DNA of 64,000 bases from Mayamaea pseudoterrestris (lineage: Eukaryota > Bacillariophyta > Bacillariophyceae > Sellaphorales > Sellaphoraceae), in the NCBI GenBank assembly GCA_027923505.1, contig BROI01000011.1, positions 124,001 to 188,000 on the forward strand, in the 5' to 3' direction. This document shows positions 1 to 64,000 of the stretch, in pieces. The translations under genes were made by a program, and so were the position numbers. The notes beneath the pieces are model-generated. The model did no database searches. It was not told the DNA's origin and worked only from the letters and a program-made list of their open reading frames with translations. The first letter of the stretch is position 1, and each line of letters opens with the position of its first letter.

Positions 1-330
1 TTTATTTTGTGCATGGGAGATGACATTTCGGACGAGAAGATGTTCACGTCAGTCTTTTCGTACATTGCCGAGCTGGGCGACAGTTTCCGAACTGCTGGAC
101 CTCCGGTTGTGCGAGACGATGGCACATTTGAACCTCCCGTTCCTGACAATTCCGTCGTTCCAGATCCCTTGTTTGCGTACACGGTTGCCGTTGGCAAGAA
201 GTCGAGCCATGCATCGACCTATGTCAATAGTGCCACGAACGTTGCGAATGCTCTCGTGTTGCTGGCAAGTGGACAAGCGCCAGATGAGGGAATTTGGGAT
301 CATCATACCACGGAACACTTGTTTGGTTGA
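1..330 (+). CDS. Trehalose-6-phosphate synthase/phosphatase, C-terminal fragment (5' end outside window)
   Basis: The frame is open from base 1 and ends at TGA 328-330, giving 109 visible residues. It opens with the HAD phosphatase metal-binding motif FILCMGDDISDEKMF, in which the GDDxSDExMF signature is typical of trehalose-6-phosphate phosphatase domains. About 60 residues later comes VGKKSSHASTYVNSATNV, the conserved VG..pS.A.y.l....v end of that domain. The enzyme class removes phosphate from trehalose-6-phosphate. In stramenopiles and plants this domain usually sits at the C-terminus of a fused TPS-TPP protein, so most of the gene should lie upstream of the window. The protein stops about 20 residues after the last conserved block, which is normal. 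Whether a synthase domain is fused upstream cannot be seen here. Confidence 0.88.
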   Translation, partial: FILCMGDDISDEKMFTSVFSYIAELGDSFRTAGPPVVRDDGTFEPPVPDNSVVPDPLFAYTVAVGKKSSHASTYVNSATNVANALVLLASGQAPDEGIWDHHTTEHLFG

Positions 331-859
331 CGAGTGGCGTATCGCTTGCGTCATTGATCTCCTACATTACCTAAGCCTTGATACCTAGTCTATGCATGAT
401 TAACCATTGTAGCTGTATACTCGTTTCACTGTCAATTCACGTAACATCATTGTAGACTGTATCCGACTTGAGTTTGAATCTATCCAGCGTGCTTATAGTA
501 TATATAGAAGGCTTACAGTTGACCGATGGTTTCGAATACGTAAACGTAGTACAGTTGCGTCACACTTTCAGTACCGCTACGACCACATGACAGTCAAAGG
601 CATTGACACGCACCATGAGTAGACTGCGAAATGCCGACGAGGAAAGGCGGCGTTTGTCCCTTCCTCTTTAGTCTGAACATCCCTTTCGTTTTGAAAACCG
701 ACTATCAGAAAACGATTTTCGCTGCTAGAGGAAAAGGGAGTTTGTGTATTTTTTCTTTGAGAGTTTTCGAGATTGAAAAGCATCGAGCAATCAGGCAAAC
801 GACGTTTCTGCATTTCGGCGTATCATTTCCTTTCCATAACTAAAACTTGGCAATCAATC
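331..859. other. Intergenic spacer, no gene seen
   Basis: 529 bp between the phosphatase tail and the SGNH hydrolase, both on the plus strand. It should hold the 3' UTR of the first gene and the promoter of the second. A TATA-like run (agtatatatag) lies near 496-506. Short reading frames here show no recognisable coding character. Confidence 0.5.
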
Positions 860-2821
860 ATGAAGCTTACAACGACGAGACTCTCATTCGGTCTGTTAGT
901 GACGGCGATTGCGTCATTTCTCTGCAGTTTGTATTTCAGCAGTCGACTGTCGCTTGGTGCAGTCCATGGAGGTGGAGCAGGAGTCATCGATGGGACGAGT
1001 CATGACGCGGCCATCGTTTTGAATCGCTTCGAGCACCACGCGGCAGCAGTCTACTCCAAGAAACTGAAAGAGCTATTGAATGAGAATCGAAAGTTACGTC
1101 TGGAACTACAAGGAAGCAAGCAGTCACATGCAGCAGTGATTAGCAACAAGACATTGGCAACGAGTATGACTGCTGGTGCTACTGTCAACGACGTTTGCGA
1201 CGCAGCCTTTGCCCAAACAACCAAAGATCAAACCCCCGGACTGTCTCCAGACTCCATTCGTCGCTCCCGAGCCAATTGGGGTCACTCATATCGACTGGAT
1301 CAGCTTGCTCAAACACTCACGCGTCGTCAGCGCCCGCTGCAAGTGGTTGCCTTTGGAGGCTCCATTACCGTGGCCCACGGCGTTGTGCGAAACTTGACCT
1401 ACGCTGGCTCTGATAGTTATACGGGTCATTTGGAACATTGGCTGAACGAACATTATCCTATTTTAAATGTCGGAAATAGCAAGGGCCAAAAGCAGCGGCA
1501 AACGAACGCATTGAAACGACACCGCGTCTACAACATGGCGCAGCATGGATCTGACTCTTGTGCACTGGCAAAGCGCATGACAAGCATGATCGAATTCTTG
1601 CGACGATCCCACGAAGCGTTTGAAGAACCAGACATGATACTGTTGGAGTATTCCGTCAATGATTATCAGGGGCAGGATCATGTGGATCACGCTGTTTCAA
1701 AGCTCGATGTATTCTTTCAAGGCTTTCAAGATATTGCCTTGTGTGCCGAGGCTGTCGTCTACAAACTCCTAACAGAATATCCAAACGCTGCAGTCGTTTT
1801 TGTTGAATTCCGGACCGCCATTCTGGAGCGCAAGACTGCACAAATGTTACACATGGGTGTCGCGCAGCACTATCAAATACCTGTCATTTCATATGGAGAC
1901 GCCGTCTTTCCCGAGTTCTTTGAACTAGTAAACGACAAGTTGAACATTAGTGACCGATATACAGTGCCCATCGGAGAGACACTGCTTCCATTTCCCTACG
2001 GTTGTCACGAGTGTAAACCCGAGCACATTATTGATCAATTTCGATACTCCTTCAATCCACAAGGCGTCAAAAAATGTCGAACCGTCTGCGACCTAATGAT
2101 GTACGCTGGCTATGATTGCGACTTTCAGGCGCTACCTCCTCCCGGTCGAGACTACTGCTATTCGCCTCTTTTCGCCGTCGATGCCGTTCATCCAAGTGCG
2201 CTTGGCCACCGTATTGCCAATGACTTGATTGTACATGCGCTTGCCACTGCCGTGAAAGAAAACTGTCAACGACAAAGACAAGGCATACAACAATCATCAT
2301 CTCTAGCGATTCGACCGCAAGTGCTGCCTCCCTCCGGCTGGTTGGGTACGCCCAAGGCCCTGCTCACGCGGAGCAACTTTGTCATGGTGCGAGATGCCGA
2401 CTGTTTGACCTACTTTTGTAACACGCTCCTTCCGGTGCAGCGCACGCCCGGCTTTACCTTGTATTCAGATTCCAGGGGATTTTTAAAGCTGGGATGGATT
2501 GCAACAAACAGTAGTGGTGGAGAAACTATTGACTTTGAAATCGATCTGCCGGAACGACCTTGTTACGTTGTTTACTTGGCGATTTTGCGGTCCTACTCGA
2601 GCGACATGGGCCAAATGCAAGTGACTGTTATAGACAAGACAACCGGCAATGGGACGAGTGCTCAATTGGACTCACTTTGGGAGCCCAAGATCTCCGTATG
2701 GTCCGATAACCAAATTACGAGTGACGAGACTCCAGCCTGCACTGGGCAGTGCATTTTGCGCGTTGAAACGTTGCCGCAACTAGCAGAGCGTACAGGAAAC
2801 AAGGTTAAAATCCTGACATAA
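860..2821 (+). CDS. SGNH/GDSL-type hydrolase, membrane-anchored or secreted
   Basis: 653 residues from the ATG at 860. The frame is open 29 codons further up, but the peptide there is not protein-like and the ATG at 860 directly precedes a hydrophobic stretch (about residues 9-27) that would act as signal peptide or signal anchor. SGNH blocks are visible: GGS with candidate nucleophile Ser168 (block I), SVND with Asn267 (block III), and DAVH with Asp441 and His444 (block V). This fold covers esterases, lipases and carbohydrate O-acetylesterases. Cysteines cluster around residues 377-435, which suggests a lumenal or extracellular location. A C-terminal region of about 180 residues beyond the catalytic His has no domain I recognise. 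Substrate is unknown. Confidence 0.82.
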   Translation: MKLTTTRLSFGLLVTAIASFLCSLYFSSRLSLGAVHGGGAGVIDGTSHDAAIVLNRFEHHAAAVYSKKLKELLNENRKLRLELQGSKQSHAAVISNKTLATSMTAGATVNDVCDAAFAQTTKDQTPGLSPDSIRRSRANWGHSYRLDQLAQTLTRRQRPLQVVAFGGSITVAHGVVRNLTYAGSDSYTGHLEHWLNEHYPILNVGNSKGQKQRQTNALKRHRVYNMAQHGSDSCALAKRMTSMIEFLRRSHEAFEEPDMILLEYSVNDYQGQDHVDHAVSKLDVFFQGFQDIALCAEAVVYKLLTEYPNAAVVFVEFRTAILERKTAQMLHMGVAQHYQIPVISYGDAVFPEFFELVNDKLNISDRYTVPIGETLLPFPYGCHECKPEHIIDQFRYSFNPQGVKKCRTVCDLMMYAGYDCDFQALPPPGRDYCYSPLFAVDAVHPSALGHRIANDLIVHALATAVKENCQRQRQGIQQSSSLAIRPQVLPPSGWLGTPKALLTRSNFVMVRDADCLTYFCNTLLPVQRTPGFTLYSDSRGFLKLGWIATNSSGGETIDFEIDLPERPCYVVYLAILRSYSSDMGQMQVTVIDKTTGNGTSAQLDSLWEPKISVWSDNQITSDETPACTGQCILRVETLPQLAERTGNKVKILT

Positions 2822-2900
2822 TCAGTTCGAGAATGCATCAAGCTATAATACTTTTGGGTGGTCATGTATGTTATACAAACGAGAGGTTTGAACGCAGCAA

Positions 2901-4451
2901 CTAATTACCAACCATCTCTGCCTGTGATTTGCAATGCGTTGCGCAAGAGCAGAGCAGTGCAGAATGGCAAGATACCACAATGTCGTTCAAGCGTCCAATG
3001 GATCTCAAGGCACACACTTCGTCTGGGAAAGTTCCATAAAAGTCGGTATCATAAATCATCAATTGCTCCAGCTCCGTTAATTTACCCATCTCGGTTGGAA
3101 TTGGACCTGCCAATCGAGTCTGCTGCAAGTGCAGCGTCCGTAAGTTTGTCAGACTTCCAATTTCGCTCGGTAGCGATCCTCCCAACTGATGATTTGTATT
3201 AAAATAGAGATGCTCAAGATGCTTTAAACCTGCAAGCTCCGTCGGAATCGAACCAGTGAGATTGGCATTGTTAAATATGAGCTGCGTAACCTGTTGATGA
3301 TCGTTACAGTGCACCCGACTCCAAGACTTGCAAATACCGGATACACCGTCAACCAAGTCCCAGTCGGCGAAGCCCAAATGGTGCCGGACCAGATACATGG
3401 CATAGCCAACACCAAACATTGAATCCCACGTTGGACAATCTGTCGACGCCACTTCAAGTTCGTCCTGCGATAAAAGCCAGTCAATCGCCTTGTACTCGGG
3501 CGAGTGGTGGTCGCTCATGTTGGCGGTTTTCAAACGCCCCTACAGCAAGCCATGAATACACCCAAATCACACCAGAATGATGCCAACATCATTATTCAGG
3601 CTGCGCAACAAGATGGCATGCTTGGCTGGGATCTCAGTAGACTGCAATGTGATTGGTGACAACTTGTCACCAGTCTCAGCCTGCAGATGCCTTGACATTC
3701 AAACGCCCCTACAGCAAGCCATGTATACACCCAAATCACACCAGAATGATGCCAACATCATTATTCAGGCTGCTCAACAAGATGGTATACTTGGATGGTG
3801 TCTCAGTAGACTGCAATGTGATTGGTGACAACTTGTCACCAGTCTCAGCCCCCAGATGCAGCTCCGAGCACACTTGATGAAGTAAGAGAATCGGTCCACC
3901 TGCGAATCGGATGGGCCGAGCATAAACTCATTCCACGCTTCATACACCATGACGGCTGCGCCAAGTACCAGCAACAGTAAACCAAGTTGTCGCGAATATT
4001 TTGCTGCAAATGAGCGAACCTTCTGCGCCGGCCCTTCGTCCTCAACGTCCATTGGCTGCATTGGATGAAACGGCACATTTCCATGGGTTCCTGCTCTCGT
4101 CGAGCGACGAAACGGGCGATGGGGGTATTCGTCACTCATGGGCGCATAGAATTCTTGTCGGACGCGGGAAAGAATTTCATCGCTGAGCTCACCTGCACTG
4201 TTTGTCAACGGGTCGTCCTGCCTTTCAATCAATGGCGCGATTGCATCGATAGCACCCTGCGATTCTGTATCTGCAAACTGAGAATTGGAGCTCATGGTTC
4301 GATAGAGCAATTCGCGATAAAGCTGCCTCAATAATCCTTGCTGCGACGGCGAAAGGCGAGGGTTTCGAATGATACGGGTGCGCTGGAAACGTTGGTTGGC
4401 ACGTTCCAGCAAAGCTTCGAGAAGCGGATCTTCCAATGGATCTTGGCTCAT
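2901..4451 (-). CDS. Membrane-anchored leucine-rich-repeat protein, two exons; intron made of satellite DNA
   Basis: Proposed join: exon 1 4451-3840 (204 codons), exon 2 3539-2901 (212 codons plus stop), total 416 residues. Exon 1 encodes a charged cytoplasmic-type region and a transmembrane helix at about residues 156-173. Exon 2 encodes SPEYKAIDWLLSQD, a segment commonly found before the repeats in diatom LRR proteins, a Cys-containing cap, and about four plant-type LRRs (x-L-x-x-N-x-L-x-G-x-I-P) at about 288-383. Splicing at GTGACAAG (donor, 3839) and TTGCTGTAG (acceptor, 3540) gives a phase-0, 300-nt intron and keeps the frame. The intron and the codons immediately beside it (about 22 nt of exon 1 and 11 nt of exon 2) match the 169-bp satellite unit. 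If unspliced, the reading frame ends shortly after the donor. The splice model is inferred; the two coding parts are clear. Ligand unknown. Confidence 0.75.
3529..3862 (-). repeat. 1.9 copies of the 169-bp satellite unit inside the LRR gene
   Basis: Read on the minus strand this stretch is nearly identical to units of the large array at 15.6-31.6 kb, including both small inverted repeats GGTGACAAGTTGTCACC and AATGATGTTGGCATCATT. It spans the whole LRR intron and overlaps both exon edges. The exon-1 edge matches an array variant that carries the extra trinucleotide before CATCTGC (seen near 17185, 19047 and 26498). These are the only copies seen in the window outside the array and its inverted edge. 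Confidence 0.93.
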
Positions 4452-4555
4452 GGTTCGTCCAAGTTTTGAAGAGTTGCTCGCGAGCGAAGAGACTTGGAGT
4501 TGCGATCCATTTCTAATTTCAGGTTTTCCTGTAAATTCGCAAGCTAGTTTTCACA

Positions 4556-4594
4556 TTTTCATGACGTCTTTTCATGACACCTTTTCATGATGCG
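4556..4594. promoter_or_regulatory. Three 13-bp direct repeats in a divergent promoter
   Basis: TTTTCATGACGTC, TTTTCATGACACC and TTTTCATGATGCG follow one another without gaps between the divergent LRR gene and TPR gene. The first contains a TGACGT core like a bZIP/CRE half-site. A regulatory role is inferred from position only; the third copy would overlap an alternative upstream ATG of the TPR gene. Confidence 0.35.
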
Positions 4595-4730
4595 TCGAGG
4601 ACGCGCCATCACCCTTCGCACGCAAGGATCATCCCTGCTCCACAACAAACACAAGGAAGCCGACTGTTTCATTGATTGTAGATGTGCATCTATACTATAC
4701 TTGTGCGTCACCAAGAACCATAAATTAGGC

Positions 4731-6695
4731 ATGAGTGAATCGGCAAGCGAAGAGAAACGAGACAGAGAGACTTCTCGAAACGACGCTTCGTCAAGGCAGA
4801 ATCTTTCGAACGAGACTTTACCCAAATGGGTCTACCAAGCCAGCGAACGGCGACAAGAGAACGGCGAAGATATCATAACGATGCCTCCTCCATTGACGGG
4901 TGATTGCACACCCGATCTCGGGACGTACGTTCGCAAAAACGTCACGAATCTTGATTCCGATTCAACTGCTCGCGCCTACTTTGACCTTGGACTACGTCTA
5001 ATGTTTGCCTATCAGCATGAACTCGCTGCCAATTGTTTTATGGCCACCGTTCAATTGGCTCCATTTTGTGCACTCGCTCATGGTTTGATCGCGCTTTGCC
5101 ATGGTCCAAATTACAACTTCAAGGGCGAACCTTACTACGAGTCGAGCTTTCGACCAAATGAAGCTGGCGCGGATGACGCATCTTGCATTTTTCCGTCTCA
5201 GCATGTTGCAAGTCGTCATTCGAAAGCAGCGATGCAAGTGATTGACAGTAGTCGAGACACGCACCAACGTCAGCCTGATGAATCAGGAGCAGTTCGTCCA
5301 AACATGATTTCGGAGTCGGAGATGCAGTGGCTGCAAGCGATTCACATTCTCACGAGTCAACCTGGAGTGGATCCATTACAAGCGACACAAGTGGTCGGAC
5401 ATGGCTACGCAAACGCAATGCGCCTTGTGCATCAAGCATATCCAGATGACGCAGACATTGCCTTTTACTTTGCCGAAGCGCTCATGGTGCTAAACGCATG
5501 GCGCTTGTACGAGTATCCTTCGGGCGAGCCATTGAGCCCTGACGTTGATGAAATTCGAAACGTACTAGAAAACATGCTTGCTCGAAGTGAGCATGCCCAC
5601 CACGCTGGGTTGTGCCACTTGTACGTGCACTTGATGGAAATGTCGGCACAGCCAGAACTGGCGTTCCTTGCCAGCGCATCGCTCCGACACGAGTTCCCCG
5701 ACGCAGGTCACTTGGTGCACATGGGCACGCATATTGATGTGCTGGTGGGCGACTATGAGGCCTGCGTCAAGTTCAATCAAGCTGCCGTTATCGCGGACGA
5801 GCACGTTGCAACGTTTTCACCACAAACGAATGGACCACAATCATTCTACTTTAATTACGCTGTTCACAATTATCACATGCTTGTGTTTGGCGCCATTCTC
5901 GGTGGAATGGAGCAACAAGGCATGATTGCCGCTCGAAAGTTGAATGAAACTGTCAATGAATCATTCTTCGAGAAGCATCCAAACTTGGTCGCATATCTGG
6001 AGAGCTATTCGGCACTCGATGTTCACATCATGATTCGATTTGGTCGGTGGAAAGAAATTTTGGAACTAGAGCTGCCCAAAAATGAGCTCTTGATGCTATA
6101 TCGAGCGGGCAGTATGCACTCGGCGCGTGGATTGGCGCTGGCGACCATGGAGCGGACAGAGGAGGCACTGGAGGAAGCGAAGCAGCTGGACGCGCTGAGA
6201 CAGTTACCGGAAGCCAGTGCTCGCATACTCTACAACAACTCTGTCGATCGGCTACTGGACGTGGAGGCTGCCATGCTGCGTGGCGAAATTGCCTATCGAG
6301 TCGGGGATTACGAGTTGGCATTCTCGTTGCTTCGAGATGCCGTCAAGCTACAGGACGGACTGAACTACGATGAGCCTTGGGGCAAGATGCAGCCAATCAG
6401 GCACGCTCTTGGTGGGTTGCTATTGGAGCAAGGGCAGGTTGATGAAGCTGCAGAGGTGTTTCGCTTGGATCTCAAGTTACATCCAAAGAACCCATTTGCG
6501 ATGGTTGGACTCATTGCTTGTTTGAAGCGTATGGAAAGGGAATGTTGCGGGAGGAAAGGCAGCGGCGGCACCAGTAGTAATAGTATGGGCAGTGTAACCC
6601 TGAGTGAGCTTGAGTCGCTACTGAAGGAGCAGCGGGGCTTGCACTGGGCCGACTTCGACATCAGGGTTGCTTGTGAATGTTGCAAGCGATCGTGA
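4731..6695 (+). CDS. Tetratricopeptide-repeat protein
   Basis: 654 residues from the ATG at 4731, which is followed by a charged, protein-like N-terminus. The frame is open 48 codons further up to an ATG at 4587; that extension is Arg-rich and could be a targeting peptide, but it does not look coding. Helical TPR-like pairs are visible at about residues 82-115 (AYFDLGLRLMFAYQHELAANCF) and again toward the C-terminus at about 505-600, with the A-x2-L-x-G-x-Y pattern (AMLRGEIAYRVGDYELAFSL; LGGLLLEQGQVDEAAEVF; DLKLHPKNPFAMVGL). Long TPR proteins of this kind also occur in bacteria and generally serve as scaffolds. No catalytic domain is visible and the partner is unknown. Single exon; divergent from the LRR gene. 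Confidence 0.75.
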   Translation: MSESASEEKRDRETSRNDASSRQNLSNETLPKWVYQASERRQENGEDIITMPPPLTGDCTPDLGTYVRKNVTNLDSDSTARAYFDLGLRLMFAYQHELAANCFMATVQLAPFCALAHGLIALCHGPNYNFKGEPYYESSFRPNEAGADDASCIFPSQHVASRHSKAAMQVIDSSRDTHQRQPDESGAVRPNMISESEMQWLQAIHILTSQPGVDPLQATQVVGHGYANAMRLVHQAYPDDADIAFYFAEALMVLNAWRLYEYPSGEPLSPDVDEIRNVLENMLARSEHAHHAGLCHLYVHLMEMSAQPELAFLASASLRHEFPDAGHLVHMGTHIDVLVGDYEACVKFNQAAVIADEHVATFSPQTNGPQSFYFNYAVHNYHMLVFGAILGGMEQQGMIAARKLNETVNESFFEKHPNLVAYLESYSALDVHIMIRFGRWKEILELELPKNELLMLYRAGSMHSARGLALATMERTEEALEEAKQLDALRQLPEASARILYNNSVDRLLDVEAAMLRGEIAYRVGDYELAFSLLRDAVKLQDGLNYDEPWGKMQPIRHALGGLLLEQGQVDEAAEVFRLDLKLHPKNPFAMVGLIACLKRMERECCGRKGSGGTSSNSMGSVTLSELESLLKEQRGLHWADFDIRVACECCKRS

Positions 6696-6815
6696 ACTTT
6701 TCCGGACGAGCAAGGTACATATTTACGGCTTGTTCTATTTGCATGTTACTGATATTCACTTATAGTTTATAAGATTTCAATCATTACGTATTATCTTATA
6801 TCAGCATTTTCGCTT

Positions 6816-9694
6816 TTACAAAGACGACCAAAAATCGGGCTTGGATAATTCGCTAGCCTGAAGAATGCCCAAAAACTTGGCATTCGAACGCATTCCCTCC
6901 AGCGTCTGCGATATCTTGCGTGCCGACGACGGCAACGTGTGGTCTTTAAAAAAAGCTTCGATCTCGTCCGCCTTTTCGTTCGAGCAAAAACCCGAGCAGC
7001 ACATGACAATGACGGCATCCATCAAAGAAGAACTAGCGTTTGCGACCATCGCCTTGATCGCTTCAAAGTTGTCCTGGAAATACTTCCAAGCAACTTGGCG
7101 TCCCGCACTGTTCGAGTGTCCGACGCTGCCCATCAGGTAAAAGAAGTCTTGCAATTTAATTTCGCCCGATGTTGACCACTCCATCGTCTTGAGCTTGAGT
7201 TTAGGATCAGAAATGAATCCCAGCGAGCCGAGCACATGCTTTCGCTCTGCATTGTCGGTGGCGTCGTAGTAGTACTTCTTAACTTCATCGTACTCCTTAG
7301 CCGTTCCATTCTTTAAATAAATCTTGAACACTGGGCTGCGAATATCGCTAGGAAGGCTTTGCACGTCGTCGTGATTCTCCAAAAAGGCTTTAAATCGCGT
7401 TGATGCTTCCGAAGCGACCGATTCGTCGTCATAGGCAAACGTGCCGAGCAGATTGACCAAAATACCACGCAACATCGAAGTCAATGGGTCGTCAGACTTG
7501 GAAGCCACCCACCCGACTTTTTGCATACCATTGACGACAATCGACCGAGCAAACGCATGAAAGTTGGCGTTGATAGCTTCGTCATCCGACAGTACAGTGT
7601 CGAGTCCGTTCAAAGCGCTCGAAATTGACTCCCATACTACGTAACTGTCCTCGTCTCTGTAACTGGCGAGCAGTCGCATCAAGGCTTCCGGTGCCATGTG
7701 ATTTGCCTTGACCAGAGCGTACGCATCCGTCAACAAACCAGCGCGGTCAATGCCGGACATAGACTTGTCTTGGATACCAGTCGCGAGACGCTTGAGCATC
7801 TCTTCGCTTGGCAAGACGCGCATAGGAACTTCCTGGCCGGCATTGAGTTTGACCCACTTTGATGCAGGAAGGGTCACCGTTGCCGTTTTCTGACGCATCA
7901 GCGTCATGTCCTCCTGCGGCCCATTTTCGTTGCACGTCATGATTGGAATTGTCCAGTGTTTGGCCAATCCTTCCTCGTCCAGTTCTGACCCATCCGCCAA
8001 AAACCAAACTTGCTCCAGTTGCAGCGTGACAGCATCAGCCTTCCAGTCCTCTCCGACGACCTTTAATAATGGAAATCCCATTTGCTCCGTCCAGCTCGTC
8101 ATCATTTCCGCAACAGGCATTTTGCTGACCTCTTCCCACGCATTCCACAAATCGAGAGTTTCCGTATTGCCGTACGCATACTTTTTCATGTAGTTGACAA
8201 GTCCAGTGCGGAAAAAGTTCATTCCCAGCACCGCCTTGATCATGCGAATCACCGACGCTCCTTTGCAGTAGCTAATCGCGTCAAAGACTTGCTCCACCTC
8301 CTTGGCGTCATGAATGGGCACCTGAATCGGATGACTGGATCGCAGCGCGTCGAGGCGGAGGGCCGACGCCAAGGCGCCCGTGGTGAATTGGTCCCACATT
8401 TTGAACTCTGGAAAGAGTTCGTTCGTCGCCCAATTCTCGCACCAACTGGCAAAGCCTTCGTTCAACCACAAGTCGTCCCACCACTGCATGGTGACCAAGT
8501 TTCCAAACCACTGGTGGGCCAGTTCGTGCGTGACAACCACCGCGACGCGCTGCTTTTGACTGGAGCTCGCCTTGATGGGGTCAATGAGCAAGTCGACTTC
8601 GCGGTACGTGACCAGTCCCCAGTTTTCCATGGCGCCAGCGGCGAACTCGGGAATGGCAACCTGCGTGGTGGAGAAATGTTACAATGAGAAAGTTGCTCGT
8701 CAAGAAAGACGGATGCCAACAAAATTTTTACTATTTACTTACCATGTCCAGTTTCAACAACGGATACGGCACTTCAAAGAACGCATTGTAGGCATCCAGC
8801 GCTCGCACGGCGCAGTCCAAGGCGTAGTGACCAGAGTCCGACTTGCCCGGCGGCGTGTACACCTTGACCAGGACACCTTCCTTGGAAACGGCTTGAACCG
8901 AGTCAAACTCGCCAACGATAAAGGCCAGCAAGTAGGGACTCATTTGGGGCGTGTCCATGAATGTGACGGATTTCTTCACTTTGGCAACACTGTTGTTGTT
9001 ACCATTCGACGCTCCACTCTTGATGGTTGCAATGGTTTTTTCCGGCATGTTGCTTAAACAGTCCAATTGCTGCGGCACAATCAAGGTCAACGCAAAGACT
9101 GCCTTGGCGGCTGGTTCGTCCACGCACGGAAAGGCTCGTCGCGCGTCAATGGATTCAAACTGCGTCGAAGCCATGATTTTCTTGTTGCCGTGTATATCGG
9201 TATATTGCGATCGATAGAATCCGCACATTTGATTGTTCAACATGCCCGAGTAGTCGACTTTCAACGAAAAACTACCCGACGATGGAAGCGCATCCGGTGC
9301 AAAAACAAACTCGACCGTTGTCGCGGCAAAATTCATGCGAATCTCGTCGACGGCAACTTTGGTTCCATCCTCCAATATAGCACGAGCCGACTGAAAGGCC
9401 AATTCCTTGGCGTGCAACGTAACGGAGCGATAGGGCTGCTGCTGCTGATTGTTGACTTTGAAGGAAATGTCGACATGTCCCTGAAACGTAAACGCCTCCA
9501 AGTCAGGTTCAATCGACAAGTCATATCTGCAATGAATGAAAATTTGTTGAGTGATTTATCAACTGAGCCATTTCTGCAAGAGCGAAGTTTACTTGCTCCT
9601 GAAAAATCTCAATCGAAGCCACGTACCGCGTCGGAACGACATGCGACGGCAAAATAACCCGGCCTTCCTTCTTGTCCAACAGTGTCACGAGCAT
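6816..9694 (-). CDS. Puromycin-sensitive-type aminopeptidase (M1 family), three exons
   Basis: Proposed join: 9694-9627, 9526-8743, 8660-6816, encoding 898 residues, close to the usual 870-920 for this cytosolic M1 group. Intron 1 (100 nt) has GTACGT and TTGCAG ends, intron 2 (82 nt) has GTAAGT and CACGCAG ends. Joining restores the family N-terminus LPSHVVPTRYDLSIEPDL and the block VAIPEFAAGAMENWG across the second junction. The substrate-binding GAMEN motif is at 293-297 and the zinc site is HELAH (His329, Glu330, His333) with the third ligand Glu352 in LWLNEG. The C-terminal ERAP1-like helical domain follows. The enzyme removes N-terminal residues from peptides downstream of the proteasome. 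No signal peptide is seen, so it is probably cytosolic. Confidence 0.95.
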
Positions 9695-10240
9695 GATGAG
9701 TAGTACTGTAAACTATGCGAATATAGAATTCAATGCAATTGGATGATCTTGCTGCGGCCAAGATCCATGAATATCTTGCTGCGGATCGTCATGGAAGCCG
9801 TCGGATGGAGAGGGCCGTCACGCTTTATCGCAGCGTGAATGAAAGAATGTCAATGACACTCGTGACGAGGCATTGACATTGGGCAATTGTCTTCAGTGAC
9901 ATTCTGTGACTTTCAAACAATATTGCCTTTCCCTTGCCCATGGCCGATCAACGACCGATGGGAGGTCACCATGCGTCATGAAAATGGTGACGAGCCTTCG
10001 GCAACCCTTGCCACCACTTTGACCGTTCCAACAACGCAGACGGCGGTCATGGGAAGGCCTGCCTGCCACTCCCTTGAACGGCAGCGTCGTGTCGGGCAAA
10101 CTGCATCGTCTTTTTGACTCTCTCCTACCGGTAGTAGCTGACACTGCGGCATTCTCCTACTTGGCTGGACTGCTTAATTCTATCATCTCTTGGTGGTATA
10201 TTCATTTCAATTTCTTTTAGTCTCTACTACGTTTGCAATC
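9695..10240. promoter_or_regulatory. Divergent intergenic region between aminopeptidase and the small Gln/Ala-rich gene
   Basis: 546 bp that should hold promoters in both directions. The phrase atcttgctgcgg occurs twice within about 35 bp near 9747-9785. No RNA gene or known binding site can be assigned. Confidence 0.4.
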
Positions 10241-10768
10241 ATGATGCAAGTGGATCCCATGGAAGCAGCAGCAGCTGCTACAGGCACCAACCAGACAATA
10301 CTGCACGCGCCTCCAGCTGCCTCCGACTCGTTTTCTCGGCCATCCTCGCCAGTCGTTCACTGCGACGAGCAGCAGCAGCCGTTTGCCGCAGCAGCATCAT
10401 CATCTTCATCTTCATCTCTGGAGCAGCAAGCTCCCAAGCAGCAGCAGCAAGCTCCCAAGCAGCATCGACTCGTCGCTACAAAGGACGCGGCGGCACTCTC
10501 CAGTACGCTCATTTCGAAGCAGACGCTGCAGCAAACCTTGTGCGATTCATTAACAATGGCCTACGAGTTGATGGAGGAGGAAGACGATTACGAGATTGCC
10601 AATTCCAAGTTTAAAGTGGTGCAAGGCATGCGTGCCAGCGTGTTCCGTTATGCAAACTCAGATGCAGTAGCGACGACGACGACGAATGCAGGAGCAATTT
10701 CTGCAGCATCCACGCAATCGTCTGCCAAGAGTCTGGCAGCATCAGCCGCCGCCAAGCGCAAGCGGTGA
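10241..10768 (+). CDS. Small hypothetical protein with Ala/Gln/Ser-rich ends and a conserved-looking core
   Basis: 175 residues from the tandem ATGs at 10241. The first 80 residues are low-complexity (Ala, Ser and Gln runs from CAG-like codons). A compact, charged segment at about residues 90-145 (LISKQTLQQTLCDSLTMAY, then an EEEDDYE cluster and a basic/aromatic run ending VFRYAN) looks like a real folded or partner-binding motif. The tail is Ala/Ser-rich and ends in KRKR, which could be a nuclear signal. I do not recognise the family. The gene is head-to-head with the aminopeptidase. Confidence 0.55.
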   Translation: MMQVDPMEAAAAATGTNQTILHAPPAASDSFSRPSSPVVHCDEQQQPFAAAASSSSSSSLEQQAPKQQQQAPKQHRLVATKDAAALSSTLISKQTLQQTLCDSLTMAYELMEEEDDYEIANSKFKVVQGMRASVFRYANSDAVATTTTNAGAISAASTQSSAKSLAASAAAKRKR

Positions 10769-11289
10769 ATGCATGTATCAAGTCGCCTCGTCGCCCTTTT
10801 GTTGCTTTCTCTGACTGTTGCCTACATGTATGTAATTAATACTAATAATAATAACTCAATGATTTACTATCTAGTACCTGTTAAACGTGACATATGCAGT
10901 CGTATCGCAGCAATAGGCAAATAATGTTGTTTTAGCTACATACTGTAGATGATGATGTGCTTCACCTGCTTGTTTTTTCCATCCAGGTTCACCTTGACGC
11001 TCCTCGGCCGCGGCCAATGCCTGCGATTGGATCAAACTTCCATTCTCAGCTGTTTTGACGCACGACTCGAGTGCGTCAGTCTGGCTGCAAGTGATGCTGC
11101 GACATCTCATCAACAGACTTTGGTTTGGCGCGATCTTCGTCGACCGCCTTGGAGTTCTTGAAGCAATCAAGGCGCGGCAACAGCGAAAGGCATCACTCAT
11201 GCATCGCCTTCACCATGACCTTTCCATGCGAGGCTGCAGCTGCAGCTAGTAGTACTACAAATGCTAAATGTACCGAATATAGTAGACGA
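10769..11289. other. Intergenic spacer, no gene seen
   Basis: 521 bp between two plus-strand genes. The reading frame of the SAP-domain gene is open upstream to about 11125 but lacks protein-like character there. The first 80 bp are AT-rich (aatactaataataataac) and probably 3' UTR. Confidence 0.4.
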
Positions 11290-14200
11290 ATGAAACGACA
11301 AATATACCAGAACCAATCAAGGCCGCTGTCGCCGCTTCAAAGCATGCCATTATCCAATATTCATTTCCTGTCGATAATGGTGACAGTCACTCTTGCTGCG
11401 TCGCTGTCGCTGCTACCGACTGCATCTTGCTTTACGTCCCATCCAGCAATTCACCATTCGCAAAGGAAGCATTTCGCTTCAAGTCAATTGCAAATGAGCA
11501 GTAACAAAAATAATCCATTCCAGTTTGAGCCGTCCCAAGACTTGGCGCGAGCGCTGGGCGTGGCGGATCCAGAACATCCGCATCCTCCCAGCGTTCCGCC
11601 GCCGGACGAGTTAATGATGACGACTACTAGTAGTCATATTTCAGCTGCTACTGAACATAATAATGTTGAAGGAGGAGGAGGAGTTCCATTCTTTGTGTTG
11701 AACCAAAATGATGTCGTCGCCGATTCAAACGATCACGACGAAACTAGCATGGAACATGAAGAGCACGACGACGAATTCATTCTCGACGTTTCGTCTCGCC
11801 GCGACGAGGACGACTCGTTCGCCTCGTGGACCGTCGTAAACTTAAAGGCCGAATGCCGACGACGCGGCCTGCCCGTCTCGGGCCGCAAGGCGCTACTGGT
11901 GGAGCGACTGGAAACGTCGCTGCAACAGCAAGTGACGCAAACGGTCGTTCCCTCCAGCACGAGCACGTCTACGGCAGCCACCAACGCGGCGTGGTCGCAG
12001 ATACTTGATCCGTGGATCAAGGCGCGACTGCAGCGCAACGTGCAGTCCGAAGCAATTCAGGGCGCCATTGTCGCCGGCACGGCCCTCACGGCGGTGGCCA
12101 GCAAGAGCGTTGCGGCGGCTGGTATTGTGGGCATTTTGGCAGCCTACACGGCCATTACGGAGGGACAGGCGGGGGAATGGACGCGGAACGTTGGTAAAGT
12201 GGTGTGGGATGCGGTAATGGCGGCCACGGAAGTGGCCAAACATGTCAAAAATGACGTGTCAGCAGCGCCCAAGCAGTCACTGCTGGGACAGTCGCTTTCG
12301 TTAATGGGAGATTTTGTCAACAAGACTATTAGTGGCGTTGAAAGTGGCATGGTGGCTGCGTCGCTGGCGCAGGAAGTGGAACATGCGCAAGAATCACGAG
12401 TGGAGCAGGGGCAGCTGGAGCGAAAGCAACAAGAGATGGAGACTGCGGAACAACAACGCTTAAAACAAGAACAGATGGAGCAGCAACGAGAGATGGAAAT
12501 TGCGGAACAGCAACGCTTAAAACAAGAACAAATGGAGCAAAAGCAACAAGAGATGGAAATTGCGGAACAGCATCGACTGGAGCAAGAGCAGTTGGAGAAA
12601 AAGCAGCGAGAGATGGAAATTGCGGAACAGCAACGACTGGAACAGGAACAATTGGAGAAAAAGCAACGAGAGACGGAAAGAGCCGAGCAACAACGCGTTA
12701 TGCAAGAACAGCTGGAGGAGAAGCAACGAGCTGAAGACGAGCGTAGGTCTGCTGAGATGAATGCTGCGATTTTGGCGACTCGAGCTCGACAAACTGCGTT
12801 TATGCGCAGCATGATGGTGCAGCGCTTTGCATACAATTCAGCAACTCGAACAAGACGCCAATTAGAAGCTGAAGAAGCGTCTCGATATGAAAGTCAAGCC
12901 AAGGAAGTAGCTCGACGCGAGGAGGCTGCTCGTATTGCCGAAGAAAACGATCGCTTTGAGCTCTCGCAAATGATTGAAGAGAGGACTCGCATGGAGGAAC
13001 AAGCCATGGCCGTTGCGGCAGAGGAAGCTTCGCGCATGGTCTCGGAAGCGGCACCGGAAATGGTGGACGAAAGCATTATTAGCGAAGAAGATTGGATGGA
13101 ATCTATTCGGGTTGCGCAAAAAAGTATAGAAGGCAAAATGGCTGGTTATCAAGACGTTGACGAAGAGTTGGATCAGGAAGAACTTGAAAGCTGGAACAAG
13201 GCGGAGCAGCTTGCCAAGCAACTGAGTCAAGAAACGGCGGAAGACGACTTGGATGATTTTGACTTGGATGACATTGACATGAGCACTGTTCGTGCTTCTG
13301 TCCAAAATTTTGATACGGTGCAAACTTCGGAGCCAAGTTTCGATGCGGCTGCGATAGATTCAACAGAGTGGGCGTCCCGAACCATTGCTGAACTTCGGAC
13401 TGAATGCAAAACTCGGGGATTGTTGACGTCTGGCAAAAAAGCCGATCTAATTGCCCGTTTGGAGCAACCTGTTGCCGACGACAAGTCTGCAGTTGACTAT
13501 GACGATGAGCTTAATGATTTCGATTTGGATAGCATTGATTTAAGTTTAGTTGGAGATGAAGCGCGAGCGGCAGTGGAAGAATACGAAAGAATGCGTGCGC
13601 CAGGGGCAGTCAATGGAGAGTTGGCGACTGCAGGAGTCAATGGTGATTTTGACGCACTCACCCTCGCGGAGCTGCGCGAGGAATGCTCTTTGCGAGGCCT
13701 CTCTTTGGACGGTAAGAAGGCAGACTTGATGGCGCGGCTACAATCTCCTCTTGTCGAGGATGAACTTGCGCTTGATGATGACGACAACGATCTTGACATT
13801 GACTTGGACGACTTTGACATAAGCTCCGTTGGCGACGCCGCCCGAGCGGCCGTTGAGGAGTATGAGCGCATGCGTGTGGTGAATGGCGCTACGAGAACAT
13901 TATCGACTGAACCATTGGAATGGGACATGCTCAGTTTGGCACAGCTCCGCGATGAGTGCCGAGACAGGGACCTGCCAACGAATGGAAAGAAAGTTGATCT
14001 TGTGGCGCGACTGGACGAGTTTGAATCTATTGGACTGTTTCCCAATGATGTGGATCGTTTGAATGATAGTGAGGTCTCGCTTGACTTGCCCACCATCGAC
14101 TGGAGTGAATTTTCCGTTAAGGAACTGCAACAAGAGTTACAGGATCGCAACCTGCCTACCACCGGGAAAAAGGCAGAACTTGTTGCCGCACTCGAAGCAT

Positions 14201-14649
14201 ATTCGTTAACAGAAAGCTACGTCGACGAAACAGACTTGGACGACGATTTGGAAGAGCTGGCTCTGCGATATGGAAGTGCTGCCAAGGCCAATGCAGAAGA
14301 AGATGACAGCGACGTGGCCGATGACGATCTTGAACTAGATTTTGACTCGATTGATCTGGATGCCATGGGCCAAGCCGCTCGACAAGCTGTCGATCTGTAC
14401 AGTATGGATCAGGTTGACGAGCCTTCAGACGAAGACTTGTGGGAGATTGAGGCCATGAACCTTCCCGATGCATTAATTGCTCCAGCAAGTACGAATATCG
14501 CCGTGGCTCCGTCCCTTGGCGATCCAATGTTTTACGCGAAAATGACCGTCACTGAGCTCAAGGACGAGCTTCGCGAGCGAGGTCTTGCCGTCACTGGCAA
14601 AAAGACGGAATTGATTGAGCGATTAATGATGTCGGACGTTGGTCGATAG
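11290..14649 (+). CDS. Large protein with six SAP motifs, a coiled coil and a plastid-type leader
   Basis: 1,119 residues from the ATG at 11290; an ATG at 11344 (1,101 residues) would place the hydrophobic leader closer to the N-terminus and is equally plausible. The leader ends in LLPTASCFTSHP, a signal-peptide end with Phe at the expected site, like the diatom plastid motif. SAP-type helix-extension-helix motifs (L+x-EC/EL-x-R-x-L-x-G-K-K-x-L-x-R-L) are encoded near 11824, 13369, 13648, 13921, 14101 and 14530. Between the first and the rest lie an Ala/Gly-rich hydrophobic segment (about 12060-12160) and five 20-residue coiled-coil repeats rich in EQQRL/EQLEKKQ (12436-12735). Acidic modules with the pattern D-F-D-L-D followed by ARAAVEEYERM alternate with the SAP motifs. 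SAP motifs usually bind DNA or RNA, so a plastid nucleoid or RNA role is inferred, not shown. Confidence 0.8.
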   Translation: MKRQIYQNQSRPLSPLQSMPLSNIHFLSIMVTVTLAASLSLLPTASCFTSHPAIHHSQRKHFASSQLQMSSNKNNPFQFEPSQDLARALGVADPEHPHPPSVPPPDELMMTTTSSHISAATEHNNVEGGGGVPFFVLNQNDVVADSNDHDETSMEHEEHDDEFILDVSSRRDEDDSFASWTVVNLKAECRRRGLPVSGRKALLVERLETSLQQQVTQTVVPSSTSTSTAATNAAWSQILDPWIKARLQRNVQSEAIQGAIVAGTALTAVASKSVAAAGIVGILAAYTAITEGQAGEWTRNVGKVVWDAVMAATEVAKHVKNDVSAAPKQSLLGQSLSLMGDFVNKTISGVESGMVAASLAQEVEHAQESRVEQGQLERKQQEMETAEQQRLKQEQMEQQREMEIAEQQRLKQEQMEQKQQEMEIAEQHRLEQEQLEKKQREMEIAEQQRLEQEQLEKKQRETERAEQQRVMQEQLEEKQRAEDERRSAEMNAAILATRARQTAFMRSMMVQRFAYNSATRTRRQLEAEEASRYESQAKEVARREEAARIAEENDRFELSQMIEERTRMEEQAMAVAAEEASRMVSEAAPEMVDESIISEEDWMESIRVAQKSIEGKMAGYQDVDEELDQEELESWNKAEQLAKQLSQETAEDDLDDFDLDDIDMSTVRASVQNFDTVQTSEPSFDAAAIDSTEWASRTIAELRTECKTRGLLTSGKKADLIARLEQPVADDKSAVDYDDELNDFDLDSIDLSLVGDEARAAVEEYERMRAPGAVNGELATAGVNGDFDALTLAELREECSLRGLSLDGKKADLMARLQSPLVEDELALDDDDNDLDIDLDDFDISSVGDAARAAVEEYERMRVVNGATRTLSTEPLEWDMLSLAQLRDECRDRDLPTNGKKVDLVARLDEFESIGLFPNDVDRLNDSEVSLDLPTIDWSEFSVKELQQELQDRNLPTTGKKAELVAALEAYSLTESYVDETDLDDDLEELALRYGSAAKANAEEDDSDVADDDLELDFDSIDLDAMGQAARQAVDLYSMDQVDEPSDEDLWEIEAMNLPDALIAPASTNIAVAPSLGDPMFYAKMTVTELKDELRERGLAVTGKKTELIERLMMSDVGR

Positions 14650-15180
14650 TGGTTGACAAGCTGACGAAGCAACACCCAGTCGTTGACAGACAGCGTCGCA
14701 AGCGCGCAAAGCGGCACACTTTACAAGTTACTTCGTGCTATCCCTACATACATATGCTATAGTGTAATCAATGTTTCTTATCAAGCCAAAATATTCAGTA
14801 GCTGCGACGGAGGAACGCGGCCAATAAGTAGATATGAGCAACTGTAAATTGGTTTGGTCAGTCCCTAATTCTGCTACTTGTATAATTGATAGCGCAATGG
14901 TCGAAACATGTAAACAAGCATGTTGTTTAACAATTAGAAAGCAGAGTGCAGAGCCTCAATGTAGAAGCATGACTTGAGCAACAATTCTCACGCACATGTT
15001 ACATAAAACGGATACACGATTACTGCATTGACCAGTAGGACTGCAGCTGGAGACGCGCGCGCGTAGGAAGGCTTGTCAGCATTGAGTACATCACATCTCA
15101 AGCTTTAGTAAACCAGAGTGCCTTGCATGCGCGAGGTCGTTTCGTCGAACTTGCATGCATCATCATATATTCACTGTCCG
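14650..15180. other. Intergenic spacer before the 169-bp array, no gene seen
   Basis: 531 bp downstream of the SAP gene. It contains a run of alternating purine/pyrimidine, ACGCGCGCGCGTA, near 15051-15063 and no supported coding or RNA feature. Confidence 0.45.
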
Positions 15181-15553
15181 TTATTCGCTTAACGACCCTC
15201 GCAATCGATCTTGTTTGGAAATTACTGCATCATCTACATCAGGATCCATGTCTGTCAAGTTCTCAAAGTCCAAGTATTCGTAATGCTGGAGTGGGTGCGA
15301 CTCGTCAAAGCCATTCTGAACGTGCTTGACGCGATTCTGAACCCATGCCAGTTCCTTTTGCAGTATGATCTCGTCCGTCAAGTGAGCCGTTGTTGAATAA
15401 CATTCCAGTATCATCATTACAATCAATATTCTTGTTATTTTTACCGTTGTCATTGTTTGCAACTAGACTAATGTGATTATGAAGCAAGAGTTCGATCTGG
15501 CTCTCCGTTTCAGCAAGATCTTCTTCCGCGCGCGTGAATGTAGCTTTTCAGTC
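15181..15553 (-). pseudogene. Possible remnant of a gene abutting the left edge of the array
   Basis: Two overlapping minus-strand frames look partly coding. The upstream one (about 15553-15305) reads EEDLAETESQIELLLHNH, the downstream one (15462-15181) reads LTDEIILQKELAWVQNRV and continues with acidic, helix-forming residues to a stop. They are in different frames and there is no convincing intron between them, so I read this as a possible broken gene with one frame change, whose 5' part is missing where the satellite begins. A real short gene of 93 residues starting at 15462, with a weak hydrophobic N-terminus, is the alternative. No family is recognised. Confidence 0.3.
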
Positions 15554-15730
15554 GCGCTTGCCCGCAATCACAAGATCGCCAGGGATCATCTACTGCGGGC
15601 TGAGACTGGGGATAAGGTCTCATTGCAGTCAACTGAGACCAGCCAGGCATACCATCTTGTAGCACAGCTTAAAGTAATGATGTTGGCACCATTCTGTTGT
15701 AATTTGGGTGTATCCATGACTTCTAAAGAA

Positions 15731-18700
15731 AAGCATACCATCTTATTACGCAGCCTCAACAATGATGTTGGCATCATTCTGGTGTGATTTGGGTGTACAC
15801 ATGGCTTGCTGTATGGGCGTTTGAATGTCATGGCATCTGCGGGCTGAGACTGGTGACAAGTTGTCACCAATCACATTGCAGTCTTCTAAGACCCCAGCCA
15901 AGCATACCATCTTATTGCGCAGCCTGAATAATGATGTTGGCATCATTCTGGTGTGATTTGGGTGTACACATCACATGCTGTAGGGGCGTTTGAATGTCAA
16001 GGCATCTGCGGGCTGAGACTGGTGACAAGTTGTCACCAATATGATTGCAGTCTTCTGAGACACCATCCAAGCATACCAGCTTGTAGAGCAGCCTGAATAA
16101 TGATGTTGGCATCATTTTGGTGTGATTTGGGTGTATGCATGGCATGCTGTAGGGGCGTTTGAATATTAAGGCATCTGCGGGCTGAGACTGGTGACAAGTT
16201 GTCACCAATATCATTGCAGTCTACTGAGATCCCAGCCAAGCATACCATCTTGTAGCGCAGCCTGAATAATGATGTTGGCATCATTCTGGTGTGATTTGGG
16301 TGTATACATGGCTTGCTGTAGGGGCGTTTGAATGTCAAGGCATCTGCAGGCTCAGACTGGTGACAAGTTGTCACCAATATGATTGCAGTCTACTGAGACC
16401 CCAGCCAAGCATACCATCTTGTAGCGCAGCCTGAATAATGATGTTGGCATCATTCTGGTGTGATTTGGGTGTGCACATGGCTTGCTGTAGGGGCGTTTGA
16501 ATGTCATGGCATCTGCGGGCTGAGACTGGTGACAAGTTGTCACCAATCACATTGCAGTCTACTGAGACACCATCCTAGCATACCAGATTGTAGCGCAGCC
16601 TGAATAATGATGTTGGTATCATTCTGGTGTATTTGGGTGTATGCATGGCTTGCTGTAGGGGCGTTTGAATGTCAAGGCATCTGCAGGCTGAGACTGGTGA
16701 CAAGTTGTCACCAATCACATTGCAGTCTACTGAGACACCATCCAAGCATACCAGCTTGTAGCGCAGCCTGAATAATGATGTTGGCATCATTCTGGTGTGA
16801 TTTGGGTGTATACATGGCTTGCTGTAGGGGCGTTTGAATGTCAAGGCATCTGCAGGCTTAGACTGGCGACAAGTTGTCACCAATATGATTGCAGTCTTCT
16901 GAGACCCCAACCAAGCATACCATCTTATTGCGCAGCCTGAATAACGATGTTGGCATCATTCTGGTGTGATTTGGGTGAACACATGGCTTGCTGTAGGGGC
17001 GTTTGAATGTCATGGCATCTGCGGGCTGAGACTGGTGTCAAGTTGTCACCAATATGATTGCAGTCTACTGAGACACCATCCAAGCATACCAGCTTGTAGC
17101 GCAGCCTGAATAATGATGTTGGCAGCATTCTGGTGTGATTTGGGTGTATACATGGCTTGCTGTAGGGGCGTTTGAATGTCAAGGCTGCATCTGCAGGCTC
17201 AGACTGGTGTCAAGATGTCATTAATATGATTGCAGTCTTCTGAGACCCCAGCCAAGCATACCATCTTGTAGCGCAGCCTGAATAATGATGTTGGCATCAT
17301 TCTGGTGTGATTTGGGTGTATACATGGCTTGCTGTAGGGGCGTTTGAATGTCATGGCATCTGCGGGCTGAGACTGGTGACAAGTTGTCACCAATCACATT
17401 GCAGTCTTCTGAGACCCCAGCCAAGCATACCATCTTATTGCGCAGCCTGAATAATGATGTTGGCATCATTCTGGTGTGATTTGGGTGTACACATGGCTTG
17501 CTGTAGGGGCGTTTGAATGTCAAGGCATCTGCGGGCTGAGACTGGTGACAAGTTGTCACCAATCACATTGCAGTCTACTGAGACACCATCCAAGCATACC
17601 AGCTTGTAGAGCAGCCTGAATAATGATGTTGGCATCATTCTGGTGTGATTTGGGTGTATACATGGCTTGCTGTAGGGGCGTTTGAATGTCAAGGCATCTG
17701 CGGGCTGAGACTGGTGACAAGTTGTCACCAATCACATTGCAGTCTACTGAGACCCCAGCCAAGCATACCATCTTGTAGCGCAGCCTGAATAATGATGTTG
17801 GCATCATTCTGGTGTGATTTGGGTGTATGCATGGCTTGCTGTAGGGGCGTTTGAATGTCAAGGCATCTGCGGGCTGAGACTGGTGACAAGTTGTCACCAA
17901 TCACATTGCAGTCTACTGAGACACCATCCAAGCATACCAGCTTGTAGCGCAGCCTGAATAATGATGTTGGCATCATTCTGGTGTGATTTGGGTGTATACA
18001 TGGCTTGCTGTAGGGGCGTTTGAATGTCAAGGCATCTGCAGGCTGAGACTGGTGACAAGTTGTCACCAATCACATTGCAGTCTACTGAGACACCATCCAA
18101 GCATACCAGCTTGTAGCGCAGCCTGAATAATGATGTTGGCATCATTCTGGTGTGATTTGGGTGTATACATGGCTTGCTGTAGGGGCGTTTGAATGTCAAG
18201 GCATCTGCAGGCTGAGACTGGTGACAAGTTGTCACCAATATCATTGCAGTCTTCTGAGACCCCAGCCAAGCATACCATCTTGTAGCGCAGCCTGAATAAT
18301 GATGTTGGCATCATTCTGGTGTGATTTGGGTGTACACATGGCTTGCTGTAGGGGCGTTTGAATGTCATGGCATCTGCAGGCTGAGACTGGTGACAAGTTG
18401 TCACCAATCACATTGCAGTCTACTGAGACACCAGCCAAGCATACCAGCTTGTAGCGCAGCCTGAATAATGATGTTGGCATCATTCTGGTGTGATTTGGGT
18501 GTATACATGGCTTGCTGTAGGGGCGTTTGAATGTCAAGGCATCTGCGGGCTGAGACTGGTGACAAGTTGTCACCAATCACATTGCAGTCTACTGAGACAC
18601 CATCCAAGCATACCAGCTTGTAGCGCAGCCTGAATAATGATGTTGGCATCATTCTGGTGTGATTTGGGTGTATACATGGCTTGCTGTAGGGGCGTTTGAA

Positions 18701-20978
18701 TGTCAAGGCATCTGCGGGCTGAGACTGGTGACAAGTTGTCACCAATATCATTGCAGTCTTCTGAGACCCCAGCCAAGCATACCAGCTTGTAGAGCAGCCT
18801 GAATAATGATGTTGGCATCATTCTGGTGTGATTTGGGTGTATACATGGCTTGCTGTAGGGGCGTTTGAATGTCAAGGCATCTGCGGGCTGAGACTGGTGA
18901 CAAGTTGTCACCAATATCATTGCAGTCTTCTGAGACACCAGCCAACCATACCAGCTTGTAGCGCAGCCTGAATAATGATGTTGGCATCATTCTGGTGTGA
19001 TTTGGGTGTATACATGGCTTGCTGTAGGGGCGTTTGAATGTCAAGGCTGCATCTGCAGGCTGAGACTGGTGTCAAGTTGTCACCAATATGATTGCAGTCT
19101 TCTGAGACCCCAGCCAAGCATACCATCTTGTTGCGCAGCCTGAATAATGATGTTGGCATCATTCTGGTGTGATTTGGGTGTATACATGGCTTGCTGTAGG
19201 GGCGTTTGAATGTCAAGGCATCTGCGGGCTGAGACTGGTGACAAGTTGTCACCAATATGATTGCAGTCTTCTGAGACCCCAGCCAAGCATACCATCTTGT
19301 TGCGCAGCCTGAATAATGATGTTGGCATCATTCTGGTGTGATTTGGGTGTATACATGGCTTGCTGTAGGGGCGTTTGAATGTCATGGCATCTGCGGGCTG
19401 AGACTGGTGACAAGTTGTCACCAATATCATTGCAGTCTTCTGAGACACCATCCAAGCATACCATCTTGTTGCGCAGCCTGAATAATGATGTTGGCATCAT
19501 TCTGGTGTGATTTGGGTGTATACATGGCTTGCTGTAGGGGCGTTTGAATGTCAAGGCATCTGCGGGCTGAGACTGGTGACAAGTTGTCACCAATAATATT
19601 GCAGTCTTCTGAGACCCCGCCCAAGCATACCATCTTGTAGAGCAGCCTGAATAATGATGTTGGCATCATTCTGGTGTGATTTGGGTGTATACATGGCTTG
19701 CTGTAGGGGCGTTTGAATGTCAAGGCATCTGCGGGCTGAGACTGGTGACAAGTTGTCACCAATATCATTGCAGTCTACTGAGACCCCAGCCAAGCATACC
19801 AGCTTGTAGCGCAGCCTGAATAATGATGTTGGCATCATTCTGGTGTGATTTGGGTGTATACATGGCTTGCTGTAGGGGCGTTTGAATGTCAAGGCATCTG
19901 CGGGCTGAGACTGGTGACAAGTTGTCACCAATATCATTGCAGTCTACTGAGACACACCCTAGCCATGCATACCAGCTTGTAGCGCAGCCTGAATAATGAT
20001 GTTGGCATCATTCTGGTGTGATTTGGGTGTATACATGGCTTGCTGTAGGGGCGTTTGAATGTCAAGGCATCTGCAGGCTGAGACTGGTGACAAGTTGTCA
20101 CCAATATCATTGCAGTCTACTGAGACACCATCCAAGCATACCAGCTTGTAGCGCAGCCTGAATAATGATGTTGGCATCATTCTGGTGTGATTTGGGTGTA
20201 TACATGGCTTGCTGTAGGGGCGTTTGAATGTCAAGGCATCTGCGGGCTGAGACTGGTGACAAGTTGTCACCAATATGATTGCAGTCTTCTGAGACCCCAG
20301 CCAAGCATACCAGCTTGTAGCGCAGCCTGAATAATGATGTTGGCATCATTCTGGTGTGATTTGGGTGTATACATGGCTTGCTGTAGGGGCGTTTGAATGT
20401 CAAGGCATCTGCGGGCTGAGACTGGTGACAAGTTGTCACCAATATCATTGCAGTCTTCTGAGACCCCAGCCAAGCATACCAGCTTGTAGCGCAGCCTGAA
20501 TAATGATGTTGGCATCATTCTGGTGTGATTTGGGTGTATACATGGCTTGCTGTAGGGGCGTTTGAATGTCAAGGCATCTGCAGGCTGAGACTGGTGACAA
20601 GTTGTCACCAATATCATTGCAGTCTACTGAGACACCATCCAAGCATACCATCTTGTAGCGCAGCCTGAATAATGATGTTGGCATCATTCTGGTGTGATTT
20701 GGGTGTATACATGGCTTGCTGTAGGGGCGTTTGAATGTCAACGCATCTGCAGGCTGAGACTGGTGACAAGTTGTCACCAATATCATTGCAGTCTTCTGAG
20801 ACCCCAGCCAAGCATACCATCTTGTAGCGCAGCCTGAATAATGATGTTGGCATCATTCTGGTGTGATTTGGGTGTATACATGGCTTGCTGTAGGGGCGTT
20901 TGAATGTCAAGGCATCTGCGGGCTGAGACTGGTGACAAGTTGTCACCAATATCATGGCAGTCTACTCAGACCCCAGCC
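15731..20978. repeat. Segmental duplication within array 1, copy A (5,248 bp)
   Basis: Bases 15731-20955 appear identical to 20979-26203 at a constant offset of 5,248 bp; every translated frame compared, and rare variants such as the CATCACATGC unit and the CACACCCTAGCCATGC unit, recur at exactly this offset. 5,248 is 31 units plus 9 bp. The match breaks near 20956/26204. Confidence 0.9.
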
Positions 20979-23900
20979 AAGCATACCATCTTATTACGCA
21001 GCCTCAACAATGATGTTGGCATCATTCTGGTGTGATTTGGGTGTACACATGGCTTGCTGTATGGGCGTTTGAATGTCATGGCATCTGCGGGCTGAGACTG
21101 GTGACAAGTTGTCACCAATCACATTGCAGTCTTCTAAGACCCCAGCCAAGCATACCATCTTATTGCGCAGCCTGAATAATGATGTTGGCATCATTCTGGT
21201 GTGATTTGGGTGTACACATCACATGCTGTAGGGGCGTTTGAATGTCAAGGCATCTGCGGGCTGAGACTGGTGACAAGTTGTCACCAATATGATTGCAGTC
21301 TTCTGAGACACCATCCAAGCATACCAGCTTGTAGAGCAGCCTGAATAATGATGTTGGCATCATTTTGGTGTGATTTGGGTGTATGCATGGCATGCTGTAG
21401 GGGCGTTTGAATATTAAGGCATCTGCGGGCTGAGACTGGTGACAAGTTGTCACCAATATCATTGCAGTCTACTGAGATCCCAGCCAAGCATACCATCTTG
21501 TAGCGCAGCCTGAATAATGATGTTGGCATCATTCTGGTGTGATTTGGGTGTATACATGGCTTGCTGTAGGGGCGTTTGAATGTCAAGGCATCTGCAGGCT
21601 CAGACTGGTGACAAGTTGTCACCAATATGATTGCAGTCTACTGAGACCCCAGCCAAGCATACCATCTTGTAGCGCAGCCTGAATAATGATGTTGGCATCA
21701 TTCTGGTGTGATTTGGGTGTGCACATGGCTTGCTGTAGGGGCGTTTGAATGTCATGGCATCTGCGGGCTGAGACTGGTGACAAGTTGTCACCAATCACAT
21801 TGCAGTCTACTGAGACACCATCCTAGCATACCAGATTGTAGCGCAGCCTGAATAATGATGTTGGTATCATTCTGGTGTATTTGGGTGTATGCATGGCTTG
21901 CTGTAGGGGCGTTTGAATGTCAAGGCATCTGCAGGCTGAGACTGGTGACAAGTTGTCACCAATCACATTGCAGTCTACTGAGACACCATCCAAGCATACC
22001 AGCTTGTAGCGCAGCCTGAATAATGATGTTGGCATCATTCTGGTGTGATTTGGGTGTATACATGGCTTGCTGTAGGGGCGTTTGAATGTCAAGGCATCTG
22101 CAGGCTTAGACTGGCGACAAGTTGTCACCAATATGATTGCAGTCTTCTGAGACCCCAACCAAGCATACCATCTTATTGCGCAGCCTGAATAACGATGTTG
22201 GCATCATTCTGGTGTGATTTGGGTGAACACATGGCTTGCTGTAGGGGCGTTTGAATGTCATGGCATCTGCGGGCTGAGACTGGTGTCAAGTTGTCACCAA
22301 TATGATTGCAGTCTACTGAGACACCATCCAAGCATACCAGCTTGTAGCGCAGCCTGAATAATGATGTTGGCAGCATTCTGGTGTGATTTGGGTGTATACA
22401 TGGCTTGCTGTAGGGGCGTTTGAATGTCAAGGCTGCATCTGCAGGCTCAGACTGGTGTCAAGATGTCATTAATATGATTGCAGTCTTCTGAGACCCCAGC
22501 CAAGCATACCATCTTGTAGCGCAGCCTGAATAATGATGTTGGCATCATTCTGGTGTGATTTGGGTGTATACATGGCTTGCTGTAGGGGCGTTTGAATGTC
22601 ATGGCATCTGCGGGCTGAGACTGGTGACAAGTTGTCACCAATCACATTGCAGTCTTCTGAGACCCCAGCCAAGCATACCATCTTATTGCGCAGCCTGAAT
22701 AATGATGTTGGCATCATTCTGGTGTGATTTGGGTGTACACATGGCTTGCTGTAGGGGCGTTTGAATGTCAAGGCATCTGCGGGCTGAGACTGGTGACAAG
22801 TTGTCACCAATCACATTGCAGTCTACTGAGACACCATCCAAGCATACCAGCTTGTAGAGCAGCCTGAATAATGATGTTGGCATCATTCTGGTGTGATTTG
22901 GGTGTATACATGGCTTGCTGTAGGGGCGTTTGAATGTCAAGGCATCTGCGGGCTGAGACTGGTGACAAGTTGTCACCAATCACATTGCAGTCTACTGAGA
23001 CCCCAGCCAAGCATACCATCTTGTAGCGCAGCCTGAATAATGATGTTGGCATCATTCTGGTGTGATTTGGGTGTATGCATGGCTTGCTGTAGGGGCGTTT
23101 GAATGTCAAGGCATCTGCGGGCTGAGACTGGTGACAAGTTGTCACCAATCACATTGCAGTCTACTGAGACACCATCCAAGCATACCAGCTTGTAGCGCAG
23201 CCTGAATAATGATGTTGGCATCATTCTGGTGTGATTTGGGTGTATACATGGCTTGCTGTAGGGGCGTTTGAATGTCAAGGCATCTGCAGGCTGAGACTGG
23301 TGACAAGTTGTCACCAATCACATTGCAGTCTACTGAGACACCATCCAAGCATACCAGCTTGTAGCGCAGCCTGAATAATGATGTTGGCATCATTCTGGTG
23401 TGATTTGGGTGTATACATGGCTTGCTGTAGGGGCGTTTGAATGTCAAGGCATCTGCAGGCTGAGACTGGTGACAAGTTGTCACCAATATCATTGCAGTCT
23501 TCTGAGACCCCAGCCAAGCATACCATCTTGTAGCGCAGCCTGAATAATGATGTTGGCATCATTCTGGTGTGATTTGGGTGTACACATGGCTTGCTGTAGG
23601 GGCGTTTGAATGTCATGGCATCTGCAGGCTGAGACTGGTGACAAGTTGTCACCAATCACATTGCAGTCTACTGAGACACCAGCCAAGCATACCAGCTTGT
23701 AGCGCAGCCTGAATAATGATGTTGGCATCATTCTGGTGTGATTTGGGTGTATACATGGCTTGCTGTAGGGGCGTTTGAATGTCAAGGCATCTGCGGGCTG
23801 AGACTGGTGACAAGTTGTCACCAATCACATTGCAGTCTACTGAGACACCATCCAAGCATACCAGCTTGTAGCGCAGCCTGAATAATGATGTTGGCATCAT

Positions 23901-26203
23901 TCTGGTGTGATTTGGGTGTATACATGGCTTGCTGTAGGGGCGTTTGAATGTCAAGGCATCTGCGGGCTGAGACTGGTGACAAGTTGTCACCAATATCATT
24001 GCAGTCTTCTGAGACCCCAGCCAAGCATACCAGCTTGTAGAGCAGCCTGAATAATGATGTTGGCATCATTCTGGTGTGATTTGGGTGTATACATGGCTTG
24101 CTGTAGGGGCGTTTGAATGTCAAGGCATCTGCGGGCTGAGACTGGTGACAAGTTGTCACCAATATCATTGCAGTCTTCTGAGACACCAGCCAACCATACC
24201 AGCTTGTAGCGCAGCCTGAATAATGATGTTGGCATCATTCTGGTGTGATTTGGGTGTATACATGGCTTGCTGTAGGGGCGTTTGAATGTCAAGGCTGCAT
24301 CTGCAGGCTGAGACTGGTGTCAAGTTGTCACCAATATGATTGCAGTCTTCTGAGACCCCAGCCAAGCATACCATCTTGTTGCGCAGCCTGAATAATGATG
24401 TTGGCATCATTCTGGTGTGATTTGGGTGTATACATGGCTTGCTGTAGGGGCGTTTGAATGTCAAGGCATCTGCGGGCTGAGACTGGTGACAAGTTGTCAC
24501 CAATATGATTGCAGTCTTCTGAGACCCCAGCCAAGCATACCATCTTGTTGCGCAGCCTGAATAATGATGTTGGCATCATTCTGGTGTGATTTGGGTGTAT
24601 ACATGGCTTGCTGTAGGGGCGTTTGAATGTCATGGCATCTGCGGGCTGAGACTGGTGACAAGTTGTCACCAATATCATTGCAGTCTTCTGAGACACCATC
24701 CAAGCATACCATCTTGTTGCGCAGCCTGAATAATGATGTTGGCATCATTCTGGTGTGATTTGGGTGTATACATGGCTTGCTGTAGGGGCGTTTGAATGTC
24801 AAGGCATCTGCGGGCTGAGACTGGTGACAAGTTGTCACCAATAATATTGCAGTCTTCTGAGACCCCGCCCAAGCATACCATCTTGTAGAGCAGCCTGAAT
24901 AATGATGTTGGCATCATTCTGGTGTGATTTGGGTGTATACATGGCTTGCTGTAGGGGCGTTTGAATGTCAAGGCATCTGCGGGCTGAGACTGGTGACAAG
25001 TTGTCACCAATATCATTGCAGTCTACTGAGACCCCAGCCAAGCATACCAGCTTGTAGCGCAGCCTGAATAATGATGTTGGCATCATTCTGGTGTGATTTG
25101 GGTGTATACATGGCTTGCTGTAGGGGCGTTTGAATGTCAAGGCATCTGCGGGCTGAGACTGGTGACAAGTTGTCACCAATATCATTGCAGTCTACTGAGA
25201 CACACCCTAGCCATGCATACCAGCTTGTAGCGCAGCCTGAATAATGATGTTGGCATCATTCTGGTGTGATTTGGGTGTATACATGGCTTGCTGTAGGGGC
25301 GTTTGAATGTCAAGGCATCTGCAGGCTGAGACTGGTGACAAGTTGTCACCAATATCATTGCAGTCTACTGAGACACCATCCAAGCATACCAGCTTGTAGC
25401 GCAGCCTGAATAATGATGTTGGCATCATTCTGGTGTGATTTGGGTGTATACATGGCTTGCTGTAGGGGCGTTTGAATGTCAAGGCATCTGCGGGCTGAGA
25501 CTGGTGACAAGTTGTCACCAATATGATTGCAGTCTTCTGAGACCCCAGCCAAGCATACCAGCTTGTAGCGCAGCCTGAATAATGATGTTGGCATCATTCT
25601 GGTGTGATTTGGGTGTATACATGGCTTGCTGTAGGGGCGTTTGAATGTCAAGGCATCTGCGGGCTGAGACTGGTGACAAGTTGTCACCAATATCATTGCA
25701 GTCTTCTGAGACCCCAGCCAAGCATACCAGCTTGTAGCGCAGCCTGAATAATGATGTTGGCATCATTCTGGTGTGATTTGGGTGTATACATGGCTTGCTG
25801 TAGGGGCGTTTGAATGTCAAGGCATCTGCAGGCTGAGACTGGTGACAAGTTGTCACCAATATCATTGCAGTCTACTGAGACACCATCCAAGCATACCATC
25901 TTGTAGCGCAGCCTGAATAATGATGTTGGCATCATTCTGGTGTGATTTGGGTGTATACATGGCTTGCTGTAGGGGCGTTTGAATGTCAACGCATCTGCAG
26001 GCTGAGACTGGTGACAAGTTGTCACCAATATCATTGCAGTCTTCTGAGACCCCAGCCAAGCATACCATCTTGTAGCGCAGCCTGAATAATGATGTTGGCA
26101 TCATTCTGGTGTGATTTGGGTGTATACATGGCTTGCTGTAGGGGCGTTTGAATGTCAAGGCATCTGCGGGCTGAGACTGGTGACAAGTTGTCACCAATAT
26201 CAT
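20979..26203. repeat. Segmental duplication within array 1, copy B
   Basis: Direct-orientation partner of 15731-20955. It begins with the same diverged, edge-like unit (CTTATTACGCAGCCTCAACA) that marks the left edge of the array, so an edge unit now lies in the array interior. It follows copy A after a 23-bp stretch that differs from both partners. Confidence 0.9.
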
Positions 26204-29200
26204 TGCAGTCTTCTGAGACCCCAGCCAAGCATACCATCTTGTTGCGCAGCCTGAATAATGATGTTGGCATCATTCTGGTGTGATTTGGGTGTATACATGG
26301 CTTGCTGTAGGGGCGTTTGAATGTCAAGGCATCTGCGGGCTGAGACTGGTGACAAGTTGTCACCAATATCATTGCAGTCTTCTGAGACACCATCCAAGCA
26401 TACCATCTTGTTGCGCAGCCTGAATAATGATGTTGGCATCATTCTGGTGTGATTTGGGTGTATACATGGCTTGCTGTAGGGGCGTTTGAATGTCAAGGCT
26501 GCATCTGCAGGCTGAGACTGGTGTCAAGTTGTCACCAATATCATTGCAGTCTTCTGAGACACCCGCCAAGCATACCAGCTTGTAGAGAAGCCTAAATAAT
26601 GATGTTGGCATCATTCTGGTGTGATTTGGGTGTATACATGGCTTGCTGTAGGGGCGTTTGAATGTCAAGGCATCTGCGGGCTGAGACTGGTGACAAGTTG
26701 TCACCAATATCATTGCAGTCTACTGAGACACCATCCAAGCATACCATTTGTAGAGCAGCCTGAATAATGATGTTGGCATCATTCTGGTGTGATTTGGGTG
26801 TATACATGGCTTGCTGTAGGGGCGTTTGAATGTCAAGGCATCTGCGGGCTGAGACTGGTGACAAGTTGTCACCAATATGATTGCAGTCTACTGAGACACC
26901 ATCCAAGCATACCATCTTGTAGCGCAGCCTGAATAATGATGTTGGCATCATTCTGGTGTGATTTGGGTGTATACATGGCTTGCTGTAGGGGCGTTTGAAT
27001 GTCAAGGCATCTGCGGGCTGAGACTGGTGACAAGTTGTCACCAATATCATTGCAGTCTTCTGAGACACCATCCAAGCATACCATCTTGTAGCGCAGCCTG
27101 AATAATGATGTTGGCATCATTCTGGTGTGATTTGGGTGTATACATGGCTTGCTGTAGGGGCGTTTGAATGTCAAGGCATCTGCGGGCTGAGACTGGTGAC
27201 AAGTTGTCACCAATATGATTGCAGTCTACTGAGACCCCAGCCAAGCATACCATCTTGTAGCGCAGCCTGAATAATGATGTTGGCATCATTCTGGTGTGAT
27301 TTGGGTGTATACATGGCTTGCTGTAGGGGCGTTTGAATGTCAAGGCATCTGCGGGCTGAGACTGGTGACAAGTTGTCACCAATATCATTGCAGTCTTCTG
27401 AGACCCCAGCCAAGCATACCATCTTGTTGCGCAGCCTGAATAATGATGTTGGCATCATTCTGGTGTGATTTGGGTGTATACATGGCTTGCTGTAGGGGCG
27501 TTTGAATGTCAAGGCATCTGCGGGCTGAGACTGGTGACAAGTTGTCACCAATATGATTGCAGTCTACTGAGACACCATCCAAGCATACCAGCTTGTAGAG
27601 CAGCCTGAATAATGATGTTGGCATCATTCTGGTGTGATTTGGGTGTATACATGGCTTGCTGTAGGGGCGTTTGAATGTCAAGGCATCTGCAGGCTGAGAC
27701 TGGTGACAAGTTGTCACCAATATCATTGCAGTCTTCTGAGACCCCAGCCAAGCATACCATCTTGTAGCGCAGCCTGAATAATGATGTTGGCATCATTCTG
27801 GTGTGATTTGGGTGTATACATGGCTTGCTGTAGGGGCGTTTGAATGTCAAGGCATCTGCGGGCTGAGACTGGTGACAAGTTGTCACCAATATCATTGCAG
27901 TCTTCTGAGACCCCAGCCAAGCATACCATCTTGTAGCGCAGCCTGAATAATGATGTTGGCATCATTCTGGTGTGATTTGGGTGTATACATGGCTTGCTGT
28001 AGGGGCGTTTGAATGTCAAGGCATCTGCGGGCTGAGACTGGTGACAAGTTGTCACCAATATCATTGCAGTCTTCTGAGACACCATCCAAGCATACCAGCT
28101 TGTAGCGCAGCCTGAATAATGATGTTGGCATCATTCTGGTGTGATTTGGGTGTATACATGGCTTGCTGTAGGGGCGTTTGAATGTCAAGGCATCTGCGGG
28201 CTGAGACTGGTGACAAGTTGTCACCAATATCATTGCAGTCTTCTGAGACCCCAGCCAAGCATACCAGCTTGTAGCGCAGCCTGAATAATGATGTTGGCAT
28301 CATTCTGGTGTGATTTGGGTGTATACATGGCTTGCTGTAGGGGCGTTTGAATGTCAAGGCATCTGCGGGCTGAGACTGGTGACAAGTTGTCACCAATATG
28401 ATTGCAGTCTACTGAGACACCATCCAAGCATACCAGCTTGTAGCGCAGCCTGAATAATGATGTTGGCATCATTCTGGTGTGATTTGGGTGTATACATGGC
28501 TTGCTGTAGGGGCGTTTGAATGTCAAGGCATCTGCGGGCTGAGACTGGTGACAAGTTGTCACCAATATCATTGCAGTCTACTGAGACACCATCCAAGCAT
28601 ACCATCTTGTAGCGCAGCCTGAATAATGATGTTGGCATCATTCTGGTGTGATTTGGGTGTATACATGGCTTGCTGTAGGGGCGTTTGAATGTCAAGGCAT
28701 CTGCGGGCTGAGACTGGTGACAAGTTGTCACCAATATCATTGCCGTCTTCTAAGACACCAGCCAAGCATTCCAGCTTGTAGAGCAGCCTGAATAATGATG
28801 TTGGCATCATTCTGGTGTGATTTGGGTGTATGCATGGCTTGCTGTAGGGCGTTTGAATGTCAAGGCATCTGCAGGCTGAGACTGGTGACAAGTTGTCACC
28901 AATATCGATGTCTGCGCAGCCTGAATAATGATGTTGGCATCATTCTGGTGTGATTTGGGTGTATACATGGCTTGCTGTAGGGGCATTTGAATGTCAAGGC
29001 ACCTGCAAGCTGAGACTGGTGACAAGTTGTCACCAATATCATTGCAGTCTTCTGAGACACCAGCCAAGCATACCAGCTTGTAGAGCAGCCTCAAGAATGA
29101 TGTTGGCATCATTCTGGTGTGATTTGGTTGTATTCATGGCTTGCTGTAGGGGCGTTTCAATGTCAAGGCATCTGCAGGCTGAGACTGGTGACAAGTTGTC

Positions 29201-31612
29201 ACCAATATCATTGCAGTCTGCTGAGACACCATCCAATCATACCAGCTTGTAGAGCAGCCTGAATAATGATGTTGGCATCATTCTGGTGTGATTTGGGTGT
29301 ATACATGGCTTGCTGTAGGGGCGTTTGAATGTCAAGGCATCTGCGGGCTGAGACTGGTGACAAGTTGTCACCAATATCATTGCAGTCTTCTGAGACCATA
29401 GCCTAGCATACCAGCTTGTTGCTTAGCCACAATAATGATTTTGGCATCATTCTGGTGTGACTTGGGTGTATACATGGCTTGCTGTAGGGGCATTTGAATG
29501 TCAAGGCATCTGCGGGCTGAGACTGGTGACAAGTTGTCACCAATCACATTGCAGTCAACTGACACACTATCCAAGCATACCAGCTTGTAGAGCAGCCTGA
29601 TTAATGATGTTGGCATCATTTTGGTGTGATTTGGGTGTATAAATGGCTTGCTGTAGGGGCGTTTGAATGTAAAGGCATCTGCAGGCTGAGACTGGTGACA
29701 AGTTGTCACCAATATCATTGCAGTCTTCTGAGACCTTGGCCAAGCATACCATCTTGTTGCGCAGCCTGAATGATGATGTTGGCATCATTCTGGTGTGATT
29801 TGGGTGTATACATGGCTTGCTGTAGGGGCGTTTGAATGTCAAGGCATCTGCGGGCTGAGACTGGTGACAAGTTGTCACCAATCACATTGCAGTCTACTGA
29901 GACACCATCCAAGCATACCAGCTTGTAGAGCAGCCTGAATAATGATGTTGGCATCATACTGGTGTGATTTGGGTGTATACATGGCTTGCTGTAGGGGCAT
30001 TTGAAAGTCAAGGCATCTGCGGGCTGAGACTGGTGACAAGTTGTCACCAATATCATTGCAGTCTTTTGAGACACCCACCAAGCATACCAGCTTGTAGTGC
30101 AGCCTGAATAATGATGTTGGCATCATTCTGGTGTGATTTGGGTGTATACATGGCTTGCTGTAGGGGCGTTTGAATGTCAAGGCATCTGCGGGCTGAGACT
30201 GGTGACAAGTTGTCACCAATATCATTGCAGTCTTCTGAGACCCCGGCCAAGCATACCATCTTGTTGCGCAGCCTGAATAATGATGTTGGCATCATTCTGG
30301 TGTGATTTGGGTGTATACATGGCTTGCTGTAGGGGCGTTTGAATGTCAAGGCATCTGCGGGCTGAGACTGGTGACAAGTTGTCACCAATATCATTGCAGT
30401 CTTCTGAAACACCCACCAATCATAACAGCTTGTAGCGCAGCCTGAATAATGATGTTGGCATCATTCTGGTGTGATTTGGGTGTATACATGGCTTGCTGTA
30501 GGGGCATTTGAATGTCAAGGCATCTGCGGGCTGAGACTGGTGACAAGTTGTCACCAATATCATTGCAGTCTTCTGAGACACCTGCCAAGCATACCAGCTT
30601 GTAGATCAGCCTGAATAATGATGTTGGCATCATTCTGGTGTGATTTGGGTGTATACATGACTTGCTGTAGGGGTGTTGGAATGTCAAGGCATCTGCGGGC
30701 TGAGACTGGTGACAAGTTGTCACCAATATCATTGCAGTCTTCTGAGACCCCGGCCAAGCATACCATCTTGTTGCGCTGCCTGAATAATGATGTTGGCATC
30801 ATTCTGGTGTGATTTGGGTGTATACATGGCTTGCTATAGGGGCGTTTGAATGTCAAGGCATCTGCGGGCTGAGACTGGTGACAAGTTGTCACCAATCACA
30901 TTGCAGTCTACTGAGACACCAGCCAAGCATACCAGCTTGTTGCTTAGCCTCAATAATGATTTTGGCATCATTCTGGTGTGATTTGGGTGTATACATGGCT
31001 TGCTGTAGGGGCATTTGAATGTCAAGGGATCTGTGGGTTGAGACTGGTGACAAGTTGTCACCAATAACATTGCAGTCTACTGAGACACCAGCCAAGTATA
31101 CTATCTTGTTGCGCAGCCTCAATAATGATGTTGGGACCATTCTGGTGTGATTTGGGTGTATACATGGCTTGCTGTAAGTGCGTTTGAATGTTTGCCAAGG
31201 CATTTGCAGGCTGAGACTGGTGACAAGTTGTCACCAATATCATTGCAGTATTCTGAGACACCAGCCAAGCACACCATCTTCTTGCGCAGCCTCAAGAATG
31301 ATGTTGGCATCATTCTGGTGTGATTTGGGTGTATACGTGGCTTGCTGTAGGGGTGTTTGAATGTCAAGGCATCTGCGGGCTGAGACTGGTGACAAGTTGT
31401 CACCAATCACATTGCAGTCTTCTGAGACACCAGTCAAGCATACCATCTTGTAGAGTAGCCTCAATAATGATGTTGGCATCATTCTGGTGTGATTTGGGTG
31501 TATAAATGGCTTGCTGTAGGGGCGTTTAAATGTCAAGGCATCTGCGGGCTGAGACTGGTGACAAGTTGTCACCAGTCACATTAGCCACTGAGACACCAGT
31601 AAAAAATTCATT

Positions 31613-31702
31613 TCTTAAGCCATGTATATACCCAAGGGACACAAGAATGGTGCCAACATGGTATGCCTATACCCAGATGGTGTCTCGTTAGACTATCCTA
31701 CC
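31613..31702. repeat. Degenerate satellite unit in inverted orientation at the right edge of array 1
   Basis: The bases from AAGCCATGTATATACCC through GATGGTGTCTCGTTAGACT match the reverse complement of the array unit (the orientation seen on the plus strand in the LRR intron), with mismatches and a deletion of about 25 bp. The direct array ends just before it. Confidence 0.75.
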
Positions 31703-31954
31703 GACTCTCTGTCAGGTGATTTGGAAACCGATGCGACTAGCCCAGCCCGCCACATCGATGAGCTTTTCACCATGACGACCACGAGGAGAATCACGGAGAT
31801 GCTTGATTTTTAACATTCCGAAGCGATATATATATACAAATCTCGTGGCAATTATAAACTATTCTTGTTCCATTGACGCCACTCTATTGTCAAATGCTTA
31901 CATTTCTGCTGCTTCGAAACAAGTCCGACAGTCAAGATTTGACTGACCACCACG
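31703..31954. other. Spacer right of array 1
   Basis: Short plus-strand frame to the stop at 31811 (tail TTTRRITEMLDF) could be the end of an old exon, but nothing supports a gene. AT-rich bases with a tatatatata run follow near 31826-31836. Confidence 0.3.
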
Positions 31955-32572
31955 ATGCATGCCCTCTGCCTCCCTCATCATTGCGTCGTTTCCAAGACTC
32001 TTCTGATTAATTTAATTGAGATCATCAAGTTGAAGTCATCAAATGACTCTATCAGTGATGTAATATTTGCACTACGCTCAAGACTCGAGCAAGAGAATGA
32101 GCAAGCAACATTCATGTTCTACATTCTACACATCCATCAATCATGCGTCACGGCAAGAAATGCAGTTCGTCGCGGCACCTATGGGGAGAATTTATGCCGA
32201 CAATTTGCAAGTGATCGAATGGAGCAACGGGTGCTTTCAACCGCGTCATGTTACAACTGCCGTCGTACCATTGACAGCCGCCAATCCTTTTTCCTGGCGG
32301 ATATAGCCTGTCGCGCTCGCGCTCCTACGAAGAAATGTTATTGGTGTCACCTTGATAAGAAAGATACAACATCGCTTCGACCTGGATTGACTGGTTCCGA
32401 AATTGCATCTGCGGCATATCCATTCAGTCTCAACATCTTGGAGCGCGCAAGGCTGGCGGCGGAAGAAGGCGCAGTAGCAGCAATTGATCGACTCTATGGA
32501 TCGATGGCCGGGACAAAGCAAGCGTATCTATACGTATATGCGGCCTATAAAAGAAGCATCGGCCACATATAA
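31955..32572 (+). CDS. Doubtful 205-residue hypothetical protein with two CxxC pairs
   Basis: An uninterrupted ATG-to-stop frame of 205 codons in the island between two arrays. It has no signal peptide and no recognised domain. The middle contains CYNCRRTIDS and, about 27 residues later, CYWCHLDKKD, which could form a zinc ribbon, and a charged helical stretch (LNILERARLAAEEGAVAAID) near the end. Codon use and composition are not obviously coding, and no other exon is seen. It may be a chance frame or a gene remnant. Confidence 0.3.
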   Translation: MHALCLPHHCVVSKTLLINLIEIIKLKSSNDSISDVIFALRSRLEQENEQATFMFYILHIHQSCVTARNAVRRGTYGENLCRQFASDRMEQRVLSTASCYNCRRTIDSRQSFFLADIACRARAPTKKCYWCHLDKKDTTSLRPGLTGSEIASAAYPFSLNILERARLAAEEGAVAAIDRLYGSMAGTKQAYLYVYAAYKRSIGHI

Positions 32573-33020
32573 ACATTACTTAAAATCTGCATCGAGAATG
32601 ACGAGGCGGGCAACAGTTCGGACGCAGGCCGATATGGTTTGTCGACAAGTATCAAGCGAGGTTCATCTCGACTGCGAATTTGCCATTTCTACTCGAAAGC
32701 GTTTCTCCCGGCGACGCTAACAAAGACTCACCTGCCAATGACGCCTCTTCTACTCGCAAGAAATGGTGTTAGCGATTGTTTGGTGACGGTTCTTGAGTGA
32801 GAGGCGCGACGAAGCTACATTTATGCAAGTCAAGCACCACCGAACACATTATCACTAGATCCTTTCCAAGGCAGCTGCTTTATCGTAATGTAAATACTCA
32901 TGATCATTACAAAATGCTTATTACTCTAATCATATTGTATGACATCCATCGTTTCCTCAAGGACCAAGCGCAGCATACGGTCGACATTTTCTTCGATGTA
33001 ATAGCGAGCATGCCAATGTA
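32573..33020. other. Spacer downstream of the globin gene, no gene seen
   Basis: 448 bp without convincing coding potential on either strand. It should contain the globin 3' UTR at its right end. Confidence 0.35.
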
Positions 33021-33452
33021 CTATTCCTCCATTCCCCTCGTCATGCAGCTAACCAAGAATGTAAACACTGCATTCCAAGAGTCTCTTTCCGCATTAGTTA
33101 GTCGAATATCCAAACATTCTTCTATGCCGTATAGTATTCCTTCCTGCATAATTGGCAAGTGTTCCGGTCGCACCCCCATACTCTTGTGCCGCAAGCCCAA
33201 ATCCTTCAAGTCGTCCTGAATAAACTCCAAGTCGGGTCCCAGAAAAGAGACTGCACAATCCACCATTTCCACAAGCGCCTTGGCATGTCGTCCATAGGTG
33301 GCGTGGCTGCTTGGATCCTGGTCCATTGGCAGTCGATAGACGGCTCGCATGCTTGGGTCGCGCTTCAAAACATGGTCCAATACAATGTCACCAACGACCG
33401 TCTGATAATTGCCAAGCTTTTTGACTCGCTCCCATGTCATAATGACGTTCAT
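33021..33452 (-). CDS. Single-domain globin
   Basis: 143 residues. The chain follows the globin pattern: helix A/B from TWERVKKLGNYQTVVGDIVL, the P-S-M-R-A-V-Y segment of the C/CD region, an E helix YGRHAKALVEMVDCAV with His56 at the usual distal position, and an F helix LGLRHKSMGVRPEHL with His89 as the proximal heme ligand, then G/H helices ending in Trp-containing RDSWNAVFTFLVSCM. This would bind heme and a gas such as oxygen or nitric oxide. The start ATG is preceded by TTTTTCATTCAG, which resembles a splice acceptor, so a short upstream exon is possible, but no good one was found. The gene is isolated between two satellite arrays. Confidence 0.85.
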   Translation of the reverse strand: MNVIMTWERVKKLGNYQTVVGDIVLDHVLKRDPSMRAVYRLPMDQDPSSHATYGRHAKALVEMVDCAVSFLGPDLEFIQDDLKDLGLRHKSMGVRPEHLPIMQEGILYGIEECLDIRLTNAERDSWNAVFTFLVSCMTRGMEE

Positions 33453-34140
33453 CTGAATGAAAAATTAAAGAAAGAAGGACGTAGATGAATGAGCGACTCG
33501 ACGACGAACAACATGAAGGCATGAACATACTCCTATAATGGCAACGAAGCGACAAGCGACCTTGGTCGAGCAAGCAGCATTCAGATACGCATATCAATTG
33601 TCGCCACTCAATGGCTTTGTAGTGTATACGCAAATCCTCTCAGCCTTGATCCGATTGGAAATCGGACCTGTATGACCTGCACGGAAGAGTTGTCGTATCA
33701 GATATGTATATAAACGTACAGTCGTTGCATAGCTAATATCATCAGCGCTCATTATTAAGGCTGTAAGTTATGTTTAGGTATGAATAAAGATGCAAGTGGA
33801 TAGTAGACGCAGCAAGACGGAAAAGGAGTCAATTCTGTGATGGTTGATGGTTGATGGAGTGGATGCCTCGTTGAGCTTCAGCGGCGCGGCGGTCACAAGA
33901 TCGTGGCGTGACAAGCACAAAATGTCCCAAATGACCGCATGGCGTCATATAATATTGCCTCGGAAACACGACCAACGACAACTTCAACTTGGAACGTCTT
34001 CGCGTTCCCGCGACGGTATCGTTAACCGTCACAAATACTCCTACCATAGCCAGCGTCACCTGCCACAGTATTATAACTATCGAATGCCATGGTTGCGCAC
34101 CACCAAACTATGGTAACCTAGTAGTGTACCAATTTAAAAG
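33453..34140. other. Spacer between the globin gene and array 2
   Basis: 688 bp. Upstream of the globin on its strand, so it should include that promoter. No coding region, RNA gene or array unit is convincing; the first weak array-2 similarity begins near 34140. Confidence 0.4.
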
Positions 34141-37100
34141 TGGACTATGTGCCACATAGAAAGGAAGCTCTGCTATGAATCCCAACCAATCAAACTATGG
34201 CCCTGATTGTCTCTTTATCCATTGCTACCTTTAGAAAAGTTATAATTGAGGTGCTATGACACATACAATTTTAATCAACTCATGCTTTTTAAGCAAAACA
34301 GAAGTAAATAGGCTGTATTGCCATGCAACTGTATGCCGTGCAGTAGCAGCGGCAGCACACCAAGAACCTTGGACAACTCCATCATTTACAGCATTGCCAC
34401 CTTCAACCAAGGTATTGGTAAGGTTACACAACTTTACAGATTTGGCGGTCATGCATATCCTTCAAGTGTTGGGAATAGATTTGCTAGCTTCCACATAGCT
34501 AAGGAGCATGCTGCCACACCATGCCACACCATACCCAGCGGCCCGACAAACCACAGAGCTGTGGGAGTAGATGTGCTACTCGGCAAGGAAGCTCTGCTTA
34601 CAAGTCCAAACCAATCAAAAGAAGGCCCTGATTGTCTTGGTAGCCATTTCCACCTCTAGTAAGGGTATAAGTGAGGTACTATGACACATTCAATTTAGGT
34701 CAACTCATGTTTTTAAAGCAAAACAGGAGTAGATAGGCTGTATTGCCATGCAACTGTATGTCATGCAGCAGCAGCAGCGGCAGCGCACCAAGAATGTTGG
34801 CCATCTCCATCATTTGAAGCATTGCCACCTTCAACCCAGCTACTAATGCGGTGAAATGACCTTTACATATTTGGCGGTCATGCATATACGTCAAGTGTTG
34901 GGAATAGATCTGCTAGCTTCCACATAGCTAAGTAGCATGCTGCCACACCACAAAACACCACACCTAGTTGCTCTGGACATCCCCATCAAATATAAGCATT
35001 GCCACCATGGGCCAAACTATCAATGAAGCCTACAAAACCAAACAAACCTGGCAAGCTCAAGTTTTGGGAAAGCTGTGGGAGTAGATGGGCCAAATAGAAC
35101 AACAGCGCAGTCTATGAATCCAAACCAAACAAACTATGGCTCTGATTGTCATTTTAGCCAATGCCACCATTCAACAAGGTATACGTGAGCTACTATGACA
35201 CATGCATTGTTGGACAATTCATGTGTGCCTGGCAAAACAGGAGTAGATACACTGTATTTTGTGCGACTGTATGTCACACAGCAGCAGCGGCAGCACCCGC
35301 AAAACTTTGGCCATCCCCATCATGTGAAGCATTCCCACCTTTCAAAAAGCTTTTGGTATGGTCAGTCAACCTCTACAACCTTGGCGGTCATGCAAATCCT
35401 TCAAGTTTTGGGAGTAGACATGCTAGCTTCCACATAGCTAAGTATCCCATATGTCGCCACACCACACCACGCCACCAGGTATGCTGGGCATCCCCATCAA
35501 TAACCAACATAGCCACCATGGGCCAAACTATCAATAAGGCCAACTAAACCAAACAAACCTGGCAAGCTCAAGTTTTGGGAAAGCCGTGGGAGTAGATGGG
35601 CCAGATAGAACAACAGCGCAGTCAATGAATCCAAACCAATCAAACTATGGCTCTGATTGTCATTTTAGCCATTGCCACCTTTTGACAAGATATACATGAA
35701 GTACTATGACACATTCAATGTTGGACAACTCATGTGTTCCTGGCAAAATAGGAGTAGATACGCTGTATTTTGTGCGACTGTATGTCACGCAGCAGCAATC
35801 GCAGCAGCAATGGCAGCACCCGCAAACTTTGGCCATCCCCATCATGTGAAGCATTCCCACCTTTCAAAAAGCCTTTGGAATGGTCAATCAACCTTTACAA
35901 CCTTGGCGGTCTTGCAAATCCTTTAAGTTTTGTGAGTAGACATGCGAGCTTCCACATAGCTAAGCATCCCATACGTCGCCACACCACACCACACCACCAG
36001 CTCCGCTGGGCATCCCCATCAATTACCAACATTGCCACCATGGGCCAAACTATCAATGAGGCCTACAAAACCAAACAAACCTGGCAAGCTCAAGTTTTGG
36101 GAAAGCTGTGGGAGTAGATGGGCCAAATAGAACAACAGCACAGTCTGTGAATCCAAACCAATCAAACTTTCGCTCTGATTGTCATTTTAGCCAATGCCAC
36201 CTTTCAACAAGGTATACGTGAGCTACTATGACACTTTCAATGTTGGACAACACATGTGTTCCTGGCAAAACAGGAGTAGATACGCTGTATTTTGTGCGAC
36301 GGTATGTCACACACAACAGCAGCGGCAGCACCCGCAAAACTTTGGCCATCCCCATCATGTGAAGCATTCACACCTTTCAAAAAGCTTTTGGTATGGTCAA
36401 TCCACCTCTACAACCTTGGCGGTCATGCAAATCCTTCAAGTTTTGGGGTTAGACATGCAAGCTTCCACATAGCTAAGTATCCCATATGTCGCCACACCAC
36501 ACCTTGCTACCAGGTCTGCTGGGCATCCCCATCCATTACCAACATTGCCACCATGAGCCAAACTATCAATGAGACCAACAAAACCAAACAAACCTGGCAA
36601 GCTCAAGTTTTGGGAAAGCTGAGGGAGTAGATGGGCCAAATAGAACAACAGCGCAGTCTATGAATCCAAACCAATCAAACTATGGCTCTGATTGTCATTT
36701 TAGCCATTGCCACCTTTTGACAAGATATACATGAAGTACTATGACACATTCAATGTTGGACAACTCATGTGTTCCTGGCAAAACAGGAGTAGATACGCTG
36801 TCTTTTGTGCGACTGTATGTCACACAGCAGCAGCGGCAGCACCCGCAAAACTTTGGCCATCCCCATCATGTGAAGCATTCCCACCTTTCAATAAGCTTTT
36901 GGTATGGTCAATCAACTTCTACAACCTTGGCGGTCATGCAAATCCTTCAAGTTTTGGGAGTAGACATGCTGGCTTCCACATAGCTAAGTATCCCGTATGT
37001 CGCCACACCACACCACCAGGTCCGCTGGGCATCCCCATCAATTACCAACATTGCCACCATGGGCCAAACTATCAATGAGGCCTACAAAACCAAACAAACC

Positions 37101-40100
37101 TGGCAAGCTCAAGTTTTGGGAAAGCTGAGGGAGTAGATGGGCCAAATAGAACAACAGCGCAGTCTATGAATCCAAACCAATCAAACTATGGCTCTGATTG
37201 TCATTTCAGCCAGTGCCACCATTCAACAAGGTATACGTGAGCTACTATGACACATTCAATGTCAGACAACTCATGTGTTCCTGGCAAAACAGGAGTAGAT
37301 ACGCTGTATTTTGTGCAACTGTATGTCACACAGCAGCAGCGGCAGCACCCGCAAAACTTTGGCCATCCCCATCATGTGAAGCATTCCCACCTTTCAAAAA
37401 GCTTTTGGTAAGGTCAATCAACCTCTACAACCTTGGCGGTCATGCAAATCCTTCAAGATTTGGGAGTAGACATGCTTGCTTCCACATAGCTAAGTATCCC
37501 ATACGTCACCACACTACACCACCAGGTCTGCTAGGCATCCCCATCAAATATAATCATTGCCACCATGGGCCAAACTATTGATGAGACCAACAAAACCAAA
37601 CAAACCTGGCAAGCTCAAGTTTTGGGAAAGCTGTGGGAGTAATTGGGCCAAATAGACCAACAGCGCAGTCTATGAATCCAAACCAATCAAAGTATGTATC
37701 TTTTTGTTATTTTTGCCAATGCCACCTTTCAAAAAGGTATACCTGAGGTACTATGACACATTCAATGTTGGACAACTCATGTGTTCCTGGCAAAACAGGA
37801 GTAGATACGCTGTATTTTGTGCGACTGTATGTCACGCAGCAGCAATCGCAGCAGCAATGGCAGCACCCGCAAACTTTGGCCATCCCCATCATGTGAAGCA
37901 TTCACACCTTTCAAAAAGCTTTTGGTATGGTCAATCCACCTCTACAACCTTGGCGGTCATGCAAATCCTTCAAGTTTTGGGAGTAGACATGCGAGCTTCC
38001 ACATAGCTAAGCATCCCATACGTCGCCACACCACACCACACCACCAGCTCCGCTGGGCATCCCCATCAATTACCAACATTGCCACATTGGGCCAAACTAT
38101 CAATGAGGCCTACAAAACCAAACAAACCTGGCAAGCTCAAGTTTTGGGAAAGCTGTGGGAGTAGATGGGCCAAATAGAACAACAGCGCAGTCTATGAATC
38201 CAAACCAATCAAACTATGGCTCTGATTGTCATTTTAGCCAATGCCACCTTTCAACAAGGTATACGTGAGCTACTTTGACACATTCAATGTTGGACAACTC
38301 ATGTGTTCCTGGCAAAACAGGAGTAGATACGCTGTATTCCATGTGACTGTATGTCACACAGCAGCAGCGGCAGCATCCACAGAACTTTGGCCATCCCCAT
38401 CATGTGAAGCATTCCCACCTTTCAAAAAGCTTTTGGTAAGGTCAATCAACCTCTACAACCTTGGCGGTCATGCAAATCCTTCAAGTTTTGGGGTTAGACA
38501 TGCAAGCTTCCACATAGCTAAGTATCCCGTACATTGCCACACCACACCTTGCCACCAGGTCCGTTGGGCATCCCCATCAATCACCAACATAGCAACCATG
38601 GGCCAAACTATCAATGAGGCCTACAAAACCAAACAAACCTGGCAAGCTCAAGTTTTGGGAAAGCTGTGGGAGTAGATGGGCCAAATAGAACAACAGCGCA
38701 GTCTATGAATCCAAACCAAACAAACTATGGCTCTGATTGTCATTTCAGCCAGTGCCACCATTCAACAAGGTATACGTGAGCTACTATGACACATTCAATG
38801 TCAGACAACTCATGTGTTCCTGGCAAAACAGGAGTAGATACGCTGTATTTTGTGCAACTGTATGTCACACAGCAGCAGCAACAGCATCCACAAAACTTTG
38901 GCCATCCCCATCATGTGAAGCATTCCCACCTTTCAAAAAGCTTTTGCTATGGTCAATCAATTTCTACAACCTTGGCGGTCATGCAAATCCTTCAAGTTTT
39001 GGGAGTAGACATGCTAGCTTCCACATAGCTAAGTATCCCATACGTCGCCACACCACACCACACCACCAGGTCCGCTGGGCATCTCCATCAATTACCAACA
39101 TAGCCACCATGGGCCAAACTATCAATGAGACCAACAAAACCAAACAAACCTGGCAAGCTTAAGTTTTGGGAAAGCTGTGGGAGTAGATGGGCCAAATAGA
39201 CCAACAGCGCAGTCTATGAATCCAAACCAATCAAAGTATGTATCTTTTTGTTATTTTTGCCAATGCCACCTTTCAAAAAGGTATACCTGAGGTACTGTGA
39301 CACATTCAATGTTGGACAACTCATGTGTTCCTGGCAAAACAGGAGTAGATACGCTGTATTCCATGTGACTGTATGTCATACAGCAGCAAAGGCAGCACCC
39401 GCAAAACTTTGGCCATCCCCATCATGTGAAGCATTCCCACCTTTCAAAAAGCTTTTGCTATGGTCAATCCACCTCTACAAACTTGGTGGTCATGCAAATC
39501 CTTCAAGTTTTGGGAGTAGACGTGCTAGCTTCCACATAGCTAAGTATCCCATACGTCGCCACACCACACCACACCACCAGGGCCGCTGGGCATCCCCATC
39601 CATTACCAACATTGCCACCATGGGCCAAACTATCAATGAGACCAACAAAACCAAACAAACCTGGCAAGCTTAAGTTTTGGGAAAGCCGTGGGAGTAGATG
39701 GGCCAAATAGAACAACAGCGCAGTCTATGAATCCAAACCAATCAAAGTATGTATCTTTTTGTTATTTTTGCCAATGCCACCTTTCAACAAAGTATACCTG
39801 AGGTACTGTGACACATTCAATGTTGGACAACTTATGTGTTCCTGGCAAAACAGGAGTAGATACGCTGTATTCCATGTGACTGTATGTCATACAGCAGCAG
39901 CAACAGCACCCACAAAACTTTGGCCATCCCCATCATGTGAAGCATTCCCACCTTTCAAAAAGCTTTTGCTATGGTCAATCCACCTCTACAACCTTGGCGG
40001 TCATGCAAATCCTTCAAGTCTTGGGGTTAGACATGCTAGCTTCCATATAGCTAAGTATCCCATAAGTCGCCACACCACACCTTGCTACCAGGTCTGCTGG

Positions 40101-43100
40101 GCATCCCCATCCATTACCAACATTGCCACCATGGGCCAAACTATCAATGAGGCCTACAAAACCAAACAAACCTGGCAAGCTTAAGTTTTGGGAAAGCCGT
40201 GGGAGTAGATGGGCCAAATAGACCAACAGCGCAGTCTATGAATCCAAACCAATCAAAGTATGTATCTTTTTGTTATTTTTGCCAATGCCACCTTTTAACA
40301 AAGTATACCTGAGGTACTGTGACACATTCAATGTTGGACAACTTATGTGTTCCTGGCAAACCAGGAGTAGATACGCTGTATTCCATGTGACTGTATGTCA
40401 TACAGCAGCAGCAACAGCACCCACAAAACTTTGGCCATCCCCATCATGTGAAGCATTCCCACCTTTCAAAAAGCTTTTGCTATGGTCAATCCACCTCTAC
40501 AACCTTGGCGGTCATGCAAATCCTTCAAGTTTTGGGGTTAGACATGCTAGCTTCCACATAGCTAAGTATCCCATACGTCGCCACACCACACCACACCACC
40601 AGGGCCGCTGGGCATCCCCATCCATTACCAACATTGCCACCATGGGCCAAACTATCAATGAAGCCTACAAAACCAAACAAACCTGGCAAGCATAAGTTTT
40701 GGGAAAGCCGTGGGAGTAGATGGGCCAAATAGAACAACAGCGCAGTCTATGAATTTAAACCAATCAAAGTATGTATCTTTTTGTTATTTTTGCCAATGCC
40801 ACCTTTTAACAAGGTATACCTGAGGTACTGTGACACATTCAATGTTCGACAACTCATGTGTTCCTGGCAAAACAGGAGTAGATACGCTGTATTCCATGTG
40901 ACTATGTGTCACGCAGCAGCAGCGGCAGCACCCGCAAAACTTTGGCCATCCCCATGATGTGAAGCATTCCCACCTTTCAAAAAGCTTTTGGTATGGTCGA
41001 TCAACCTCTACAACCTTGGCAGTCATGCAAATCCTTTAAGTTTTGTGAGTAGACATGCTAGCTTCCACATAGCTAAGCATCCCATACGTCGCCACACCAC
41101 ACCACACCACCAGCTCCGCTGGGCATCCCCATCAATTACCAACATTGCCACATTGGGCCAAACTATCAATGAGGCCTACAAAACCAAACAAACCTGGCAA
41201 GCTCAAGTTTTGGGAAAGCTGTGGGAGTAGATGGGCCAAATAGAACAACAGCACAGTCTGTGAATCCAAACCAATCAAACTTTCGCTCTGATTGTCATTT
41301 TAGCCAATGCCACCTTTCAACAAGGTATACGTGAGCTACTATGACACTTTCAATGTTGGACAACACATGTGTTCCTGGCAAAACAGGAGTAGATACGCTG
41401 TATTTTGTGCGACTGTATGTCACGCAGCAGCAGCAGCACCCGCAAAACGTTGGCCATCCCCATCATGTGAAGCATTTTCACCTTTCAATAAGCTTTTGGT
41501 ATGGTCCATCACCCTCTACATCCTTGGTGGGCATGCAAATCCTTCAAGTTTTGGGAGTAGACATGCTAGCTTCCACATAACTAAGTATCCCATACGTCGC
41601 CACACCACACCTCGCCACCAGGTCTGCTGGGCATCCCCATCAATTACCAACATAGCCACCATGGGCCAAACTATCAATGAGGCCTACAAAAACAAACAAA
41701 CCTGGCAAACTCAAGTTTTGGGAAAGCTGTGGGAGTAGATGGGCCAAATAGACCAACAGCGCAGTCTATGAATCCAAACTAAACAAACTATGGCTTTGAT
41801 TGTCATTTTAGCCAATGCCACCTTTTGACAAGATATACGTGAAGTACTATGATACATTCAATGTCGGACAACTCATGTGTTCCTGGCAAAACAGGAGTAG
41901 ATACGCTGTATTCCATGTGACTGTATGTCACGCAGCAGCAGCAGCAACAGCATCCACAGAACTTTGGCCATCCCCATCATGTGAAGCATTCCCACCTTTC
42001 AAAAAGCTTTTGGTATGGTCAATCAACCTCTACAACCTTGGTGGTCGTGCAAATCCTTCAAGTTTTGGGAGTAGACATGCTAGCTTCCACATAGCTAAGT
42101 ATCCCGTACATTGCCACACCACACCACCAGGTCCGCGGGGCATCCCCATCAAATAAAAACAATGCCACCATGGGCCAAACTATCAATGAGACCAACAAAA
42201 CCAAACAAACCTGGCAAGCTCAAGTTTTAGGAAAGCCGTGGGAGTAGATGGGCCAAATAGAACAACAGCGAAGTATATAAATCCAAACCAATCAAACTAT
42301 GGCTCTGATTGTCATTATAGCCGTTGCCACCTTTTGACAAGATATACGTAAAGTACTATGACACATTCAATGTTGGACAACTCATGTGTTCCTGGCAAAA
42401 CAGGAGTAGATACGCTGTATTCCATGTGACTGTATGTCATACAGCAGCAGCAACAGCAGCCACAAAACTTTGGCCATCCCCATCATGTGAAGCGTTCCCA
42501 CCTTTCAAAAAGCTTTTGCTATGGTCAATCAACCTCTACAACCTTGGCGGTCATGCAAATCCTTCAAGTTTTGGGAGTAGACATGCTAGCTTCCACATAG
42601 CTAAGTATCCCGTACGTCGCCACACCACACCTCGCCACCAGGTCTGCTGGGCATCCCCATCAATTACCAACATAGCCACCATGGGCCAAACTATCAATGA
42701 GGCCTACAAAAACAAACAAACCTGGCAAACTCAAGTTTTGGGAAAGCTGTGGGATGGGAGTAGATGGGCCAAATAGAACAACAGCGCAGTCTATGAATCC
42801 AAACCAAACAAACTATGGCTCTGATTGTCATTTTAGCCTATGCAACCTTTCAACAAGGTAAGCGTGAGCTACCATGACACATACAATGTTGGACAACTCA
42901 TGTGTTCCTGGCAAAACAGGAGTAGATACTCTGTATTCCATACAACTGCATCTGTATGTCACGCAGCAGCAGCGGCAGCACCTGCAGAACTTAGGCCCTC
43001 CCCATCATGTGAAGCATTCCCACCTTTCAAAAAGCTTTTGGTACGGTCAATCAACCTCTACAACCTTGGTGGTCATGCAAATCCTTCAAGTTTTGGGAGT

Positions 43101-44210
43101 AGACATGCTAGCTTCCACATAGCTAAGTATCCCGTACATTGCCACACCACACCTTGCCACCAGGTCCGTTGGGCATCCCCATCAATCACCAACATAGCAA
43201 CCATGGGCCAAACTATCAATGAGGCCTACAAAACCAAACAAACCTGGCAAGCTCAAGTTTTGGGAAAGCTGTGGGAGTAGATGGGCCAAATAGAACAACA
43301 GCGCAGTCTATGAATTTAAACCACTCAAACTATGGCTCTGATTGTCAATTTAGCCAATGCCACCATTCAACAAGGTAAGCGTGAGCTACCATGACACATA
43401 CAATGTTGGACAACTCATGTGTACCTGGCAAAACAGGAGTAGATACGCTGTATTTTGTGCGACTGTATGTCACGCAGCAGCAGCGGCAGCACCCGCAAAA
43501 CTTTGGCCATCCCCATCATGTGAAGCATTCCCACCTTTCAATAAGCTTTTGGTATGGTCCATCACCCTCTACAACCTTGGTGGGCATGCAAATCCTTGAA
43601 GTTTTGGAAATAGACATGCTAGCTTCCACATAGCTAAGTATCCCATACGTTGCCACACCACACCTCACCACCAGGTCCGCTGGGCATCCCCATCAATTAC
43701 CAACATAGCCACCATGGGCCAAACTATCAATGACGCCTACAAAACTAAACAAACCTCGCAAGCTCAGGTTTTGGGAAAGCTGTGGGAGTAGATGGGCCAA
43801 ATAGAACAACAGCACAGTTGATGAATCCAAACCAATCAAACTTTGGCTCTGATTGTCATTTTAGCTGATTGTCATTTTAGCCAACACCACCTTTCAACAA
43901 GGTATACATGAGGTACTTTGACCCATACAATGATGGACAACTCATGTGATCCTGGCAAAACAGGAGTAGATACGCTGTATTTTGTGCAACTGTATGTCAC
44001 AGAGCAGCAGTGGCTTCACCCACAAAACTTTGGCCATCCCTATCATGTGAAGCATTCCCACCTTTCAAAATGCTTTTGGTATGGTCAATCAACCACTACA
44101 ACCTTGGCGGCCATGCAAATCCTTCAAGTTTTGGGAGTAGACATGCTAGCTTCCACATAGCTAAGTATCCCGTACACCGCCACACCACACCACCAGGTTC
44201 GCTGGGCATC
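34141..44210. repeat. Satellite array 2: about 20 units of roughly 511 bp, each a trimer of ~170-bp modules
   Basis: The phrase CAGGAGTAGATACGCTG recurs about every 505-520 bp from 34.7 kb to 43.97 kb. Inside one unit three related modules can be seen, marked by GGAGTAGATACGC, GGAGTAGACATGC and GGAGTAGATGGGC at spacings of about 171, 173 and 161 bp (for example 36786, 36957, 37130, next unit 37291). Modules B and C also share the phrase CATCCCCATCA before their start. Length differences between units lie partly in a CAG-rich tract. Left-edge units (34.1-35.0 kb) are most diverged. Plus-strand open frames of 141-150 codons recur in about eight units. Confidence 0.95.
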
Positions 44211-44517
44211 AGACAGTCCTATTGGCAGGACTTGGAGACTAGATAGGCTAGTGATGAATGCATTGCACGTTCTACATTATGAGACAATACCTGTTAACTG
44301 ACAGCTATCAACTTGCACCTCTCTGGCCGTTGGAGTGGGTTATGGCAGCCTGCTACTGTGGACAAGCCCGGGGCCATGGAATTCAGGCAGTCCCTGTGGC
44401 AGAACTTGAGACTAGATGGGCTAGTAATCAGCGCATTGTACTTTCTGTATCATGAAACAATGCCGGTCAACTGCCAGCTTTCAATCTATACCTCTCTGGC
44501 CATTGGAGTGATGGGCG
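44211..44517. repeat. Two diverged copies of a third tandem repeat, period about 174 bp
   Basis: The stretch from CAGTCCTATTGGCAG (44214) recurs, diverged, from CAGTCCCTGTGGCAG (44388). Shared pieces include GAGACTAGAT, ATGGGCTAGT/ATAGGCTAGT, GAGACAATACC/GAAACAATGCC and CCTCTCTGGCC-TTGGAGTG. It abuts the right end of array 2 but is a different sequence. Confidence 0.8.
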
Positions 44518-44652
44518 ACCGTAGGGCAATCGAACGAAAGTCGCAATATCGTACCGTGACTCGCTTTTAGTCATTCGCCACGCAAAAATGGCACGGGCGA
44601 AGAACGACCATGGCGACCATACCGATTATTCTGCCGACGACAATCACCCAAT

Positions 44653-45537
44653 ATGAGCGACCCTAGAGCTTCGATGCATCATTCACATACAGATACAACT
44701 GCATTTAATACAAGCAGAGATGTAGCTACTGTGTCATGTAGTCCGCTGACGAGCGCATCGAGTACCCAAGCCGTCTCACCAAGAGCAGCACCTACATCAT
44801 TCATATTCGCCTACGGCTCGCTCATTTGTCCTCATAGTCGCGCCTTGACAGCTCCATCCATGGCGAACGTGCAAGCCATTCCAGTCCGCGTCTCTCACTT
44901 GGAGCGCCATTTCAGCATGCCGACTGGATCATGGACCGCCATGGGCGTCAGGTATCGACGCCACGCCACCTGCGTTGGCGTTTTGCTCGCAGTGACCAAG
45001 CAGGAGCTCCGACGGTTCGACAAGCGCGAGCTTGGTTATGATCGCAATCTACTTCCGCCGGAGCATGTCGAGTATTTGGAAAATGATGGTAATGTTCAGC
45101 AGCAGCATATGGATGCAGAATCTGCACCGCCCAAACTAATTTGGGTCTACATTCAGCAACGGCACGTTCCGCCGTCAATACGAAACCCCATTGCGCAAAG
45201 CTACGTTGACATTATACTGCGCGGGTGTTTGACCATTTCCGAAGATTTCGCCAAGGAATTCATCTTGACGACGGGTGGATGGTACATTGCTAGTGGCGAT
45301 GCGGCTACATATAAGATTTTCGATGCGAAACAACCTGCAACTGCTACATTCGACCGAGCCACGGCAAACGGCGAGCGGCAGCAGATGCAAGTACATTGGG
45401 TGAATGATCGGCACGATCCTCTCTACATTCGGGCCGACGCTGAGTATTCGATGCAAGCCGCTCGCGTTTTGGATGCATTGCTGCAGCTGCTCGTACCGCT
45501 GGCCATGGAGCGCCGAAAAGTGTATGGAAAATCTTGA
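44653..45537 (+). CDS. Gamma-glutamylcyclotransferase-like (AIG2/GGCT fold) protein
   Basis: 294 residues. After a Ser/Thr-rich N-terminus of about 48 residues, the fold begins with FIFAYGSLICP; the YGSL motif (54-57) binds substrate in this family. RFDKRELGYDR at 121-131 carries Glu126, which matches the catalytic acid position in the family signature (F-D-x-R-E-x-G-Y). The rest is an elaborated C-terminal part with YVDIILRGCLTISEDFAKEF, as seen in GGCT-like proteins that act on small gamma-glutamyl or related metabolites. The exact substrate is not predictable. Single exon, just right of the repeat arrays. Composition matches the neighbouring genes. Confidence 0.8.
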   Translation: MSDPRASMHHSHTDTTAFNTSRDVATVSCSPLTSASSTQAVSPRAAPTSFIFAYGSLICPHSRALTAPSMANVQAIPVRVSHLERHFSMPTGSWTAMGVRYRRHATCVGVLLAVTKQELRRFDKRELGYDRNLLPPEHVEYLENDGNVQQQHMDAESAPPKLIWVYIQQRHVPPSIRNPIAQSYVDIILRGCLTISEDFAKEFILTTGGWYIASGDAATYKIFDAKQPATATFDRATANGERQQMQVHWVNDRHDPLYIRADAEYSMQAARVLDALLQLLVPLAMERRKVYGKS

Positions 45538-45956
45538 CTATGACGCTATCATGCATTTGACAACGGTTATACAACTTGACAGCATGATTTTGTGCTTTTT
45601 GACGCAGCGCAGGCATCTATCATTTGTGACAATGACTGCACAAGATCTTGCTTCAGCTTCATCTGACGCAATGGCACCGCGATTGTTAGCGCTGACTATC
45701 TAAATTAAACAATTTATGTTCGCGTACACACAATGTATAATTTGGTATTGGAAGCCCTTGATGTTTGTACGCGTAGCTCCTTTGAACAGCAGTGAATAAT
45801 CAATCAAGTACCGGTCCGTCATTAATATCGATACGACATATTTCCGACGTGTTGGAACGACATCCATCACTCCTTTTTCTTGCCGACATTTCATCACATC
45901 CATCGCACCTTTATACAAATTCTTCAGCTCCAGTCAGGCCACTGATATATTTCATC
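45538..45956. other. Intergenic spacer, no gene seen
   Basis: 419 bp between two plus-strand genes. The zinc-finger gene's frame is open back to 45792, but the peptide there is not protein-like and the ATG at 45957 is preferred. Confidence 0.4.
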
Positions 45957-47306
45957 ATGACAGCGAACAAAGTGGGTTTGGATCAAAGCAGTGAACCCAT
46001 CCGAGCAGTAGTAGTCACTGACGCCAGTGCCGAAGAACAATCGTCGTCACACACGGACGATGCAGGTCAAGCTGCTGCTGCCGATGACGACGACAAGGTA
46101 GAAGCTTCGTTCCAAAACGAAAATGAGTGGGAAGATTCCTTCCTAGACTTTGCGCAAAGCAAACATCCTGTCACTGGAAAGTTTGTCATGACGATGGAGC
46201 GGCTACTCTGGCTGCAAAGGCAAGAAGCTGCGTATGCACATCGTCAGCATGCCTTGTCGGACGATCGATTGCGAAAGCTTCAAAGTCTCGGGTTCTTTGC
46301 GAAGGACAAGTCTCTATCACCGTCATCGCCTGTAATGACGACTAAAACAGCGTCTTTGGCCGGAGCTACACCAGTGCTGTCAACGACAGCGCCATCCATT
46401 CACCATGCTTCGACAAGCAAGAAAGTGACAGATGACATGAAGAAAGTGACAGATGACATGAAGAGTGGTCACAATGCTACTGTGCAGAGTATGAAACGAG
46501 TGCGTTCGGAATCTGATGCTGACGGCCAAGCTCGCCCATCAAAAGCTGCCTGTTTGGCTCTTGACACTAGCGAGAAAGACGCGGGAAAGCCACTAAATGT
46601 CTCAAATGATTTCACCTCGGTGATGGCTAAATCTGCTACAACCTTAGTTTTGACTCCGGAAATACAGCGTCTCATAAAGCTACAGCAGCTAGTTACGAGC
46701 TTTGCTGCGTCCGCTAGACCTGGTGACAAAGCGTATGTTGGGATTGGTCTCACCAACCTTGAACGCCATTTCGTCAGGGATGAATTGAAAAAATACGGTT
46801 CTGACTTTTGCGTGAATCTGAAAGGTAATCTTGTTGAGATTGCATTAAATGCTTCATTGAACGAGGGACCAGGCTTGGTGACTTGTCCGACACAATCGGA
46901 CTCGTCATCCCATACCTTATCGCGAACAGGCAATGGTGCCCAAATTTGGGTTGTAAACAGTCAATATAAAAAACGATTCCACAAGTACCAATCCATGCCC
47001 AAGCCATCCAGTATTGGAGCTATGCCCTCGGTTGAGCGCAACGGGCAAAAACGGCCAATGTGCATCTCCTATCATGTCCGAGGCCAATGTAGCGCCAGTT
47101 GTAAACGGAGCTACGATCATAAACTCCACTCTTTGGAGGAGGACGAGCAATTGGCGAGCTGGTGTGCGCAAGCATTTACTTTCAAGCATGTTGTGATGGC
47201 TCCGGTCAGGTCGAGCACGCAACCAGTCAAAGATTTTGCCACGTTGCTCGACGAGCTTGCCGCAAAAAGCGCTGGCGAACACAGTGAGAAAGAATCGTGC
47301 AGTTAA
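45957..47306 (+). CDS. CCCH-like zinc-finger protein with a partial helicase-associated-type helix
   Basis: 449 residues. An acidic N-terminus (DDDDK region) precedes about residues 77-115, MERLLWLQRQEAAYAHRQHA plus DDRLRKLQSLGFF, which resembles the second half of the helicase-associated (HA) repeat common in diatom and stramenopile proteins (LG.W...QR..Y......L...R...L...GF). Near the C-terminus a C-x8-C-x3-C-x5-H finger is visible (Cys369, Cys378, Cys382, His388) in CISYHVRGQCSASCKRSYDH. The middle is Ser/Lys-rich, with a 21-nt tandem duplication (KKVTDDM twice). A nucleic-acid-binding role is inferred. No helicase core or other catalytic motif is present. Confidence 0.7.
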   Translation: MTANKVGLDQSSEPIRAVVVTDASAEEQSSSHTDDAGQAAAADDDDKVEASFQNENEWEDSFLDFAQSKHPVTGKFVMTMERLLWLQRQEAAYAHRQHALSDDRLRKLQSLGFFAKDKSLSPSSPVMTTKTASLAGATPVLSTTAPSIHHASTSKKVTDDMKKVTDDMKSGHNATVQSMKRVRSESDADGQARPSKAACLALDTSEKDAGKPLNVSNDFTSVMAKSATTLVLTPEIQRLIKLQQLVTSFAASARPGDKAYVGIGLTNLERHFVRDELKKYGSDFCVNLKGNLVEIALNASLNEGPGLVTCPTQSDSSSHTLSRTGNGAQIWVVNSQYKKRFHKYQSMPKPSSIGAMPSVERNGQKRPMCISYHVRGQCSASCKRSYDHKLHSLEEDEQLASWCAQAFTFKHVVMAPVRSSTQPVKDFATLLDELAAKSAGEHSEKESCS

Positions 47307-47566
47307 TTTACTACAAATTTACGGCTCCGTCTTCTCGCGTAGTATTGGCACTATTAGCGAAGTTGAAAGCAATACAACACAAACCATAGTCGCTGATATT
47401 GCACCTACCGTACTATACGTTATGTTGTGTGGATTTCATAACCGCAGCGACAGATGAGATCGATCGCCAAAAAGCGACGTGAGGTTCGGAGTTGCTCCGC
47501 AAATCGCAAACAGCAAACATCCACCATCGTTTCAACACGCATAGTAAGCAACACACTAGTCCTATC

Positions 47567-48199
47567 ATGTCATGGTTCAGCAGTTTTAACAATAGTCATC
47601 ATGACGAAGAAGCAGCAATGGCGTATCAGAGTGCAAATCACGACAATATTCCAGTGGCGCATGCCGTCGTCATGACTCCCTCCGACTGTCAAGACCAAGC
47701 TCGACCGCCTCCCATGAATCCTTCGCTGGCGCAACCCTATCGAGCAACAGCTGAAGTCACTTCTTCTAATCCTGGACCTTTTGCATCATCTCTCGATACG
47801 CCGAAACAGCAGTCGCAGCAGCCAGTCAAGGGAAAGGTAATCACCACGAGAACGTACACGATACCAGCCGGAGCTCCATCACCGCACCCCCACACCAACC
47901 AATACATGCCGCAGCAAGCAGCAACATGTGCCAATCTGATTGAATTCACTCGCAATCCGCAAGTACTGGCGCAATGTCCACAATGCAGCGCCTGGAACGC
48001 TCGCACTCGCGTTCGCACCTATCCAAATTGGATGACGTGGGTAGCTTGCGTCTTGCTCGTTTTCATCTTTTGGCCGCTATGCTGGATTCCATTGGCGGTG
48101 GATGCGTTGAAAAGGACGGATCACTACTGCTTGGCGTGCGGCAAGCTGGTTGGAAGCGTTCCTCCCTTTCGCAACATGTGCGTCAAGTCGAGTGTTTGA
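47567..48199 (+). CDS. LITAF-domain (LPS-induced TNF-alpha factor-like) protein
   Basis: 210 residues from the ATG at 47567; upstream in-frame codons are not protein-like. A Pro/Gln-rich N-terminal half is followed by a C-terminal LITAF domain: CPQC (Cys137, Cys140), an Arg/Thr-rich strand, a membrane-inserting hydrophobic helix WMTWVACVLLVFIFWPLCWI, then HYCLACGK (Cys188, Cys191). The two CxxC pairs bring a zinc ribbon together at the membrane face. Known relatives are monotopic proteins on late endosomes and lysosomes. Single exon. Confidence 0.88.
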   Translation: MSWFSSFNNSHHDEEAAMAYQSANHDNIPVAHAVVMTPSDCQDQARPPPMNPSLAQPYRATAEVTSSNPGPFASSLDTPKQQSQQPVKGKVITTRTYTIPAGAPSPHPHTNQYMPQQAATCANLIEFTRNPQVLAQCPQCSAWNARTRVRTYPNWMTWVACVLLVFIFWPLCWIPLAVDALKRTDHYCLACGKLVGSVPPFRNMCVKSSV

Positions 48200-48539
48200 A
48201 AAATATGAACAACGGCACTGTGCTGAGGCATCCTTGTATCGAGGACGCCAGAGCTCTGAAATCGAAAATAAACGGTAGATGGGCAATTAAAATAATCACT
48301 TTTATAGTCGATGATTGCTATCTTAATACAACTTGACAGTCAACGAATGACCGGCAGGATGGCAGGTTCTAACTGTTGCTCGACTAGCAGTACGCTATGT
48401 GTTGATAGCTTTATACTACGACAAAACGATCAAATTCATACCATTGCATGATTTTGGTGATGTAATACTCCAAAACCAGTTAAGTTGTCCTTCTGCAAAA
48501 TATGCAACTGCGTGGACTGGTAAAGTCACGTTTTGCAAT
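48200..48539. other. Spacer between convergent genes, no gene seen
   Basis: 340 bp holding the 3' ends of the LITAF-like gene (plus) and the NTF2-like gene (minus). No structured RNA or repeat recognised. Confidence 0.4.
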
Positions 48540-49190
48540 CTATTCATCCTCTGGCTCGCTCGACTGCGGCTGCTGCAACAGTAGCGCCTTTTCCCATTCG
48601 GTAAATGTCCTCGTCACTACCAATTCCTCAATGTGTAGTGTTTCCGGATTCACCAAAAACCTCGTCTGTCCCTCCACTGCCATTGGTTCATGGCTGGGAG
48701 TAAGGTTGCAACTGCTACCCGACCACGTTCCCGTTTCGTACCAGTGCGCCACCACCCAGTGCGGTGCGGTCCGTCCGCACTCGGGCCCGTAGTAAAAGTT
48801 GACGCAGCAGTCGGGATGCGCCGCCACAAAGTCCATGCAGCGACTCACCAATGCAGTCGATGGAAACAGTGTGCCGCGACCGTGGCTGCCATTGCTGCTT
48901 GATGCTTTGTCTTGATCGTCTTGCCGCAGTGCGCAAACGTCGTAGATTTTGGCTGAATCGCCAAAGCAGCTGGCAATCATGGACGGATCTTTTTCGTTGA
49001 CTCCTTGAAAGTAGCGTCGCACAGTTTCCTCCATTTGTTGTAGTTTCGCAATGTCCATTGTTGATGACGACGACATTGCTGAAGCGGAGAAAGCAGCGGC
49101 TAGTCGAGTCGTTGCCATGGTGATGCACAATAAAACAACGACACACTTAACATTAAAAGGAAGTAAAGCCCTTGGACCAATCGCCAGCAT
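48540..49190 (-). CDS. SnoaL/NTF2-like protein with a plastid-type bipartite leader
   Basis: 216 residues. The N-terminus has a hydrophobic signal core (FNVKCVVVLLCITMATT) ending in RLAAAFSASAMSS, with Phe at the expected +1 site, matching the ASAFAP-type motif of secondary plastids. The mature part fits the SnoaL-like NTF2 fold: a first helix MEETVRRYFQGVNEKDPSMI followed by A-S-C-F-G-D-S-A-K-I-Y-D, a cone-shaped sheet region with FYYGPECGR and HWVVAHWYETGTW, and a closing strand HIEELVVTRTF. Proteins of this fold include cyclases, isomerases and ligand carriers; the substrate is unknown. Head-to-head with the b5 reductase gene. Confidence 0.75.
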   Translation of the reverse strand: MLAIGPRALLPFNVKCVVVLLCITMATTRLAAAFSASAMSSSSTMDIAKLQQMEETVRRYFQGVNEKDPSMIASCFGDSAKIYDVCALRQDDQDKASSSNGSHGRGTLFPSTALVSRCMDFVAAHPDCCVNFYYGPECGRTAPHWVVAHWYETGTWSGSSCNLTPSHEPMAVEGQTRFLVNPETLHIEELVVTRTFTEWEKALLLQQPQSSEPEDE

Positions 49191-49491
49191 GGTTGCTACC
49201 GGTAGAAAGAAAAAACTACAAGGAAAGGTAAGGCTGATGGTGATGAAGTCGTCAATTTTTCATGGTGCCGCGAGTGTCAATGTCGAAATCTTCAAAACGT
49301 CACCCACGTCATTCGGTACACTTTCTTCTATTGTGACGTCATTTATATACCAATGCGACACAGCGTGACAGTCGGAAACGGATCGACGATCCATCATCGT
49401 CCACAACTCGCTCCGATCGAATCCAAAGGAAAGATCGCATCGCGCATCCCACCGATTCTCTTGCCTGACTCACAATCATTCGAATTCTTGC
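49191..49491. promoter_or_regulatory. Divergent promoter with three ACGTCA/TGACGT elements
   Basis: In 301 bp between the NTF2-like gene (minus) and the b5 reductase gene (plus) there are ACGTCA at 49297-49302, ACGTCA at 49306-49311 and the full palindrome TGACGTCA at 49334-49341, followed directly by a TATA-like TTTATATAC (49342-49350). TGACGT cores are bZIP/CRE sites; in diatoms related elements are known from CO2/cAMP-responsive promoters. Function here is inferred. Confidence 0.45.
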
Positions 49492-50568
49492 ATGATGCTC
49501 CTACTCGTTCATTCACGTCATAAACCCTCTCATTTACTCGCCAAGCTTTCCTTCCTCATGACGGCTGCTCCCTTTTCCTCCTCGACTGCATCATCATCAT
49601 CTCCGCATTCACCATCATCGGTTGCTGCTCACGCGTTCAGCAACAGCAAAGGCGCCAGCATGGACGGATTAAAGCAACAAACTCATGACGATCAGCTCCC
49701 ATCGACACTCCAAGGAGCCGCCGTTCGCGCCCTCGTGGAACCAGGAAGATGCCAGTTTGACTCCAACCCGAAACCGGCGCGTCTCATGTCACGCACCCGA
49801 GTGTCTCCCACCTCTTTCCTGCTGCGGTTCGCACTGCCCGATCAAAGTCAGCCGCTCCAGCTAACCACGTGCGCCTGCATTTTAGCGCACATGACTCAAG
49901 ACAATGAACAAGTCGTGCGTCCCTACACGCCCGTCAGCACCAATGCGCAAGTTGGCAGCTTCGACTTGCTCATCAAGGATTACTCCGAGTTTGGTGGAAT
50001 CATGAGTCACTACTTGTGCAAGGTCATTCAGCCGTCATCATCAAGTAGCAGCAGCTCCGAACAAGGCGACGACGGCGACTGCGTTACCTTTACGCATTCG
50101 GACAAGAATGTCAAAATATCGGCACACGATTTAATCGCCAAGCGCCACGTTGTCATGATTGCCGGCGGCACTGGCATTAACCCCATGCTGCAGGCGTTGC
50201 ACGCAATGCTGGGCGGCAGCGACGGACCAAGTCGCGTGACGCTGCTGTATGGCAGCAAGAACGTCAAGGACATTTTGGCCAAGGAGCTGCTCGACGACTG
50301 GGCCAAGATTCATGCAAATCGATTCAAGGTGGAGTACGTGTTGAGCGATGAACCGGGGCAGTCAGAGTGGCAAGGGCGACGAGGTTTCGTCGACAAGGAC
50401 TTGTTGAAGGAGCATTTGCCGGAGCAGCCAAGCAACGACATAAAAGTGTTGGTTTGTGGACCGCCGCCCATGTACGATGCCATTTGCGGTCCGCGCGAGG
50501 AAGCCGACAGTGTCAAGGGTGTTTTGGCAGAGCTTGGCTACAAGGCGGAACATGTTTACAAGTTTTAA
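49492..50568 (+). CDS. NADH-cytochrome b5 reductase
   Basis: 358 residues. Ferredoxin-reductase-type domains are complete: FAD-binding RPYT (143-146) with GGIMS (168-172), and NADH-binding GGTG (225-228) with CGPPPM (322-327), ending in the aromatic C-terminus HVYKF common to the family. The enzyme passes electrons from NADH to cytochrome b5 for lipid desaturation and related reactions. The first 70 residues are hydrophobic then Ser-rich and could be a mitochondrial or membrane-targeting leader; a second ATG at 49558 would shorten it by 22 residues. A Ser run (from about 181) is an insertion between the two domains. Single exon. Confidence 0.92.
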   Translation: MMLLLVHSRHKPSHLLAKLSFLMTAAPFSSSTASSSSPHSPSSVAAHAFSNSKGASMDGLKQQTHDDQLPSTLQGAAVRALVEPGRCQFDSNPKPARLMSRTRVSPTSFLLRFALPDQSQPLQLTTCACILAHMTQDNEQVVRPYTPVSTNAQVGSFDLLIKDYSEFGGIMSHYLCKVIQPSSSSSSSSEQGDDGDCVTFTHSDKNVKISAHDLIAKRHVVMIAGGTGINPMLQALHAMLGGSDGPSRVTLLYGSKNVKDILAKELLDDWAKIHANRFKVEYVLSDEPGQSEWQGRRGFVDKDLLKEHLPEQPSNDIKVLVCGPPPMYDAICGPREEADSVKGVLAELGYKAEHVYKF

Positions 50569-50751
50569 GATGATTACTGCATTAGAATGTTTATAAATTA
50601 CATGCTAGGATAGTACATAGCATAGCGATATCTTTTTACGCCATGGTTTGGACGCCTAGTTGTTACTCACTCCCAACTCTACCAAAAGGCATCCAAAAGG
50701 CATTGAGCTGAAGGCACGTATTAAAAGCATTTGTAATGTAACCTTCTAGTA

Positions 50752-53034
50752 TTAACCCGTTCGCTTCTTTCGTGCAGGAACGCCCTTGCGGCGAATAACT
50801 TCCACGCAACACTTTGGAACACGATAGTCACTATTCTGAGCGCCGCCATGCGAGGTTAAGCTAGCGTCACCGGTTAGCAGCGCTTCCAGCTCCTCCGCAA
50901 GATTGCCTTGGAACTGTAATTCAACATGATCCTTCTTCAGCGCCTCTGATGGTTCCTCTTCAATGGCGCCACTGCAGGCAAATCGCCGCGAAACGTCCGT
51001 GCAAAAGCTTGCCGCGTGAATCCCATAGTCTTCCATTCCTCGGACGCGCGTGACAAATTTCCGGTTTTGCCGGCACGTGACAGTTATGCGCACGTTGGGC
51101 GGTTTGCCTCGCGCCAGTGTCAGTACGCGATTGCCTGGCACTTGCACCAAGGCGTAGGCGGGTTCCAGTTTTGATAGCCATCGAGTCGTCAGCTCCGGTC
51201 GCGAAAGAATCGTCGGTGCATCCTGCTTTTTTTGCTTGCCATAAAGAACGTCGAGCAAGGGGCCATCCATGTTGGCATAGCCAGGACGATCCGACGTGAT
51301 TAGGTTTTCGCGCTGAAGATACTCGTCAAGAATTGCTCGAGCCTCCTTCATGGTAAGCATGCCAGTGTTTCGACGCTCGTCACTCGTCGCATCAGCCGCC
51401 TTGACCACGTCGGGGTCCAGCCGCAGTAATTTGACAATGGGAGGTGGAACCATGTACAAGTCAGAAACTACCACTTTCAATGTCGTGTTTGTTGATGCGT
51501 TATCTATACCAGGCAACTTGGCTTGCTGGCGATATGACTTGATCGATGTATCTTGACTCGCATCAAATCCCACTAGCATGGCCATGGGATCCTTCTTGGA
51601 CGCATCTGGACCAACCATTAGCAAGCCTTCCGTCACTTGTTCCTTGACGTAGGCACCAAATTTTTTCCATTTGGTTTGCTTCAGTTCAATGTGCGATCCT
51701 TCGGGGCGATTGGGCAAAACGTGCTGTGAGTAAAACTTGGCCATGGTCATGGGCAAGTCGCGCTTTGCTTGAAGCGTTGAGAGCGCCTTGCAGACTGCAG
51801 CATGCAAGACATCGTCGGGAGGTAGTGTCGGCGTAGCAGTTTCATCGTTGCTGACGCTCATGGAGCTGCCGTGGTGTGGCGAAGCCTGATTTGTAGCCAC
51901 CTGATGCAACGGCTGCACATTGTCGAACTCATTGACGCTTGCTTCTATTCGAGTATGATCGAGAACACTCTCCACTTCACTCGTATCTACTGCATCGCCC
52001 TGCACGCCTTGACTCAGTGGCTCATCGCTCAGCAGGCCTGCACTCGGTGGATCATCCTCTACTTCGCTATTATTGTCCTCGGCATTGCTCTCGTCGCTTT
52101 GCTCATTGACCAAGATTGGAACCACAAACTTGCCGTCACAAAATCCTGCATTACCATAATGGCCGTCATTATATGGAGCCCCGCCGCCGAGCAAGTCATT
52201 TTTCGGTCCATTGGTTGCTAGTGAGGAACTCGCGCCAATGCTCGTATTAGTAGAATTACCAAAACTTTGCTGCTTCCATATATCGTCACCGTAGCAGGAA
52301 ACAATGTGCACGCCAACACCAGCGTTGGCTTGCTGCGCCTCGGTCATTTCCATCAAAAGTCCAACCGCCATTGGTTGTGGATTGTTTCTAACGTATATTA
52401 AGACTGCCATGGAATCAAGCAAGTCTTGCGGCGATGTCAATAGTCGCATACCAGCCCGCATCAAGTGAGCGCCTCGACAAAGGTATTCGGAGACGGAGGC
52501 GTTGTTCAACAATACTTGACCAAATTGGATATAAGGTGAAGGTAAAACACTCAGCAGTGCCAATGCTGGTAGTTGATGAATCATGGTTTGCGATTTGCGT
52601 TGCAAATCTTGCTCCAGCACTTGAATCCATACGCATTGAGCATGCTTCGTATACGGCCAAATAGCTGTTAGTGCATCTTTGCGTTGATTGTCTTGTTCTC
52701 CAATATCAGGACTCCGATAGTATAACGTGCAAGTCTTGTAGTAATGATGGACTGATGATGAAGATGACGAAATTGCAGGTGGAGGCAATTCAATCGTTCG
52801 CGATACAAGCGTCCCTTGCAGAAAGACGTGGTCCAGTAGCTGACTAATCAAAGGAACCGATTGTTTCATCGGTTCACTGTTATTGCCGTCTTGATTGTCT
52901 AGTCTCTGCAACTCATCCGTCAGAAAGCAGTCTCCCACTAGCCGTCGAAGAATTCTACGATCCGACTTTCGGAGCGGAACATCCTTGCACTTTTTCCCTC
53001 GCGAGTGAGTACTGGAATGAGGCTTTTGGAACAT
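50752..53034 (-). CDS. EIF2D: Translation factor eIF2D (ligatin-like)
   Basis: 760 residues, single exon. The N-terminus has MFQKPHSSTHSRGKKCKDVP and R-R-I-L-R-R-L, like eIF2D/MCT-1 family starts. A PUA domain is visible in YLCRGAHLMRAGMRLL, then PMAVGLLMEM and VHIVSCYGDDIW. A winged-helix/SWIB-like part follows (DDVLHAAVCKALSTL to GAYVKEQVTEGLLMVGPD), and the C-terminal SUI1 domain (from about residue 645) carries PNVRITVTCRQNRKFVTRV and GMEDYGI, with a basic tail ending ARKKRTG. The protein delivers initiator tRNA and recycles 40S subunits independently of GTP. An acidic Ser/Asp linker of about 150 residues separates the PUA and winged-helix parts and is longer than in animals. Confidence 0.88.
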   Translation of the reverse strand: MFQKPHSSTHSRGKKCKDVPLRKSDRRILRRLVGDCFLTDELQRLDNQDGNNSEPMKQSVPLISQLLDHVFLQGTLVSRTIELPPPAISSSSSSVHHYYKTCTLYYRSPDIGEQDNQRKDALTAIWPYTKHAQCVWIQVLEQDLQRKSQTMIHQLPALALLSVLPSPYIQFGQVLLNNASVSEYLCRGAHLMRAGMRLLTSPQDLLDSMAVLIYVRNNPQPMAVGLLMEMTEAQQANAGVGVHIVSCYGDDIWKQQSFGNSTNTSIGASSSLATNGPKNDLLGGGAPYNDGHYGNAGFCDGKFVVPILVNEQSDESNAEDNNSEVEDDPPSAGLLSDEPLSQGVQGDAVDTSEVESVLDHTRIEASVNEFDNVQPLHQVATNQASPHHGSSMSVSNDETATPTLPPDDVLHAAVCKALSTLQAKRDLPMTMAKFYSQHVLPNRPEGSHIELKQTKWKKFGAYVKEQVTEGLLMVGPDASKKDPMAMLVGFDASQDTSIKSYRQQAKLPGIDNASTNTTLKVVVSDLYMVPPPIVKLLRLDPDVVKAADATSDERRNTGMLTMKEARAILDEYLQRENLITSDRPGYANMDGPLLDVLYGKQKKQDAPTILSRPELTTRWLSKLEPAYALVQVPGNRVLTLARGKPPNVRITVTCRQNRKFVTRVRGMEDYGIHAASFCTDVSRRFACSGAIEEEPSEALKKDHVELQFQGNLAEELEALLTGDASLTSHGGAQNSDYRVPKCCVEVIRRKGVPARKKRTG

Positions 53035-53546
53035 GCTATAAATTAATTAAACAGGTGGTGACTCTTTGAAACGATCCGACGAAGAAAGAGAAGGGCGGAG
53101 TGACTTGCTTTGTCAAGTTTGCTCGACGTCCGCCATGGTGTTTTTGGTGGAAACGTCGATGAGTACCGCTCAGATCCCTTTCATTACCGCTACGACACTT
53201 GCATCTCTCCGTTCAACGGACTCAACCGCTGCAGGGCCATAATGAAAACTCGCGGTTACTTAGGATTTGGACATGTTCGTGCGTTTCACTACCAAGGCTA
53301 CGCAACGAGCATCCGTTTTTCCATCGAGGTGCCTTGGAAAAGGTGATCATCGTTTGGTCTTGTCGTTCATGATATCAAGTGCAACCTCAATTGATCCTCT
53401 CATCTATATTTTATCCGTGTCTATTAATTTTGATATATCAAAACTGCAACAGCCATTAGAAAGTACGTCGAGAACCCAAGGCATTATCCCTTTCGACATT
53501 TTCCACCAAATTTGTCCGAACCTCCGTCGTTTCATCGAACAACAAA
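53035..53546. promoter_or_regulatory. Divergent intergenic region between eIF2D and Cdc14
   Basis: 512 bp with promoters for both genes. Open plus-strand frames here (for example from 53267) run into the Cdc14 first exon in a different frame and do not look coding. No specific motif assigned. Confidence 0.4.
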
Positions 53547-55555
53547 ATGGCATCTCCTCGAGTCGCCGGAACGATACGGAGCAAGAATCCGCTCAAGGGA
53601 GCGGTCGAAATATTGCCGGTGAGTATAGTCGTAAGAGGCAAATACTGGAAGTGAAGCGATATTGTTTCCACGGAGATGGAGCTGCCGCCATTTACAGCAA
53701 GGCACGTCCCTCTTCAATGGATCACGACGAAATTTCTCCGCATTGGAATCCAAAAGCAAAAGAGACGATTTATTTGATAAGTCGATCATGACTAATTACC
53801 ATGGCCGAGACGGCGGCATGCATCGATAGCCATTGGCGAGCAGACTCGTATCGATTCTGCAAACATGCCGACGATTTTATTGGTTATTTTGCAATCACTG
53901 ATACTCACCGCTTCCCTTTACATATTTTATTCCATCAGGAGCGACTCTACTATGCTTCATTAAAGGCTCCGCCTCCGAGCCACAATATTCTTGCCAGCAC
54001 GCCCAAGCGCGACGATCCACAGCAACTCCATCACAATCATCATACGCAACAACCAACAGCCACCAAGCTCAAGAAACAAATTCACTTTTTCAACATTGAC
54101 AATGAACTCGTCTACTGGAACTTCTTTTTAGATTTTGGTCCTCTCAACTTGGGACAATTGGCGCGATTTTGCAACAAGCTGCACGACAAGCTACGCAAGT
54201 TTCCAGTGGTTTGCTACTACAGCAACACGGTTCCGGCCAAGCGAGCGAACGCCATCTTTTTGATTTGTGCCTGGCAGTTGCTTTATTTGAATCGATCGCC
54301 CGAGCAGGCCATGGCGGGCTTCGATAAATCCTTGTTTGAGGAAATGGAAGCGAGGCAGCAGCAGGCGAGTGCAAGTTCAAGTAGCAGACGCCACCAGCAG
54401 CAAGTGCACACTTCATCCAATCATGACCACAGCAACGGCCACACTAGCCCACCCATTTCGCAAAGCCTTGGCAGCGTGACGCTGGCGGACCTTCCGCCCT
54501 TTCACGACGCGAGTCCGTGCGTCTGCACCTACGAACTCACCGTGTTGGATTGTCTCAAGGGCATGGCCAAGGCGCGGCTGCATGGTTTCTACGACCACGA
54601 GTCCTTTGACGTGGATGAGTATGAGCACTTTGAGCAAGTGGAGGTGAGTTGATGAAATGTGGAGTGTCGTGGAAGTGGATTTGGATAAATATTCTAACTT
54701 ACCTCATCACACTCAAATTGTATCGCTCTCTTTCTATCGCAGAACGGCGACTTGAACTGGATTGTCAAAGGCAAGATTTTAGCCTTTGCCGGTCCATCCT
54801 ACGAGCGTCACGTTTCTCCGGAGGGCTACTGCACGCTGTCTCCGTCCGACTACCTTCCATACTTTCAGCGCAAAAATGTTGGCTTGGTGATTCGACTCAA
54901 CAAGAAATGCTACAATGAACAAGACTTTATCGAGGGAGGCATTGATCACTGCGATGCCTTTTTCCTCGATGGCTCTTGCCCGCCAACCAAGATTCTGCAA
55001 AAGGTCATTACCGCCATGGAGGCCTTGCCAGCCGACAAGGCCATTGCCATTCACTGCAAGGCTGGATTGGGCCGCACGGGTACCTGCATTGGCGCTTATC
55101 TGATGAAGCACTATCGATTCACAGCTTCCGAAGCGATTGGCTGGATGAGAATATGTCGGCCCGGCATGGTGATTGGACCGCAGCAACACTTTTTGCATCA
55201 AATTGAACAAAGCATGTGGCAGGAAGGTGACTTGGCTGGAGTTGTCAAGCGGCCATTGGGAACGGCGGCGTCTTATGACAACGAGGATGAGGATGAAGTG
55301 GCTGGTCGATCGTCAGGCATGGATGGCGTGAACAAGGATGAAGCAGTCAGAGGGAGGGAAGGTCAAGCAGCTGCCCTGTTGGCTGCTCGTGGACGGCGTC
55401 CTGCTCAGGTTGAAACGACACTTGCATCATCTACCCCTCGAACGAATCGCGAGTCTGCCTCCTCACCAGAAATGACCGTCAAGGAGAGTCCTGTTCCGGT
55501 AACGCCGGAGACGCCGTCGGCGGTATCGCAGCTATGGTGCGGCGGCGGTTTGTAG
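53547..55555 (+). CDS. CDC14: Cdc14-type dual-specificity phosphatase, three exons
   Basis: Proposed join: 53547-53618, 53939-54643, 54743-55555, encoding 529 residues. Intron 1 (320 nt) has GTGAGT and CATCAG ends, intron 2 (99 nt) has GTGAGT and TCGCAG ends; both are phase 0. The spliced text reads VEILP then ERLYYASL and EHFEQVE then NGDLNWIV, matching the Cdc14 order. Signature pieces include NELVYWNFFLDFGPLNLG, the Y-Y-S-N-T region with KRANAIFLI, and the catalytic loop HCKAGLGRTG (Cys364, Arg370) followed by MKHYRF and RICRPGMVIGPQQHFL. The enzyme removes phosphate from Ser-Pro sites and acts in mitotic exit, cytokinesis or cilia. A poorly ordered Glu/Ser-rich tail of about 115 residues follows. 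Intron 1 is the longest non-repeat intron seen here. Confidence 0.93.
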
Positions 55556-55927
55556 TTTTTGGGCAAAACACGTTGCCAAGAAAGTGGGTAAAGCTGCTTG
55601 CGGTTGTCGCAACTACAAGCACCAATCAGTCCTTTTACTCCACACTGTACACTAGCAAATCAAATAAGCCAGTTAACTTTGCACTATCTAGGTTACGTAG
55701 AATGCGGAGACAAACAACGAGAGATATGTAATAGCGAAATCAAGCAACCGTTTACAAGGTATTGAAAACGGTGCGACACGTCGAACCGCTTCACTCGGCC
55801 GCCGCCATGACCAAAAACACATTACTCGCTCCCTCTCTCCTTTTTAAGTTTCACTTCATTTCATCTCTCTCAATTGCTAAATTATTGTAAACGACAGAAG
55901 ACCTGTATATTTATAGTTAGATTTGGC
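55556..55927. other. Intergenic spacer, no gene seen
   Basis: 372 bp between two plus-strand genes. A pyrimidine-rich stretch (ctccctctctcctttt) near 55830-55845 may lie in the promoter or 5' UTR of the next gene. Confidence 0.4.
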
Positions 55928-57448
55928 ATGAGCTCGTTCAATAATGATCATAACGGAGCAAACCATACCGACGACTCCTTGATTCCATCGAGACGCTCCT
56001 CGTCGTCACTGAAACTCCGCATCAAGACGACATACTCGAGCAGCAACCATAAGAATCAAAACCAAGACTTTATACTACATGTAACAGCTTCTCAGTCAGT
56101 TTCCGAGTTAAAGCAGCAAGTTTTGGAACATTTGCAGTTGGAAGCGACGCGCTACGTGCGACTCGTATGTCACGGCCGACTGCTGGCTCCGGACGCGGCA
56201 TCGCTCGCCACCTTTGACGTGTTGATGAAGCAACATGCAACGGACGAGGAGCAAGCTAGTCACTATGTCGTCGTTCACGCCGTCATTGCGGCCGTTGGAC
56301 AAGCGGTAGGCGTGCAAGCCGTGCTGCAGAAACACGCTCAATACCAGAGCGAGCTGCAGGAGAGTCTGTTTCGTGCGGAACGATCCAATCACGATAACAA
56401 TAATGCATCAGCAGCGTCACCATTTTTCGCATCGACAAGTCTCGGTCGATTGTCGGAAGGATTGCTGCGAGGAGCCGGAATCGGAACGGACGGAAGGTTG
56501 ATAAGGGCGTCGTCTCCTCATGACAGCGATGATGAAAGTATTAACGGCGACGAAAGCGACGAGGATGATGATGAGGAGGAAGTAGATTCGCTTGTACGCT
56601 TTTACAACATTCACGACCATACTGGCGACGCGGAAGTAGACATTGAGCTTGGAATAACTAGACCACCAACGATTGCATCCATTCCTAGCGTGACTGCGTC
56701 AAGTGGCCGCCAACGACGCCGTCGGCGCCAGTCTGGAAACGCTCACTTGACCCAAAGCAGTCGTCGCTCCAGTGCCGTTGGCTTTGATCGACTGCGGCTT
56801 GCGCCGTGGAGCTTGTCGAACAGTCAGGTGCAGGCCATTCGCTCCTACTTTTCGCCGCACGTTGACACCTGGTTGCAGCAACTGGCGCCGGAGCGACGCG
56901 AGCAAGTTGTTTCGGAAGCGGCTGCGACGGCAGCAAATGCGAGTACTAGTAACGCTCGCATCGAATCACCTAATGATGATGACAACAATGACGATTCATT
57001 GCATCGCCGCCACTTGCAGGAGGAAGCTTGGATGCAGGCGCAAGGAACGGTGAGCGAGTTTTGGTTGAACCTTGGCATGGCCGGACGACTTCGGGAGCGA
57101 GCCGCAACGCAAGGAGCCAGCACTACCTCGCTCACGTCCATCATGCAGGCGGCCGTTGCGGCGAATCGACGGAACGGTAGTGCTGGAGCAATCACTACTG
57201 CCAACAATATATCGTCCACACCTGGATCTGACCGAGACTTTACCTGGGGCTTTCTCATGGGATTTTTCGTTGGCTTTATTATGCTGGCTTGGGTTTGGAT
57301 GCCCACAGTGCCGCACAAGCAAAAGCTTGGCATTTTGTCAGGCATTACAGTCCAGTTGGCCTTGACCATGCTGCAAAAGGGCAATGGCGATGAGTTTGCC
57401 CATGACGAGGGCGACTTTGACGATGTTGGTTTGTTGAGAGAGTACTAG
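55928..57448 (+). CDS. Dsc3/DUF2407-like ubiquitin-fold membrane protein
   Basis: 506 residues. After a short polar N-terminus a ubiquitin-like domain is visible at about residues 22-115 (LKLRIKTTYSSS, then DFILHVTASQSVSELKQQVL and RYVRLVCHGRLLAPD). An acidic Asp/Glu stretch near 200-220 and a Ser/Arg-rich linker follow, then LAPWSLSNSQVQAIRSYFS. Near the C-terminus (about 436-460) DFTWGFLMGFFVGFIMLAWV and the nearby MPTVPHKQKLGIL form a membrane segment typical of this family, in which the fungal member Dsc3 is part of a Golgi/ER ubiquitin-ligase complex. The role here is inferred from domain order. Confidence 0.75.
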   Translation: MSSFNNDHNGANHTDDSLIPSRRSSSSLKLRIKTTYSSSNHKNQNQDFILHVTASQSVSELKQQVLEHLQLEATRYVRLVCHGRLLAPDAASLATFDVLMKQHATDEEQASHYVVVHAVIAAVGQAVGVQAVLQKHAQYQSELQESLFRAERSNHDNNNASAASPFFASTSLGRLSEGLLRGAGIGTDGRLIRASSPHDSDDESINGDESDEDDDEEEVDSLVRFYNIHDHTGDAEVDIELGITRPPTIASIPSVTASSGRQRRRRRQSGNAHLTQSSRRSSAVGFDRLRLAPWSLSNSQVQAIRSYFSPHVDTWLQQLAPERREQVVSEAAATAANASTSNARIESPNDDDNNDDSLHRRHLQEEAWMQAQGTVSEFWLNLGMAGRLRERAATQGASTTSLTSIMQAAVAANRRNGSAGAITTANNISSTPGSDRDFTWGFLMGFFVGFIMLAWVWMPTVPHKQKLGILSGITVQLALTMLQKGNGDEFAHDEGDFDDVGLLREY

Positions 57449-57797
57449 CGCGTTTGTATCGATGGCAATAGTAGGACAGCAAATATAGCAACCACGCCTT
57501 GGTCAACAATACAAGTTTTAACTTGGTCTAACGGTGATCGGCAGATGAGGGTTGATGATTAATAAATGTGTTATCACGCCACTCAGTTCCGGTATCTCGT
57601 ATTACACCTTTCTCCGCATACAACATGCTAAGATAAAAACGCCGGAATAATTGAGCGCTGGCTTCACCGGCTACTGCTGTCAAGACAGTATCCACAACTT
57701 GTTTGTTTAGTCTATCCTATTCTATGGAATCTGAACCTGATAAGCTAAACACTAAAACTAAACAACTACATGGTACAGCACTTGGAATCAAGAGACA
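57449..57797. other. Spacer between convergent genes, no gene seen
   Basis: 349 bp with the 3' ends of the Dsc3-like gene (plus) and the C-CAP/TPR gene (minus). No repeat of the satellite families found. Confidence 0.4.
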
Positions 57798-59624
57798 TTA
57801 CGACTCCATGACCTTGCGCCGCTCTTGCTCCATTCTCACCTCGCAAAACTGCAGCGCCTGCTTGACTTGTTTGTTGTGTGGCTCCAACTTGTGCGCCTTG
57901 GCCAAGACTGGAAGGGCTGCCAAGTACTTACCCATAGCGTGCAACGCTAATCCATGACGAAAAATGGCCTTAATATTGTCTGGATTGACGTCAAGCGCCT
58001 TTCGAGCATCCTCCTCTGCCTTTTCGTGCTGACCCAGCTTCAGAAAGCAAGCCGCTCGGTTCGAATACAATACGTCGCGCGGATATAGCTTCACGTCAGG
58101 CAATTCGTCAGCCTTGTCAAGTGCCAAGCTGTACAGCAAAATGGCTTGCGCATACTCGCCAGCGCCAAATGCTTCGTTGCCACGAATCTTATTGTGGTCG
58201 CATTCGTCAACGACAAGTTTAATCTGTTCCTTGGACATGGTATAAATTTCCTCGTCAACAGCATCATCATCATCATCAGTTTCCGAAACAGTATTTTCCT
58301 GCTCCACCTTCTTTGCCAAAACATTACCATGCTTATCTCGAATCTGTATCATGTCTTCGGCCATGTTGATTGCTAGCTCGGCCGCTCGCTCACGCCGCTT
58401 GTTTTCCTCCTCCACTTCGCGTGGCGTCATGGCCCGCACATTCTTACCCGTCGTATTTCCCGCTCGCACCACCTCCTCCGTCACGAGCTTGCCGCTGTGA
58501 ACCGACGTGATGAACTGAAACTCTTCGGGCGTGGCATTGCCAATGGACTTGGCGCCGTCGTTCATGTAGTCGCAGTCAATCTCCGATTCCATAAAATCGT
58601 CCCTGTAGATGCGAACCTTCATTCTCTTGACGCCAGCGTGAAAAATGCGATCGTCCTTGTCCTCGCCCCAATACTGCGAATGGAAGAAAAAAGTCGGGGC
58701 GAAGCGGAGTCAGTGTTTGCATGCATCTCTTATTCTTGCATGAACTACTCAAAGCCAGCATGCAAACCAAGAGAGATTATTGACACTTACAATCTTTGGC
58801 TGACCGGGCGTTCCAGGATTCTTCCCCGACGGCGCATCGCGAAAATCAATCTGCAAGTTTCGACTCAAGTCGACTTGAATAGTTGCCACGGTCGCTTCAT
58901 TTTGAACGACAAGATGAACGTTACTGCAATTGTGCATCTCCAGCGTGCCCGAAATGATTTTGCACTTGATCAATATGGTGCAATTGTGAACATTGGAAAT
59001 GAAGCATTTGATGATTCCGTAAATGCGTCGCTCGCGAGGCTCTTCAGGGACCGCATTCTCCGCGTCGCTGCCAGGAAAGCTCTTGGCCTGGGCGTTGACC
59101 ATCATTTTGGACTCCAAGTTGCTCAAGTCCTGCGTCAAAATAATCTGGTCCCTCAGAGAATGACCACTCGTGTCGGTAATGGAAACGACCCGCTTGCCGG
59201 CGTCCAATTGGTCGCGAGTGATTCGAATTGTTGTAGAGTCAGTCGATTTCTCTTCTTGGCATGCTACTAGTCGTTTCGTCTTGTATTCGTCGGCGTCATT
59301 ATCAGCAACGACTGGACCAAGCAGCGATTTAAACTCCTGCACACTCTCCGTCTCTCGCTGCTTGTACTTTTCGAGTTGCGTTTTCACCTTGAGCACATTC
59401 GCAAGCTTTTGTTTCTCAGCAGCTTCCGCCTCGCTGCGCGAATACTTGTTGCCGTCCAATCCGAGTGCCTGCTGCGACGCGATTAATTCCTCCTTGGTTT
59501 CCTGCTCGACTTGCTCGACGAGTGTCTTGGTTTTCTTGTCCCAGTCGCTGTAGTTGGTTCTTCCAGCGACACCTGGTGTAGAAGAAGATGATGATGGTAT
59601 TGGAACTGGAGCAGGCGAGGTCAT
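57798..59624 (-). CDS. C-CAP/cofactor-C-like beta-helix fused to C-terminal TPR domain, two exons
   Basis: Proposed join: 59624-58791 (278 codons) and 58673-57798 (291 codons plus stop), total 569 residues. The 117-nt intron has GTAAGT and TTCGCAG ends and phase 0; splicing gives GQPKI then YWGEDKDDRIFHAG. The N-terminus is Ser/Pro-rich, then a charged helical segment (about 30-100). The beta-helix from about 201 (IYGIIKCFISNVHNCTILIK, CSNVHLVV) resembles the C-CAP/tubulin-cofactor-C domain, which binds actin or tubulin partners. TPR units at about 435-560 (RGNEAFGAGEYAQAILLYSL, SNRAACFLKLGQHEKAEEDA, LALHAMGKYLAALPVLAKAH) are of the co-chaperone kind. A role in cytoskeleton assembly or chaperone binding is inferred. 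An ATG upstream in the same frame exists but its peptide is not convincing. Confidence 0.78.
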
Positions 59625-59867
59625 GGTGTGATGCAAGGCTATCAAGGAACATCGATAGAGTGAATGGAACGAATATTCAAACCGACGGATCGAAGGGTCA
59701 CAGATCGCTTTCTTGCCAAGACCCATGTGCTCTTGCGTTCCGAACCAAGGTTTAAAAACGATCAAAACTTCGAAATCGAGCGCCGATGAGCAGACTCAGT
59801 CGTGCTACGACATGAAACTGTGGCACGACCGCGCCGTCGCGCCTAAATACGCTAGCTACAAACGTTG

Positions 59868-61349
59868 CTATAGTATTTTCCACGTGACGTATATTCCCTG
59901 CCCGCAGGAGCACTGAAAATCCCCTCCACATGGACTGTAATTGACCAGTCGAATGGATGCATAGCCAGTTTGTCCGCAGCGCCGACAATGGGATCGTTCC
60001 ATGGCGTGTTCCCGGACGCTCAGTATGCTGACTGGAAGCGGAGGATTGTATCGCCTCGTTGCATCATCTTGCTTTTGTCGCACCACTTGATCCAGCGCAC
60101 GTTGTCGCTCCATGAATGGCAAGCTTGGATGCCAGTAGCGAATGAGCAAGACGACGCGTATGCTGTCCGTGGTGTTTTCCACCTCATGCTCGTAGGCATC
60201 GTCAAAGACGAGTACCTTGCCTTGATGCCACTCGTGCCAAGTGTTTTTGACGCGAATCCGACACTTGCCTAAATTACCATTGTCAGTGGCCGTCGTTGAC
60301 GAAACTGGCACTATGATTCCCAAGTGAGCCGTCAATCGAAGGTTGGTTGACGCACAGTGAGGCGCAATCTTTGTTCCCGGAGCCAACAAGCTAAAAATGA
60401 CTTCGCCGCCGCCACTCCGCGCCAAAGAGACAGCTTCGGGAATGTGTCTGGCGATCAGCTCGCACGTTTGCGGCACCAAGTGCGATGATTCGCGCTCGCC
60501 GCTTCCAAATAGGACCACTTCGGTCCACCTGCCACTGGAAACGACGGAACCATCCATGGCACCAGCTCCCTCCCGATGGTCGCCTGCTCCGACCGACTGA
60601 AAGCAGTCGGCGTCTATTAAATTCAAGCATTCCTCTCGAATCATGTCAAAGTTGGTAGGATCTTCGAGAATGTGTTCGCACCAACTTGGTCGTTCCTCAT
60701 TGCCAGAGTAGAATGGTTGCGTGGATGAAACGTTTGGATACATGTAGGCGGGTCGCAAATGTGGATCGCTCCAGTGCTGCCTCACGCGACGAGGCAAATG
60801 CTTGCATGTTTGAACAGCTTGAATGACTCGACGCGAAAAACTGGCATGTTCGGCTGCGGAAACGGATTGCTCCTCCTGCCAGGACGCCATGTACTCTTGA
60901 ATGGCTCGTATGCAGACGGCATCGTCATCGTCACTATCAACAGCAGACCCTTCCATGAGCTCAGTACCTCCAAATTCATTGTTGCTGCTGCTGCCTCGTT
61001 TGCTGCTGCATATATACTCCCGTAGACAAGCTCGTAGACTCCATCGAGCGTCGGCGTGTCGACCGGCATCCAGCAAGCAGCCTCCGAGAAACAGCCACAG
61101 ACGAAGAGCTCGCGGATGACTCAACGAGGAAGCTTCAATTGTTTCGCCTTCTAATGCTTCTTCAAACTCCTTGATGAAATGGTTGGAATCCATGTCGCTT
61201 TGCATTGCATGTTTTGGATGTATGCGCCGAAGTGAATTCTCCCAAACGCTCATGGCTGCCGCGTAGTCTTGCTCATTGTACCACAGCGCCAAACCCTTCC
61301 ACCACTCTAATACGAACAAGTCATGTTCGTTATATCGATTGCTTGGCAT
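59868..61349 (-). CDS. Aspartyl/asparaginyl beta-hydroxylase-domain protein with Cys-rich tail
   Basis: 493 residues from the ATG at 61349; the frame is open further up but begins without ATG. A helical N-terminal half (TPR-like pieces ALWYNEQDYAAAMSVWENSL and LWLFLGGCLLDAGRHADARW) precedes the hydroxylase domain: GTKIAPHCASTNLRLTAHLG with iron ligand His342, and VLVFDDAYEHEVEN with His388, then Arg398 for 2-oxoglutarate. These match the H...H...R arrangement of the family that hydroxylates Asp/Asn. The C-terminal 50 residues contain five or six Cys (HCRRCG, CGGDFQCSCG), like a small zinc-binding knot. No signal peptide is visible, unlike the ER-resident animal enzyme. Confidence 0.85.
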   Translation of the reverse strand: MPSNRYNEHDLFVLEWWKGLALWYNEQDYAAAMSVWENSLRRIHPKHAMQSDMDSNHFIKEFEEALEGETIEASSLSHPRALRLWLFLGGCLLDAGRHADARWSLRACLREYICSSKRGSSSNNEFGGTELMEGSAVDSDDDDAVCIRAIQEYMASWQEEQSVSAAEHASFSRRVIQAVQTCKHLPRRVRQHWSDPHLRPAYMYPNVSSTQPFYSGNEERPSWCEHILEDPTNFDMIREECLNLIDADCFQSVGAGDHREGAGAMDGSVVSSGRWTEVVLFGSGERESSHLVPQTCELIARHIPEAVSLARSGGGEVIFSLLAPGTKIAPHCASTNLRLTAHLGIIVPVSSTTATDNGNLGKCRIRVKNTWHEWHQGKVLVFDDAYEHEVENTTDSIRVVLLIRYWHPSLPFMERQRALDQVVRQKQDDATRRYNPPLPVSILSVREHAMERSHCRRCGQTGYASIRLVNYSPCGGDFQCSCGQGIYVTWKIL

Positions 61350-61572
61350 GGTATGATAAGAAGAGTTAAACTGGGCGATCAATGGAACGAATTGAGCACA
61401 AATGCACGGGTTGATGATGAGGGGAGCCTGCCACACTTTGTCTGACCGCCACTAAGCAATGGTCTGACCGGGACTGTTCGTCGTTCATTGTCATTGCTGG
61501 AGCGTTTAAAGCATTCATCACTGCGCAAAAGAGTGTCGCACCAAGCAGCCTTCGACAAGTATTGTTTCAAAT

Positions 61573-62366
61573 GCTAAAGAGCATGCATGGGATTCTTGCT
61601 GAAGCAGGCAAGTTGTACAAAGTCATTTCCTTGTTGCTAAATACTCATAAACTTATTCCCAGAAAAAGTAGCCTTGAGGCCTGTCAAACAACAGCTCTGA
61701 GCTTGACTATGGGAAATTTTTGTGGAGAGCATGAACATCTTGCACGAGAACCATGATAGAGCAGCTATGTCTTGCAAGATCACTTCCTTGTTGCATGAGA
61801 CTGGCTCTTTGATTCCCGGAATGAGTGTCTGTAGCCTTGGAGCCAACAACCCACTGCTCGGAGCTTGACCATATTTCAACTTTGTGGAGCACATTAAGAG
61901 CATGCTTGAGATCCTTGTTGGAGCAGCAAAGTTTTTGCAAGGTCACTTTCATGTTGCATGAGACTGATTTTTTGACTCCCGGAATGAGTGTCTGTGGCCT
62001 TGGAGCCTGCCAGACCACTGCGCTGAGCTTGATCATAGATCAACTTTGTGGAGCACATTACATCATGCATGAGAACCATGATAAAGCAGCTATATCTTGC
62101 AAGGACACTTCCTTGTTGCATGAGACTGACTTGTTGATTCCTGGAATGAGTGTCTGTAGCCTTGGAACCTGCCAGACCACTGTGCTGAGCTTGATCATGG
62201 ATTAACATTGTGGAGCGCATTTACCGCATGCGTGTGATTCTTGTTACAGCAGCCAAGTCTTGTAAGGTCACATTCATGTTGCATGAGACAGATCTTTTCA
62301 TTCCCAGAATTGTTGTCTGTAGCCTTGGAGCCAGCCATGCCATGGCGCTGAGCTTTATCATAACTC
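61573..62366. repeat. Tandem repeat family 4: about five units of ~163 bp
   Basis: The junction phrase TTTGTGGAG recurs at about 61721, 61883, 62047 and, as CATTGTGGAG, at 62208 (periods 162-164). Units share TTGCATGAGACTG, ATTCCCGGAATGAGTGTCTG and TAGCCTTGGAGCC. Units are diverged, with the leftmost weakest. It abuts the AspH-like gene's upstream region and the ~343-bp family to its right. Confidence 0.88.
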
Positions 62367-64000
62367 CGCACATTCAACAAGTGGTTGAATGTGCCAGCGT
62401 TGCACCCTTTTTGGCTACAAGAACCAGCAGTGTTGCCAGTTGTGCCCTCCCATCCATTTCAGTTCATGTTTGGTATCATGATGGGTCAATGTTTATGTCA
62501 GTTGCACCCATTCCAGTCTCCACCACCATGTATGCCATGGTGAGACTCAGCAGGTTGTTGGATCTGCTAGCAGTGCACCTCAAGTGGCACTTCAGACTGC
62601 CAGAATGACTTGACAAATCTGGAATACAAAGAGAATACGTTTTTCATATTGATTGGGACCCACAGACTTGTCAGTTTGGGTGTGGAAGCCAACACTTTGC
62701 CCTGAGATTCCACACATTCAACAAGTGGTTGAATGTGCCAGCGGTGCACCCTTTTTGGCCACAAGAACCATCAGTGTTGCCAGTTGAGCCCTCCAATCCA
62801 TTTCAATTCATGTTTGGTGTCATGATGGGCCAATGCTTAGGTCAGTTGCATCCATTCCAGTCTCCACCACCATGTATGCCATGGTGAGACTCAGCAGGTT
62901 GTTGGATCTGCTAGCAGTGCACCTCAAGTGGCACTTCAGACTGCCAGAATGGCCTGACAACTCTGGAATACAAAGAAAAACGTTTTTATATTGATTGAGA
63001 CTCATAGACTTGTCAGTTTGGGTGTGGAAACCAACACTTTGCCCTGAGACTCCGCACATTCAACAAGTGGTTGAATGTGCCAGTGGTGCACCCTTTTTGG
63101 CCACAAGAACCAACAGTGTTGCCAGTTGAGCCCTCCAATTCATTTTATTTCATGTTTGGTGTCATGATGGGCCAATGCTTAGGTCAGTCACACCCATTCC
63201 AGTCTCCACCACCATGTATGCCATTGTGAGACTCAGCAGGTTGTTGGATCTGCTAGCAGTGCACCTCAAGTGGCACTTCAGACTGCCAGAATGGCCTGCC
63301 AATTTTGGAATACAAAGAGAATACGTTTTTATATTGATTGGGACTCATAGACTTGTCAGTTTGGGTGTGGAAGCCAACTTTTTGCCCTGAGACTCCGCAC
63401 ATTCAACAAGTGGTTGAATGTGCCAGCGGTGCACCCTTTTTGGCCACAAGAACCATCAGTGTTGCCAGATGAGCCCTCCAATCCATTTCTTTTGATGTTT
63501 GGTGTCATGATGGGCCAATGCTTAGATCAGTTGCATCCATTCCAGTCTCCACCACCATGTATGCCATGGTGAGACTCTGCAGGTTGTTGGATCTGCTAGC
63601 AGTGCACCTCATGTGGCACTTCAGACTGCCAGAATGGCCTGCCAAATCTGGAATACAAAGAGAATACGTTTTTTATATTGATTGGGACCCACAGACTTGT
63701 CAGTTTGGGTGTGGAAGCCAACACTTTGCCCTGAGATTCCACACATTCAACAAGTGGTTGAATGTGCCAGCGGTGCACCCTTTTTGGCCACAAGAACCAT
63801 CAGTGTTGCCAGTTGAGCCCTCCAATCCATTTCAATTCATGTTTGGTGTCATGATGGGCCAATGCTTAGGTCAGTTGCATCCATTCCAGTCTCCACCACC
63901 ATGTATGCCATGGTGAGACTCAGCAGGTTGTTGGATCTGCTAGCAGTGCACCTCAAGTGGCACTTCAGACTGCCAGAATGGCCTGACAACTCTGGAATAC
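62367..64000. repeat. Tandem repeat family 5: units of ~343 bp running off the window end
   Basis: The phrase CATTCAACAAGTGGTTGAAT recurs at about 62372, 62715, 63057, 63400 and 63746; it is an 8-bp inverted repeat around AAGTG. Each unit seems to be a dimer: GCGGTGCACC and GCAGTGCACC mark half-units about 173 and 169 bp apart (62741, 62914, next 63083), and both halves are preceded by GAGACTC. About 4.75 units lie in the window and the array continues past the end. Open frames of about 130 codons here are by-products. Confidence 0.92.

Follow-up and report, generated by a model that had tools for sequence, protein, structure and literature searches.

Can a fragment of satellite DNA, once lodged in a coding exon, act as a spliceosomal intron? 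The question is raised by an LRR receptor-like gene of Mayamaea pseudoterrestris, located in a 64-kb stretch of the genome (C11:124001-188000, here called the window; the genome comprises 30.6 Mb in 41 contigs). As the first-pass annotation had claimed, the two coding parts of this gene are separated by sequence of a 169-bp satellite (Table 1). The ORF prediction covering the second coding part, P0074, carries precomputed assignments to LRR Pfam families. A first protein query with the gene gave no matches, and a second, shorter one gave 17, consisting of P0074 itself, P0075 and more distant LRR proteins; P0075, the closest homolog, aligns to 53% of the query at 65% identity, and the insert site lies outside its coverage. 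An eIF2D protein encoded elsewhere in the window has 84% identity to a Mayamaea pseudoterrestris protein across 74% of the query, and its remaining organism-labelled matches are likewise from diatoms. Scans of the 64-kb window for Rfam families (gathering cut-off) and for tRNAs were both empty. Probably, the locus records a recent repair-type capture of satellite DNA, which would have disrupted the gene or, in the most favourable case, left a protointron that is spliced poorly.

The presence of a satellite piece within the LRR coding region is confirmed. Tandem Repeats Finder reports 2.0 copies of the unit at 3529-3859, and the match is far above chance, with an E value of 9.1e-152 for the best array on another contig among the 36 of 828 candidates that were scored. 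The insert opens with GCATCTG (unit position 151), closes with TTTGAA (position 143) and lacks TGTCAAG, 7 bp that two full units would contain. The last 20 nt of coding part 1 (3859-3840) and the first 11 nt of coding part 2 (3539-3529) are also satellite, so that the earlier estimate was exact for exon 2 and slightly too long for exon 1, where about 22 nt had been proposed. By eye, neither a target-site duplication nor terminal inverted repeats were seen: the flanks, ...GGAGCT and AACCGCC..., have nothing duplicated in common, and the two insert ends are not inverted repeats of each other. If the transcript is read unspliced, a stop is reached at 3776, within the first satellite copy.

Table 1. 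The LRR receptor-like gene, its satellite insert and the neighbouring array, in window coordinates
Feature	Position	Strand	Basis
LRR receptor-like gene	ATG at 4451 to stop at 2901	-	open reading frame, two coding parts
Coding part 1: N-terminal region and transmembrane-like stretch (by eye)	3840..4451	-	open frame
Coding part 2: LRR domain and stop	2901..3539	-	open frame; ORF prediction P0074
Satellite insert, 331 bp (two 169-bp units minus 7 bp)	3529..3859	-	Tandem Repeats Finder, unit alignment
Insert layout: unit positions 151-169, one full unit, positions 1-143 (numbering from GGTGACAAG)	3529..3859	-	
Putative 300-nt intron GTGACAAG...TGCTGTAG	3540..3839	-	single in-frame GT-AG pair inside insert
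Inner cassette of 38 nt, flanked by the inner acceptor (3716-3709) and the inner donor (3670-3663)	3671..3708	-	sequence
Palindrome GGTGACAAGTTGTCACC, which holds the putative 5′ site and is more conserved than any other part of the unit	3824..3840	-	unit alignments
Array of the 169-bp satellite, 16 kb, 14 kb from the insert and in opposite orientation to it	15593..31599	+	Tandem Repeats Finder, alignments

The unit forms high-copy tandem arrays with 169-bp spacing and is thus a satellite. The exact 17-mer GGTGACAAGTTGTCACC occurs 7671 times (3747 + 3924) in the 30.6-Mb genome and its reversed control not at all; at 169 bp for each occurrence, the satellite is estimated to total about 1.3 Mb. 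This palindrome is found in both copies of the insert, and the putative 5′ splice site does lie inside it (3840-3824), as was noted before. Over 346-362 array units, its conservation is 99.1-99.5% against a unit mean of 93.5-93.6% with four anchors; picking units by the palindrome might inflate the value, and the three other anchors still give 99.4-99.5%. The splice dinucleotides are retained in 353 (GT) and 346 (AG) of 359 array units, which places them only at ranks 36 and 79 of 168 dinucleotides. The conservation peak spans the whole palindrome, not the splice dinucleotides as such, and therefore points to a constraint at the DNA level, e.g., a protein-binding site, rather than to splicing. 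The 17-bp box occupies unit positions 1-17 throughout (e.g., 3840-3824 and 15852 onwards) and is a putative protein-binding element.

The first alternative is a genuine new spliceosomal intron, spliced efficiently at GTGACAAG and TGCTGTAG in a gene that works with 11 extra residues. The frame agrees with such an intron. Its bounds, GTGACAAG at 3839-3832 and TGCTGTAG at 3547-3540, enclose exactly 300 nt, and the frame is continuously open once 3840 is joined to 3539; in both respects the first-pass annotation was correct. The pair 3839/3540 is the only frame-restoring GT-AG pair wholly within the insert, and it costs no exon codon: after the predicted splicing, 20 + 11 nt of satellite would remain and, with a single odd base on either side, make up 33 nt encoding 11 added residues (CIWGLRLGRLK), with every flanking codon kept. 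When loss of flanking exon is allowed, 94 GT/GC-AG pairs in the range tested keep an open frame. The inner acceptor/38-nt/donor cassette that had been predicted is present at 3708-3671; its inclusion would shift the frame because 38 is not a multiple of 3. With the outer donor and the outer acceptor in use, the exonised length should be independent of copy number.

Splice signals are less favourable. For comparison, eight introns were inferred in this genome, with the donors GTAAGT (three), GTGAGT, GTAGGT, GTATGT, GTACGT and GTAACT. These introns are 70-117 nt long, and their acceptors end in CAG or TAG after 6-10 pyrimidines in the preceding 12 bases; one of the eight, in an M1 peptidase gene, is further supported by domain continuity. 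They came from two rankings. One applied a GTRAGT preference, and a further candidate from it, 50 nt long with GTACGT in L073, was excluded. The other used coding score alone and gave 44 candidates, mostly not introns (+5G in 32%), from which the choice was made by hand; for two of the eight, L076 (minus) and L071, it preferred different donors. The donor of the insert, GTGACA, lacks both the +5G found in seven of the eight and the +6T found in all eight, although GTAACT is likewise without +5G. Among the 2372 plus-strand GTs outside the array its score falls at the 62nd percentile, about that of an average GT, whereas all eight inferred donors score at 0.981 or above on the same scale. By this model, which is built from eight introns only and is partly circular, GTGACA does not resemble the GTAAGT-like consensus of the genome. 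The best-scoring GTs of the insert are located past its first stop or within its second copy. At 300 nt, the putative intron is longer than every inferred one. The acceptor, a TAG with 7 pyrimidines in 12, falls inside the range of inferred acceptors and appears acceptable; together with the fully open state of both coding parts, it is also the counterpoint to gene disruption. The insertion is so recent, however, that open frames would be expected even without selection.

How easily such a pair arises by chance was estimated from 331-bp fragments of the window array, taken at random orientation and phase in 3000 trials. An in-frame GT-AG was available in 1355 of them (45%), comprising 495/1487 in array orientation and 860/1513 in the reversed one, and in 982 (33%) an in-frame pair also had a pyrimidine at -3 and a donor no worse than that of the insert. 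Because nearly half of the random fragments can rescue the frame, rescue alone is weak evidence for an intron. Of the earlier proposal that the satellite brings its own splice sites, the sole in-frame GT-AG pair stands, while the atypical donor and the rate of chance rescue leave the rest of the reading weak. The insert is thus a possible but weakly supported intron, and if it is spliced at all, these signals suggest inefficient splicing. An efficiently spliced new intron seems rather unlikely on this balance, and it is slightly more doubtful still that two satellite units made a working spliceosomal intron in one step, with the donor within the conserved palindrome.

Alternatively, a pre-existing intron of the gene could have received the satellite and had its own sequence replaced. 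The predicted protein P0075 starts downstream of the site, which may reflect an upstream intron in that species or just how the start codon was chosen. On the other hand, the paralogs L017 and L029 have open frames of 413 and 1605 aa through the corresponding region with no intron, and the environmental homolog P0082 is open there as well; all three are distant and similarity is low just upstream of the site, which makes the exact ancestral length uncertain. Moreover, both coding parts begin or end in satellite, and nothing is left of an intron with other sequence. Replacement of an older intron is accordingly quite improbable.

The nearest dimer to the insert among the loci compared lies in the window array at 17525-17855 and differs at 9 of 331 bases without gaps; the second nearest, on contig C1, has 14 differences in the same ungapped comparison. 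Arrays on other contigs ranked first as sources in a search that scored 36 of 828 candidates; a direct comparison favours the window array. Only five bases of the insert have a frequency below 5% in the 359 array units, and one of the five does not occur in these units at all. Since the distant paralogs are intronless at this place and the nearest copy found belongs to a long array, the satellite most likely entered the gene rather than the reverse. Judged by the nearest dimer found, the insertion is recent, with at most about 2.7% divergence.

Several other repeats occur in the window. The array itself contains a tandem duplication (15852-26348, offset 5248), in which 15852-20851, at the least, recurs unchanged 5248 bp further on; this is either a very recent event or an assembly effect. 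A degenerate inverted satellite remnant immediately follows the array end at 31617-31659. A second satellite, with units of 163/325 and 344 bp, occupies 61719-64000, and by eye a portion of it looks like the sequence flanking one end of a 169-bp array in L083. At 39200-40695, three near-identical open frames of 157 aa are repeated at 511-bp spacing, a three-copy, possibly coding tandem repeat whose neighbours are 95 and 97% identical in DNA.

A further possibility is that the satellite unit is a mobile element of the introner kind, which repeatedly enters genes and is removed by splicing. The very high copy number of 7671 exact 17-mers would suit it, and known introners may carry both splice sites and add codons, as with some in Aureococcus that add 12 bp (PMC9860276). 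The ends of the insert are also relevant, as both fall within a recurrent edge stretch of the arrays, unit positions 140-157. Array edges were taken as the ends of BLAST matches, and one edge beside masked bases was excluded. With the band set after the first edges had been inspected, 12 of 42 edges lie in it including the gene insert (p 0.0011), 10/40 without it (p 0.0079), and 8/38 (p 0.044) after two of three microsatellite-linked array starts are dropped. Six later edges, the sole partly independent batch, gave 3/6 (p 0.019); for all edges without the gene insert, the totals, counted by hand, are 13/46 (p 0.0008), or 11/44 (p 0.005) minus the two linked edges. An element with defined ends was considered and rejected, as most array edges fall outside 140-157, and the stretch is read as a preferred break region, not as fixed ends. 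In L002, L040 (C1:2718755-2719682) and L058 (C3 near 465979), the arrays adjoin one shared GAATGCGT-type microsatellite and share, exactly or nearly, the unit position of their start; two of them are inverted around the microsatellite.

Searches for siblings speak against this. A set of 38 loci (143,885 bases, partly overlapping), drawn from LRR paralogs and from ten fixed-position stretches, contained no further short gene-embedded copy and only one array edge, and the gene insert is the sole satellite copy in the window outside 15501-31700. Rare variants of the insert occur at 5 + 30 places, the gene insert being one of each, which leaves 33 others; ten stretches covering 13 of these gave no sibling insertion, as every stretch holds an array of about 1 kb or more, and four more, on C26, fall by coordinates in the array-holding stretches L051 and L059. 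Arrays serving as giant introns were also considered and rejected: edges in L048, L049 and L052 have long frames on the satellite strand, and by eye no exon is joined at the acceptor, the L048 frame having its own ATG downstream of the array edge. The threshold for an introner family is at least four similar introns in a genome (PMC9860276), against one gene-embedded copy found in the roughly 1% of the genome examined, a sample that a small family could escape. Target-site duplications or terminal inverted repeats, frequent but not universal in introners (PMC9860276), were not seen by eye at the insert. The introner-like interpretation offered earlier is therefore not upheld, given a donor unlike those of the inferred introns, chance rescue, dinucleotides without special conservation and no second copy in this sample, and it must be considered very improbable. 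That, in reverse, an ordinary intron of the LRR gene seeded the satellite, as was also suggested, is hardly credible: exon-side bases do occur in satellite units, but all 31 are standard satellite with no paralog counterpart visible, where similarity just upstream is low, 7 bp present in array units are missing from the insert, the units are diverse and number thousands whereas the gene copy is close to one array subtype, and, as shown above, the distant paralogs are open here and the nearest copy found is in a long array.

Recent repair-type capture could have proceeded as follows. A fragment of about two units, likely derived from the window array at 14 kb distance or from one nearly identical to it, would have been captured into a coding exon of the LRR receptor-like gene when a break was repaired or when excised satellite DNA reintegrated. 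Broken or excised satellite may tend to have the ends seen here on account of the preferred break region, and these would have been joined at a break in the gene. Most transcripts would then keep the insert, and translation would end at 3776, leaving the gene damaged or its membrane protein truncated. Splicing at GTGACAAG/TGCTGTAG may occur in a small share of transcripts, which would yield the full protein with 11 additional residues, i.e., a protointron state.

Parallels can be found in several known systems. As introners are described in PMC9860276, the insert resembles them in being repeat DNA in an exon with potential splice sites; unlike them, it is represented by one gene copy found, has a weak donor and only putative splicing, shows no duplication or inverted repeats, and belongs to a satellite whose copies are mostly in long tandem arrays. 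In Saccharomyces, PMC6726248 describes protointrons as non-conserved, with weaker 5′ sites, a poorer G5 and low splicing, and includes repeat-borne cases such as introns in Y′ repeats, with splicing observed by RNA-seq. The weak 5′ site and the intron-like sequence carried by a repeat are shared; in contrast to those RNA-seq-supported cases, the sequence here is a satellite insert in a coding exon with putative splicing. If some splicing occurs, the insert would most resemble a yeast protointron.

Ds and dSpm insertions in coding exons of maize are partly removed by cryptic splicing, with residues added or lost. Insertion within a coding exon, partial splicing and gain or loss of residues would be common to both cases, whereas a DNA transposon with a target-site duplication is involved in maize and a satellite here. 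With ordinary satellite DNA, the sequence shares the 169-bp unit, thousands of copies, long arrays and a recent within-array duplication; it departs from it as a two-copy fragment in a coding exon, the sole such case in the sampled DNA. Among the titles and abstract openings covered by a literature search, no report of recent intron birth from satellite DNA was met.

If the insert is unspliced, the locus documents the movement of satellite DNA into a gene, and the ease with which a frame-restoring GT-AG arises by chance calls for caution in claims of intron gain made from sequence only. Should RNA reveal splicing, the locus would instead capture, at sequence resolution, how satellite DNA recently gave rise to an intron. 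And if an intron did arise in one step, use of the outermost donor and acceptor would keep the frame unaffected when the array expands later, and satellites with GT and AG so arranged could grow inside genes.
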